From assembly GCA_921293015.1 (NCBI GenBank), contig OV121082.1, positions 20,191,748 to 20,255,747 on the forward strand: 64,000 nucleotides of DNA. Direction: 5' to 3'. How positions within the stretch are numbered: position 1 is the stretch's first letter; every line of letters starts with the position of its first letter. Below are positions 1-64,000 of this stretch, one piece after another. The notes below the pieces were generated by a model. The model did no database searches. It was given only the letters and a program-made list of their open reading frames with translations, and was not told where the DNA came from. This DNA comes from Phorcus lineatus (lineage: Eukaryota > Mollusca > Gastropoda > Trochida > Trochidae). The position numbers and the translations under genes are program-made.

Positions 1-1429
1 TGATTTTAATCCATAAACTTTTGTCATCGTTTCTGTGAAGCTATTTCATAATTTGATGTTTGTATAATACATTTTTTGTATTTTAAAAACAGATTTTTCA
101 TGACCTGATATTTTTCGGGCCAAAATAGTCAACATTGAGTAGATGGCTAGAATATTATCGAAGTTCGCCTGTTGCATGTAAATTCAAGAATGAAAAAAAC
201 ATCTTGAAGATAATCATTCCGCAAGTCACATCATAATGTTCTCTCAGAAATACCAATCTTTCAAGTTCGTTTTATGAACATGATCAAAGGCCTCGTAACA
301 ATGATGGAGAGTCATTCAAGAAATGAAACAATCAAACCGTAAAGTTTGATGAATGGATTTTTTTCTCGTCTAAAAAAAGAACTTGTGACCTTTCATGAAA
401 GAAACATTTCCGAAAGGAAATTATAGCTAACCATCGATGCAGTATGGACACCTTTCATGGCTATTGGTTTCTTTAATGATAAAATGCTTCCACTTAAATG
501 GCAAGAGATATTTTGGCATTTTAGAGACCTGATGAAAGGGATGACTCAATTTCGTCATCTTGTGTTTGGTATATATTTTAGTTTTCGATATTCAAAAACA
601 TGTTCAATCCACAAACATCAAGATAACATGTAGGAAATGAAAGCAAAAGGATGATTTGAAAAAGGAGTTTGTGAAGTTGAGGCTTTTATTCTACATTGTA
701 TGTCAGATTAAACACGACCAGCAAATATGAGTTCAAATGGTAAATATGACGACATATGAATATCGTATTCGTTCATAGTCCAGTAAAATGGTCAGGGAAG
801 GTTCTAAAATTTCGGAGGTTTTGCAGGGTCACAAAAACGATGGGGGTAGGGGGGCGGTTGGATAACTACATTATACTTTGTCGAAAAATATATTAAACAT
901 TCATTGTGACTTGAAAACATTTCAAATGCCGTATGAAACTGCTATACGAACTCATAACTCGGGCGGTAGATTTCTCTTCACTAAGTCTGACAGCCCCCAC
1001 GGGACAAATCCATGTCACAACATCGCGTTTAGAAGAATCATTGCCACTAACTTTGAAATTATTTTTGTGTATATAAGTCAAGATCTCATATCTGTCCAAG
1101 TTATTTTAGTTGACAAATCGTTGCTAAACGGAAAATAACACAGGACACCAGAGGAATTTAAAAAATGGAAATCACGAAATGCAATAATCAACAACAGATG
1201 AGTCTATAAAAAAAATCGAAGTGAAGTTTTTCACCAGGGAGATGTACCCTTAAGGCCCCTAACGTAGCGCCAGGGTCCATCACTGGCTATTGAAAGCTTT
1301 TCTGCATTGCTCCAAGTTCCTTGTGTTAGTGATTCTATAGTGCTCTAATCGGCGATAAGTAGCAATTTCTATCGGGTTCAATTGCAGTCACCTGTACAGC
1401 TAGCACAGAAATACCGAGAAGCGTGGTGA
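1..1429. other. AT-rich DNA with no recognised gene
   Basis: No open frame here resembles a known family. The two short overlapping frames at 878-1138 (+) and 893-1099 (-) shadow each other and have no recognisable domain. There is a short G-rich patch near 841-856. I see nothing functional that I can support. Confidence 0.5.
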
Positions 1430-2175
1430 AGACTTGTGCGAATAAGTGAGAAAAGTGATGCAGATCGGTGCAAATAAGTGAGAAAAGTGATGACGATCGG
1501 TGCATGTTAGTGAGAAAAGTGATGAAGATTGGAATGAGTTAGTGAGAAAAGTGATGCAGATCGGTGCAAATAAGTGAGAAAAGTGATGACGATCGGTGCA
1601 TGTTAGTGAGAAAAGTGATGAAGATTGGAATGAGTTAGTGAGAATAGGGATGAAGGCTAGTGCGAATTAGTGACAAAAGTGATGAAGACTGGTGCGGTTA
1701 AGTGACAAAAGTGATGAAGACTGGTGCGAGTAAGTGACAAAAGTGATGAAGACTGGTGCTAGTAAGTGACAAATGTGACGAAGACTGGTGGGAGTAAGTG
1801 ACAAAAGTGATGAAGACGTGCTGTTAAGTGACAAAAGTGATGAAGACTGGTGCGAGTAAGTGACAAAAGTGATGAAGACTGGTGCGAGTGAATGACAAAA
1901 GTGATGAAGACTGGTGCGAGTGAATGACAAAAGTGATGAAGACTGGTGCGGTTAAGTGACAAAAGTGATGAAGACTGATGCGAGTAAGTGCCAAAAGTGA
2001 TGAAGACTGGTGCTAGTAAGTGACAAAAGTGATGAAGACTGGTGCGAGTGAATGACAAAAGTGATGAAGACTGGTGCGAGTGAATGACAAAAGTGATGAA
2101 GACTGGTGCGAGTAAGTGACAAAAGTGATGAAGACTGGTGCGAGTAAGTGACAAAAGTGATGAAGACTGGTGCGA
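1430..2175. repeat. 32-bp minisatellite with 96-bp higher-order region
   Basis: Tandem repeat with a 32-bp unit of the form gatgaagactggtgcgagta + agtgacaaaagt. About 23 copies lie head to tail. At the left end (about 1455-1650) three variant units form a 96-bp block that occurs twice in succession (a 'cagatcgg' variant at 1461 and again at 1557). The right part (1670-2175) is more uniform. Because 3 x 32 = 96 is divisible by 3, minus-strand frames stay open and give repetitive pseudo-proteins with a 32-residue period; these are not genes. Confidence 0.95.
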
Positions 2176-3540
2176 GATGTGCCTTGTTGGTTAAGTGTAG
2201 TGAAGGCATCTTAGTGATCTAGAATTATTTACTTGCATCTATTAAACACAATAATGATAAAAGGTTTTAGAAATGATGGTTCCTTTCTAAAAAGTGTCTT
2301 ATCAGCCAGGGATAAAGATTATAAACTGAGAGATATTTAACCCTGTGAATCTTTAGAAAGTAACACTTTCTTGTTACTTAGCTAAGCTTTTTAAAATTTA
2401 CTGATCATATTGTAAAGCTTGTCAATTCAGTGGATAAATGTCAACAGCATTACATTTCAATTAGTAATCGAGACAACGTCGCTGTTAAAATCTATTGATA
2501 CATGATATTAAGTTTTTGGCTCACAGTCATACTTGATATCAAATACCTGAAGTTTGAAATCATTCAGAAAATATTTCTATCGATTCGTATCATGAGACCT
2601 TCGAAGGATATCGAGTCACGTGTAAAGAAACAATTGCCCGTTTTTTTCAAATTGTATTGTTAACTTCAACTAATAATCTTTATGCTGAAATATATTTTTC
2701 ACAGGTTGCAATGGTTTTAAAAATTGCTACGAATGTAATATCAGAATGAAGATCAATTAGGTTTTTATGATAGATGAACAAATTTATCGAGATATGTAAC
2801 GGTAACGGTGTTATAATTTTAGCCACAAGGCCAAAGAGTGAAACTGGCTGAATTAAAATTCTAGCATTTTGTCCGTTGGTATAGTTTGATTGGTTTCTGG
2901 TTTACATTACTGTAAATTAAGCCCCTGATCTCCGATACGCGAATCGTTGTGTCCAATCAAATCATTCTTCCGTTAGTGTAGTCAGTAATATTTCTTAATA
3001 AATGTGGATTTTGTAAGAGTAGTTTCATGTTTGTAAAATAAAGATAGTGCAAAAATTAAGTTTGTTATCTAATCTAATCAACACAAAAGACTCCACGGAT
3101 CAAATGTGGAATATGTACCGAGTGAAGTGTACATGTATCTAGCATGTATCATTTATGGAATATGGACAATATAAATTCCGTACACAGTCACTGTTTAAGT
3201 CATTTTGTTTGGATTGGTAAATCATATAATCTTATTCAAAAGAACCCCTTTATAGCGTGATAGATGTATGCCACTGACATATAAAGAAAACATTATGTCG
3301 TTACACACTTTGCTTTACAAATATAAAATGTTAACCCTTTGCTAAATACAGTCGAACTTGTGTATAAAGGCCACCAAAGGGAACGACCAAAATTAGTTGT
3401 CTTATAAAGGTAGTCAGAGTAATCACTAATCAGTCATACCCAAAGGCAACTACCATGAAATGTCATACACTGTATCATATTTGTATGTAACCATGTAAGC
3501 AGACTCACACATATAAATTCAAATGAAATACTTTGAAGAA
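2176..3540. other. Unannotated AT-rich stretch
   Basis: No gene, tRNA or clear repeat recognised. The sequence is AT-rich with stop codons in all frames and no open frame longer than about 60 codons. Confidence 0.45.
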
Positions 3541-3544
3541 AATG

Positions 3545-4448
3545 TGTATGTGTAAAATGTAGAGAGAGAGAGATTTTATTCAACATTTTAGGCCGCGTGG
3601 CCCAGAGTACAAATACAAAAATAGTGTACAATTGATACTAATGTTAATGTACATGAACATGTTGGTGTGCGAGCTTAATTTCATACATACAATTTTCTTT
3701 TTAAGTAAATAGCAAAACCTTTCAGTACATTTTCATTTTTGCAAAACAAAAGTACAACAAACTTTTGCTGGAAACTGACAAAATCGATTTGGTATGAGTT
3801 TCGTTCTACTTTCCCGAAAAAATGGACAAACGAGAACAAAATGAAATTCATATTCGCCAGTTCTTAAGTAACAACGTTCACATAATAATTCAGAATAAGA
3901 AGTGTATTTGTTCAAACGCATTTTCTGAATTATCAAATTGTGTGACATGCATCTAAACTTCACAAGTACATTTTTCAAATCCTTATTAATGTCAAAACTT
4001 AGAAACTTTTCTTGTCCAAAGTCATGAATTTAGAAACATTTTCAATTACCTGAAACATCCAGGCGTATGCATAACCAGTCTGAAATAGTAACAATCTAAC
4101 CTGTGAAGCCCAGTGTACACTGCCTGCTTCATACTGTGCTTTAAGCTTGTTATGACAGGCGTGGGAATTTCGTGACGAGTCAATATGAATCAACCCACAC
4201 CAGTATCATATACATCAACAAAAATAACGTATAGAGAGATTGTAGCGCCCCATTTCACCCGGAACCGCTTTTGAGGAAGATCTTTTACTTATACCCAGAT
4301 CGATTTTGAAGAAATTACCCTGGACTTTTTCCACACTTTCTCGAAAATTAAACCCCCATATTTCGCTACCACAACAAGCACTTGTGTATGTGTAAAATGA
4401 ACATTTATAATGAAAAAAGAACAATGTGGCTTTGGAACATCTTCCTAT
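3545..4448 (-). mobile_element. LINE 3' remnant (non-LTR retrotransposon), degraded
   Basis: Read on the minus strand, three open fragments in sequence (4478-4215, 4193-3999, 3978-3733) resemble the C-terminal half of a molluscan non-LTR reverse transcriptase. The first holds a 'GSEIWGF...VEKVQGNFFK...GEMGRYNLSI' stretch, the second 'WASQVRLLLFQTGYAYAWMFQ', and the third a terminal zinc-knuckle-like 'CERCYLRTGEYEFHFVLVC'. The 3' UTR then runs to a 'gaataaaatctctctctct' tail near 3550-3575, a LINE end with a simple-repeat tail. Frames are broken and the 5' end is cut exactly where the next MITE begins. The clade is not resolved; a CR1/Jockey-group relative is my guess. Confidence 0.75.
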
Positions 4449-4760
4449 ATCAGCGTACATGAATCCGCTCTGCTCCATCCTAATACCCTGATCTTTTCGG
4501 ACCAGATGCCTTGTACGGCTGGGTCGGCTTGATATTTGTGGCTAAGTTAACCTGTAATTTCTCCAGCAAATGAAATGATTCTTTTGCAAGGGGCTCAAAA
4601 GCTACTATCTTGAAATCAGCGGATTTTCATCTGGTTTGTGCCGCTGTTAATGGATGCGAGTCGCCTCATTGGCTGGTTAGACACCAAGCAATACGAAGCT
4701 TTTGACTTGAAAGAGATAAGGGTAATAGGAAGGAGCTTAGCGGATACAAATACGCTGATT
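4449..4760. mobile_element. MITE copy 1 with ~50-bp inverted termini
   Basis: The left end (4449-4500) reads atcagcgtacatgaatccgc followed by a 'ctcc.tcctaataccctgatct' block. The right end (about 4708-4759) is its reverse complement with a few changes ('agataagggtaataggaagg', then 'tacgctgat'). The interior is shared with copy 2 at 5518-5812 ('gttgtgccgctgtt', 'gcgagtcg.ctcattggctgg'). It abuts the truncated LINE, so it either inserted into the LINE or marks its breakpoint. Confidence 0.8.
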
Positions 4761-5517
4761 TACTAGGATGGATTTGGAATGATCACGTCTAAATTCTAAA
4801 TTAAAGTTTTAAAAAATCATTGAAGTTTTCATGATGTTTTCCTTGTAACCTCCTTGCCTCAAACATTAAATTTCGAGGATTGTTCTTTGAATTTTACTTT
4901 TCAAGTTAATCAACATTCAAATAGGATAACAATATAAGCATGAAAACTAACTTATCTTCGTTCGATATGGATTTTCTTAGTAATGGAAACACAGACACAT
5001 TGACCTTACAATCAACACGTTTTATATTTTTCTAAAAGTTGCCAATTCATTGATGTATAAAAATATATATTGACTTTAACAATCCAAGTAATACCAACCA
5101 TCAACCTCGTTTAAAAAGTAAAACATAGAAAAGGATTATAGACACCATTGTATATTTCAGACAAAAGTGTTTAACGTCAAGGAAAATTTAAAATGCTACT
5201 AGTAATGAAACTTATAAATCGGCGAATACAAATATCCATACACGAAAATAGAAGGATGTTTCAGCTTAACAACAATTTCGAATATATTGGAGAAATACCG
5301 CCATCACATATTATAGAGTTGATTATTTTGAAACGTTATAAAACGATGTCCTTGAAGTAAACAAAGTTAATACGTATACACGTGACATCTCGAAAATATT
5401 TTCATATAAAAATAACATCATGACCACGCTAAAACATGACATTGATGGATGATTTACCTGATGGGTATCGGTATACACTTTTTCAAAATTTATATATATT
5501 ACAAATTACAACTTCAA
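4761..5517. other. AT-rich spacer between two MITE copies
   Basis: No gene or repeat recognised; about 70% A+T by eye. Confidence 0.4.
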
Positions 5518-5812
5518 TCTAATACTGCTCTCGCTCCTTCCTAATACCCTGATCTCTTTTGGGCTAAATCCCTCTTATGGCTGGTGGCTATGCTCACCTG
5601 TTCGTTTTTCAGCCAATGAAATTTCGTTAATTAAGGCACTTGACGCTACTAGCTTAAACTCAACGGATGTTTCCATCCGGGTTGTGCCGCTGTTGCTGAA
5701 TGCGAGTCGTCTCATTGGCTGGTAGCGATACGAGGGTTTTGGCTTGAATGAGATCAGGGTATAAGGAAGGAGCAGAACGGATTCATTTACACTGATATAT
5801 TAGACTGTAAAA
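5518..5812. mobile_element. MITE copy 2, same family as 4449-4760
   Basis: The left end holds gctccttcctaataccctga (from about 5533). The right end carries its inverse 'gagatcagggtataaggaagg', followed by 'cggattcatttacactgatatattag'-like sequence. The outermost part of the left terminus is shortened compared with copy 1. Flanking 'ctaat/attag' sequence mirrors the outer end of the family. Confidence 0.8.
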
Positions 5813-5885
5813 AAACAGGACCCTTGATTTCACTAATGTAAACCCGTCTTATTAAAATGGACCGTTTCAAAATATTGACTTTAAT

Positions 5886-6135
5886 GAGGGCTTTCCTTCT
5901 CACCCGGTCTGACCGCCGCCACATTTAGCGCACATTCCGATACAGATTTAGTACAAACAAAACCAGTTCGTTATAGGACCAATCACGTCGTCGCGTTTTA
6001 ACCAAAGATGGCCGTGATCAAGTTACTTGCCCCCTAGATATCGAATTTATTATTATTATCATGGCTAAGTTTACGACAGAATGTGCGCTACGTGTGGCTA
6101 TAAGCAGACCGAATGAAGCGGAAAGCCCTAGACAG
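5886..6135. mobile_element. MITE-like inverted repeat element
   Basis: The left arm (about 5886-5946, containing 'agggctttccttctcacccg' and 'tagcgcacattc') is matched in inverse at about 6078-6135 ('gaatgtgcgcta', 'gaagcggaaagccct'). Arms are about 55-60 bp with several mismatches, around a centre of about 130 bp. No coding capacity. Confidence 0.65.
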
Positions 6136-6606
6136 AACAAGTTCGAATCTCGATGAAGTAAATATTTTAAAAATTTCATTGCTTGGGTCGATTCAAAGGT
6201 TTTAAATATGGTTTTGTCTCGCAAAGTGAACATGACCAAAGCCGTTTAAGATCATTAAGCTCTTAAATAACGCAAAATGTAATAACAATTTTACATATTA
6301 ATACATATTGGATCATCATGATTTAAACACGAAAATGACCCATTAAAGTTACTTATTAAAGTAAAGTTGAGGCCATTTGGACCGTAGACCATTGATGCTG
6401 ACATTGACAATTTGTACATAAAGACTCTAGACTGAACAGGGTATGATGCTACACACTAACTTTGTGTTGAATAAGAAAAAAGGGGTCTTTACGGATGAAT
6501 AATGTAAACAAAACAAATTAGTTGTTTGGATTGAGTGAAATTTCAATACCATACAATTATTTTGTTCGTTTGACGAATGAAATATATGTTGATTTAAAAA
6601 CACCTA

Positions 6607-6878
6607 TCACCTCCCGTTTGCACAGTGACGATAGTACAAAACCCAGTCTTCTGTGTCAGTTTCTTGATACCATTGCGGTACTTCCATCCAAGTCACGTTG
6701 CTAAGGTTGCACTTATCAGATACTGAGCTGTACTCTACGTTGATGCAATCAAACGATATCTCGTCCAAACATGCTTGCTTGCAAGATTCAACCTTGTCGG
6801 TATAGATCGTTCTGGTGTTATAGGCCAAAATCCCGTAATATTCGTAGGTATGGAAGTCGTTTCCATATTCAGTGCACC
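6607..6878 (-). CDS. Gene 1 exon 3: C-terminal PAN/Apple-like module
   Basis: The acceptor is ctgttatag|GGTGCACTG and the exon runs to a TGA stop at 6607-6609. It encodes CTEYGNDFHTYEYYG, then ESCKQACLDEISFDCINVEY and YYRHCANGR. The six cysteines fit a complete PAN/Apple fold. Confidence 0.85.
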
Positions 6879-9800
6879 CTATAACAGTAACAAGTTAAAA
6901 TAACAAATTGGTTCATCTTCCATTTAAATATACAAATTGATGCGGACACAGTCACGTCTATATCCTCCGACATAGTGGTCACTGGAATGTATATATATTT
7001 TACTATGATTAAGCCTTATTTAGGCGTTGAAAAAAGTCATAACCCTACAAAACATTTGGCACTGAACGCAACCTAAACAAGATGAATGTTTCATGTCGTA
7101 TCCTTCAATGAGATTTTTTTTCGATAGAACCTACAAAAGAAACTCCAACAAAGTTGAAAACTCTAAAGCGCACACTTATGCAGTTTGATTTCTCTACAGG
7201 CCGAGTTTCATTTTTCATATATGCACTGGAAATGAACTTCACAAAATCTTCTGTACAAAAAAAATTGCAAACCTTCAAATATTTAAATCCTGAAGAAGTT
7301 GAAAATGCCAAAAAGCATATCTTCGTATATTGATTGATCTACACAGAAAATACCATTGAGCAAGACCTACCGATTTTAATTATTTTCCGGAAACAAAATT
7401 CTACGTTACGTTTTCAAAAAATAAATATCTGAAGTCGGAACACCAAAAGGCACATATTCATGTCAATTTGTTTTTGCAGTTTTATAGATGACCAACGCTA
7501 CATTTGAATTTGAGTAAGACAGGACTTTTTGGTAAAAGCTGGTCAGTGGAATAGGGTGGAGTGTAGTCGTTATGATTAACATTTTGGGATGACTCGTCCG
7601 AATAGCGGGAATTCGTCATCATCTGTCATAGAGACAATCAAAACAAATGCCGTGTAACAATATAACCTTTAAAGTTGACGAATAGATGAATACATGAAGC
7701 CCATAAATATATGCTGAGTCATCACAGTGTTCAACTTACCAGCGACACAGCTCATGTTATGTGCAAGGAAGCTCAAGCCAACTTCACATTCACATCTTCC
7801 CTGAAAGCAGATAGAATTCTGGTAGGAACAATCCACAGCAGAGTTGCACTTCATGCCGAATTCTGGAAGAAGGAAATTAATAATTAAAAATCTTCATTTG
7901 ATATTCTAAGGGATCATTTCCTGAACGTATTTTATTGTGAATAAGACTGAAGTTGAGATTCTATAAATATTTTTCATCTCTATCAATCCTGGGCACAATG
8001 TTCCGAGTCACAATCCCTATCCACCACTGGACTCGATTCCTTACCGTAGTGAACTGAAAACACCTTAAACCACTCACTCAATCCCTCGCTATAATCGTCA
8101 CCTAAAGCTAAGTGTTCAAAAACTATTAACTTTTGATTTTTTTTGGCTCCCTTTTAAGATTCAGATATTCAAGTTCAGACTATCCAAAAATGTCTACAGA
8201 AATGCACGTACGATAGTAATCTGGCATATAGTGAACTCCTACGGTTTTAAAATAATCAGGTAAAAATTGTCATTTCTTATTCATTCCCTTTAAAGACCTG
8301 ATTTGATGACGTATCTATTTTCGAAAATTATATTGATATTTACACGTATATGAGATCTATAACTATCTAGAATTCTCTTAATAATAATCTGATTATTCAA
8401 TGGGAATTACGGTTTTATAGCGGAGATGAGTTCTGAATATGTCGACAAGTTATCTTTTTCAGCAGTTCGATCAAACAGAATTAGGGAAACTCATTCTTGA
8501 GACAGTTACTTGGTATGAGATCAATGGGAATTTCACTTGTGACGGCACCCTTTTAGCCAGTGCTGAGCGTGGCTCATTCTAGCCGTTGTAGAATAGTTAT
8601 GTGAATCATGTTGTAATTGTTTAACTTAGTGATCATTAAATTGGTTCCAGTGAGGTATTGTTTAACTTAGTGATCATTAATTTGGTTCCAGTGAGGAATT
8701 GTTTAACTTAGTGATCAATAAATTGATTCCAGTGAGGAATTGTTTAAATTAGAGATCATTAAATTGGTTCCAGTGAGGAATTGCTTAACTTAGAGATCAT
8801 TAAATTGGTTCCAGTGAGGAATTGTTTAATTTAGTGATCATTTAATTGATTCCAGTGAGGAATTGTTTAACTTAGAGATAATTAAATTGGTTCCAGTGAG
8901 GAACTGTTTAACTTAGTGATCATTAAATTGGTTCCAGTGAGGAATTGTTTTACTTAGTGATCATTAAATTGGTTCCAGGGAGGTATTGTTTAACTTAGTG
9001 ATCATTTAATTGGTTCCAGGGAGGTATTGTTTAACTTAGTGATCATTTAATTGGTTTCAGGGAGGTATTTTCACATGCACATACTTATAATTCATTGCCC
9101 TGAATATAGGCTTTGAGAAGTCATGACTTCAGAAATTCTTCATAAAAATCGTGAGTTTTAGAGTGGAAGAGTTTTTACGTTTCTATCAGGGATTGTCCGT
9201 ATGTTGAGAATGAGGTGAATGGATCATTAAAATTTAAACCTCCATAATATCTAAACTACCCATGCATGTTGTTGTCTCCAAGAAATGAAAGGATGCATTA
9301 ACATTATAGCTTGCCAAACATAATGATTCATTTATAAATGCTGTGTTCAGTATGCACGGATTCGTTTAAAGTGGTTGTCAAGTAGAAAGCTTTTACAATA
9401 TGGATGGCACTTCACTTCAGCCTTTGAATGTCAGTTGATATAGTAATCAGGATGTTTACAACAAACACAAATTTACATAAAGACGTTCTATGTGCTTAAA
9501 CTTCATGTTCACAAGTACATTGAAGTGTGTTTAGAAAATGGACGTATACAAACTAGTAAACCTGCATACTGGGAATATAACGGAAGTAAATGACCATTTA
9601 CTTTACTCGTTTACGTTATGTAAGTAATATATCGACACTGCTTATACAAAAAGCGAAACTGTTACATCGCTGTGGAAAGATAAAAGTTACCATAGTAGTG
9701 ACGCGACCATTTTAACGTGTTGATCGACGTTCAAGCAAGACCGCTAGAATGAGTTATTCAGCTGAAGATAAATGACTGACAGAGTTGAAATTCAACTTAA

Positions 9801-11894
9801 CATGTTTGATAACTTTGAATATTAATATGGCATCATCGATGAAACGTTAGTGTTTACGTTCGAAGGTTTTATTGTCATATGTCGCGGGAACGTTAGATTC
9901 TCCGTTGAGGCGATGTAGGCGACATGTACTCAGTCACACCGACACCCGACTCGATAGTGATGTTGACTGTTGAGTAAAAATCTCAAACGATAACGAGGAA
10001 TTTGTTCGATTGTTACTGATTCCTTACGAATCACAAACACATTAAAACTTCCACGTGGCTGAATTATGTCAATCACACTACCTTAAGCTTTGCCGTATAT
10101 ATTCAACAAGAGAGTTGACAGGCGAAAACGTCGCCATATTGTCGGCTAGTGCTACGTAGGCTTGTGAAAATTTTACAACAAAATTTTGCAGGAAAACTGG
10201 AAAATAACGTATGCAAGGTTTATATTTGTTGACGTTGGTTTATTTAGTGACAATTTATACATAAAGAAAGCGTTTATTGTTGTTATGATTCCCGAATTGT
10301 AATCTCGTCTCATCGAGATTGAAAACAGTGAATGAAGTTAACGCTACGTAGTACAAATATATGAAAGGAGAAAGTAGTCCCTCGTCTCGTTCACAGAGGT
10401 CAAGGTAATATTTTAACCAATCAGATATGCCAAAAGTGATATGTGCACATGTGCTCGTATTGAAAATATTAACTCGCTTATCATCAACCATATGGATAAT
10501 AAAAAGAGGTATTTTACCAATTTAGGATACTTTTCCTGTGTATGAACTTAAATTTTTAGCAGAAATAGGAATTGATGCTGACTTGACTTAAATGTGCAGC
10601 GGAATTCTTAATATTCCTCTGCTTAATCAAGGAGGTATTGCAGGTTTTCCCCCACAATTCGGATAGAGGATACTAAACGACCTTCCATTTACTACTATTT
10701 TATTAAACGAGTTAATGATTAAGTATAAAACGAGCGAAAGAGAGTTTGATACCAAATCATTAACGAGTTTGATAAAAATAGTATCAAATTTAAGGGAGTT
10801 TGGTTTTCTGTTTATTTCCTGACCTCAGTAAGCAAGCATGATTGCCGAAAGTGTACTGAACGAAATTTTTCTGCGCCTAGGCCGCCATTGTGACAGCGGT
10901 GCCAACATTGTGACGTCACAACCACACAATATTATGACGTCATACGTGCAGCGGTATTACACTAGTTTAATATCGTCGTATAAATATTACACTGCGGTAT
11001 CTTACACGGGCGAGTAATAAAAAGAGATTATTACCCGAGGAAGTGTGTCATATGACTTTTACGAAGCGAGGGTTATACACAAATTCCGCGAGTTTCGTAA
11101 AAGTCATATGAAACACTTCCGAGGGTAATAATTTCTATATTACCGATTCTATTCCATTTCAAACGCAAGGAAATATTCAGAAAACGGCCTCCTTCTCTTG
11201 CGACGGCCCGCTACAGTGACGTCATAAACAATGGTTTTATGACGTCACAGACGACAAAATATGTCACCCACGCTGAAACAATCGTTGCTAGGCAAAAGTG
11301 ATATGTTCACATGTGCTCATATTGAAAATATGTCACCGCTTATGATTTACCATATGTGTAATAAAAGGAGGTATTTTACCAATTTAGGATACTTTTTCTA
11401 TGTATGAACTTAAATTTTAAGCAGAAATAGGTAATATATGATGTTGAATTGATTTAAATCTGCTGCGGAATTCTTAATATTCCTCTGCTTAATCAAGGAG
11501 GTATTGCAGGTTTACCCCCACAACTCCCAAAACACCTCCTATCACATGTTTTTAACAAATACATTTTGACATTATGGATGACGCAAGGTTTTTTTTATAG
11601 CGACACAAACAAGATGATCCTTTCATAACAATTTCAAATCCGAATGTTGATACATTTACCTGTTTGCACCATGTAATAGCCGTATCCTGGTTGAGGAGTG
11701 AGTCCAGAGGTGTTCATGTACCTTGTCGAACTGACAAAACAGGACATCATGTCCTCGCTGTAGAAGAAGGAGGAACAACCGATAGTATTCACACAATGGC
11801 GCGCACAATCGATGTTGCTTATCACGTCAACAAATGGTCCGCCATCGAAGATGAAGTTGGAAAAGAGCAGAACGAAGGCAGTATCAAAAGTCAT
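6607..11894 (-). CDS. PAN-EB-PAN secreted protein, gene 1 (3 exons, 209 aa)
   Basis: Predicted join of exons 11894-11660, 7862-7740 and 6878-6607 (stop included). All boundaries are GT-AG and both introns are phase 1. The product starts with a hydrophobic leader (about residues 1-18), then a PAN/Apple-like module with Cys30, 34, 40 and 52 (C-x3-C-x5-C-x11-C), an EB/EGF-like module with Cys84, 90, 97, 102, 104 and 117, and a second PAN/Apple-like module with Cys121, 152, 156, 164, 176 and 205, ending about four residues later. PAN and EB modules mediate extracellular protein or glycan binding, so a secreted recognition or matrix protein is likely; the actual ligand is unknown. The exon structure is duplicated in gene 2 at 16221-27853. 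Extra untranslated or upstream exons cannot be excluded, and no clear AATAAA was found just past the stop. Confidence 0.8.
7100..7500. repeat. Three diverged ~140-bp tandem units (in gene 1 intron 2)
   Basis: Related blocks start near 7158, 7301 and 7437, each with 'gaaaa(c/t)..caaaaggcaca.at.t' followed by a T-rich stretch ending in 'tctacag' or 'ttgcag'. Similarity is loose, so this is an old satellite-type repeat. The open frame across it (7105-7311, minus) is not supported as a gene. Confidence 0.45.
7740..7862 (-). CDS. Gene 1 exon 2: EB/EGF-like module
   Basis: 123 nt, phase 1 on both sides. The acceptor is cttcttccag|AATTCGG and the donor CTG|GTAAGTTG. It encodes EFGMKCNSAVDCSY then CFQGRCECEVGLSF, ending NMSCVAG: six cysteines in EB-module spacing. 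The adjacent intron bases are conserved with gene 2. Confidence 0.85.
7863..8610. other. Intron 1 of gene 1, proximal part
   Basis: Intron sequence. The first tens of bases upstream of exon 2 match the same position in gene 2 (aaggaaat. and 'ttcctgaacgt' blocks). Otherwise no feature. Confidence 0.5.
8611..9070. repeat. 41-bp minisatellite, ~11 copies
   Basis: Unit of the form 'gaggaattgtttaacttag' + 'tgatcattaaattggttcca', period 41 bp (for example ttggttccag at 8641 and 8682). Copies differ by scattered substitutions; the last three share 'gggaggtatt'. The array lies within intron 1 of gene 1. Confidence 0.95.
9071..10426. other. Intron 1 of gene 1, no recognised feature
   Basis: AT-rich intron sequence with no open frame of note. 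The minus frame at 10255-10491 overlaps the following direct repeat and is not convincing. Confidence 0.4.
10427..11523. mobile_element. Composite repeat: two ~235-bp direct repeats around hairpins
   Basis: Sequence at 10427-10660 recurs at 11290-11523 in the same orientation ('caaaagtgatatg..cacatg', 'ggtattttaccaatttagga', 'ggaattcttaatattcctct', 'aatcaaggaggtattgcagg'). The 630 bp between contain inverted-repeat structures near 10690-10790 and 11026-11134 and several TGACGTCA-like motifs. The arrangement resembles a short LTR-like or tandemly duplicated non-autonomous element. No coding capacity is seen. Confidence 0.6.
11026..11134. repeat. Hairpin-forming inverted repeat
   Basis: The left arm from 11026 ('gattattacccgaggaagtg' then 'tcatatgacttttacga') is matched in inverse by the right arm ending at 11134 ('tcgtaaaagtcatatga', 'cacttccgagggtaataat'). 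Arms are about 43 bp with few mismatches and the loop about 20 bp. Confidence 0.85.
11660..11894 (-). CDS. Gene 1 exon 1: leader + PAN/Apple-like module
   Basis: 235 coding nt (78 codons plus one base). The start is the ATG giving MTFDTAFVLLFSNFIF, chosen because the gene 2 paralogue starts at the aligned position. The exon ends CAG|GTAAAT. It contains NIDCARHCVNTIGCSSFFY, a typical PAN core. The roughly 150 bp upstream of the ATG is recognisably similar to that of gene 2. Confidence 0.82.
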
Positions 11895-12189
11895 GAATAC
11901 TCTTTAAAATACTGTTCACACGTTGGTCCTTGCTTAGCTATTGAAACCCGTTTGACTAATCTTGTATAAGTTCCACAGCCAATCCTTCTACCAATCGATT
12001 TCAACTGTGTCCTTGTTTGGAATTAATGACCGTCAAACGCTTAACACTTAGTCACTTAACGTCCCTGGCTTTACTAATTCAGGATATGAGTTGTAATTAG
12101 TAGGTAGTGTACTGGTTGACCAATCAACTTATCACGGTGATTCTTGTTCAATGATGTTTATCGGGGTTTCCTCCGTCCGTATGTCCGTG

Positions 12190-12520
12190 TTAACTCTTTT
12201 CCGGTCTAGAACTCAAAGGCCTAGCTCATTAAACTTGGTATGTGGAACAACCGTCATGTGAAGTGGTGCCTTTTGGCGTTTTCATTTTCTACCTACATTT
12301 ATTTTTGGCCGTTTCCATTTAAATGCAACTTAAAATTTGGTTTTTGCACGTCTGTCATTGACAACCCTTTTCGGTCTAGAACTAAAAGTCCTATCTTATT
12401 GAAACTAGGTATAGTGAGTAAACATAATGTGTAATGGTGCCTTTTTGTTTTTTAAAAATATATTCCTTCATTTATTTTTCCATGAAATCACAACTTTTTA
12501 TTTTGTTTCCAGACCGGGAC
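12190..12520. repeat. Two ~170-bp tandem repeat units
   Basis: 'cggtctagaact.aaag.cct' occurs at about 12202 and again at about 12372. Each is followed by '(c)ttggtat', 'gtgaagtggtgcctttt'-like and T-rich sequence. Diverged dispersed repeat; no gene. Confidence 0.55.
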
Positions 12521-12627
12521 CCATATTTTCGAAACTCTCTCAGTGCTTAGATTGTCATCAGACAATGTTAATGTATAGTACTTACGACTATCTTGGCACT
12601 AAGAGAGCTTCGAAAATCTAGGCCCTG
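12515..12627. mobile_element. Short MITE with imperfect inverted arms
   Basis: The left arm 'cccatattttcgaaactctc' with 'tcagtgcttaga' is mirrored at the right by 'tcttggcactaagagagctt' and 'cgaaaatctaggccc'. Length about 110 bp; typical of tiny fold-back repeats in molluscan genomes. Confidence 0.7.
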
Positions 12628-12814
12628 TACTATAATACAACAAAGGCTAGATAATTGAATGTTTCGAGATCGAATAACAATATGACTTCAAGATGGCGGT
12701 AGAGTTAGGATACGTTTGAGATTGTTTTCCAGTTTTGTAATTGAATAGAAAGCAAGCCTGACGTGATTTGTAACTGCCAAATAGCTATCTGAAAATTTTC
12801 TGAATTACTTGTGA

Positions 12815-13193
12815 GTGTATTTGGAACTTACGTTATTTGGAAATATGCCATCAAGAGAAAGACGTGAACGAAAAGGGGCGATATCAGTTAGCAAGGCCTC
12901 TACTTTAAGACAAAGTAGTGAGAAACGGAAACCATCAGGTTCTCCACTGGATCCTGTGCCGTCCAAAGCCACAAAGCCTCTGGTGCACTCAACTCTTCAT
13001 CCACGAGTGAGTGGTTTGGTATTTAACGAGCGACAGCGACTTGGATACCGAAACCATTCACGAGTTGCATAACCATCTTATTAACCGGGACTGGGTTGTT
13101 TTTATTGAATATATCAAGAAGAAAGCCTGCAAATCCCCGAGATTACCATTGCCGCCGCATCTCTACATTGTGGTGTCATATGACGTCGGTTAA
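12815..13193 (+). other. Two overlapping short ORFs, unknown, low support
   Basis: A frame from about 12845 encodes a basic, Ser-rich 75-residue peptide (MPSRERRERKGAISV..., starting at an in-frame ATG). An overlapping second frame (13011-13193) encodes TSDSDLDTETIHELHNHLIN followed by WVVFIEYIKKKAC. A frame shift between them could give one protein of about 110 aa. Base composition is more balanced than the surroundings. I recognise no domain. It could be a transposon-derived fragment or a decayed exon. Confidence 0.25.
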
Positions 13194-13229
13194 CACGCAA
13201 TGTTATAACACATCTTTTGACTTTGACCA

Positions 13230-14580
13230 ATTGTTGCGAAAAGGTGTTCAAATCTTAGTGCTTATCCATAGTTGATATATAACAAATAAGAGCCTCGATT
13301 GCTACCATCTGTGACTGATTTCATTAGTTGACCTTTGACCTTGATAGGAACATGTCAAAAGTGTTCCCCGGGGGTGTAATCAATGAATGATAAACATGAG
13401 TTCTCAATACCTTTTTCTCATATCCAAATTTTATCAACTGTAAGCATGGCTATAACCCGTATCTAGTGATCTTGATCTTTGATCTCTAACTGATTTTCAT
13501 AAATCGCGACCTTGATCTTTGACTTTAATTTGAGCCTACAAAAACAATTTGTTAGGGGCTTAAGTGAGAAAATATGTATATAACTTCAGAAAACCATAAT
13601 GGGAAAACGTTATAGCCCAAACATAACGTCGAAACGTGGAACGTGGTGGAAACAGCACAATAACTGATTGCAAACTCGACTTTGCTGCTAATACTCATTA
13701 TCAAAAAGTATATACGGTATAGATGATAATCCCCTCCCTCTCCGTATACAAATATACTATAGGACTGAGAATCGCCATTTTGACAAAATTCTCCAGTCAG
13801 TCAGGTAGTTGGAAACATTTCATAACAAAGGTGGATTTACGTAAAGAACGGATTCAATCCGAAATAAAACGTGAGTCATCAGTATTTATCCGATTGTTAA
13901 GGTTTCTTTGCATATTTCAACCAAAAAGAGAACAATAAAACTTTTTCCTATTTCAAATTTTGCTCACGGTCACGTCTACAGTAACTGTCCTGCGATGATA
14001 CTGATGATAATGATAACGACACAGGTCGAATTGATGTATTGTTGAACTCTTTGAGGACAACAAAGATAATCTTTAACCGGTATACGATTAGTATGAAACC
14101 TAATAAGGAATTGGCGGTAACCTCTTGCAGATTACAGTATGTAGGATTTGAGATACTCGCAAATAATCGTGTGAAACCGTGATTGTGAGAACGTTGTCAA
14201 AATTGTCAGTCCCATGGATAGTCTATACTCCCAGGCAAAAGAAAGGTTGCACTTTTATTTTTTTGATGAAAAATTTGATGAGGCGTATACTTGCTTGCAT
14301 TGATGCCAAGGGTGGTCACACTCGCTACGGACTCCGTGAATCCTTTGTCTACTGAGAGTTACTGTGCTCTTGTCTTTTTAATACTGACTGGGGGAGGGTT
14401 GCTCAGAGATTCACTGTAAGAATCACATATCAATATAAACCGCCAAAATAAGGAATTTTTTGTCTTACCTTCAAAAGGCACAAGGTAGACATATGCATCA
14501 AATTTCGGGTACAATGTGTGTTATGAGAGATATTCTCTCGAAAAGTGATTCCTAAGAGAGTCACTGAATGACTCTTGATT
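13230..14580. other. No gene; short dispersed-repeat traces
   Basis: Around 13320-13540 there are repeated 'gacctttgacctt/gatctttga' stretches. Nothing else is recognised; the open frame at 13723-13938 has no known relative. Confidence 0.4.
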
Positions 14581-14583
14581 CAA

Positions 14584-14871
14584 TGAAGCAGAATGGTGTA
14601 ATGGTTAGTGTGCTGGCCTACAACGCCAAAGGCCCGGGTTCTAATTTCGGTTGAAACACCAAAATGTGGTGACCCGGGTCCAATACTTAATCAACATTGC
14701 AATTAGTCAACCAAGCTGATTCATAGGGACCTGAAAACAGGAATGCATGGACCTACGTGGTCGCGCTTACCGCTAAGTAGCTGCTTTGAAAATACACTTC
14801 CTTTAGGGTATGTATGTAAATATATATGGAAAAAGCGCTATATAAATATCAACATTAAAAGCGCAAAAAAT
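14584..14871 (+). mobile_element. tRNA-derived SINE, second family (degraded copy)
   Basis: The head resembles a tRNA promoter region ('atggtgtaatggttagtgtg' A box, 'cccgggttctaatttcgg' degraded B box). The body shares 'caccaagctg'-like, 'aggcatggacct.c..ggtcgc' and 'gcgctatataaatat' segments with 16566-16893. Not a functional tRNA. Confidence 0.75.
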
Positions 14872-15531
14872 TAAATTCACCTTAAAAAGGCAAATTTCAG
14901 GACTATGATTGACCACTTGTTGCGGTCACATAATGTATAGCGACCAAATGGTCACACATTCTCATATTTACAATATTTGTATAAAATAATCAGAAGAAAT
15001 TAAAAATGGTACTCTTTATTACTTGCAGTAAGATTTTGTACACATTATGTTTTTAAGTTTGTACAAAGTCATATATTCAAGAACAAAACGAAACCAAAAG
15101 ACTTAGCTTCGGTGTGAATCTCAGGAGTTACTTCCCTTGCTTTCTAGCGAACAAGCTACCATACTGTTTCGCTTACGTGTGTATCAGGGGTGATGATAAC
15201 GGGTAGTGTAGTTTGAGACATATGCTCCTGAGAGTCACTATAAGAACAATAAAAGTCAGATTTAAGGGTTACCGGACGAAGACTTTTGATGGATGGACGG
15301 ACAGAATGACCTCACCATAAGCTTGGATCAAAGTAATTTATGTAAGTAAGTTCATTGTCAAAAAATTCTTTTTTTACTGAACAAGAGTCATCAAAAGATG
15401 CCATTATTCGTAACACATCTTTTTTAACATAAAACAAAAATTTCTTATAAAACCATTGAGTAGAGTTTCAGAAAGAATCAGTGTCCAACTTCCACATTCT
15501 CTCTAAAAAGAGGGATCTTCGTCGTCATCCT

Positions 15532-15600
15532 GCTAAATCTGCGTATATGAATCCGCCCTCGCTCCTTCCTAATACCCTGATCTCTTACGGGCAAAATAAT
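15532..15600 (+). mobile_element. Solo end of the 4449/5518 MITE family
   Basis: It carries the left terminus only: 'gcgtatatgaatccgccctc' then 'gctccttcctaataccctga'. No matching right terminus follows, so it is a truncated copy. The open frame at 15481-15717 runs through it and is not a gene. Confidence 0.7.
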
Positions 15601-16220
15601 TTGAATATCAAAATCGCTAATGGCCTCAATGTGATGACTTTATTTTACAGATGCTTTTACCTTCACGATGTACAGCTTGATCAAACCGTATCCACAGCAA
15701 TTTGGTTGAGTTCTTAACCCCAAGGTTAACAAACACATTGTCCCTGTTAGATAGGGGAATTTTTGCTAATATAAAGAAACAAAAAACTTGTCAAAATGAG
15801 ACACATGGAACAAAAATGTGACAAAAACTTCCAACCCATTTATCGATTAGAAATACAAAGGAACAGGATTAATTGCCTTGGTATGTTACAATATGGTGAG
15901 TACATCCAGAAACATTTCCAAATTTTAAAATTTCTGTGTACTTAAATGTGACGCCATAGAGTACAAACAGCCTTAAAATGTAGGTTTCTATGAAAAATGT
16001 CAATGAAATCGATATGGTCTATTGTTGTTATATGTGAAAAAATCCTATGGTGAATCAATCAAGAAGTATTCTTCTCACAAACTTAATTTCAATTGAAAAA
16101 TTCATGTCTTCGATGAGACCTTCAAAACTATTATAAAGATCACAACATTCGATGTGCAAACTATGAGCAGAAAAAGTGAATATTTTTACCAAAAATACCA
16201 ACCCTACCACCCACTTTGCG
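15601..16220. other. Spacer downstream of gene 2
   Basis: AT-rich 3' flank of gene 2. No exact AATAAA signal close to the stop codon was noticed and no other feature found. Confidence 0.4.
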
Positions 16221-16495
16221 TTAACCACTCGGCGGTGGGTTACTAGCACAATGGCGATAGTAGAAAACCCATCCTAGAGTGTCTGCAGCTCGATTTCCTT
16301 CTGTCCAAGTTGTGTTGCTAAGGTGGCAAACCCTGGTTTCTGTCTGGTACTCTGCGTTGATGCAGATAAACGATGTTTCATCCACACATGTTTGTTTGCA
16401 ATGTTCGGCCGAGCGGACATAGATGATTACGTTGTTATGGCCTTGAATCCCGTAGTAGTCGTATGCATGGAAGTCGTCTCCATATTCAGTGCAAC
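16221..16495 (-). CDS. Gene 2 exon 3: C-terminal PAN/Apple-like module
   Basis: This exon has no useful internal ATG and is found only by comparison with gene 1. Acceptor tttag|GTTGCACTG; 275 nt to a TAA at 16221-16223. It encodes CTEYGDDFHAYDYYGI, then EHCKQTCVDETSFICINAEY and GWVFYYRHCASNPPPSG. All six PAN cysteines are present and there is no internal stop. Confidence 0.85.
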
Positions 16496-19400
16496 CTAAA
16501 CCAGTTAAAAAATCGTCGTTACAATAAACACATCGCCAAATACTGGAGTATTGTTCACATCATAGCAGACTGGCTTAGTGGTTAGCATGCTGGCTTGTCA
16601 CGCCAATGGTCCGGGTTCGAACCCTGGTGGAGGCACCAAACATTTGTAACCTGGGCCATGTCGTCTGTTGTGTCCCTGGGCAAGACACTTCATCCACATT
16701 GCACTCAGTCCACCAAGCTGTACAATTGGGCACCTGAACAAGGGAAGGCATGGACCTTCACGGTCGCGCGAAGCGCTTAATAGACTGCATCGAAGTACTA
16801 ATCCCTCAGGGTAATAATACTATTTGTGAGCTTTGAGCATGCTCTGTCATGGATATATGCGCGGTACAAGATGGCTATTATTATTATTATTATCATCATG
16901 ATCATCCCTACACCCTTATTCATTCATGTATACACTCATATTTTTTATCTGCAATACATGTTCCCCTAATTATCCATCAATGCCTGCCAGGCGCATTGAG
17001 TACCTTTTATTAACAGATCAGGATTAGAATGATTATGTTCAATAACAACAAGGCTCAGTTGCTCAATAGGCCATCAAACAAAACCTCACTGGATCAACAT
17101 TTTTTATCCACAGATTCATAAAATTTAATTTTAATCCTAATCAGTCTACAACACTCTTTCATTTATTTGGATGAATATCATCCTAAAACGTAGATAGATC
17201 AGGGAGAAAACGTCATTAAGAAAAAAAAAATTAAACTGAAGCAGAGAGAGAAATAGAATGGAATTGAAGAGGATCTGAAAGGTTAGAATAAAACAATATG
17301 AAATTCGTATGATAAAATAACATGCTTAATTTCATACTGTTGGCGTTTGAAGATGAAAATTTGATATTTGGGTCATTCCATGTCGATTCGACCAAAGCCT
17401 CCCAGTTGATGTCACCGATTTTTTTCGTTTTCACACCAAACAGAGTACATATACAGGACATAACAAAAACAATACAAAATATTTTCAGTTTGCATTGGTT
17501 TTGCCGTAAGGGGACTAAATTTGTGACACACAACGCAATTCTCGCCAATACACCACTTTCATAAAACTGTTCACAAAAATTTATTTTGTTTACTTCTGTA
17601 AGTTATTTTTTTGTCAATGTGTTGTAGATATAATACTGTAGCGGCGTACACATATGGTTTTCAGACATTTAAGAAATAACCTGAAGTTTGCATATTACAT
17701 ATTGGGTCAAATTTCAAGCAATTTCAGAAAATGGCCCCTTTTCTTTAAGATATATCAACAAGATGTGAGGGCTTGAGTGATATTAACGTGTATGAAGGTT
17801 GAAAGTAATAATCAGACAGCCCATTCCATAATTCCTATACTCTTTCATCCATCCGTATTTAGTTTGAGTGAATTTAAATATACCCACCCTCAGCAAAACA
17901 CTGAAATTTTACTATATTCAATTGTCTCTGTGCAAAAAGGCGCACCTCACGCAGTCATGAAATTTTTACAGTTTATTCCTCATTATATTAGCTGTAATAT
18001 ATAAAAAAATACCGAGGGTAAAATTTCCTGTTTTCAAGAAATAAATGTTAAAAGATATAGCCCGTTAAAAATCAAATAGGGATTTTAAGGGTGCTTCATT
18101 TTGTATTGTTCCTTCGTTGTAGGTTGCAAACAATACAATTTAATCTTTCTTTCCGTCTTTTCCGTTTGCTTTCCATTCCTTCACCCTCCTTTGGATGATA
18201 ACATTCGCGTGCTTAAAAAATGAAATATTCTCAAAGCAGTTAAACCCAAACTCACTCACTTTTTAACGAGACAATAGGCAAACAATTTCTGCGAAGGAAG
18301 GTACGTTCGAGTGAATGTCTCTGTCAACTACATATTTCAAAATACATTGCTTCTGTCATGTTAGGTGATCATCAATTTCTTGACTGACAAGTAGAAAATG
18401 TACCCAAACGTAACCTGCTTCGCGGAAAACAAAATTGCACAAATGAAAGACATACGAGGCACTGTGGTGTGGTTCTTTTCTAGAACTCTGACACGGATCG
18501 GGAGAATAACATACCTTTCTTTTATCACTTCCTATTCACTTCAGTCGCTTGTTGCCAGTGTCTCGTTGTTTTGTTAACTTGTTAGTTTGACAGGTTGGTT
18601 AATAATTGACAATTGATTAAACGGATGCTGGGTATCAATCTTTAGTTCATTGATTAAGAAGTTTATTTTTAAGCCGGGATGGTTGTGATCATTTAGTTGC
18701 AATGGATACTAATCAATATTAACAAATCACTTTGATTATCACTATAATTTCTTTGTATCACATTTCTGTGTTTCAAAATATGGCGTTGGAGAGATGTTCA
18801 ATTGGTTACTTAACCAAAACAGATTGTCATAAAAGTGCATACACAAAACGAACAGGTTTATTGACAATTGGTAATCTTACAGAAAATGAACGCAGTCTAC
18901 TGTGTGCTCGTGCAGATATGGTGAACAACACTGACACAGATACTGTATGTTTTCATCATCATACATACTTCCTGGAGAAGTATTCTCTTTACCAAACATC
19001 CTGTGTGGACCCATTCGAAAAGCATTTGAACACCGTTTTGCCTGATAAAGCAACGGCCATTAATGATCTTGCTTCTAAGAGGGTTAAACCTGGCCAGAAG
19101 TTGTGTCCCTCGTGTTATATCGAACTTGGTCGAAAACAATCAGAGGTGACCGATCTTGAGCCAAACTACGAAGTTGAGCAGAATGTTACAGAGCTCAGTG
19201 AGCAACTGGAACCCTTCAATCCTGGATTGACTGCTGAAGGATTGACCCCTTTTCATCCACAGACAATCAGTAAAAGAGATCGTGAGACATATCTCAAACG
19301 GAAAGTTGCCCAAGTAGAATCAGCAGTTGTCACCAAAGTTGCAAAAACATTTGATATGAACCCATCAGAACTCTATCCATCTTCAACCAAATGTCCAAAA

Positions 19401-22400
19401 TGCAGAGATTTCAATGAACTGATAACAGAAATGAAAACAAAATTTAAATCATCTTCACGATCTGTCAAAATGCAAATTCTAACAATGCTTCCTTCATGTT
19501 GGACAATAGAACAAACTATGAATGAATTTGGTACAACCAGATATATGGTTAAGCAAAGCAGAGCTCTCAGGAAACAATGTGGATTTATGGCAAGTCCCAG
19601 ATCCTACATTGGCCACCCTCTTCCTCAAGACGTGTTATCGAGAGTTCAACAGTATTTTGAAAATGACAACATTTCTCGAATGTGTCCAGGTATGAAGGAG
19701 TTTGTTAGTGTTCGCATTAATGGTGAAAAGGTTCACAAACAGAAAAGATTACTCTTAGGAAATCTTAAAGAACTCTATGTTTCTTTTAAAGAAGAGACGA
19801 GCAATCTCTACAAAATTTCATTTTCAAAGTTTTGTGAACTGAGACCGAAATGGTGTATTTCTTCTGGAGCTCCTGGTACACATTCAGTGTGTGTATGTCA
19901 GATACATCAAAATGTCAAACTGATGCTTGCTGCATTGCCAGGGTTGAATTTAAATATTCAGGGACTTCTACAGAAGGTTGTTTGCAACACCCAGGCACAA
20001 GAATGCATGTTGTACCGTTGTGATAACTGTCCTGGTATTAATGCACTGAAAAGTGTTATCCAGTCACATCTCGAGGAAGAGGTCTAGATGAAGAGGATGA
20101 AATCTTCCATAAAGTTTGGGTACATACCGATAGAACGAACCTAATTACAACATCCTCAAGTCCTCAAGATTTCCTTGATGTCCTCTTACGAAAGATTGAT
20201 GATTTGACAGTTCATCATTTCACTGCAAAATCTCAGTCAGCCTTCATGGCGAGGCTCAAAAATCAATTGGATGACGATACTGCAATAATTCTTCTGGACT
20301 TTGCGGAAAATTATTCTTTTGTTGTGCAAGACGCAGTCCAGGGTTTCCACTGGGACAATTCCCAAGCAACTGTTCACCCAGTAGTCGTATACCACAGACA
20401 AAATGACGAACTGAAGCATTTGAGTGTAGCAGTCATCAGTGACCATTTGAAGCATGACTGTGTGACGGTCCACGTGTTTCTGAAACATGTCTTACATCAC
20501 GTGAAAACTTGCCTTCCGGGGATCAGAAAGATCATGTACTTCAGTGATGGAGCAGCAAGTCAATATAAAAATTACAAAAACTTTGTTAATCTCTGTTTTC
20601 ATGAAGCAGATTTCGGACTCAAAGCAGAGTGGCATTTTTTTGCAACAAGCCATGGCAAAAATGCTTGTGACGGAATAGGAGGGACAATTAAAAGATTTGC
20701 AGCAAAAGCAAGTCTTCAAGCACCTCTCCAAAACCAAATTACAACGCCACAGCAGCTGTTTGATTGGGCAGTGATTTCCATTCCTGCTACAAAAATATTG
20801 TTCGTTTCAAAGGAAGAGATTGAGTTAGAAACTGAAAACCAAGACTTGCGCTTTTCATCATGCTCAACAGTTCCAGGGACAAGAAGCCACCATGCGTTCA
20901 TTCCGATAGGTGCAACAGAACTGGCCATTAAACGTGTGTCACAGAGCACTGAATCGACACTAGTAACGTTTAGAAAGAAAGAAGTAAGGAAAACTGAGAT
21001 AACACCACGAACTTACGTTGCTCTCGTGATCGATCATGATTGGACATTTGGAAATGTCATATCCGTAGATGAAGACAACGAGGACATGATCATTGATGTT
21101 CTGATTCCAAGTAGAATCGAGCCCCAAACGTTCAAGACTCCAAGACGAAAGGCAAAGGTGACACTGCCTTTTGATCATGTCATCTCCAAAGTTGACGTTG
21201 ACATCAGCCTGAGATACTTCAAGCTTTCTCCCGAGAGCCACAAGTCAATTTGCCAAAAATTTAAAGAGTTTGCTTCGAAGCATTTCGGAAGTAATCAATT
21301 TGCTTCAGGACATTTTATATGGTTAGTTGATATCCAATTGGATTTGAAAATCAAGTAAGTTATCATGAAATCACTTCACAACAACATTCAAAATTTCTCA
21401 AACATGGACAAGGCAACCAATATGAAGCGTCCGTAAAATGATCTGAGGGTTGCTTTATTTAATCACCTACAGAAGATGAACAGAAAATTTTACCTCTGCC
21501 AAATTTTGATATTTTATAAAATAGACAATAATCTACAAATGTGCCAAAAATGAAGCCTCTAGCTGGTGCGCCTTTTTCTACAGGCAGCTTTAAAATAGGG
21601 GCATTTTTTACATTTTTCTAAACAGCAGGTACATAAAGTAAGCCATTGTGACAAGACAACAACACAAATTGTCACTAATTTCTAGCATCCACCTCTTGAT
21701 ACCCCGGGAAGACTAATCATAGAAGGAACGTTGCATCACAAACCTTACATTTCGAAAATAAGGAAAGAGAAAATGACCAAAACAAAAGAAATTCTAAATT
21801 TTGCAAAGAAATTTGAAGTTTTTTGTCTTGTCATTATACCATATAAATACAGGTTTCTTCAATAAAATATTATATTATTGGATCAGTCATTCTAATGTTA
21901 ATTTGACACAGAAATTGTAAATCTCAAAGTCAAAATCTGTAATTGTAAGAGACAACGAAATATACTAGGGGTTTATCTCAAAACCATCACATTTGATAGA
22001 CCCCTATGTCCTAAAACACAATGCCAATCACAAATTATTTTGAGTATAAGCAAAATTCCTACTTTCCCCTTCAATGAAGATAGAGTACCATCTATTAAAA
22101 CTAAAAATTCTAAAATCCATGACATCAACTGGGGGAATCCTCAGATTTTGGTCGATTTTAAATGGAATTACCCATTTTCAATTTCTATCTATGAGGCCGT
22201 TTAGAAACCGATCTACACTTGAGGAGAGATGTTGGTATTCATCGTCCATAATAATAGGGAATTGATGCTAACACATCAATCGAAATCACAATTGTTTCCT
22301 TAAAAGGACAATTCTTTCGAGGTATTTTTGTGGAAACGAAATTGAAAGGGGACAAATCTTTTTAATCATTTATACACAGCAAAACACGTTAAGCTTCCCC

Positions 22401-25400
22401 AATTGTTTTTTTCAGTTATGATTAATTTCATGGAACTATGGTGGAAGTATGGTATTAACTGCGAAATAAAATAACCAAGCACATTTAATTAAAAGAAAAA
22501 TCATTTGGTCATTTGGATGAGAAGTTTTGTAAAGGTATGAGCACTTAAAGTGCATGAAATTATTGCAGTGAAATTGAAATGGGTTTTCATCTTTATCTCA
22601 TTGGGCGTTGAAATATCCTCAGTTCAAGGTCTAGTTGTGTACAAACCGGTTAAAGCAGCTTAAATGAAGTTGACCAGTGTCCCCGGAATCACAAAACACT
22701 AGTAACATCAGCTGCCACCACGTATCTGATAACTGCATCCACTCTTCTTGGCATACCCCTAACCAGGCTGCTTAACATTTTTGCTGTGTATTAGTTTATG
22801 GTTATAACACAACGTAGGAGAAACATGTAACTAAGGGTAACAATTTTGTTGATTTAGTAAGCTGGTAACTAGGAGTGCATACACGTAAAGGAAAGGTGGG
22901 CGGGATAGCTCAGTGGTTAGCGCGTTCGGCTTTGAATCAAGAGGTCCGTGGTTCGAATCCCGCCAGGGGCTCGGCAACTTTGTCTGCAGTAGAGAACTGT
23001 TCTGCACGCAGTAAGGTTTGGGTGCAATGCTACACTGAATTTCACCGCGGTTCCACCCATGGTTCGCTATTTCCAGCCGATGCTCGCAGGTTTCACCGCA
23101 ATGCATAGCCGCAGTGGTGTTGCGGGCTTTCTTCCTGCAATAATACTAGCAGCCTAGATATAATAAATAATCTTGAAAGCGGCGTTAAACAACAACCCAA
23201 CCCACCACGTAAAGGAAAGCGCTTCATCGGCCATAAGTGTGAAAAGCCTTATTGCGTAATTACATGGCATTGATTATTATTATCATAAGTTATATGTTTT
23301 AAATATTTGGATATTCTCTTCAGAAATAATGTTGAATTTGTTAAAAGTAAAGCCCACTTTTTCAAGTAATTCTCCTAAAAAAAACATGGCGGACCGATTG
23401 CCGATATGACTAACTCTTTTAAAGATGACAAATATATGAAGTAAAAAAAAAAAAAAATATATATCTTGTTCAATCGGTAGGTTCAACTCACTAGTCACAC
23501 AGCTCATGTTATGTGCAAGGAAGCTCAAGCCAACTTCACAATCACATCTTCCCTGGTAGCACATAGAATTCACGTAGGAACAATCCGCAGCTGAGTTGCA
23601 TTTGATGCCGAATTCTGGAAGAAGGAAATGAGTTATAAAATAGTATTAATTAAGTTGGTATACTCAGAATGTAAAAAAGGCATATATATTTTCAAAATAT
23701 ACAAAATATTTTCCTGAACGTCTGAAGAATAACTGACAATACATAATAATTCCTTATCTTTCTGCTAAGTCGTGGTCACCAAGAGCTAAATAAATCCCTT
23801 CATTATCGTCTTTCGAGTGCTAGAAGTTCTGCTACTGTACACCATAACAACCTGTAGGTTACTTGCCAAAGGAATGGACCATCAGATCCCAAAACACTCT
23901 TTCATTATAGAGAAGGTTTTCATGACTAGTCGATTAAGGATATTCGCTTGAAGTGAAATCACAAGTTTGTACATAACAAGAATATTTTCAATATCATCCA
24001 ATGTCTAATTCTTCTAAAATAATATTGAATTTTTAGCTCATCTGACCTGATTAGTCCGTTGGATTGATGTCATGGCATGTGTATGTCGTCTATATTCACC
24101 TTTTCTCAAACAAATAGAAAATACCTAGTAAAATGAAACGTTTTTAGACAGCTTAGCTGATTTGGATTCTAATTCATAGATATGGTGACCCTGTTACCCC
24201 TCATGATATTACCTATTTTCAACTTCGTCTTCAGAATCAGAGGCTTAAGGTAACACAGAGTACAATATGTTTCAACATTATGTATGTCGCTTAATTAGTA
24301 ACCAATATACCATGTGTCCTGCGTAAAGTTCAAGTCATGTGGAAATAATTGCATTTTCATCAATTAAATGCCAAAATTATGATGTTTAATAACATCGAAA
24401 AAAGCAATTTGTGCTACGATGTTGAAATTCTACGTCCAATATGCATGTTTACCACTTATATAATATGCTTAACACTGCCATACCATATTTGTTGTTGTGT
24501 CTGCTGTAGATAAGTTTCCAAAATTAAATTCGACTGTCACTGTCCGGTTTTCGATTACAAATCACAGTTTTTTGCTGCTTATTTCTCAGTATACTGAATT
24601 GATATTAATTAAAATGGTACTTATCACATACAACCAATAGTTCTCGATATAATAACACCATTTTTAGAGTTTCACATTTTTGACACCAACAACATACTCT
24701 GTGTCCCTTTAAAAGATAAAGTCTTATATAGAGGATTGCTAGTTAGAGAGGGCCGCAAATAAGCGCGACGGGCTGCACCCTAAACACCTATCTTTATCTT
24801 CTCCAGTAGCAAAAGGCCTAAAACCCTAAAAGCTTGTGTACAGAGTCCTTTGTTGATGAAAATTATTAAAAATCAATATGATCCTCATTATTTTTGGATA
24901 AATTCTCAATGACCATGATGAACTGATGGCGCTATTTTGAAGTAAAGATTTGGACAAATTGAACGGTGACTGAGTCAAGTATCAATCATGAATATAGGCC
25001 TGTGATACTGAAGGGGCTTAATAAAATTAAATATATGCGTAAAGATCCTTAATCTTAATGAGGATTATGGTAGTAGTGCAGGGCGTACGTCGGCGGTAAG
25101 AATATTTCCAGTAGGAAATCAAAGTTGTGGGTGTGAATGATTCCCAAAAATTCTTTTGCTAACCTATGTTTTGAGCACCTACCGAGATTCCAGCAGACTC
25201 CAAAGGCGGCAAAATGTTTTTATCAATACCATCTGCAAAATATTTGCCAATGAAAAACTTTTCTCTTAGAAAGATTGCTGTTCCTAAAGAAAGCCTATGT
25301 CATATGTATCTTGTTGTCAAGGAGACTCAACGTTTAAATTCTAGCCCATCCCTTCCCCCTCCCATGTAAAGAGTGTGGATGCGTTGTTGACTCTTAGTTT

Positions 25401-27853
25401 TCCATGCATCAATTGATTCATTAACATGATCGCGTGTGAAACAGTATTACCCTTTGTAACTGCTCTCAGTTTCAGTAAGGACAAATCATTTCAAATGACT
25501 GTTAATAGAAAACTTTTACATTATTGATGATGCTTTTTATTCTTCAGATTTAGGTCGGTAAAGTATTCAGGATATATAAGTGAACAAAATACGAATTTCA
25601 CGTTAATAATTATTTATGTTCGTAAATGTATATACAAATGTTCTTTTAAGTTTGTTTAGTAAAGAACTTTTAAAGGCTATTGATGACTATTCAATTTACG
25701 CTACATTTTCTTCAGCGAATGGAAGATTTTTTATATCCTAAATACTTTACGAATGGATATGCAGTTCTCAGTGAAGTCACAAAGGTATCTATACATGCAT
25801 ATGCTTGTTTATTCAATTTAGCATGGACGAAATGGGTTTTGTTTAGTAAACCTGTTTCGACTTCTGACACACTTAAGTTTCAACATTACATATATTGACA
25901 TGCTATTATAATATTATTCTTGTTTCAGCTGACCGAAATAAAATCATTGTTATGGTTTTAAATTCTTAATGTTTCTTTGATTTGGTCAAAATATTATATT
26001 TTCTAGTACAACGATAATTGATATACAATAATAAATATTTTAAAACTTACTGAACGTTAGATATAGAAAATTGAAGGAAAACAAATAATGTTATACCGTT
26101 TAACGCAGTTCCTTAATTTCATCCGTCATTGTATATTAAACTACAACTAATAACTTAAAAAATTATAAAAAATCTGACTGTCAGCCTCAAATTTTACAGA
26201 GGCACTTTTTTGGACAGACATATATTGTTATTTCTACATAAACTCTCAGATGTATAATCTGGTTAATCAAATTAAATAATTATACGGCCAGTATGTATAT
26301 TTATTACATACCCATGTAATCTTACGATAGTAATACGTAATGAAATACAATGAATTCCGTATTGCACTCCTCAATCCGTATTGCACTCCGTATTGCACTT
26401 CTCACGGAACTACTTTCTCAGCGAGAGAGGTATCATGTCAGCTATTTTTAGAACTGTGCCGAACGTCAACGAATGTTTCAAGTTATGAATGTTTATATTG
26501 TATTCAAATGAAATGTTGATATACATGTAAGTGATATGCACGTGTCATTAACGAAATTTTAAACATGTGAACAAATATCTTGCGTCTGTTTTAAAAAAAA
26601 ATATTCACCACAGTTTTGTGTGCACTCTATTGCCATGTGACGTCATAGGTGGAGGAATGTGATGACGTAAGATTTCGTGAAAGGGTTGGCGGAGTAATTT
26701 CTTTAGGTTAAGGCAACACGTAAACACTCTTCCGTGTTCGGCGGCTTTATTTGAAGTAAATTAAACGAAAAAAGGGTATGTAATAAATATAGAACGTCAT
26801 TCTAGTGCATTTTTTCGCTTGTATTGAACTCGTAGATGTCACAAAGAGCAAGAAACAACTCGTTCTGCGAACTCGTTGTTTCTTTGCTCTTAGTGACATC
26901 TACTCGTTCAATACAAGCGAAAAAATGCACTAGAATGACGTTCTATATATATATTTTATTCTTTCTTATTCAGTACAGATATTTCGGTTTCAATTGTTTT
27001 CAAGCATAGATTAGAATGATAGGACCTACCAATTTCGTACAAAGGTAGATGTCGATACACAAATGTTGGATTGTATATTGTAACACTTAGTAAAAACCAA
27101 AGAAACATGCCGTTTTATGTTTCACATAACATAATAAGGATTGTAACCTTATGAGTAAGGGAGTTCCAATTTAAATCTGGGGATAGGGGTATAAACATAT
27201 ACCACAATTTATATTCTTATGTGTGAGGAAGTAAGTTTGAATCTAATAGTGTCGACACAAATAGAATATGTGTATGGCCTTTATGAAGGAATTTGGAGGG
27301 GGTGGGTCGGCAACCTAGGCGTGACTGCTCTATGCTTTCAATTTTACACATCATATATTTTTTTATGACGAAACATCAATTATATTTAAAGAAATGTATT
27401 TAGCAATGTGTTTAAACTTCAAAATAGTCTCTAATATCCCTGATGTTGATTGCGCGATGTGTTTAACCAGTAAATGATTATGATGAGCTGTACTCATTGC
27501 GGTGAAGTACGATGATGACTCTTGAATGAAACATATCTGTCCGTCATGACGTTTGAGTGAAAAAAAATGTTAAAACTGCACATCTGGACGGGACTAAAAA
27601 ACAGTTCATATACTTTACCTGTTGGCGTTTTGAAATAGTCGTATCCTGGTTGAGGAGTGAGTTCTGTCGTGTTCCCATGCCGGGTCAAACTGACCAAACA
27701 GGACATCAGGTCCTCACTGTAGAAGAAGGAAGAACAACCGGCGGTATTCACACAAAGGCGCGCACAGTCGATGTTGCTTACCATGGGCACAAGTTGTCCG
27801 CCATCGGAGATGACGTCGGATAAAATGAGAAGAAAGACATTTTCAGAAAACAT
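16221..27853 (-). CDS. PAN-EB-PAN secreted protein, gene 2 (3 exons, 210 aa)
   Basis: Predicted join of exons 27853-27619, 23614-23492 and 16495-16221 (TAA stop included). It is a tandem paralogue of gene 1, with the same exon phases, identical lengths for exons 1 (235 nt) and 2 (123 nt), and Cys30, 34, 40, 52, 84, 90, 97, 102, 104, 117 and 121 at identical residue numbers. The leader is MFSENVFLLILSDVIS. The second PAN module ends WVFYYRHCASNPPPSG. A frame opens 22 codons upstream, but the ATG aligned with gene 1 is preferred because it starts directly at the hydrophobic leader. Role: probably an extracellular binding protein; ligand unknown. Introns of about 4.0 and 7.0 kb contain a DNA transposon, two SINE families and a TTAA MITE. 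All reading frames are intact, so both copies may be functional. Confidence 0.8.
16566..16893 (+). mobile_element. tRNA-derived SINE, second family (well preserved)
   Basis: tRNA-like head with A box 'tggcttagtggttagcatg' and B box 'ggttcgaaccc'. It is followed by 'gtccctgggcaagacacttc', a widely shared SINE body motif, then 'aggcatggaccttcacggtc' and an (att)n tail at 16873-16893. It lies in intron 2 of gene 2 only 70 bp from exon 3. Confidence 0.85.
18780..20087 (+). CDS. Transposase N-terminal part (frame-disrupted)
   Basis: The open frame begins at 18732; the ATG at 18780 (MALERCSIGYLTKTDCHKS) is the more natural start, as it opens directly into a cysteine-rich region. Zinc-binding-like motifs follow: CARAD...TVCFHHHTYF...SCVDPFEKH, LCPSCYIELG and, further on, CPKCRDF. 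The second half contains 'MLPSCWTIEQTMNEFG', a possible helix-turn-helix, and 'GTHSVCVCQIHQNVKLML'. I recognise this as a multicopy, transposon-type protein known as 'uncharacterized' in many invertebrates, but I cannot name its superfamily. The frame ends at TAG 20085-20087. The same protein continues in another frame (from about 20080) into the downstream ORF, so a one-base indel has split it. Confidence 0.7.
   Translation: MALERCSIGYLTKTDCHKSAYTKRTGLLTIGNLTENERSLLCARADMVNNTDTDTVCFHHHTYFLEKYSLYQTSCVDPFEKHLNTVLPDKATAINDLASKRVKPGQKLCPSCYIELGRKQSEVTDLEPNYEVEQNVTELSEQLEPFNPGLTAEGLTPFHPQTISKRDRETYLKRKVAQVESAVVTKVAKTFDMNPSELYPSSTKCPKCRDFNELITEMKTKFKSSSRSVKMQILTMLPSCWTIEQTMNEFGTTRYMVKQSRALRKQCGFMASPRSYIGHPLPQDVLSRVQQYFENDNISRMCPGMKEFVSVRINGEKVHKQKRLLLGNLKELYVSFKEETSNLYKISFSKFCELRPKWCISSGAPGTHSVCVCQIHQNVKLMLAALPGLNLNIQGLLQKVVCNTQAQECMLYRCDNCPGINALKSVIQSHLEEEV
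20081..21358 (+). CDS. Transposase catalytic part (continuation in another frame)
   Basis: The frame is open from about 20072; the first ATG is at 20204, but codons before it (GLDEEDEIFHKVWVHTDRTN) fit as continuation of the upstream part. Numbered from that ATG, candidate catalytic acids are Asp32 in IILLDFAENYSF and Asp115 in IMYFSDGAASQYKNY. The third region is 'EWHFFATSHGKNACDGIGGT' (about 143-161). This D...D...(D/E) arrangement fits an RNase-H-fold DDE/D transposase. A C-terminal segment (about 270-384) is basic and without known motif. Length with the upstream part is about 860 aa. It is flanked by long inverted repeats. Confidence 0.68.
   Translation, partial: GLDEEDEIFHKVWVHTDRTNLITTSSSPQDFLDVLLRKIDDLTVHHFTAKSQSAFMARLKNQLDDDTAIILLDFAENYSFVVQDAVQGFHWDNSQATVHPVVVYHRQNDELKHLSVAVISDHLKHDCVTVHVFLKHVLHHVKTCLPGIRKIMYFSDGAASQYKNYKNFVNLCFHEADFGLKAEWHFFATSHGKNACDGIGGTIKRFAAKASLQAPLQNQITTPQQLFDWAVISIPATKILFVSKEEIELETENQDLRFSSCSTVPGTRSHHAFIPIGATELAIKRVSQSTESTLVTFRKKEVRKTEITPRTYVALVIDHDWTFGNVISVDEDNEDMIIDVLIPSRIEPQTFKTPRRKAKVTLPFDHVISKVDVDISLRYFKLSPESHKSICQKFKEFASKHFGSNQFASGHFIWLVDIQLDLKIK
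22271..22881. other. Intron 2 of gene 2 between transposon and SINE
   Basis: No gene or further repeat recognised. The outer end of the transposon's right TIR may extend to about 22340. Confidence 0.4.
22896..23205 (+). mobile_element. Full-length tRNA-derived SINE with 14-bp target duplication
   Basis: The tRNA-like head begins gggcgggatagctcagtggt with B box 'ggttcgaatcccgcc'. The body includes 'ggctcggcaactttgtctgc', 'gtaaggtttgggtgcaatgc' and 'ggtttcaccgcaatgcatag', and the tail is 'aatcttgaaagcggcgttaa'. A perfect repeat 'cacgtaaaggaaag' flanks it (22882-22895 and 23206-23219). This is the reference copy for five degraded relatives between 28 and 36 kb. Confidence 0.93.
23492..23614 (-). 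CDS. Gene 2 exon 2: EB/EGF-like module
   Basis: 123 nt with acceptor cttcttccag|AATTCGG and donor ACTA|GTGAGT. It encodes EFGIKCNSAADCSYVNSMCY, then QGRCDCEVGLSFLAHNMSC. Six cysteines. The sequence is longer in the open frame, but the paralogue fixes the donor. Confidence 0.85.
23615..24244. other. Intron 1 of gene 2, exon-proximal part
   Basis: The first ~40 bp upstream of exon 2 resemble gene 1. The rest holds no recognised feature. Confidence 0.45.
24245..24712. mobile_element. TTAA-flanked MITE, copy 1
   Basis: Bounded by TTAA at both ends. The left terminus 'ttaaggtaacacagagta' is inverse to the right 'catactctgtgtccctttaa'. The interior matches copy 2 at 56011-56480 ('atatgcttaacactgccata', 'gataagtttcc.aaatta', 'actgtccggttttcgat'). 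TTAA duplication suggests piggyBac- or Kolobok-type mobilisation. It lies in intron 1 of gene 2. Confidence 0.85.
24713..26640. other. Intron 1 of gene 2, AT-rich, no gene
   Basis: No exon-like or repeat element recognised apart from a triple 'ccgtattgcact' near 26357-26399. The short frame at 25680-25898 has no known relative. Confidence 0.4.
26789..26946. repeat. Long near-perfect palindrome (~77-bp arms)
   Basis: The left arm starts 'atagaacgtcattctagtgc' and the right ends 'gcactagaatgacgttctat'. The arms also share 'cgcttgtattgaac', 'gatgtcac.aagagca' and 'agaaacaactcgtt' in mirror order around a loop of about 5 bp. The preceding GC-richer stretch with TGACGTCA (26640-26700) may belong to the same fold-back element. 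It lies in intron 1 of gene 2. Confidence 0.92.
26947..27618. other. Intron 1 of gene 2, no recognised feature
   Basis: AT-rich intron sequence running to the exon 1 donor. Nothing further seen. Confidence 0.4.
27619..27853 (-). CDS. Gene 2 exon 1: leader + PAN/Apple-like module
   Basis: 235 nt ending ACAG|GTAAAGTA. It encodes NIDCARLCVNTAGCSSFFYS, near-identical in motif to gene 1. The sequence just upstream (27854-28020) resembles 11895-12060 upstream of gene 1, so the promoter/5' UTR was duplicated too. Confidence 0.83.
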
Positions 27854-28097
27854 GACTACTCTTGAAAACCTTACCACACGATGCTTCCCTGATAATTGCT
27901 TGACTAATCTATGTGGCAAAGCCTACCCTTGAACTTATTGATTTTAAATGTTTACCAGGTCGCGTTGTTTTGAAATATTGACTGAACAACGCTTATAACT
28001 TTTTAACTAAGAAACCTGTTTCCACCTACCAACGGCTCTATATATTTAGTATTTAGAAATCGAAGGCATCGTAATGGTTGAGGTGATTTTGGGTTTT

Positions 28098-28345
28098 TAC
28101 GCCACATTGAAGAGTATTTGGTGGTTGCTTGTATTATTGCAGGGAAAAAGCCCACATGACCACTGTGGCTTTACAATGCGATGAAACATGCGAGCATTGG
28201 CTGGCACTAGCGAACAATTGGTAGTACTGAAAGCATTGCACCCAAAACTTACTGCGTGTAGAACAGCTCTCCACCGGAGACAAAGTTGACGATCCCCTGG
28301 CGCCTGAAGCCGAACGCGCTAACTACTACTGTAAACCGCCTCTTT
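28098..28345 (-). mobile_element. Degraded SINE (22896 family)
   Basis: Minus-strand copy. Recognisable pieces are 'attattgcagggaaaaagcc', 'gcgatgaaacatgcgagcat', 'gcattgcacccaaaacttac' and 'agccgaacgcgctaac'. The tRNA-like head is damaged and the tail altered. Confidence 0.75.
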
Positions 28346-28489
28346 ATTTTTAGGAATTTAATTCCAATAATTGTGTAACTATTAAGTATAAAATATTGTT
28401 CCCTGTTTTCAGAGAATGGGTATCAACACAATGACTCTATTTCCAATACCATGCCTATACCAGACATCGTTATCATTGTTCTAGTCAAT

Positions 28490-28660
28490 AAACAGCAAAT
28501 AGCCGACAACCCTCCGCTTTTTAAAGCAAAACTTAACAACCCTTATCTTGATATAGCCAAAGCTCCGCCTGTTCTAGACAACCCTTACTTTGATCTAGCC
28601 AATGCTCCGCCTGTACCAGTCAGACCATATCTTTTTCTAGCCATCACTCTGCTTATTTAA
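28490..28660. repeat. Short degenerate ~44-bp tandem repeat
   Basis: Three imperfect units around 'acaacccttactttgatcta' and 'gcca.tgctccgcctgt'. The open plus-strand frame (28451-28660) across it gives a Pro-rich repeat peptide of unknown meaning; I do not call it a gene. Confidence 0.45.
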
Positions 28661-28959
28661 ACCAATGCACAATGCTTAACCATATGACTAATTATCTTAC
28701 AGTGCTGTGGTGGTTTGCGCGCTTCAGAGACTCTGAGAGCTAAAACAACCTGGGCGTACATACTTCTGGTAGGGCCGCCTAAGCTGGATAGGTCGACGGG
28801 TAGAAGCTAGATCAAATTTGACTCGTTCTTAAACCTGTTGTATTTAATTTCTCTTACGATGTCATTTTTTTCGTCATTTCACTCAAAATGGACATATCAT
28901 ACAAAAATGGTATTATGACTCTATGTGAGGTATCATACATAATGGTCAGAGTCTTTTCA

Positions 28960-30500
28960 TCTACAGCAATGCCAAGTTTTCTACCTTCTTCTATCATGAA
29001 ATTATGGTTTGAGCGCTAAATTTTGTTAATGCAATTCTGTAAGTTCGGATTTTTGCAATTGACAAATATTGTTCGCAACCAAAACTAACTTTTACATTTA
29101 TATACAACTGAAATTTGGAATGGTTAAAAATATATTCTAACCACATTTGGTTATCGATACATAAACATCGCTCCTTAAAGGTTGTCATAAAAGTCACCGT
29201 CTGCTCCAAGAAAGTCTACGATATCATTAAGTACAGTGAAAATAACAAGGGAGATAACTGGCAACCTTGCTTTACACCTGCCATACACCTGGAAAAAAAA
29301 TTGCTATAACCATGCATAGTTGAAACAAAACACTGGACATTCAAGTATATGTTTCGTAACAAATTAAACGTTTTGACTTGTATGTTGTTTATTCATAGCT
29401 TCTGTATAATCAACTTTTGAGGTCAATAAAATCAAATGCCGCCTGTAGGTCAAGAAAAAAGCATTACATTCTTTTCTTGTATAGCGAGAAATATTTTTCT
29501 ACTAGGGTAGAGAGTTTGGTAACCTTTCCAAAATCCTGCTTGCTTCATTATTATCAACAAAGTCAAAGAGTCTTTTATTTAATCTCGTAAAATATTTCCC
29601 CATATACTTCTAGTAGACTAATTGGGCGATCGTTACGTGGATTATTGACATTCCCTTTCACACCTCATGACCATTGACTTGGATGTGAACCTGTTTAAAT
29701 TTTACAGTTGAACAGAATGACTGATCAATACAGTTTATTGGTGCATTCTTAAAGTATTCTATTGGAATACCGCTAAAACCAGGAGCCGTCCCACAGTCAA
29801 TATCAGAAATAGCTTCATACGCTTCAACAACACTAATGGCACGATCCAACTCAAGATTGTTGTCTGTTATGTTTACTAATTCACGATGAACTGAGGTGAG
29901 GTGAGGTGAGTTGATGTTTAACGCCGCTTTCAAGATTATTTCACTTATATCGCGGCTGCTAGTATTAGTGCAGGGAGAAAGCCCGCAACACCATTGTGGC
30001 TATGCATTGCGGTGAAACATGCGAGCATCGGCTGGAACTAGCGAACCATGGGTGGTACTGCGCTGAATTTCAGTGTAGCATTGCACCCAAACCTTACTGC
30101 GTGTAGAACAGTTCTCTACTTCAGACAAAGTTGCCGAGCCCCTGGCGGGATTCGAACCACGAACCTCCTGATCCAAAGCCGAACGCGCTAACCACTGCGC
30201 TATCCCGCCCCCTCACGATGAACTGAACCAATAAAGTTAATAATTGCATCTGGTTTCTGGTTATGCTTCCAAGGTTTCTCAGTAAAGACCAGAACTGTTT
30301 ATGGTTGTTGGTAGACAGGGCGTTTTCAAGCATCTCTGTTTTATATAAGTTTTATATTTCTGTTGACACAGTTTCATGTACGATTTTCTTGCCTCTGTGT
30401 AGGCGGCTCGATCACAGTATGTTTTAGAAGCATGAAATGCCCGCACTTGACGCACCGCAGCATCTTTCCCGATGGCATTCATTAACCCACCAATTACTTC
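28960..30500 (-). mobile_element. Decayed LINE reverse-transcriptase region, split by a SINE
   Basis: Read on the minus strand from 30490: an endonuclease-RT linker (DRAAYTEARKSYMKLCQQKY), then 'NNHKQFWSLLRNLGS' (near 30310-30270). A SINE interrupts at 29895-30212. It resumes with 'LDRAISVVEAYEAI' and 'GTAPGFSGIPIEYFKNA' (29860-29745), an RT motif-A-like 'AFDFIDLK' near 29425, and 'KQGCQLSPLLFSLY' near 29270-29230. Several frameshifts and stops show it is long dead. Clade uncertain. Confidence 0.75.
29895..30212 (-). mobile_element. SINE inserted in the LINE, 14-bp target duplication
   Basis: Near full-length minus-strand copy of the 22896 family. The tRNA head is intact at 30212-30130 ('gattcgaaccacgaacctcc' on the plus strand) and the 'gtttaacgccgctttcaag' tail is at the low-coordinate end, followed by a (aggtg)n-like stretch. 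Perfect flanking repeat 'tcacgatgaactga' at 29881-29894 and 30213-30226, so it post-dates the LINE. Confidence 0.93.
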
Positions 30501-30764
30501 CCTTTGAGTTGTACTTTAGTGTTGTATTATTGCAATCATACATTGACCTTCAGGAATCTACTCTATTCATGTGAGCAATTGAGCAATGATAATTTTGAGA
30601 TGGTCCCCGCAACGATCTTATTACTGGTTCATTATTTGAATATGTAACTCTTTTTCATAGCATTTCGATAGAAAGATAAAACAGATATTGAGAATTAGCA
30701 TTTTAATTGTACTTGGATTTTAGAGAATGTCGACTGTGCAACATTGCAAATGCAATGTGGACAG

Positions 30765-31008
30765 TAGTCCTTCCTTTCGGAGCAACTTTAGAAATGGTTT
30801 GCCACCTAGAATACATGTATCTTAAACCTAATGCATACCCTAACCCTAACAGTAACCTTAGCCCTAAACCTAAACCCAAACCCTAACAAGTGAAAGGGGA
30901 ATAATATTGAAGATGTTATATCGAAGAATACATAGACATAAAGGTATGTATAGTAAATACGAAAATGGGTGGCGAACCAATTCTAAAGCTGTACCTTCCT
31001 TTCTATGG
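30765..31008. mobile_element. Inverted-repeat element with telomere-like core
   Basis: The left arm 'ccttcctttcggagcaactt' with 'tagaaatggtttgccacc' (30769-30807) is inverse to 'ggtggcgaaccaattctaaa' with 'gctgtaccttcctttc' (30967-31004). Between them at 30830-30890 is a degenerate run of 'ccctaaccctaa'-type units. No coding capacity. Confidence 0.65.
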
Positions 31009-31024
31009 CGACTGTTTCGTTATT

Positions 31025-31900
31025 CACGGTTCCCTGATCTTGTCACTGGAGAACGCATCTGACTGCTTTCTTCTGTTCTTCAGATGTTCTATTGTACTCC
31101 TCCACTGCGTCTGAAGAATGGCCCGTTGTTTCCTTGATCAGTTGCAGTAGCCCTCAAAGAATAATTTGATCAGACGCCATGTTATCCTGCAGCGACTGCA
31201 ATTTTTGACATTGTTGCAGCTATAGTTTGTATTCCAACAGGTGCTAGACTGTACCGGGTAAAAGTCCTTTGCACCAGGGGGCTGAAAAAAAGTAAAGAAA
31301 TCTTAATCCATATGTTAGATATCCTTTCACAAATAATCAAAACTTAATGAATTATGTCGTAACGTTGTCTGTCATGCTTTTATGTATTAGGTTAAATCAT
31401 TTGAGTGCATCTGGATTATAAAAGTATATTGCTTACCATTAATGGACATATTTCTTATTGATGTCATTACACATCGACTGCAATCACGTTCAATTGGGTA
31501 GGCATCAACAATTTCCCGCAATTTTTGTCTGTGCGTCAGTCCTCCATGTCGTGCTTTCGAACATCTTCGGTATAGTGCAATACAGTTTATTTCTAGAATC
31601 CGATGTCAGGCTCAGTTGAGAATGTTGCAGGCACAGGGCTCTGTGTTCGTTTGCTGCTTTATGCGCTAATTTATACCAAGAAGATACAACATTGTATTCT
31701 GCTGAGCATTCTCACTCCCAAAGATATTTTTCTGCCACATTAAGTTTTCCTTAACACAAATTACTTGGGCTTGACGTCTTGACATTGAAATGCCATCAGC
31801 AGATCGTTGTCGCATTACGAACTCAAGTGTGTTTTTCAAGTGATTAAACACTGGCTCAGTGAAAATATCAACTTTGAAATCGCACTGTTCTAGATAGAGC
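31025..31900 (-). pseudogene. DUF3504 / Crypton-type tyrosine recombinase remnant
   Basis: Minus strand. The first part (about 31895-31437) encodes KVDIFTEPVFNHLKNTLEFV, 'MSRRQAQVICVKENLMWQKN', 'YLLGIN', then after a frame change 'KAANEHRALCLQHSQ' and 'HGGLTHRQKLREIVDAYPIE'. A GT-AG interval (31436-31282, 155 bp) with a T-rich acceptor follows. The second part (31281-about 31040) encodes 'RYSLAPVGIQTIAATMSKIA', 'SNYSLRATAT' and 'TGHSSDAVEEYNRTSEEQKK'. The HxLR/GH...Y boxes of the tyrosine-recombinase fold are visible, the box histidine replaced by Tyr. At least three frameshifts or stops make it non-functional. DUF3504 proteins (the ZMYM2/QRICH1 type) are thought to derive from Cryptons. Confidence 0.75.
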
Positions 31901-33183
31901 TAGATGGATGTCAACATCTCGTAAAGCGTAGATCCAGTGTATTCCGTACAGTTGCCCCTTTAAATCATTGCGTTTTATAATGCTCTCAAAATATTGTTGC
32001 TAATTGGAATTTAGTTAATCAATGTTTCTTTTTAAGAGAATTATTCACTCAAAGAAGTCTTAATAATACAACAAATTCGAAGATAGTTATTTTGCACTTT
32101 GCAATTTGACAATCAGTTTTTTTTGGTTATTATAAAAGGGGATATTTCATTCATCTGTTTTAATTATCAAATTTCACTCTCCTTCCTCAACATCTCCTAA
32201 GACAAACTTCATCTCTGGCCTTTACTCGTAAGATAGAAACCTTGCATTCATTTTTCACTTCAAAGTGTTTTGGTTTTCTTTAATGAATGGCAACACGTCG
32301 AATCAACTACGGCTTAAGCTTATTTCAAGGAATTCGTTTGATAGGAGCAGCGTTTCTACGGTAACTGATACATCATTAGAGTTAAGATATCACATATTTG
32401 GAATTGATAATCTAAAATTCTTTGTTGCAATCCTGAAAAATTGCCGTTTTCCTTTTGTTGCATTGTTAAATTATTTGAAACGAGATCACTATTCAGCTGT
32501 AGATACCATACAATTAGAAGTATGTATTCACTCAATTCACTGTATTCATTACAATCAAACTCAACATTGTGAAAGACAGTGTAGGTGCGGGTTTGGGTAA
32601 GGTGTAGTGATTAGTGCTTAAGGATGCTGTTGGCACGTAAATCAAACCAAATGCTTGGGTTAACAGTAATTGATGATTGTAATTGGAAACGAAACATTGA
32701 TAGGCTCATTATACAATTAAAGCGATATTATCTTCAATCAATGAACCAACTATCAAACATAACGGTTTGACGATAAAAAAGGAATGGTGCAGGTGCGGGA
32801 TTGATATGATGGCGTGAGGAGTATTTGATGTTGCTGTTGGCAAAGTATGAAACAAGAAATACAAGCCAATTGCAATTTGTTAGCATAGTTTGCAGAAAAG
32901 AACAGTAAGTTTTTAGTAAGACAAAGGTTTATAAACTTAACTACGTTTGCGTAGGCATGCTGTTTCTGCAGTTTCATTTGATAATATTTGTTTAACTAAT
33001 CAAGAAGGTGTCAATTACTGAGGAATCGGTCTTTCCCATTCCCATTCATTTTCTGTTCAGACTGGCTATATGCCGTATGCTACGTAAATTTTATGAACAA
33101 TTTCACTATGAAAGAGTTTTGATTGTGGATTCTGATTTATTGATTTTTCAGATCTACGTTGAACCAAATTGTAATTGAGTATT
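31901..33183. other. AT-rich, no recognised gene
   Basis: The open frame at 32265-32600 (111 codons) has no domain I recognise and is probably chance. 'gtgcgggtttgg' and 'gtgcgggattga' mark a weak internal similarity near 32585 and 32795. Confidence 0.4.
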
Positions 33184-33191
33184 TCGCCCTG

Positions 33192-33476
33192 CGCGAGGTG
33201 AGGTGAGATGAGTTGGGGATTAACGCCGCTTTCAAGATAATTTCACTTAATCGCGGCTACCAGTGCTATTGCAGGGTGAAAAGCTGCAACATCTTTGTGG
33301 CTATACATTGCAGTGAAACCTGCGAGCATCGAATGGAACTAGCGCTGAAATTCAGTGTGGCATTGCATCTTAACCCTACTGCCTGTAGAACAGTTCTCTA
33401 CTGCGGACAAAGGGATTCGAACCACAGAGCTCTTGATCCGAAGCCGAACGCGCATACCACTGCGCTATCCCACCCC
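33192..33476 (-). mobile_element. SINE (22896 family), 8-bp flanking repeat
   Basis: Minus-strand copy from the tail 'gattaacgccgctttcaaga' to the tRNA-like head near 33476. It lacks about 35 bp in the body and part of the head. Flanked by 'tcgccctg' at 33184-33191 and 33477-33484. Confidence 0.85.
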
Positions 33477-33484
33477 TCGCCCTG

Positions 33485-34860
33485 TATTAAATCATTCTCA
33501 AGAAACACAGCTGGTACCTGTAGGCATTGTTTCTCAATGAGAAGCAACTCTGTTATTTAAATCTTCATAACGGTTTCAATCCTCTGTTGGTTAGGAAAGA
33601 ACACATTTTTTAAATCATCAATTACCTATGAAATGACAAGAAAAATTGAGCCGGAAAAATCTTTGAGTTGCGTCTAGTCACATTCTTAAACCAATGACGC
33701 ATGACGCTTTGTAAGAGTTAGTAATTTTTCTGTAGATGAAAATCACCTGCTTTATAAGATCATCGCAATCGCTATTATGTATTTCCAACTGGACGAACAT
33801 ATTTTTACGAAGGCCTTTAAAAAAGTATTTTATAAATTTTGTTTGACAAATAAATTGACAACTACAGGTTAAGGTTTCAGTACAGTTATATGTTAAAAAA
33901 TATTTGTTATTATGCCGACGTTTTTTTCTCTATACTAAGTAAAGGTAACATACTAAGTTCAACGCCTAAAGAAAGTTTTCTTTAAAGTTATGTAAAACAA
34001 CTACTACCAGGGACATAAACAAAGACAGATTGTATCCAGGAAACATAACATAGGTTTTGCATTTGCAAATGCAACTTCCGCTGCATAATTGACATAAGGT
34101 TGAGCAGTTTCCTTAGAAAATAGTAAGTTCTATGTTTAAATGTTTCTCTTCAAATGCATTTGAGGATTAATAATAAATAGGTGCCATTGTTCATGGATTA
34201 AACGATTGTCATTGTCAATATTCTTTTTCAATATTCTGACTACTTGTAACATAAATCAAACATCACCATCAGAAAACCACTCGCACATATTGTGTTTGTT
34301 ATGGTATCGTTAAACTATTGTCACATCGTAAACAAACTATTTCCAAGCGAAATAATCAGTGGACTAACGGTTTTAACTCTTGTGACCAATATATATCTGA
34401 CTAATTTGTTTTAAGATATTCTTATGATGTGAAAATGTGTTTAAAAAAGCTTGTATAGTAGCAGATTCACACTTTTACTTACAGTGGAAACTATTATTTT
34501 TATTTGAAACAAGTAAAACCTGAATTTAATAATACTTGAATAGCTAAGCACAAAATAGATGTGATTATTATCAACCTATATTAATTCCATTGCAAATTCG
34601 AGTAATGACAATGTTAACAATCCACTCTTATAGTTGAATGGACAGTCGCCTCGAAACATCGTCATTTAACTTTGTATAGTCAGTATGTTGTGCCTCATAC
34701 CAAAAACCTATATTATCACGTTCGGTTTTATGTAGGGTGTTATTCGGGGTTTATGTGTTTTCAACAATATTTAAGTTATTCAACACGTGGATGAATCATT
34801 CAAAAGAGAATGCAAAATTAAGCGAGAGAAGGGATCGAAAGGAGATAAAAACGGAGAGAA
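33485..34860. other. AT-rich, no recognised gene
   Basis: No feature supported in either strand. Confidence 0.4.
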
Positions 34861-34869
34861 GGCATAGTT

Positions 34870-35092
34870 AGGGCTGCTAGCCCACCACCCCATTGAGGTC
34901 ATGAATGACGGTGAAACCAGCGGACCATGGCTTGTCCTGCACTGAAATTCATCATATGATTGTTAATCCAACTTTACTGCATTAAGAACAGGTTTTTACT
35001 GCAAAGTTGCCGAGCCCCTTGCGTGATTCGAAATCCGAACACCTTGATCGGAAATCGAACGCGGTGATAACTGCGTTATCCCATCTCATGTG
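34870..35092 (-). mobile_element. Degraded SINE (22896 family)
   Basis: 'gttgccgagccccttgcgtg', 'gaacgcggtgataactgcgt' and 'atgacggtgaaaccagcg' mark the copy. Tail missing, many substitutions. Confidence 0.7.
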
Positions 35093-35856
35093 CGGTTTAG
35101 AACGACTCAAATTTTGGTTTCTGCCTTTTCCGGTTTCCTTTTTCTTACTTTGTCTTGCTAATTTAGAGGCTGGGCTACTCTATTTTGGTGGAAACATTTC
35201 TAATAGCTTATCATAGTTCGTACATATTTGTTGACAATATCCTTGTAGTTGCATGTCACACTTCAGAGAAATGATGACAGTGTTAATAACAAAGAAGAAT
35301 GTCTTCAGAAACATCCAACACAATTAACAACCTGCATTGTCAGTAGTCAACAGACCATTTTAAGTATGAGTCGAGATTATACAGCCATGTTCTAAGACGA
35401 CATGCAGAAAGTGCTCTTTTCACTAGCAAAATGTTGATTTGTATTGCCGCGAATGTCGCGATAGATTTGGAGCTCTTTTTGTCCTGAATATTGTGACAAA
35501 TCTGTTATAAGAGATCCATTTATATAGACATCATTTTTGTCAATGGAATGTTACTTGAGACAAACAGCTTACCTAGGGCTTAATTGCCTAACGCTGAGCA
35601 AAAACCCTCTGTTGCGCGGCTGGGAAAAATCTTAGAAACTCGGGAAGTTTTGTTCTGAGGCCAAATAAATACTGTAGTGCTTGTTAGGAACACCGCTTGA
35701 CTCAATACCTGCTTTTTATATCACACTAAGCCTATCTTACTGATCCGTTTTCCCGATCCTTCCACTCTTCTGCGTGATTTTCATCCATGGGTTTGGTAAC
35801 TGAAATTCTGTCGAAAACCTGTTTAATCCGATCTTACTGACGAAATACCTTATTTC

Positions 35857-36018
35857 ACTCTGTTCCTGCACTGAAATTCAGGAAAGATTTGTACCAAAAC
35901 CTTACTTAAAGAAAAACACTTTTCTATTGCAGACGATGTTGCCGAGCCCCTCCGGGATTCGAACCTCGAAGTTCTTGTTTTGAAGCCGAACGCGCTAACC
36001 ACTGCACTATCCCGCCCC
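35857..36018 (-). mobile_element. Truncated SINE (22896 family)
   Basis: The tRNA-like head is well preserved at 36018-35945 ('ggattcgaacctcgaag', 'gaacgcgctaaccactgc' on the plus strand), with part of the body ('cactgaaattcag'). The 3' half is absent. Confidence 0.78.
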
Positions 36019-36560
36019 CGTAGTTTCTGGAACGACTCAAAGTTGGTCTGGCTTCTACCCGTCAACCTTCGGGACCCCTACCATCGTGAAGGTAAAATCC
36101 ACGATATCATCATTCTCTCCGAACAGAGGTAGCTCCGTCGTAAATTCCTTTAGTTGTATTAAACTAAAAAGCTAAACATATAATCACTTCTACCTACACA
36201 TTACATGCTCCTGAAGTAACAATATTTTTCCTTTTTTGTTTCTTCGTCTGTGCTCTACTCTCCAGTATAATTTGTTAAACACATTTTCATTTTCTAATAG
36301 CTTATCTTAGGACGTATAGATTCTTTGACAATATCTGCATATTTGACATGCAGAAAGTTTTTTTTCCATTATCGAAATGTTGAATTGAATTTGAATGGAA
36401 GTCGAAATAGATTCGGAGCTCTTTTTGTCCTGAATATTGTGTCAAATATGTTATTAGAAACAGCACAAGAAACCATTTTTAAAGACATTGTCTTAGTCCA
36501 TAGAATATTACTTGAGACAAGCAGCTTGGCTAGGGCTTCAAACTTTGTCTGGCTGCCAGC

Positions 36561-37361
36561 ATTGACGACACATTAAAAGTTCTCAAGATAAGCAAAATAA
36601 AATGATTGGCGGAAGACTAAATGTTTTCGCCGCCGTCTGTGATTCTGTTATTTCGTGATTCCGAAATACTTATGTTTCCAGGCCATATCTTAAAGACTTA
36701 TGTATATTTTTACGAAACCTGGTATGTGATTAAATCTCCGGGTTGAATGTTGCTACTTTTGTTATTCTGGTTCGTATATTTTGTCTGGTTTCTATGATAC
36801 ACAGGTTGAACTTAGTGCACATGTAAATGAGCAATCTCTCCGAACTGAGGCAGCTTAAAGTCTTTTTTACACTGCACATTCATCATTTTTAGCAACATTG
36901 AGTTAGTGTGGGTGTATTAATAATTTTTAGATCGATTCATCTCATTCTTCATTCTCCATGTGTCCTTTATTTTCGATGACATGTACATACTGAAAGTACG
37001 TCTCATCAATATTCGGCCTTTATAATTTCCATACAGGAAAAGTATAAACTTTTTCACATTTGATTAAATTGTCATTCCCCCTTGTGATATTTGATTACGA
37101 TGTGGTATTAATACCATTTCCGGATGACAAATTAACATATTGGACGGGGAATGCTTTCAAAATATTACCTCTAGATGATGTTTTAAATTTATTAATTACT
37201 TGTAATGTTAGTTTGATATCAATTTTTATTGTTTGTTCTGCGGAAAACGTTAATCACTTTAAAAGTGTTCTGTAAACAATTCTCGATTACCCGGTATTTC
37301 AAAAGGAAACCTGTACTACTAGTATTTCCTTTCACTTACCTTAAAAAAATAGCATTAGGAA
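36561..37361. other. AT-rich DNA with one element of the later duplicated unit
   Basis: Around 37100-37270, 'catttccggatgacaa' and 'gggaatgctttcaaaa' recur at 43700-43760 and less clearly at 46865-46900, so this is a diverged relative of the 41-47 kb unit. No gene recognised. Confidence 0.45.
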
Positions 37362-37435
37362 AATTAGTCGTGAACAGTTTCTTGTTTGAATTAATTAATT
37401 AATTAATTCAAACAAGAAACTGTTCACGACTAATT
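37362..37435. repeat. Perfect 74-bp palindrome
   Basis: Arms 'aattagtcgtgaacagtttc' + 'ttgtttgaattaatt', inverted without interruption, centred on a ttaattaa run near 37398. Could extrude as a cruciform or be the footprint of a fold-back element. Confidence 0.95.
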
Positions 37436-37644
37436 AATTAAATATTGTTTAAAAAAATTTGAACTAATTAATATTGTGTGTATAATTAACATAACAGGGT
37501 TCTTGTCAAGCTCAAGGAATTGCTCAAAACAATTCTGAGAACACAAGGTTGCATGTGATTTCATCAGAGTTATTGACATGGAAAAGTGAATAAAAGACTT
37601 TCCTTTGATTTCAGCTTTGAAACGTTTGATGAAATCTTGTTGAG

Positions 37645-38275
37645 TCCCTGTTAGGGAGAAGGGGTATTCGCTCGAAGTCGAAAATATAGTTTCAGGTATT
37701 CGCTCGAAGACGAAAAGCGGTGCTCTTTGATGATTGGTGTTGTTTTAGTAAAGTTTTGATAAAGGATTAAGGACGGATTATCGCCTTCCGCGTGGTGAGC
37801 AAGGGCCGTGAGCAAGATGTGAACTGTTCTCACGTTGACATGATTTTTCACACTGTCAAAATTATGAGTTGATTTCAAACAATTATGGTACCTATAAATT
37901 AGACAGAGCTTTTAGACTTGTCAAAGAAGCTGCAGAAACATGAAACATTGTCCATTATAAATAACATTTTGAGGTTAGTACATTAAATTAAGATAATGAT
38001 TAAAAGTATTATGTCCAGTCTATGTATTTTATTATTTTGTATTACTGTGCTATATATTTGTATTTATGTACAAAAATGTCTGACCAATATGTAAGAAATA
38101 AAATAATAATTGTGATTATGTAAAGTTCGGAGTTGTTTTGACAAGCGCCTATTGTTTAATGTAGATTGGAGTAGATTGGGAGGGAGCTACCGTTCGCTCG
38201 AAGACGAAAACGAAATTCGCTCCATGTTTATACACGCCGAAAATTTTCGACTTCGAGCGAATGAACCAGGGAGAA
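37645..38275. mobile_element. Element bounded by inverted 'ttcgctcgaagtcgaaaa'
   Basis: 'attcgctcgaagtcgaaaat' at 37668 is inverse to 'attttcgacttcgagcgaat' at about 38243-38262. A second copy 'ttcgctcgaagacgaaaa' occurs directly inside each end (37699 and 38193). No coding capacity is evident. Confidence 0.6.
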
Positions 38276-38814
38276 TATGCCCTGATCAATCATGTAATTC
38301 TCCATCCCCACATGATTTAACATTCCTGTTAATTAAACTTGTTAATCAGCTGACGTATTCTTCATATTGTAAGAGGTGAAGATATCTGACTTTAAACAAA
38401 ACAAAAACGTTTTTGCATATTCAATGAATTCTTGATGATTATGCTAGAGATGCCAAGGCGCATTTCAAACAATGAAAATATTTTCAAATTTGAGACAGTT
38501 TGAGATGTGGGTTGAGGTTTAACGTGTTTTTAACAATATTTCAATTGTTAAAGGGGTGGATGAAAACATCAAAAATGAGAGTGGACATGTTACGAACAAT
38601 CTGGGGTATATCACAATCTGCAGATTGTTCGAACAATCTGCAGATTGTTTGCTCACAATCTAGGAATTCCTAGATTGTTTAAACAATCTGCAGATTGTGC
38701 GACCTGAACAATCTGGGAATGATCACAATCTGGGAATTTGTGTTTTAGTAGTATTTTCATCATTATAAAATGTGAATTATTTAGCTTATTAAGGTTTTTC
38801 TATTTAGCAAGTAT

Positions 38815-39165
38815 AAGGATCGATTCCTAGATTGTGATGAGCAATCAGCTTGTCTCTTTCTCAAAATGAGGGGATGTGGGAGCCGATTCCCAGATTTATA
38901 AGGACATTTAGCTCGTCTTTATGTCAAACTTAGGGGATGTAAGGGTTGACTCCTAAATTGTGAAGGGCTCATAGCTCACCTTTATTTAAACTGAGAGGGT
39001 ATATAGGAGTCGATTCTCAGATTGTGAAGGGCTCACATTTCGCCTATATGTCAAACTGACGGAGTATCGGGTTCGATTCTCAGATTGTGAAGGGCTCATA
39101 GCTCGTCTTTATGTCAAACTGAGGGGGTATAGGGGCCGATTCCCAGATTGTGAAGGGCTCATATC
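38815..39165 (+). repeat. 63-bp minisatellite, forward array (~5.5 units)
   Basis: Units spaced 63-64 bp ('tcaaactga' at 39051 and 39114), each ending with 'agattgtgaagggctcata'. Confidence 0.88.
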
Positions 39166-39690
39166 GACCCTTATACTCCATCAGTTTGAGTTAAAGGCGA
39201 GCGGTGAGCCCTTTCCAATCTAGAAATCGGCCCCTATATTCCCTTAGTTTCATATAATGACGATATCTGAGTCCTTCACAATCTGAGAATCGACTGCTAT
39301 ACCCTCTCAGTTTGACATGTAGGTGAGTTGTGAGCTCTTCACAATCTGAGAATCGACCTCTATACTCCGTCAGTTTGATTTATAGGCGAGCTGTGAGCCC
39401 TTCACAATCTGAGAATAGATCCCTATACTCCCTCAGTTTGACATATAGACGCGCTGTGAGCCCTTCACAATCTAGGAATCGGCCCCTATACTCCCTCAGT
39501 TTCACATAATGACGATATCTTAGCCCTTCACAATTTGAGAATCGACCGCTATACCCTCTCAGTTTAAGTAAAGATCAGCCATAAGCCTTCACAATCTGAG
39601 AATCGATTCCTATACTCCCTCAGTTTGACAAATAGGCGAGCTGTCAGCCCTTCACAATCTATGACTTGACAACTATTCTCCATCATTTGA
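39166..39690 (-). repeat. 63-bp minisatellite, reverse array (~8 units)
   Basis: The same unit in inverse orientation ('cccttcacaatctgagaatc', 'ctatactccctcagtttgac'); six successive starts are 61-63 bp apart. The orientation switch is near 39165. Confidence 0.9.
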
Positions 39691-40115
39691 ATCTGCAGAT
39701 TGTGATCATTCCCAGATTGCACGGAACAGAGAGATCTGGAGAAAGGATGAGGGAAAAGCAGGAATGAGAGCAGAGACTGAGATGAGTTCAACTTTCTTTC
39801 TTTATATGTGCAACGCTCTGATGTAGATCTTTGGGAAAATGGGAAGTAAGTTTGGTATGGTTCAAATAGATGTGAACGACAAAGTTCACAATATCAATGT
39901 TGCGATAATTTGAGTGAAATACTTTGAATGAATTTATTAATCTTTTCCTCGTATACCACATGGTGTAATTAGGAAAATGCGTTCCTTTCCACTGTCTCAA
40001 AACGCCTGCAGTTCGACTTACCAATTAAGATGAATAGAATGATTTTCAATATTGGATCTAATCAGAAATTGACATTTTTTGAAGAATCGAAATGGAAAAT
40101 TATTTTGGATGATAA

Positions 40116-40267
40116 ATAGAATCTCTTCATCGTGTTTTCTGATATAAAATATATCAACACTCCTTGAAAAAAGTAAAAATTTCTTCGGTAAGCCTCAGAT
40201 ATTTGTAACTTTTATCAACTCGTGTTGATATATTTGATATCAGAAGACACTATGTGAGATTCTCTAT
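40116..40267. mobile_element. MITE-like imperfect hairpin, ~150 bp
   Basis: The left 'atagaatctcttcatcgtgt' with 'tctgatataaaatatatcaa' is inverse to the right 'tgatatatttgatatcagaa' with 'gagattctctat'. Right-half relatives occur at about 41569-41650 and 45764-45840 ('ctcggcaagcct', 'gttgatata'). Confidence 0.7.
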
Positions 40268-41008
40268 ATATAAAAATAGCCAAATCAGACTAAAAGGTTT
40301 TAAGTCTTTGACATTTAATGTGATCGGCCAATACAAGGAAGATGTAAAGGTCAGGTTTGTGTCTATATATGGTTTGCATAGATTACTTTTCAGTATCGAT
40401 TCATTATAACTTACGTTGTACATGTTGTAAGGTTAGACTAATACTTAATATGGACAGCACTTTGTTAAGTATTAATAACGAATTCTTTCTATTTCAGGCT
40501 TAAGGCTGGCAAAGGATTATGTTAACAATTCATTGATACCATTTGATAAGTTTCTTTTGAGTACTAATTCATATGAAATACGATCTATTGATATCAGATG
40601 ACCTTTTAGGGTGACATTTATGGAATGCAAATGTATCCCGGGAATGGACTCGAAGAAGTCCTCCGAGATAGATTCAAAAGTTGATCATTCGTAAACAAGA
40701 TATTTGATTCTGTTATATTAACTCTAATGGCGATGAAAATGTGTCTATTGTTACAGACACGAAGAAGCATTTCAGTATCAAGTTCGCTCACGTGGCATGC
40801 AGCGTGCTATGAGTTATTGATGTGTGATACATGATAAGATATTGCCCTCCAAGTTTATCTACTGTAATAACTGATAAACTTTAAATATGAGAATTATGAA
40901 AATTGCGAAGAACATTTGCCATACGGACATACATTGTCTAATTTTATTATTATTATTTAGATATGTGCCTTGTTGAATCAAAAATCCATAATCGCCGGTG
41001 AAGAAAAT
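40268..41008. other. Non-coding part of an ancient repeated unit
   Basis: 40,420-40,870 resembles 57,930-58,360 ('gttagactaatactt', 'aagatatttgatt', 'cagtatcaagtt..ctcacgt') and, in part, 48,955-49,065 ('tactgtaataa'). No open frame is conserved between copies. Confidence 0.45.
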
Positions 41009-41919
41009 TGTAAAGAGAAGTATATGAAATAGTGTAACTATTTGGCCAAATATCTTTTGTTTGTATAATGTCTCAAATAGAAAAATGCAGAGGAAAAACA
41101 AACTTTCCAAAGGTTTTTGAATGGGCAGTACCACGTTTATTCAAAATGTCCTTTCTTCAAATATACAAACAATATCAATGGTACAAGATAAATGTATTAT
41201 CTTCAGAAGGGTAAAGATTTCGTAAGTCTAACCAATCAGTATTAGTCGTAGAAAAACTTATCAAGCAATCCTAATAACAGCTATTTGAAGCATTTTGGAA
41301 GGAAAATGGATTCTCTAATGTTATGTTCGTTTTAGAAATGCTTTTTTTTGATTAAAAACTTAAATATTTTCATTCAAAATTGTGATCGACAGGAAATATT
41401 TCTGTGGGAGATCAAGCGATGGATCCTAGGAGATATCGCTTTGACAGTATATTTTGAACAATACCCTTCAGCCATCAAGTACACAACAATTCTATGACGT
41501 CATAAATATTACGTCGTCTTAGTGCTACGACGTCATAAACATTACGTTGTCACAATGTTATGACATCACCGCATTTGGTGTCTCGGCAAGCCTTTGATAT
41601 TTGTAACTTTTTTAAACACGCGTTGATATATTTGATATCAGAAGACATGTTGGTGACTGAATATGAATATTTGAAAATATCGTACTGTTTGTAACACAAC
41701 TTTTAAATGTGTAAAATATATAGTATGTTGGTTCAAATTGCTTTTGTTTGATATTTTTCTGTTTGAAAGGTTCAGTTTAACCTCATTCTTAATTGAGTAT
41801 AAACCGTTGCCTTTGAAATTCAATTAAAACGTGTCGAACATTTCATTAATCGATTAAAGAAATTAGCCACAATCGTTTCAAGGGACGATACACTAATACC
41901 TTTATTATTTACATAGAGA

Positions 41920-42060
41920 ATACTAAACGAATGGTAATGTGATAACATTTTTATGCAACGAGTGAATAGAATTTGGTATCAGACGAACGAAAGTGTGTCT
42001 GATACCAAATTCCATTCACGAGTTGCATGAAATGTTATCACATTACCTTGAGTTTAGTAT
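41920..42060. repeat. Near-perfect palindrome, ~65-bp arms
   Basis: The left 'atactaaacgaatggtaatg' with 'tgataaca' and 'atttggtatcagac' is mirrored by 'gtctgataccaaatt', 'tgttatcacattacc' and 'gtttagtat'. Loop about 10 bp. Absent from copy 2 of the 3.1-kb duplication, so a later insertion. Confidence 0.92.
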
Positions 42061-42220
42061 TTTATTTATTACTCATCCCCACTTATCAATATTTTTGATA
42101 AACTAATCGTCAAAACAACAGTCAGCTGTTCGCGGAACCGGCGTAAGAATATCAGTCAGTCAAACGAAACACAGAACAGAATAGTTCGCTAATTGTTGGG
42201 TGTCTACATAAGTGACTCGC

Positions 42221-42672
42221 CTAAAAACATGAAACAAAAATCATTTTGGTGAACAAGTATTGCATTTTTAAGAAATTCATTGATACAACTAATGCTAACA
42301 AGCAACGAAAAATGTCATACCATTGTGCACCCGATACGTGAGTCGTGACGTCATCGGAATGTGACCTCCTTCTAGGCCAGTCAGTTTTAAAAGTTGGCGT
42401 AACGTACAGTGTCAGCAGTTGAGGAGGATTGATAACATTGACAAGAATAACAGAATTGTTGATAGGACCCGCAAATATTGAACTACGGGAACGGGAGTTG
42501 CAAGATGTCATGTTCAGATTGTCTGCTTGTTAAGGGGGAAGCGACAAGTTGGATGGAACAGGTGATGGAAGGGCCAGGCTGTAAGGCGTGGAACGGCCGG
42601 CAGAGGGGGGACGTAAACACAACTTGCGACGGTACAGAAGTTGGGCGAGTGATCATAAAACTATGTGAATAG
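42221..42672. other. GC-richer patch with opposing short ORFs, unknown
   Basis: Frames of 96 codons (42221-42511, minus) and 64 codons (42478-42672, plus) diverge from overlapping starts. The patch is less AT-rich than its surroundings and not obvious in copy 2 of the duplication. I recognise no domain; either frame could be part of an exon but there is no support. Confidence 0.2.
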
Positions 42673-45150
42673 TGCTGGTTTTCAGAAATATGAGACTGAT
42701 TATTGACACTTGTATATTTTTTATTTCTGGATATTCGATCACGTCTCGTTGAGAATGAAAAATTTGAAAGTCGCCATTTTCTAACTTACAAGTCACGTGA
42801 TTGTACGCGATGTCATATGACGTTCGAAAGTACATGCATGGTATCACACATGTGTGTTACCAACTCATTGTTATCTAATGAGTGATATCACCACGGTTGA
42901 GTAATAATTGTTATTAGATGTTTCTATGCATGATTGAATAGACACGTGTATCCGAAAATCATTATTATCGCCTTAAGATATCTATATTCCCTCTTTTAAG
43001 GGGCTTTAATTAAAATTGTGTGCCAAACTTTCATCAACAGTGAGTAAGATGAAAGGAACATTTAAAAATCACTTAAACACTAAAAATAAAACAAAAAAGG
43101 TTGTTACCTTTCTAGTTCTAATCTTGGTTATAATGTAAAAAATTTTCTATTCAAGCATACCCTAATTAATTCCTTTTGATCTTGTAAGTCAATATTAACC
43201 TGCATCATCAAAGTCTTAAGGCTATACGTCTGTACTAGCTCAACCTCTGCACCTATCTTTTCTTGCTTGTTTTATCATTTTCTCTTTCCAGTTTAAGAAC
43301 TAAGTATTGCGGGATATTTACTTGCAATACTACATATGGCCAAAAATATAGGGGTGAACCTGATTATGTAGGGTTATAAGAGCAACATAATAGCTTTTAA
43401 TTATTATAACATGAAATACTAAGAATTATTCAGGTTTGGGACCATTAACGCCATGCTTTTTACTGCCCATGTCAAAGTTTTTTTCCATAATCTACTTGTG
43501 CATCTCATTTGTATGCTGCCTTTATAGTTTGAATCAGCAAGAGTACAACACTTTTTCACATCATTTCGTAATCAAACAAGAGCCGTTGATTGAATCATCA
43601 ATATGGTTTGTGTTATTGCAGATAGTGTTGTCAGAAATATAACAATGCGAGTTTTGATTAAACTCTTGTGAAATTGGTTCAAGTTAATCATTTATATCAT
43701 TTCCGGATGACAATTAGGTATACACAACAGGGAATGCTTTTATGCCGGATACTTCTGATTACATATTTATGACTGAAGTATTTGTTTTTAGGCTCAGTTT
43801 TATTGGTTTGGAAAATTCTATTGGAGGAAAACTTGCATTCAGTGTTTTTAAAGTGTTTATCATGAGTTACCAAAGAGTAATCAATGAGGTAAGTTTTTCA
43901 ATTTTGTAACATTTTTTAAGCTGAATAATACTATTTTGTAATGAAACTGATCTCAGATCTCAGCTGTTTGATTAAATCAAGTAAAATTCATGTTTTTGGT
44001 AATATATCCCAATCAAACACTCCACTTCTTCAAATGATTCAGTTCATTTCCATTGAACTTGTTAAAGAATTGAATAATTCTTCATATCGAAAGAGGTATG
44101 TATATAATATGTATAATATATTGTAAAGAGAAGTATATATAATAGTGTAACTTTTTGGCCAAATTTCTTTTGGTTGTATGCCGTCCCAAATAGAAAAATG
44201 CAGATGAAAAAAAAACTTTCCGAAGACATGATGGTCTTGAATGGGCAAAAGCGCGTTTATTTGAAATTTCATTTCTTGAAATCTCCAATCTCCAAGAAAT
44301 ATTAATTCAGATGCAACTAAATACAATTAGAAATCGCACATTAAACATAAAAAAACAACACCCACCGAAGCTGGAGACTGCTCAATCCAAACTATTTTTA
44401 GACGCGTTTGCTTCCGCTGTCGACCGAGAATTAACGGATATTACCGATGTTCCTTCCGAAGTGGGACGATGTTGCTTCCGTTAGGGACTAAAAATCTCTG
44501 TTATTACCGGTTTTCACCGATGTTGACGTCTTTGTTTCGCTATTAAGCTGATTTCCTTCCATTATGGAAGCTTTTCCTTCTCTAAGCAATGTTTTCCTTC
44601 AAATTTGATGCATTTCCTTCAATTACTTAGAGGGGCCTGTAATTGTATTTGCTGAATGTATATCTTCAGAAGGTCAAACATTTAAAAACTCAACGCAATC
44701 ATTTGTACTCATTCGTAGTCGTATAAAAAATTATGAAGCCAAACAAAATGGCAGCTATTTTGAACAGGCTATTTTTTATGTGAACACCTTTTAAGCATTT
44801 TGGAAGGGAAATGGATTCTCATTGTTAACATTTCTGAACATGATATGTTCTGTTTAGAAATGCTTGATTTAAAACATCGTCTTGCCAAAATACTTATTTT
44901 CGTATCGTTTTTCAGTTTGTCTTCAAAAACGTGCATCTGTCCCTTTAAAGGTTTTAATTAGTTTTTGATTAAAGCAAATTCTTGATAAATTCTCTCCATA
45001 AAAACATTAGTAGTTAGCTGAATATAGAATATTAACAAATTTACAGTAAATCAGCTAAATAATTCATCATTTGATAAAAGTCTTAAAAATTAGTGATATT
45101 ATGTTCATAAATAATATATTTTAAGACATACATTTATATATATATATATA

Positions 45151-45182
45151 AATGACTACATTGTCTATGACGTCACGTCATT
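45151..45182 (+). repeat. Inverted repeat, left copy (32 bp)
   Basis: Begins aatgactacattgtctatga and ends with a TGACGTCA-rich stretch. Exact reverse complement of 45608-45639. Confidence 0.95.
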
Positions 45183-45556
45183 GTGGAACTTGTGACCATC
45201 TAATAGAGGGGAAATCAATTAAACTCTCTAAAAAACATGCGGAGTTCAATGTTTATACCAACATGAACTGTAGTGCCCGAAATGTTATTTATCTAATCAC
45301 ATGTCAGGGATGCCACGAAAAATATATTGGCCAAACAGAGTATCTAAGGGGAAGGGTGAGGGTACACAAACAACAAATTAAGGACCCAAACACCCGCTGT
45401 ATACCCCTCAGTGCACACATAGACTCGTGCGCAAAAGGAAAAGCAATTAAATTTACAATCTTTCCTTTTTATCAACTGTCAACAGATGATCCCATGATGC
45501 GAAAAATAAAGGAAGAATTCTTTATTAAAAAATACTGTTCATCATTAAACAGGTAG
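45152..45556 (+). CDS. GIY-YIG endonuclease domain of a Penelope-like element
   Basis: 134 codons. Residues 45-62 (NVIYLITC.GC..KYIGQT) are the GIY and YIG motifs with a cysteine pair between them (C51, C54). R66/R68 and H72 lie in LRGRVRVHKQQI, a basic helix with the catalytic Arg position. The 'EEFFIKKYCSSLN' near the end (121-133) provides the conserved Glu and the closing motif typical of Penelope-like endonucleases. CGTC at 11-14 may add to a zinc site. The first seven codons derive from the inverted-repeat terminus, so the ATG is accidental. The frame is intact but isolated from any RT domain, so it is a remnant rather than a working gene. Confidence 0.72.
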   Translation: MTTLSMTSRHCGTCDHLIEGKSIKLSKKHAEFNVYTNMNCSARNVIYLITCQGCHEKYIGQTEYLRGRVRVHKQQIKDPNTRCIPLSAHIDSCAKGKAIKFTIFPFYQLSTDDPMMRKIKEEFFIKKYCSSLNR

Positions 45557-45607
45557 AGCGTAATCCTTACACAAGCTCTTTGTACATGTCCAGCATTGTG
45601 ACGTCAT

Positions 45608-45639
45608 AATGACGTGACGTCATAGACAATGTAGTCATT
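45608..45639 (-). repeat. Inverted repeat, right copy (32 bp)
   Basis: Exact inverse of 45151-45182. It lies 52 bp past the GIY-YIG stop and its last bases form the 5' strand of the ribozyme-like stem I. Confidence 0.95.
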
Positions 45640-45673
45640 CTCCCTGAAGAGTAAATCGAAACATGTAGGAGAA
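45638..45673 (+). ncRNA. Possible minimal hammerhead ribozyme motif
   Basis: The core CTGAAGA (45644-45650, fits CUGANGA) is followed by a very short stem II (g...c, 45651/45657), GAAA at 45658-45661, a minimal stem III (c-atg) and a UA dinucleotide at 45666-45667. It is enclosed by a 6-bp stem I, ttctcc (45638-45643) with ggagaa (45668-45673). Such stem-III-poor hammerheads are known in Penelope-like elements. Stem II is weak here, so activity is doubtful. Confidence 0.45.
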
Positions 45674-45838
45674 AATGTTGCGTGCTGTTGTTTTTTATCA
45701 ACGCTTTTAACTATGAAGACTGTACACTTGATTTAACTTTCACCCTTAAATATATATATATCACCGCATTTGGAGTCTCGGCAAGCCTTTTACTTTGTAA
45801 CTTGTATCAACTCGCGTTGATATACAATGTATTTGACA

Positions 45839-46020
<182 letters not shown>

Positions 46021-47400
46021 GTTTATACACTGTATTGCGTTTGTTCAAATCGCGATTGTTTGATTTATTTATGCAAATTTCAAAGGTTAAGTTTAACCTC
46101 ATTGATGCGAAAGTCATTTCAAAGGACGATAAAATGAATCATTTAATTCTATTGTGTCAATGCTATTGATGTTTATATGCATGATTGACTTGACGCATGT
46201 ATCCAAAAATCTTTATCATTGCCTTAAGGTGTTTAAATTCCCTCTGGAAAAAGGCTTTCTATGAAATTGTTTTGCCAAACTTTCATCAATATGGACTAAG
46301 ATGAAAAGGAAATAATGAAGACACTAAAAACAAACAAAAGAGATAGTTACCTTTCTATTTCAAACCTTTATTATTATGTAAACAGTTTTTCTTAACAAAC
46401 ATATCTTAATTGATTCCTTTTGATCTTGTAAGTCAATGTTAAGCTGCTTCATCAAAGTCTTTACGCTACTGCACTAGCTAAACCTCTGCGCCTATTTTTC
46501 CTTTCTTGTTTTATAATTTTTTCTTTCAAGTTTAAGAACTAAGTATTTCAGGACTTTACTTGCAATACTACACATGGCCGAGATACTGGGGAGAACCTGT
46601 AGGGTTATACCAGAATAATAAAGTAGCTAATACTTGGCGAAAGTAAAAGAAATAATTATCAGGTTTAGTAACATTAACACTGTTTCAGCCCGTGCTTTGT
46701 AATGCCTGTGTCAAAGTTTTCCCATAATATTCTTGTGCATCTCATTTGTATGCTGCCTTTATAGTTAGCATTTAAATCTGCAAAAGTACAACACTCTTTC
46801 ACAACATTTCGTAATCAACACACGAGCCGTTGATTGAATTGTCAATATGTCTTGTGACAATTGACAATTAAGTAAACACAACTGGGAATGTAGTATTCTC
46901 TGGATACTTATTAATGACCGAATTATTTTTTCTAATACTAATTTTTGTTGTTTTGGAAAATATTATTGGAGGAAAAGTTTTATTCAGTGTTATAAAAAAT
47001 GTTTATTATGCAATAATTGTTTATATGTAGTTTCCGTCTTTACGATAAAATATCGATAGGTTAGTATGGAAGATTTTTAAAGCTGAATAATATAGTTTTG
47101 TTAATGAATCTGAGAACAATGATCTCAGCGGTAGAACGTTTAATCAAATCTAGAAAAACCAATGTTAGGGATAATATCCGCTAATTGAACATGTTATTGT
47201 GCTTCTCAAAATGATTCAATTCATTTCCTTTTAACTTGCTAATTAGTAGAATAATTGTTCTTATCAAAAGAAGGGTATCGATTTGAATAAAACAAAAAAG
47301 GTTTATGAACTGAATGCTTGATTACTTTGCTAGAAATGCAGTGCAATTCGAAACATGAAAACCATGTTAAACTAGTTGCAAAAATAATCGTTTATGTTTA

Positions 47401-49200
47401 ATAAATTGTAAGCCTTGAATATCAAATGATAATGTTATCAAGACTAGAGAGAAATTAAAATAGTATATAATTTTAAAAAGATAATGGATATACACATATG
47501 CACAATCGAGTGTAGTGTTCAGTTTTACATTATATTGTTATTTACAATTGTATGTTTAAATTTCCTCCACATTGACACCGGATATACTTTGAAGAAATTC
47601 TAACTAACCTAACATTAGCTTACATGTTTATTGAGTAAACAATATTTGTAAACAATTATAATCTTGTTATTGAACAAATGTAGTCATGTGTTTTAATATT
47701 GTCAAAATTCCGGACAATATACCATCAGATGAATGCGAGTTGCGAAGCCACAACAGAAGTCAGCAATTACTGCTGCATTACAGCAGTATGAAAATATGGA
47801 AAAGATTTAACTTTCTAAATAAAATCGTCGAGAAAAAGGTTTATTTTACAGAACGACATATCACACTAGAACAATGTCTTCTTGTTTGTTTTTTAAACTC
47901 ATATGACCTCATAAAAGCGTGCTCACAATCAACCTCTGAAAATGACTATTAATTGTAAAATAAGAAAATATAATATAATGAATGATAATCGAAAGTCTGT
48001 AAAGCATAAAAAAGCTTATTTTGTAATCCATCGCTGATGATTCAATTGATTATTGAATTTCAACTGTACAGGCCTAATTTGTTCTTTATTTAAATTAGGA
48101 ATAAATAATCATTTATATGCAGTTTATAAATACACATTTAACTATTATTAACCTAAAAAACGGAAATCCCTCGAAGTTGATTAGGTGTTTTACTTGCAAA
48201 AACAGTAATGGATGTAATATACCCCATCTTTCACCAACACTATACAATACTTGTTTCGATAATACGTTACATTAAAACACTGAACTGACCTTGTCATGCA
48301 GGAGTTCATATTTTCATAAGTAGATGAGAAAATATATGCAACGTTTTTATCGGAGTTAGACGCTTTCTGGTATATCTCTATTGCAATTATTTCTATAAAT
48401 ATACAATAGTAGAACAATCTGTTATGAAATGAAATTCCCCGAGGAAAGTATGCTTACTTTATGGGCCATAATTACCGACATTCACCTTGGAATGTATTTC
48501 AAAGTTAAAAACAATATTTTTATATTGACTTTTTATTATGAAAAGGCAAAAAAGGAGTAAATTGCTTCTTTTCCCATTGGGAAATTATTTACAGTGCAAT
48601 CAACAGCTTCCAGTATTTAAACAAATCCTTCTTTAAAAAAGTTGTTCAACGGTCAACAATGCTTAATCTTAAATCAAATGAAAATAAAATAAAAGCCTAA
48701 TATCAGCCTAAGATTAAATGATATTTTGTTGAAAATATACAAGTTTGTACCAGAATCAAAGAATTACACGAACTATTACACCTGATCAGGTATGTAATAT
48801 ATTACTTAAATGACATTTAAATTGTAATGTAAGAAGTGCAATTTTAATTATATTAAATTACAGTACTTTAGCCTCTCAGCAAAATTCTAGTATCAGTTAA
48901 CTATACTTTTCACTATCTGGTTAACTCAGGTTATCATACTTTCGACTAGGAGCAAACATTTAGTATCAAGTTTACTCACGTGGCACATAACGTGTTGTTA
49001 GTTATTAATGTCATACATAATAAGGTATTGCTTTCAAAGTTTATTTACTGTAATAAATTGTCGACGTTTTATCTGAGATACAATGGAACAACATTCATCA
49101 TAATTGTCTATTTGATCATGACACTTTCTGGGATAAAAAAACAACCTGTAAACATTTGGCAAGAAATTTAATTGTGGATGACACAAAGTTTCAACACTGG
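47401..49200. other. AT-rich, no gene; part of the diverged unit near its end
   Basis: 48,955-49,060 matches 40,770-40,870 and 58,285-58,340 ('tatcaagtttactcacgtgg', 'aacgtgttgt'). The rest holds no recognised feature. The 88-codon frame at 47686-47952 has no known relative. Confidence 0.45.
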
Positions 49201-49204
49201 TAAT

Positions 49205-49530
49205 ATATTGTCTGCTACAAGCATAAAAAAAGGTAAAAACAAACATTCTTGTTAAGCTGACTTACGGATTAGTTATTGTTTAATTGTGTTACAAGCGTAA
49301 AACAGGGTAAAAACAAACAGTCGAAAATTGTTAAGATGACTTACGGATTAGTTATTGTTAAACTGTGTTATAAGCATAAAGCAGGGTAAAACAAACATTA
49401 AAAAATTGTGAAGATGACTAACGGATAAGTTATTATTCAATTGTGTTATAAGCATAAAAAATGGTTAAAACAAACATTCAAAAATTTCAAGATGACCTAC
49501 GGTATACTTATTGTTAAATTGTGATGACAA
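49205..49530. repeat. 79-bp tandem repeat, ~4 copies
   Basis: Unit 'gataagcataaa.cagggta' + 'aaacaaacatt..aaaattg' + 'aagatgacttacggattagt'. The 'cttacgg' anchor recurs at 49261, 49340, 49418 and 49497. Confidence 0.88.
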
Positions 49531-49597
49531 AAGAGACAATCAGACGTGTAGGCATTGTAGAGTTCGTTTAAAACCTCTTAGATAATTTTTTAAATTT

Positions 49598-52500
49598 TTT
49601 TTTTATAACTTTATTCATTTTTGTTCATGTATATACAAATTCAAAACATGCATATCAATAGAGAACAGACATTTCAACATAATAATGGACAAACAAATTA
49701 AATGTACAGAATGTATTTGAATTACAAAAAAAACCCCAAATTATTCATTGATTGGAATTATAATCTGTGGATGTACATGATACTTTTTTCATAATGATGT
49801 CTTATTGAAAAAATCGCTTAAAACGAGAACAAATTGTGACATGATGACCAGAATTTCATGAATTTTGAATAACTACATTGAGTATATGCAGAATATTTGT
49901 CTATGTTATATATATTGCGAATGTCATTTTTAATGTATGGGATGCTTGGTAGTTTATTTTGTTGTTTTGATTTAAAGATATTGTATTTTATTATTATCAG
50001 AATCAGATTTAGAACATTATTTCTGTGTTGTGGGTATCCGAAGATGGCAGTTTGTTTTGATAAGTTTAATTTACACTGTGTTTTTGATTCGATCCAATTT
50101 GTCATTTCTAACCATATATTTTGCGAGATTTCGCAATCATAAAACAAATGGAGCAATGTTTCAGCGCTTTCACCACAGAAGTCGCATTTTTCATTGTCTT
50201 TATAACCCATTTTTGTCAATAAAGTATTTGTAGGTAGGATTCTGTGAATCAAACGGTATTGGAACCATATATGGTTACTAGCTGAATGGCATTTGTGAGG
50301 GGATTGGTGTATTAATTTCCATTTATCTTCTGTAATAGTACAGTCTAGGTCTTTTTCCCACTTTATTTTGTATCTTAATTTTGTGTCGTTTATGTTTTCA
50401 AGTTGCAATATATCGTAAAATTCCCTACATCCAGTTTTATTCCCTATTAAATTTTCAAGGAAATATGGTAATATAGGATATGGCTGCTTACAGTTTATAA
50501 CAATATTTTGTGATTTTGTGTATTGTTTTACTGCTGCGATGATACCTGCATATTGAAGAAAATTTGTCTTAACATTAAACTTTTTTATGAAAGTATCAAA
50601 ATCAAGGTACTTTCCTTTTGAGTCGATAAGATCGTTAACATACTTTACACCTCCACTTTCCAGTCTTTCAACGTGTATGGATTTTCCGTTTACAGTAATA
50701 TTAGCATTATGCCACAGCGGTTGGGTTAGTATATCATTAGCAGTTTTTGTTTTCTTTCCTTTAACTGTTAAGAATTTCCCCCAGGCTTTTAGTACATCTC
50801 TCCAAAAGGCATTTTTCCTCACTGTCATAACCGTTTCACTGATATAAGATTCACTTTTTTGTATCATATTTGATAGGTTAGTTGAGATATTTTTATTGAA
50901 CAAGTTTCTTTGACAATTACTTGCTGAGTTATGCAGCCGTCTTATCCATGAAAGTTTCTGTGACATGATGATGTTCTTAATGTTAGGCGCTCTGATACCT
51001 CCCTTTTCAAATGTGTTAGTCAAAACACTTCTTTTTATCTTATCTGGTTTATTTTTCCATATGAATTTATAACATAGTCTATTTAGTTCATTTATAATTT
51101 CGTCGCTAGGATTGGGTAATGATGAAAAAAGGTGATTAAGTTTTGGGAGCAATAGGCTCTTCAACACAGTGTTCCTGCCTAGTGGTGTTAAATCACGTGC
51201 AAGCCACATGTTCATTTCAATTTTTATTTTCTTTAGTTTATCTTTGTAGTTTCTTTCAACCATTTCTGCCAAATTATGTGTGAATGTTATTCCTAAGATT
51301 TTGAAAGAAGTTTGTGACCAGTCTAAATTCCAATTATCACAGAGAGAGCGTTTTTCATACCTTTTTGACCCTATCCACATCACTTGTGTTTTTGAAGGGT
51401 TTATCTTAAGACCTGAGAATTCTGAATACAATTTTAGGGTTTGCAGGGCATTTTGTAGACTTTTTTCGGTTCCGTCCAATATGAGGGTACTATCATCAGC
51501 AAATTGAGATGTAAGATATTCAACTTCACCAATCTTTATGCCCTTTATCTTTTGGTTATTTCTAAGCATAATGCTAAGTATTTCTGCACATAAGATGAAA
51601 ATATAAGGAGAAATTGGATCACCTTGCCTGCACCCCCTTGATAATTCGAAAAAGCTAGAGCCGAAGCCATTAACGAGAACGCTTGACTTTATATCTTTAT
51701 AGAATGTGTTAATCCATTTTATAATTGATGACCCAAAATTAAAATACACCAGAACCTTTTGAATGAAACTCCAATCTACCGAATCGAAAGCTTTTTCAAA
51801 GTCTATAAAAACCAATAGACCCGGTATTTCCATACATTCAGAATAGTCAATGATGTCGTAAATCAATCTTGTACATTCACCAATATATCTCTTTGGTATG
51901 AATCCCTTCTGATCTTCATTGATTATGTCTGGTAAAACTGACTTGATTCGATTAGCAAGGGTTGCTGATGCAATTTTATATGAAACATTTAAAAGTGATA
52001 TAGGTCTCCAATTTTTCAAGTGATGTTTAGCTTTGTTAGCTTTTGGTATACAAGTTATCAAACCCTGTTTCTGGCTTACAGATAATTCTCCTGTACGGAA
52101 GCCGTAATTTAATGAGCGTAGAAGATATCTGTTCAAATCGTGCCAAAAAAACTTATAAAACTCAACTGTAAATCCTGATGGACCTGGACTTTTTTCATTT
52201 TTCATTTTTTTCAATGTATTTAATACTTCTTCATATTTCAGCTCTCCTTCCAAATCTATTTTTTGTGATTCTGTTAGTTTTGGAATATTTAGTTTCTGAA
52301 ACATATTTTGCAAATCGACATCTCTACAAGTTTGTTTAGTATACAGATTCTTATAGAAAGTTTTCGTCTCGAGTAAGATATCTTTAGTTTTCGTTGCTAC
52401 AGTTCCATCCTTTTTTTCCAATTTACATATTGCTTTATTGAGAAAGTTTCTATTTTCTAATGACAAAAAGTATTTTGTTGGTTTCTCACCTTTTTCCTTC

Positions 52501-53165
52501 CAGTTGGATTTTGATCGAAGTATTATTCCTTCAGTTTTAATATTATTAATAGTTTCTAGTCTGTCATTGGCTAGTTTAAGATTTTCAGACAACTCTTCCT
52601 TAGTCTTGATATTTTCTGTTTTATCTAAGTCATTATGCATTTTCTCTATTTCATCACGGAGTAATTGTTCTTCTTTTTCTCGAGATTTCTTCTTTTCGGA
52701 AGAATATTTTATAGTAAAACCTCTGATCATTAGAAGCAAAGTTTCAAAAAAGAGTTGGTCATCAATATTTAATTTTATACTACCATCTTCATATTGGCCT
52801 ATTTTATATTGATCAGTTGTTGATTTGATCACATCTTTTATATGCTTCACATAAATTTCGTCGTGTAACAATGAATTATTAAATTTCCAAAAACCTTTAC
52901 CTCTTTCAATATCACTTATTTTCAATGTAAGCCAGATTGCTGAATGGTCTGATCGATATGCCGGGTCTATACCTGCCTTAACAATTGAATTTTCTAAATC
53001 TCTGGATAGAAGAAAGAAATCAAGTCTAGCCTGCTTAATTGGTTTAGATTTTCTCCAAGTGAAACGTTTACAATTTTTGTTAAATTCTCTCCAAGGATCA
53101 ATGAGGTTTTCCTCCTCTATAAATTCTAGAACAACATAGATAATAGTCTTTTGTTCCATATTTTT
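49598..53165 (-). mobile_element. 5'-truncated L1/Tx1-like LINE with poly(A)
   Basis: Minus-strand insertion of about 3.57 kb. The 3' end shows 'gaataaagttat' followed by a run of ten A (plus-strand T run at 49602-49612). The 5' end is cut inside the endonuclease domain near 53165. I could not identify a target duplication because both ends are T-rich. Placed between 48.9-kb and 54-kb blocks that are 1.6 kb apart in a related unit (58.3 and 59.9 kb), so it apparently interrupted such a unit. Confidence 0.85.
49818..53159 (-). CDS. LINE ORF2: partial APE endonuclease + reverse transcriptase
   Basis: 1113 codons without a stop. Residues 1-95 are the C-terminal part of an APE-type endonuclease (IDPWREFN...FTWRKSKPIKQARLDFFLLS, then RSDHSAI at 69-75). 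Residues about 150-230 are a charged coiled-coil-like linker. The RT domain spans about 300-620: SPGPSGFTVEFYK (324-336), NWRPISLLNVSYKI, KGFIPKRYIGE, the catalytic FIDFEKAFD (451-459), RGCRQGDPISPYIF (508-521) and FADD (553-556). A C-terminal CDFCGESAETLLHLFYDC knuckle closes the protein. The motifs suit the L1/Tx1 group; the exact clade is uncertain. The intact frame implies recent insertion, but loss of most of the endonuclease and the 5' UTR makes it non-autonomous. The ATG is internal to the original protein. Confidence 0.9.
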   Translation of the reverse strand: MEQKTIIYVVLEFIEEENLIDPWREFNKNCKRFTWRKSKPIKQARLDFFLLSRDLENSIVKAGIDPAYRSDHSAIWLTLKISDIERGKGFWKFNNSLLHDEIYVKHIKDVIKSTTDQYKIGQYEDGSIKLNIDDQLFFETLLLMIRGFTIKYSSEKKKSREKEEQLLRDEIEKMHNDLDKTENIKTKEELSENLKLANDRLETINNIKTEGIILRSKSNWKEKGEKPTKYFLSLENRNFLNKAICKLEKKDGTVATKTKDILLETKTFYKNLYTKQTCRDVDLQNMFQKLNIPKLTESQKIDLEGELKYEEVLNTLKKMKNEKSPGPSGFTVEFYKFFWHDLNRYLLRSLNYGFRTGELSVSQKQGLITCIPKANKAKHHLKNWRPISLLNVSYKIASATLANRIKSVLPDIINEDQKGFIPKRYIGECTRLIYDIIDYSECMEIPGLLVFIDFEKAFDSVDWSFIQKVLVYFNFGSSIIKWINTFYKDIKSSVLVNGFGSSFFELSRGCRQGDPISPYIFILCAEILSIMLRNNQKIKGIKIGEVEYLTSQFADDSTLILDGTEKSLQNALQTLKLYSEFSGLKINPSKTQVMWIGSKRYEKRSLCDNWNLDWSQTSFKILGITFTHNLAEMVERNYKDKLKKIKIEMNMWLARDLTPLGRNTVLKSLLLPKLNHLFSSLPNPSDEIINELNRLCYKFIWKNKPDKIKRSVLTNTFEKGGIRAPNIKNIIMSQKLSWIRRLHNSASNCQRNLFNKNISTNLSNMIQKSESYISETVMTVRKNAFWRDVLKAWGKFLTVKGKKTKTANDILTQPLWHNANITVNGKSIHVERLESGGVKYVNDLIDSKGKYLDFDTFIKKFNVKTNFLQYAGIIAAVKQYTKSQNIVINCKQPYPILPYFLENLIGNKTGCREFYDILQLENINDTKLRYKIKWEKDLDCTITEDKWKLIHQSPHKCHSASNHIWFQYRLIHRILPTNTLLTKMGYKDNEKCDFCGESAETLLHLFYDCEISQNIWLEMTNWIESKTQCKLNLSKQTAIFGYPQHRNNVLNLILIIIKYNIFKSKQQNKLPSIPYIKNDIRNIYNIDKYSAYTQCSYSKFMKFWSSCHNLFSF

Positions 53166-56010
53166 CGGAACAAAAATTCAAAAAGGATCTTAGGTTGCAT
53201 TTTTCGTCATGTTTATAAAGTTCAAATACATAAAAGCTATTCAGAACTCTTTTCTTGAACACTTTAAGAATATGGCTTCAATTCTGTAAGAATTCATACA
53301 AACCAATAGATACCCATACCTGATCCGAAACATCGAATTTATCTTGAAGAAAACAGCACCAAAGCCTAAGGTTGTGAGCTTAGGAGAGATGGCCATTGCA
53401 CTCGTTTTTTTGGACAAAACGTTTTCTTCCTAGCCAAGCTATGAACAATTCATATCATCGTTACAAAGCCTATTTTTCAATAAATCATTTCATATCTATA
53501 GGATACTGTTAACATTTACAGTGAAAGGCTCTGTCATTCCTGTTGATTTGATTGACAAGAAATAATGTCTTACTTTCATTCGACAATTTAATCTATTCTT
53601 AATCTTGATTGGAAACATTCTAATCTTGTGATGACATATTCCTGAAAAAGGAAAAACTGTTTGCGTTTCAATTTCAATTCATTATATATGCCTACAAGTG
53701 CATTATTGTGTTTAACATACACAATCTGATTCTTTCTTTTCTTCAGACGTTTTTGTCGACCAAAAAATGTAAAATTTTTCCTTTAAACATTATAAACGAA
53801 AAGACCAAACGAATATTTTTATCCTTCAGGCTTTACTATCGTTTTATCGCTTTATTATCTTCATAAACTTCAAAGTTTCAATTTTGCCTCATTCCCTTTT
53901 GTTTTATCTGGAAGTCATCTCAATAGAGTCAATCATTACCTTTTAATCTCATACAAGCCTGTCATGCAGTTGATAATATGATGAATTGAGAAGATATGCA
54001 AACTTCATTAAAGTGGATATAACAACAAATAAGACACATAATTCCTTGATGTCAGGTAAAATCCCGCAAATCATTGCCTTGAAATAATATCATGCGTGCT
54101 TGATGTTACATTTGCAAAAGTGTCAACATATTGTGTATCAAAAGTATCATAAACCTTCATTAAAATGAATGAAACTGAAAACTCACATAGAAATAAAGGA
54201 ACAAATAAGAAGAATGTTATTTCTTTCAGCTTCACACCCGATAATTAAGCTGTATTATGTTAAAACAATTCATGCTTTGTGTTTGATTTAGTCATATAAT
54301 CTTAATTTGTTTCATTAAAGTATTTCGCTCTTCGCATCTTCACTTGCCTTGAGTTATTTGTGTATCAAAGTCTTCTCAAATCTTCGATTAACACTTGATT
54401 TACACTTCCAGCCCCAGCGTCAACACGTATTTAAAGATTAGATATCGTATTTAAAGATTAAGCCGTGAGGGTATATTTGTGTTTTCTAGCATTCCATAAG
54501 GTTCACAAATTCTTTTTATAACCCTTGTGTGAAAATTAGTTTCTGTAAAGTTCCCCAAAAGACTGAAACAAAGAATAGGTTAAGAAAGAATTCTTATTAA
54601 ACTGTACACGTGGACAGATGATTAAACTTTATATTTGGGAAACGATTGAACTTTAAAGATCTAAATGTGAAGAAAACCGTTCTTCAGTAGAAACATGTGC
54701 GACGATTACTTAATTCTTTGTTGTTTCTATTTTGTTAAGTAAAACAGTTTGCATTATTCAATTCACAGAGAGATAAGCAACACAGAAGATGATACGAGAA
54801 ATTAGTTTACAATATATAGATTAGATACATAATGAATAGTAATCAAGAGGTAGACATAAATCTATTCAATCACTATTCGATGAAGTTACTAAAGCTGTTT
54901 TCAATTAGGAGAATATAGTATCAAATTCATAAATGGCGACTACATGATCAAATTGAAAACTTACCCGACGTAATTTTACATTTAACTTTTTCTGTTGATG
55001 AGATGCAATTTAATAGAATCAACCAGACTGGACAACAGCGTCACGTCAAGACGTGAGACAGCAAGGAATGGTTTGCCTCAGATGTGTAAATATGGAGTGT
55101 CCCGTTGAATACAAACATCTGACTTCTCAAGATCTTCATAAATGTTAATCATAGAAAAGGAAAACCAAATGCTATAAACATATTCGTAATTAAATGGCTA
55201 AGCTCGTTTTTGCACCCTCAAATATTCTGGCAAATAATGACATTCCTCATTGACCAGCCTTGTGAGTTTATAAGAGGCAATGTTTGTATATTACATTTTA
55301 TAACGTGCAATACTTACCAAAGCCTGCATAGTGCATTCTTTATGTTTCTAGATGCTGCTTTTTTAATCAATACGAACGGTTTTTAAGCACTATTTTGTCA
55401 TAACGTTATATTTCAAATGGTGATGCTATATGCATCATTTTCCATAACTCAAATAATCTAAAGGAGCTCACACTAAAATGGCGGCATGCAGTTCTTGTTT
55501 GATAAGCGACTATGGATAATCGGGTTGAGTAATGACATATCTTACCCTCATGAGAAAGTACATTTTACATAAACTATTGGGAAACAATGGGAAAACTATG
55601 AACAAAGAATTAAAATAAGTGCTACAGTGAATGTGTAAGAACTATTGAATTAAGATTTTGGTTATAAGGTTAGATAACAGCAAAACCAATGTGAGTGATA
55701 ACATCAATATCCAGACAACATTTGTACAGCCTTCCATTGTCATGACTTCGCTGATAAAATCATCATCTCTCTATGACACATCATGTGAACTAGAAACTCG
55801 TTTCTTTAAAAGGAAAATAGAACATTATTTATTTATTTCATTTAAATCCTTACTCATTGGAACACAACCACTTGTGAAAGGATGCAATACTCAACTGTTA
55901 CATGGTGATGGTCAATCATAACACATTAAAACAAAAAGAATAAAATTATTTTATGGCGTAAAATACATTTTACTGAATTATATTTGTATTATGTTACCCC
56001 GAAAGATACA
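53166..56010. other. AT-rich, no gene; diverged copies of neighbouring blocks
   Basis: 53,960-54,380 loosely resembles 59,880-60,260 ('gtggatataac', 'caaataaga', 'gccttgagttatt'), and 54,900-55,090 resembles 61,860-62,080 ('gttgatgagatgcaattta', 'tgcctca.at.tg'). No exon recognised; the frame at 55658-55921 is unsupported. Confidence 0.4.
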
Positions 56011-56480
56011 TTAAAGTGACACAGCGTATGTTTCAAAATTTTCAAAGATGCTTAAGTTAAAAAAACAAAAAATACCATGTTTGCTTCTCAAGGTTCAACC
56101 ATGTCATAACTGTAATGACAAAATCATTATATTTACTTGTTTTCAGTAATTATCAACATATGGCAACATACATTTTACGAGTAGAAATCAAACATCTCAT
56201 TTGCTTGTATACTACTTATGTGATATGCTTAACACTACCATACCGTATGTCGTTGTGTCTGCGGTAGATAAGTTTCCGAAATTACGTTTTAGTCATTGGT
56301 GCGCGCCACTGTTCCGGTTTTCGATAACTAAACAGAACGCTAAGCTGTTTATCTCACTATACCTAACTGATAAGGATTAAAATGGTAATTTTCATATACA
56401 ACCAGTAGTTCTCGACGTTATAACACCATTTTTAAAGATTGACATATTTGATCCAAACAACATACTCTGTGTCCCTTTAA
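56011..56480. mobile_element. TTAA-flanked MITE, copy 2
   Basis: Starts ttaaagtgacacagcgtatg and ends catactctgtgtccctttaa. Length (470 bp) matches copy 1 (468 bp). Shared interior motifs are 'atatgcttaacacta.cata', 'gataagtttccgaaatta' and 'ccggttttcgat'. Confidence 0.88.
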
Positions 56481-57245
56481 GTGACAAAAGGCGCAAAGCA
56501 ATATTACGCAACACGTGCATTAACCTAGTTATATATTGTTCGAAGGGCACAGATTCATACGCTTGATGACCTAAATCTTATCTATCAACCAGTACCAAAG
56601 AGTGAGATTAAAACTGTTTTCATTGATATTCAACATCAGGAAACTAAACTGAACTTAATATGCAGATATGTTTTTTAACAGTAAGATGAAAGATTTCTGT
56701 ACCATTAATTGGAACTATAGCTTTTCTGTTATATGTTGACTGGAAAACCTTATTTAATTGATATGTGTTTGTAATTCACTCTTTGACCTTGTATTTTTAA
56801 TTTATCTATCAACATGGTATCTGAAATTATATTCATTGAATTTGCGATACTTTCTGTCTTTCGATACAACTACATGTACATGTGTGTATATTTTCCCTAA
56901 TGATGTGACGTCTACTTCAATTAACGTCTCACAAATTCTTAATATATACAGGGGAATCCGTTGTTTACAAGAGGTTCGCAAGTTACAAATGATTTAATGA
57001 TAGAAGTTACCTCGAAACCACGTACAGATACGACTCGATCCTCGTAATTACTCTAGATGTTGTATCAAATGACAACACGTTTCTACTAACGCAAGGATCA
57101 TTTTGTGGTTGATGTTAACAGGTTTCTGATATAATTACACACCAACTTGTCCATGTCCTCATTTTAGTCCAATCTGAAAGATAAATATAATTGTTAAAGT
57201 TCTTTAACTTGCTCGATTTTTAAAGTTTGTTGTCCAAAAAGCGTG
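56481..57245. other. AT-rich, no recognised gene
   Basis: No feature supported; the frame at 56758-56997 has no known relative. Confidence 0.4.
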
Positions 57246-57530
57246 TTAAAGAGGGTGGGATATTAGTATGTACTGAAGCAGTCGGTGGCCGAGTGTAGTG
57301 TCTACTGATGGCGTCACCGTAAAGAACCATTTGCGCAGATGTAAAACACGCAAGTAATGGTCTTCAGCAGGAGTCGTGTCCCGGGGTCTGCCACTCCTCG
57401 GTTTGTCCACTGTTCTGCATGTCTGCCGATAACTTGTCATCAACCTTGAAATGGTTAGTCGGCTACAGTTGACAATTTAGGCAACGTGGTCATGGGTCGC
57501 GCCGAGCTGGATTATTCAAAGGGCCCGCTC
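57246..57530 (-). pseudogene. Tc1/mariner transposase fragment (N-terminal)
   Basis: Read on the minus strand: 'NCSRLTISRLMTSYRQT' (second helix-turn-helix of the paired-like DNA-binding domain), then 'CRTVDKPRSGRPRDTTPAED' (the conserved GRPR AT-hook-like linker) and 'HYLRVLHLRKWFFTVTPSV'. The DDE catalytic region is missing and the frame ends at 57246. A short fossil of a Tc1-like element. Confidence 0.82.
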
Positions 57531-60500
57531 TCTTTGTTTTTGTGATAATCTGGGCATGGTCGCTGACGTTTCTGTTGAAAATTTTCATGTGCTTTTATAC
57601 TTCAGATACCGCACGTGTGTTAGTTTGCATGTGATGGGAAAAATACTGATTAAATGCAATTTCTCATTATTTTCCATCTCAAAATGCACGCTTTTTACGT
57701 TGCGTTTTTGCGAATTTATTTTGTTCGAATACATTGGAAAATTCTGAGGTCAAAGACGTAAAATATTTATCTAAAGTTTGGTATCGTTGTAATGTTTGCC
57801 GAGAAATTGCACTTTTTGGGGGTAAAATATGACCCAAGGTTGTAACTTCACATTTTTGTATGGGACAAAAAGCACGTGTCCAGAAAAGTCTTTTGGAATA
57901 TATTAAGTGTCAATTATGTTCTATTCTACACATTAATGATAGTAAGTTAGTTAGACTAATACTTGATAATGAAAACATGTGTTGAATATGGATATAGAAT
58001 TCTTTTTATTTTATACTTCTGCCATGCAAAGGCTAGCCTCTGTAATTGACAATGGGATATAAATTACCAATACGGTTTGAAATATTTCTTTTGTGCACTT
58101 TGTGATATGAAAAAAAAGAATGATAGATGTGCCTTTTTAAGGGAAACATTGTATTGAATGCATGTGTATCAATTGAAATTAAGAAGAACAAAATCTTCAA
58201 GCATTATTCTTGAATAAGATATTTGATTACATTCTGAGGACTAAAATGTTGATAATAATTTGTTGTAAGTTACAGACGCATATCAGTATTTCAGTATCAA
58301 GTTAATTCACGTGGCACATAACGTGTTGTGACCTGTTTATGTGTGATACATGATTGTCCACTTCAAATATAAGATACATATATAACAACATTTGTCATAA
58401 AGTCGTAAATTGTGTATTTGAATACCAGATTTTCTTAGATACAAATGTGTCATTAAACCTCTAGACATTTGTGAAGAGAAGATGCAAGACTCTGAACTGA
58501 TTTGGCTTTGACTTCATTTGCAATGAATTTGTGATGATAAAAGTGAAATCATGACACACACCTTCTGTAATTATTTTCTATGCATAATTTAACCGTTTAA
58601 TGTATTGTAAGTTTGTACAATAATAAATCAGTAAACTGTTGATAAAAATAAGTATGTTCTTAAAATTTTCAGAGGTTAATGGTTATGAAGGGAGTGACAT
58701 CATGCTGCCCGCGCCCGTCTGAACATATATACAGATTATCAATGTAGTTGACGATGTCATTTTTGAATATATTTTTCCATTTCAAAAACTTACATTTACT
58801 TCGTTAGTTCGTTCTTTTAATTAAAAATTCTCTGAGTAAGTGTCTTAATGTTAAATGTAGAATTATGTTTCCTTAAAAGGTAAATAAGGCGCCATCTTCC
58901 CATGACTCTTGTTTAAACATAAATATCCGGAATTCTCTTGCCTGCATGGGTAAGAACATGAATAATTCCTGTATTTCTTTATGTTATTCCTTATATCTAG
59001 ATGTCTATATCTTTAATTTGTCTATTGATGGATATATAACCTTTTCAGTGGATCGATGGAATTACTAAATACCCTGAACCCCGAAATTAGTTCAAAAATT
59101 GACCGAGGAAAGACATCAATGCTTGTGAAGACCCGTATTTTCATACTTCAGCATTTATATAACTTGATGATTTAATTTCGGTCTGCCTCTGCCTCTGCCT
59201 TTTTGAGTTTAAGATTGTAATTTTGTTTCTAGAATGTATAAAATCTGTCTAAAAAGGACATTTCATTCTTTTTTTAGGGCGAATCATATTATTTGTTATT
59301 CATGTATCTATAGCTATTAAAATCAGTTATGGAAATAATACAACAAATTTCGGAAATGATTTGGACTGATTTTGAATGAAGTGATTATGTATCTTCAATA
59401 TGAGACTAGTAACACCATAACTGTATTTTTATAAGTTAAATATGTGAATCATTCGGAGTACCGGATGTGATTTTATGTGTTCATAATATCATTGTTTTTC
59501 ACAGATCTAACTTTCATACTCAGTGTTCTGTTGTTTAGATACAGATTTATGTTAAACTTAGTAATTACTAGCTGTTTTACAGACCGTTAACCTTGAATGT
59601 TGTATCAAAAAGGTATATACATGTTTTTATGTTATCGCTATGCCTTTAAATATCCCGTGTACCTTATTCATATTGTTCATATAAAGTTTTCATTTTACAT
59701 TAACAACATTTAAAAAATGATTAAATATTCATAACGTCTGATCGTATACATTGTAGTGTGTCAATTGAAATAAATTTTGACTGAAAAGAATGTGCAATAT
59801 TTCAACAAATTTGAAAGGCTTAATTGCGTAAAAATCGTTGGTTTGAAGATAAAGACAACTTTGACATGCCATTATACACTTGATAAATACTAAAGTACGC
59901 GACATTCATTTAAATGGATATAACAGTGAATCTTGAATCTGGTAAATCGTGAACATCATTTCTTCGAAACATGACATTTGTACCAAATGATATATGATCA
60001 TCGCCTTTAGATATTGATATCTCTACTTGAAATGATACTTCACATCACATCAACATTAAACTCTATATGAAAGAAAATTTGAAATCACAAAACTAAACGG
60101 CAAACAGAAATAAGATTGTTACCTATCTATTCAAGCTTGGGTTACAATTTAAACAGTTTTATCTTAAAAAGATCATAATTAACTCCTATTGATGTTGTAA
60201 CCGAATGGTAATCTCCTTCATTACGGAACACATCTGCATCAGCCTTGAGTTATTAGTTACTTGACCTTCGTGCTTTATTTTCTCTTTCATACTTTATCGT
60301 TTCTCTTTCAAGTTCCTAAAAGTGGTTGGTTTAAACTTTTTCAAAAAGAGCCTTTAGGCGACGAGGATTTTCAGAGATATGAATAATTATATTTGAGAAA
60401 AATTATTGAGGAGTTTAAATCGCGCTACATGTCTTTTACATTATCATGCGTAGTAAGTTCACGGTACAAAGAAAAGACAAAATCAAGTTATAACATTCAG

Positions 60501-60756
60501 AATAGCCTTGGCAGATAACTATGTCTAGTAAGAAAGAAGTTCTGTAGCAATTTCCTATGTAACCTGGTGTTATAGTATGGTGTTAACTTTGATAATGCCT
60601 AGTTTTCATAAAACACCTCTTCTTGAAACTTTGATTAAAACATAATTTGTAATTATAGTCTTGGCGTGAACAAATACTCTACGTGTATGGTTAGACGAAG
60701 TCTTGCAGCTAGTATAGAGGTCTTATTATCAGTTCATAACTTCTGTTCACAAAGCC
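57531..60756. other. AT-rich, no gene; further copy of the old repeated unit
   Basis: 57,930-58,360 corresponds to 40,420-40,870, and 60,110-60,330 to 43,100-43,300 and 46,345-46,540 ('gttacct.tctatt', 'tgatgttgtaa', 'tctctttcaagtt'). No open frame is conserved. Confidence 0.45.
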
Positions 60757-61109
60757 TTAAAGAGCCACTCCGTGAACATCTAAAAACAGCCTTATAAATG
60801 CACTGAGGTGTAGATATCACGTCCAATATACATGGATACTAGTTTTATAACCTAACAAACACTATCAACTCCTAACTGCCCTCCTGGCCGTTTTAGATAA
60901 GTTTCCTAAAGTACGTTTGATTTTTTGACGCGTGCCACTGTCCGGTTTTCGATCATAATTACAATGTTCTCTCTCCTTATTGTTACTGTAAAAAACCAAT
61001 AAGATTTAAAATGTGTCTTTTTGGTAACAGTCAGTACATCGCGATCAAATGACACCATTGATTAAGTTTGGCATATATGATTCCAACAACTCACGGAGTG
61101 GCTCTTTAA
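60757..61109. mobile_element. TTAA-flanked MITE, copy 3 (shorter variant)
   Basis: Termini ttaaagagccactccgtga and tcacggagtggctctttaa are perfect inverse over 19 bp including TTAA. The interior shares 'gataagtttcctaaagtacg' and 'cactgtccggttttcgat' with copies 1 and 2, but the terminal sequence differs, so it is a subfamily. Confidence 0.9.
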
Positions 61110-64000
61110 GAGATAGTCAGTTCGACGTAAGACTACTGAGGAGATGGAAAAAGATAAAAATGAATACGGATTAATTTGGAAACATACTCAAGCAGTAAAA
61201 CTTTTGCTTGTAATATAAATCAACTCCAGTAGACTAACCGAATTCCTGGAACACTTCGAATCCACTTAGTGAATTTCAAATTTCTTATTGACGGATAAAA
61301 TAATTTCTTTTGATTTCATGGTTATATCATACATGTACTATTCTAATTGATTAATAACATACAAATAATATTCATTATATAAATTCTCATTAAATTTTAA
61401 TTCTTCAATATCGCGTTCTTTCGTGAAATAGTTCTTGGAATAGTTAAGTAGTTCTGTGTATTCATTATTGTTTTAATTTGCAGTTATCAGAAGGAATCAA
61501 ATATACTTTAATTTTATCATATGTAATATATTAGAATAATGTTTTAAGGATTCAATTGATATGTATAGAAAATGAAATACTTAAGAGTTTACATTTACGA
61601 AGAACTTTGTTCAAAATGAAATATCTGCTTGGTAAAGTTCATGTTATTTTTCTGATTTTGTAAACACCATATCTTTATCTTAATTATGTTGTATAGTTTA
61701 TCATTAATATCATATCACAAATTTTACCCTAACATTTAAACATAGTCAATGTATACACAACACATTTACAGTTCGATATTTCAACCAATCATAATCTGAA
61801 TCAGTACTACATGAACTAACTCCTAATCAAAATCTTTTTCTAGAAGGAAATAGGTTTAGTTCATGCTTCAATAATTCAAAATCAATTTCAGAATTGATAC
61901 GTGGAATTGTTTAAAAAAATCGTACTTAGTCGTGTTGACAAGATGCAATTAATAATATCGACTTCACTAGATATGATTGCCTCATCAAAGGGCCTAAGTT
62001 AACAGAATCTGTTTCAAGAAGTTCAGACATCAAAGAAAGGCTTGCCTCACATTTGCAAAACAATCTCCATAGTAATTACCGGATGTAAAGGAAGTGTCTC
62101 GTTGCATGCAGAGATCCAACGGGAAAAATGAACTTGCTGCCTTACAAATTGCAAGATTAACAGAAAATGTTTTAAGAGGAAAATTACGAAAAGGCAATGT
62201 CATTTGGATATTGTGCTGGATATACCGCAAATTCATGTTTATTCAAATTTTGTTCTCATTCTCCTGTCATTACTATCTTAAATTGAATCCAAAAGTTTAC
62301 CTCCACTCTCACGAAGATTTCTCATTTATATTTCAAATTATAATTTTAGAAAATTACTTGAGCCTTATTAGTTTGAGATACCTATACGACATTTCGAATA
62401 CTTTCGAAGACATTTTTCAAATCATACAACTAATGTTTGCCATAAAAGTCCCCATTGTCTAAACACACGTGGTGAACTGAAGCGCTGAAAATAAACACAG
62501 TCAATTCTTATAGTAAAAATCCTCCATCATTTGAAATTTGGATAAGAAGAGTAGTGTTTTAACAAATAATTTCTTACGAAATATTATATATTCATATATT
62601 ATATATATTCTTATTATATATTCGATATCAACGAAAACACTTTTTTCTTTAAAATGCAATCTGAATATTTTAGCATATAATGAACTATTCGATTATAATT
62701 ATATAAACAGTAGAAAAACCTCACAAAAGCGATAGAAAATCTAATATGTCAGTCAAAGTGACGCTAACCTGTTCATATTTACTTACATTAAAACACGAAG
62801 CCTTGGAATTCTAGATGTAGGTAAGACCCTTGTCGCCCTCTTCATTAAAAACATTGAAATGGATGTCTTTTTTGATTTGGTCCTAACTGATTCAAAATCA
62901 TGTTGTAACAAGAAGGTCACCATGATCGGTGTAAACAGAAACACGAATGTCAGTTGTTATGTGTACAATATATACATGTAAGTACCATTTATGCGATTAG
63001 GTGCTTTATGTGGTTTATTTTGGTAGTCCACACTACATTTCAATATACCAACTTCTTCTTGTTTGGGAGAAATTATACCAATGTTATGTTATACTTTAAA
63101 TGCAGACTTCTTCATGCTGACCATGTATGAGAAGGATACGTGTATAATGTCAATGCTGATTCCTGACTTTGGCAAAAATCATTTACATATGTACAATATC
63201 TTGTGTTTTCTGAATACCTTAAAAAACCTCCCCATGAAATGTATAACACCCGTAAAGTTCCAAATAACAACTCTGATTTTGTCTGATCATTGTCAAAAAA
63301 CATTCTACAGTAAAGGTTTATTTTCAAATGAAGAGTATCTTCATGTTGATAATGTAAGATGTTGAGTGAAGTGTTTTGTATATTGTCAATGCAGTTTCCA
63401 GAGGTTGGTTAATCAATATATTTGTGGACATTAAGAGAGTCTTTTTTCTTTAGTGGCATTGTTACAACGAATGTAAATAACTGGCAAATAATGAAATTCA
63501 TGAAAGCTGTAAATTTAAGTCGAACGCGAAATTTAGTTTTCCATTATTCTAGAATTATATTATACTTATTACTATATGAAATGAACAACTTTTCCATCAA
63601 CGAAAGGATTACCACTGTATGGCAACAAGTATATGACACGGTATGATATAGATTAAATGTAATCATTTTTATGTTGAAAATTTAAAAGAAAAACTTTTTG
63701 TCTAATTGGTTTTCATCAGAACTAGCTAATACGTCGCTCACAATGCCTATCTTTCCGTCGTTTACCCCCATTCTTTCGATCCTTTTTCTCCCTGATCTGT
63801 CCACGCATTTTTGGATGATTTCATCCATTTTTCAAATCTTTAAAAATGTTGAAATCACGTTAAACAACACACTCTCTATAAATAAAACACATGAGCCTGA
63901 GAGAATTTCTTACGTTTATCATCACTGTTATATAAATTTAGACTTGTAAACGACTATGAAATGCTGTTTTCCTAAGCTTTTTACCTGAGAATGACCTTAA
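61110..64000. other. AT-rich DNA with short unclassified frames
   Basis: The longest frames (62094-62462, 122 codons; 63063-63365, 100 codons; 63422-63646; 63698-63949) show no domain I recognise, are rich in Phe/Ile/Leu/Asn as expected of AT-rich chance frames, and overlap frames on the other strand. Any of them could be an exon of a gene continuing past 64000; there is no positive evidence. Confidence 0.35.

Follow-up and report, generated by a model that had tools for sequence, protein, structure and literature searches.

A 5'-truncated Penelope-like insertion with an inverted end in Phorcus lineatus, and a one-tail rule among its relatives

Introduction

How does an intact nuclease frame come to lie between two perfect inverted repeats with no reverse transcriptase (RT) beside it? 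The question is raised by a locus in a 64,000-nucleotide stretch of Phorcus lineatus DNA, here called the window (C2:20191748-20255747), for which a preliminary description had offered two readings: a truncated copy of a Penelope-like element (PLE) with an inverted terminus, or a self-contained, non-autonomous nuclease cassette. We find that the window copy is one young insertion of a Penelope-like retrotransposon resident in this genome, truncated at its 5' end and placed in a (TA)n tract. The lasting value of the analysis lies in a family-level rule on the ends of such insertions.

Anatomy of the insertion

The inverted repeats are exact over 32 nt (45151-45182 and 45608-45639), as had been described, and can be widened to 35 nt at 97% identity with one mismatch (45151-45185 and 45605-45639). 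An arm match of 32 nt is beyond chance; with simple repeats excluded, the window holds two further exact inverted repeats of at least 32 nt within 700 nt, at 37362-37435 and at 26787-26948, the latter being a MITE-like 162-bp element with perfect 43-bp inverted ends. The intact frame reported between the arms was likewise confirmed: it starts inside the left arm, is open over 45152-45553 (134 aa), ends before the right arm with a native TAG stop at 45554-45556, and matches the GIY-YIG family PF01541 with an E-value of 5.8e-07 and 30.2 bits (Pfam cut-off 22.6). Around the GIY-YIG motifs, C51, C54, H72 and H89 form what we take, by eye, to be a CCHH zinc-finger pattern. The structure predicted for the 134-aa frame from its single sequence has a mean pLDDT of 42.5, too low to be of use, and PDB sequence searches gave no meaningful match. 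No relatives of the nuclease or of the motifs were found in viral contigs, prokaryote genomes or phages, which is expected, since the element is of the animal type.

The identity of the locus is given by a full-length copy, L009, which measures 3,723 bases (3.72 kb) from its start to the end of its tail and serves as the reference below (r1-r3723, corresponding to L009:846-4568). In this one full-length copy, r1-69 and r3655-3723 are direct terminal repeats of 97% identity, which is the pseudo-LTR (pLTR) arrangement of Penelope-like elements. A 785-aa frame, upstream of which there is a separate one of 205 aa, carries the GIY-YIG domain (PF01541) at its C-terminus, at residues 696-759. FDVKNLYSNIP, GTAMGTKMAP and RRFLDD in the L009 frame are, as read by eye, presumably reverse-transcriptase motifs; a search of L009 for the Pfam RT domain gave no match even at an E-value of 10.

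When compared with L009, the window copy resolves into r3156-3723 in direct orientation and r3615-3581 inverted, which bears out the first of the two readings, that of a truncated copy with an inverted terminus. At the same place, the protein reads KCKRGNCGTCDHLIEG in L009 and SMTSRHCGTCDHLIEG in the window frame; judging from these sequences, the window frame retains the native endonuclease from CGTC onward, joined in frame to about ten residues from the inverted arm. The RT region, correctly noted as absent from the unit, is missing from the window copy by truncation. At the left junction, ATT, the last 3 nt of the exact 32 of the left arm, is common to the native sequence and is followed by one mismatch and then TG. 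The right limit of the insertion lies at about 45744-45747, approximately 70 nt beyond the end given in the preliminary description, and the copy indeed sits between (TA)n tracts. Taken together, the window copy is almost certainly a truncated PLE copy whose inverted end was generated upon insertion. The features of the locus are the following.

45135..45150, no strand: (TA)n tract, left flank and target; many ends of sister copies likewise adjoin (TA)n
45151..45185, minus strand: inverted 35-nt piece of the element's own putative promoter region, r3615-3581; its junction is unique in the genome
45152..45556, plus strand: chimeric open frame; its first codons, about ten, are the inverted piece, and the remainder is the C-terminal GIY-YIG endonuclease of the Penelope-like protein
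45180..45747, plus strand: direct part of the Penelope-like copy, r3156-3723, 98% identical to L009
45597..45624, plus strand: TGACGTCA-type palindrome with an 11-bp hairpin fold, immediately 5' of the likely transcription start; putative promoter role
45605..45639, plus strand: native (right) copy of the 35-nt segment
45635..45641, plus strand: TCATTCT, resembling an initiator; many short sister copies have their 5' ends here (cluster at r3611-3616)
45638..45673, plus strand: minimal hammerhead-like motif of type I together with its helix I arms; the cut is predicted to follow 45667
45714, plus strand: short 3' terminus (r3690), at which many sister copies end
45715..45744, plus strand: 30-nt tail (r3691-3720), carried at the right end of the window copy
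45748..45761, no strand: (TA)n tract, right flank and target
41284..41630, no strand: diverged paralogous locus of a local tandem duplication, without the insertion; boundaries not base-precise

The last of these lies in a local tandem duplication, about 3.2 kb long and diverged, in which 41007-44099 and 44120-47278 are 67-90% identical in pieces. The alignment of the left flank with the paralogous locus at 41284-41630 is no better than chance in its decisive part (72 of 500 shuffles were as good), and this locus therefore backs the insertion just loosely. We also considered whether the left arm could be old flank akin to the TGACGTCA-rich paralogous tract, and rejected this: the tract gave 37, another host site 39, and the best matches in 20 simulated windows 31-41. 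Set against shuffles of the TGACGTCA-rich tract alone, the resemblance to the left arm had seemed real (2 and 0 of 1000 were as good); we take it to be a common host motif. Sites resembling TATGACGTCA are clustered in the window, with 27 matches against 4.2 expected (up to one mismatch, both strands, palindromes counting twice), for example at 10909-10944, 11217-11249 and 41493-41568, and some have the CATTGTGACGTCAYAA context found in the element's putative promoter.

Elsewhere in the window, an open frame of 1119 aa on the minus strand (49821-53177) contains RVT_1 and zf-RVT domains and is apparently an intact LINE-type ORF. Three separate PAN-domain open frames, also on the minus strand (6610-6894, 16224-16559 and 27497-27922), are probably exons.

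Copies in the genome

We searched the window's own assembly (957.8 Mb, 74 contigs) with a 540-base query, which returned 363 candidates, of which 40 were scored; the window itself aside, the scored matches are 85-98% identical. Those covering the nuclease, other than the window, all begin at query base 30 or later, and the left arm (unit bases 1-29) is in place in none of the 39 other matches scored among the 363 candidates. A pattern of 28 bases spanning the left junction was matched once in the genome when up to 3 mismatches were allowed. Since the junction is single and the scored relatives lack the left arm in this position, the unit is not a family. The preliminary description had proposed a search for further copies with the same borders and a comparison with full-length relatives, naming a single-copy unit, or full-length relatives that show the left repeat to be unrelated flank, as evidence against its reading; both count against the cassette here, the left junction being single-copy and the left repeat being foreign to the element at this position in the scored relatives.

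Perfect identity of the arms had also been read as a sign of a recent event. By itself this is weak, because a segment of 35 nt that is 97% identical to the left arm occurs at 12 other places in the genome. A young age of the window copy is better indicated by its 98% identity to L009 together with its open frame. We took 36 loci with about 4 kb upstream of the nuclease; they contain the other 39 scored matches and make 37 copies with the window. Five of these (the window, L009, L032, L017 and L011) have 84 or more of 120 five-residue words in common with the window nuclease within one open frame, and in the remaining copies the nuclease frame is broken, diverged or further truncated. We take the open nuclease frame of the window to be the remnant of a young copy and no selected gene.

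Hammerhead-like motif and 3' ends

The hammerhead-like core said to follow the unit is present at 45644-45667, with a helix I of 6 bp and a CTGAAGA...CGAAA core, and is the sole match in the window to a strict scan requiring a helix I of at least 5 bp; in a control, the same scan matched in 1 of 60 simulated 64-kb sequences. The motif contains a CUGANGA...GAAA core, a helix I and a UH cleavage site, as a minimal type I hammerhead does, and a short self-complementary ACATGT stands where a stable helix III would be. An Rfam search returned no hammerhead match for the window motif, and the free fold of the 43-nt hammerhead region is no better than that of shuffles (z -0.63). Penelope-like elements have been described in PMC7761336 with minimal hammerheads without helix III. 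We classify the window motif as minimal type I hammerhead-like, with self-cleavage as a prediction. Including helix I arms and allowing up to 3 mismatches, it has 197 matches in the genome (104 forward and 93 reverse), against 0 for the reversed control.

Direct-copy 3' termini at the 36 loci fall into two main groups, with 13 at query positions 594-597, 15 at 558-569 and 8 elsewhere. The two main termini are r3690 and r3720, 30 nt apart; counted from the predicted hammerhead cut, they are 47 and 77 nt downstream. Among 26 single-ended copies chosen by hand, the tail is present in 12; L020, L032-L034, L037, L038, L042, L044, L050, L067 and L069, whose right end is lost or unclear, were not used. 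As judged by eye, (TA)n directly adjoins the right end in 23 of 31 copies, consistent with a preference for AT-rich targets, the exceptions being L015, L022, L028, L030, L033, L038, L040 and L042. At the other end, the bin r3610-3619 holds the starts of 23 of 94 pieces, with a cluster at r3611-3616 (window 45635-45640) that is partly shaped by the hammerhead search, in which pieces starting much after r3616 are undetectable. This cluster lies beside TCATTCT, which we take to resemble an initiator (Inr), and 3' of the TGACGTCA palindromes; it is likely the 5' end of the element RNA, that is, the transcription start.

A different, canonical-looking hammerhead, CTGATGAGTCAATA...TATTGACGAAATACTAGTA or a close variant, occurs in the flanks of L014, L029 and L038 and possibly represents a retrozyme family; Rfam at its gathering threshold gave no match for it. 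At L059:1798-1999, an inverted hammerhead piece adjoins a tandem row of three direct ones, with spacings of 57 and 45 nt.

Inverted ends and the one-tail rule

An inverted piece lies within 20 nt of the 5' end in 19 of 37 copies (the 36 loci and the window). In 11 of the 19 (L009, L012, L014, L016, L017, L024, L025, L026, L028, L036 and L041) the piece includes the 3' end, and these copies are outward-facing head-to-head pairs; in the other 8 (L010, L013, L015, L019, L020, L033, L035 and the window copy) the piece is internal to the element. At least 10 opposite-strand pairs of hammerheads lie within 5 kb of each other among the matches listed, and all ten are head-to-head. For Adineta, PMC3846280 reports inverted pLTRs and 5'-truncated members bounded by them, and a curation guide (PMC8969392) mentions inverted pLTRs as well, so the anatomy of the window copy is of a known kind.

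With 31 further hammerhead sites added to the locus set, minute inserts of about 160-220 bp came to light that consist of nearly nothing but two outward-facing hammerhead ends (L046, L047, L072 and L074). L052, L058, L064 and L065 are also small head-to-head inserts, composed largely of two outward hammerhead/tail ends. The small head-to-head inserts sit mostly on TA microsatellites, and L072 on CA/GT.

We examined 22 two-ended copies, picked together with their end positions by eye, and scored the tail by script (at least 13 of 30 positions and at most 2 of 400 shuffles; L059 passed narrowly, with 14). The tail is present at exactly one end in 20 of the 22, at neither in two (L068 and the composite L075) and at both in none. 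If the ends were independent, with 12 of 26 tailed, about half of the copies would be discordant; for 20 or more of 22, p = 6e-5. L028, whose right end is lost, L051, L060 and L076, with one end short of r3690, and L054, L061, L063 and L071, lacking two clear 3' ends, were excluded, as was the window copy. In six copies (L014, L016, L024, L025, L041 and L070) the shorter piece carries the tail and the longer one does not, and their tail thus was not copied from the longer piece of the same insertion. Host repeats are common to some flanks, with ten flank matches between insertions, several of them between L009 and L014, which differ in ends and lengths; we take the 22 copies to be separate insertions.

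PMC3846280 remarks on a tail at one of the inverted pLTRs in Adineta. Neither a quantified one-tail rule nor a two-strand explanation was found in print in a limited literature search. For the question of PLE integration, with its inverted ends and optional tail, the window family is useful: the surroundings of the 197 hammerhead matches record the reaction. With the count of 20 in 22, the vaguely "optional" tail becomes a prediction open to test, that of an asymmetric complex acting on both DNA strands.

Origin of the inverted end

To explain the window copy as a whole, we favor a truncated PLE insertion that probably received its inverted end by way of two cDNAs. The element's enzyme would cut the TA tract, and each target strand would then prime its own cDNA: one strand a product of about 565 nt begun at the tail start site, the opposite one a very short product begun in the promoter region of an element RNA. 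These two products would be joined at their ends via the shared ATT, which would bring an ATG in frame with the nuclease by chance. At the level of the family, both sides of the cut TA tract would prime cDNAs, one per start site, and these would be truncated at unrelated points and then joined. In vitro, according to PMC11167929, the PLE protein PAc cuts AT-rich DNA, cuts and extends both target strands, and starts reverse transcription internally at two adjacent sites that define a tail of 30-40 bp. From the one-tail count, together with these published start sites and the extension of both strands, we infer that many insertions are two convergent reactions using one start site each. That PLE insertions often consist of two convergent target-primed reactions with asymmetric sites, the inner (r3690) on one strand and the outer (r3720) on the other, is a proposal that we hold in even balance; asymmetric site use would leave a tail at exactly one of two outward 3' ends and, if true, would account in one scheme for the inverted pLTRs, for the optional presence of the tail and for the head-to-head inserts of about 160-220 bp. 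In PMC11167929, the top and bottom strands do not differ overall in their start site; this would agree with the use of either site on either strand and gives no direct support. The window copy itself fits a rule of two start sites only in part: its right end is tailed, and its left end is without a tail and at r3615, at neither r3690 nor r3720. In the opposite sense, r3615 falls within the cluster of 5' ends at r3611-3616.

This left end counts against the favored explanation, as the window copy is no clean example of the rule of two start sites, and a fold-back of one cDNA at the palindromic promoter region would yield an identical sequence. In such a fold-back, a single first-strand cDNA, truncated in the nuclease region, would fold onto its own promoter segment via ATT, copy 32-35 nt and be sealed to the TA tract. 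The 3 nt common to both parts at the junction, followed by a mismatch and TG, agree with this, as does the palindromic nature of the segment, and self-priming has been proposed for Adineta PLEs in PMC3846280. The closest analogue of the window's left arm, an inverted promoter piece at L063:1730-1875 that is reached via an (AAT)n run, also has the look of a fold-back and speaks against two cDNAs. Fold-back gives, however, no reason for the stop at r3615 beside TA, and as a general mechanism it conflicts with the six copies in which only the shorter piece is tailed. We regard it as possible for the window copy, if rather less than probable, and lean slightly toward two cDNAs over a one-cDNA fold-back. 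A further point against the favored explanation as a whole is that the RT identity of L009 comes from motifs read by eye, with Pfam silent.

Classical twin priming on one RNA, described for LINE-1, would suit L010, L013, L015, L019 and L033, whose inverted pieces lie entirely or largely 5' to the direct part. The window copy differs: its inverted r3581-3615 falls within its direct r3156-3723, so that one RNA would have to be copied twice over this segment, and we consider twin priming very improbable there. More improbable still are two further explanations. A mobile, self-contained GIY-YIG cassette with 32-bp terminal repeats would account for a frame that begins in a repeat and for a domain score above the Pfam cut-off; the test for several copies with the same borders failed, with one copy in 958 Mb, and this, together with scored relatives that lack the left arm in this position and mostly have a broken or shortened nuclease frame, refutes the cassette within this assembly. 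A DNA transposon or MITE with a captured nuclease would fit perfect inverted repeats and the TA on the left, but it is eliminated by the missing target-site duplication (the left flank is TATATATATATA, and to the right of 45639 stands CTCCCTGAAGAG) and by relatives such as L009, where the right arm lies inside the element. We give both next to no credence.

Comparison with known systems

The window copy belongs to a known class of retroelements, of which it is an ordinary genomic fossil. Pen2/Pen2a of Adineta vaga, as portrayed in PMC3846280, shares with it 5'-truncated copies bounded by inverted 3'-end pieces, an optional tail (31 bp) at one inverted pLTR, a GIY-YIG domain and palindromes near the pLTR start. 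The inverted piece in the window differs in being just 35 nt long and in ending short of the hammerhead motif; a long inverted pLTR is lacking.

Poseidon PAc of Anolis carolinensis has in common with the window family AT-rich targets, a hammerhead motif and two RT start sites that define the tail, as PMC11167929 describes it. The start in PAc lies 85-92 nt past the cut (cut 26 bp and main start 111-118 bp into the ORF), which is near the 77 nt seen here. The PAc ORF begins inside the hammerhead, whereas no ATG so placed was found in the window family. Animal non-LTR retrozymes, as described in PMC7761336, share the type I hammerhead motif; they are non-coding repeats of about 150-300 bp, usually in tandem, whereas the window copy holds the coding remnant of an autonomous element.
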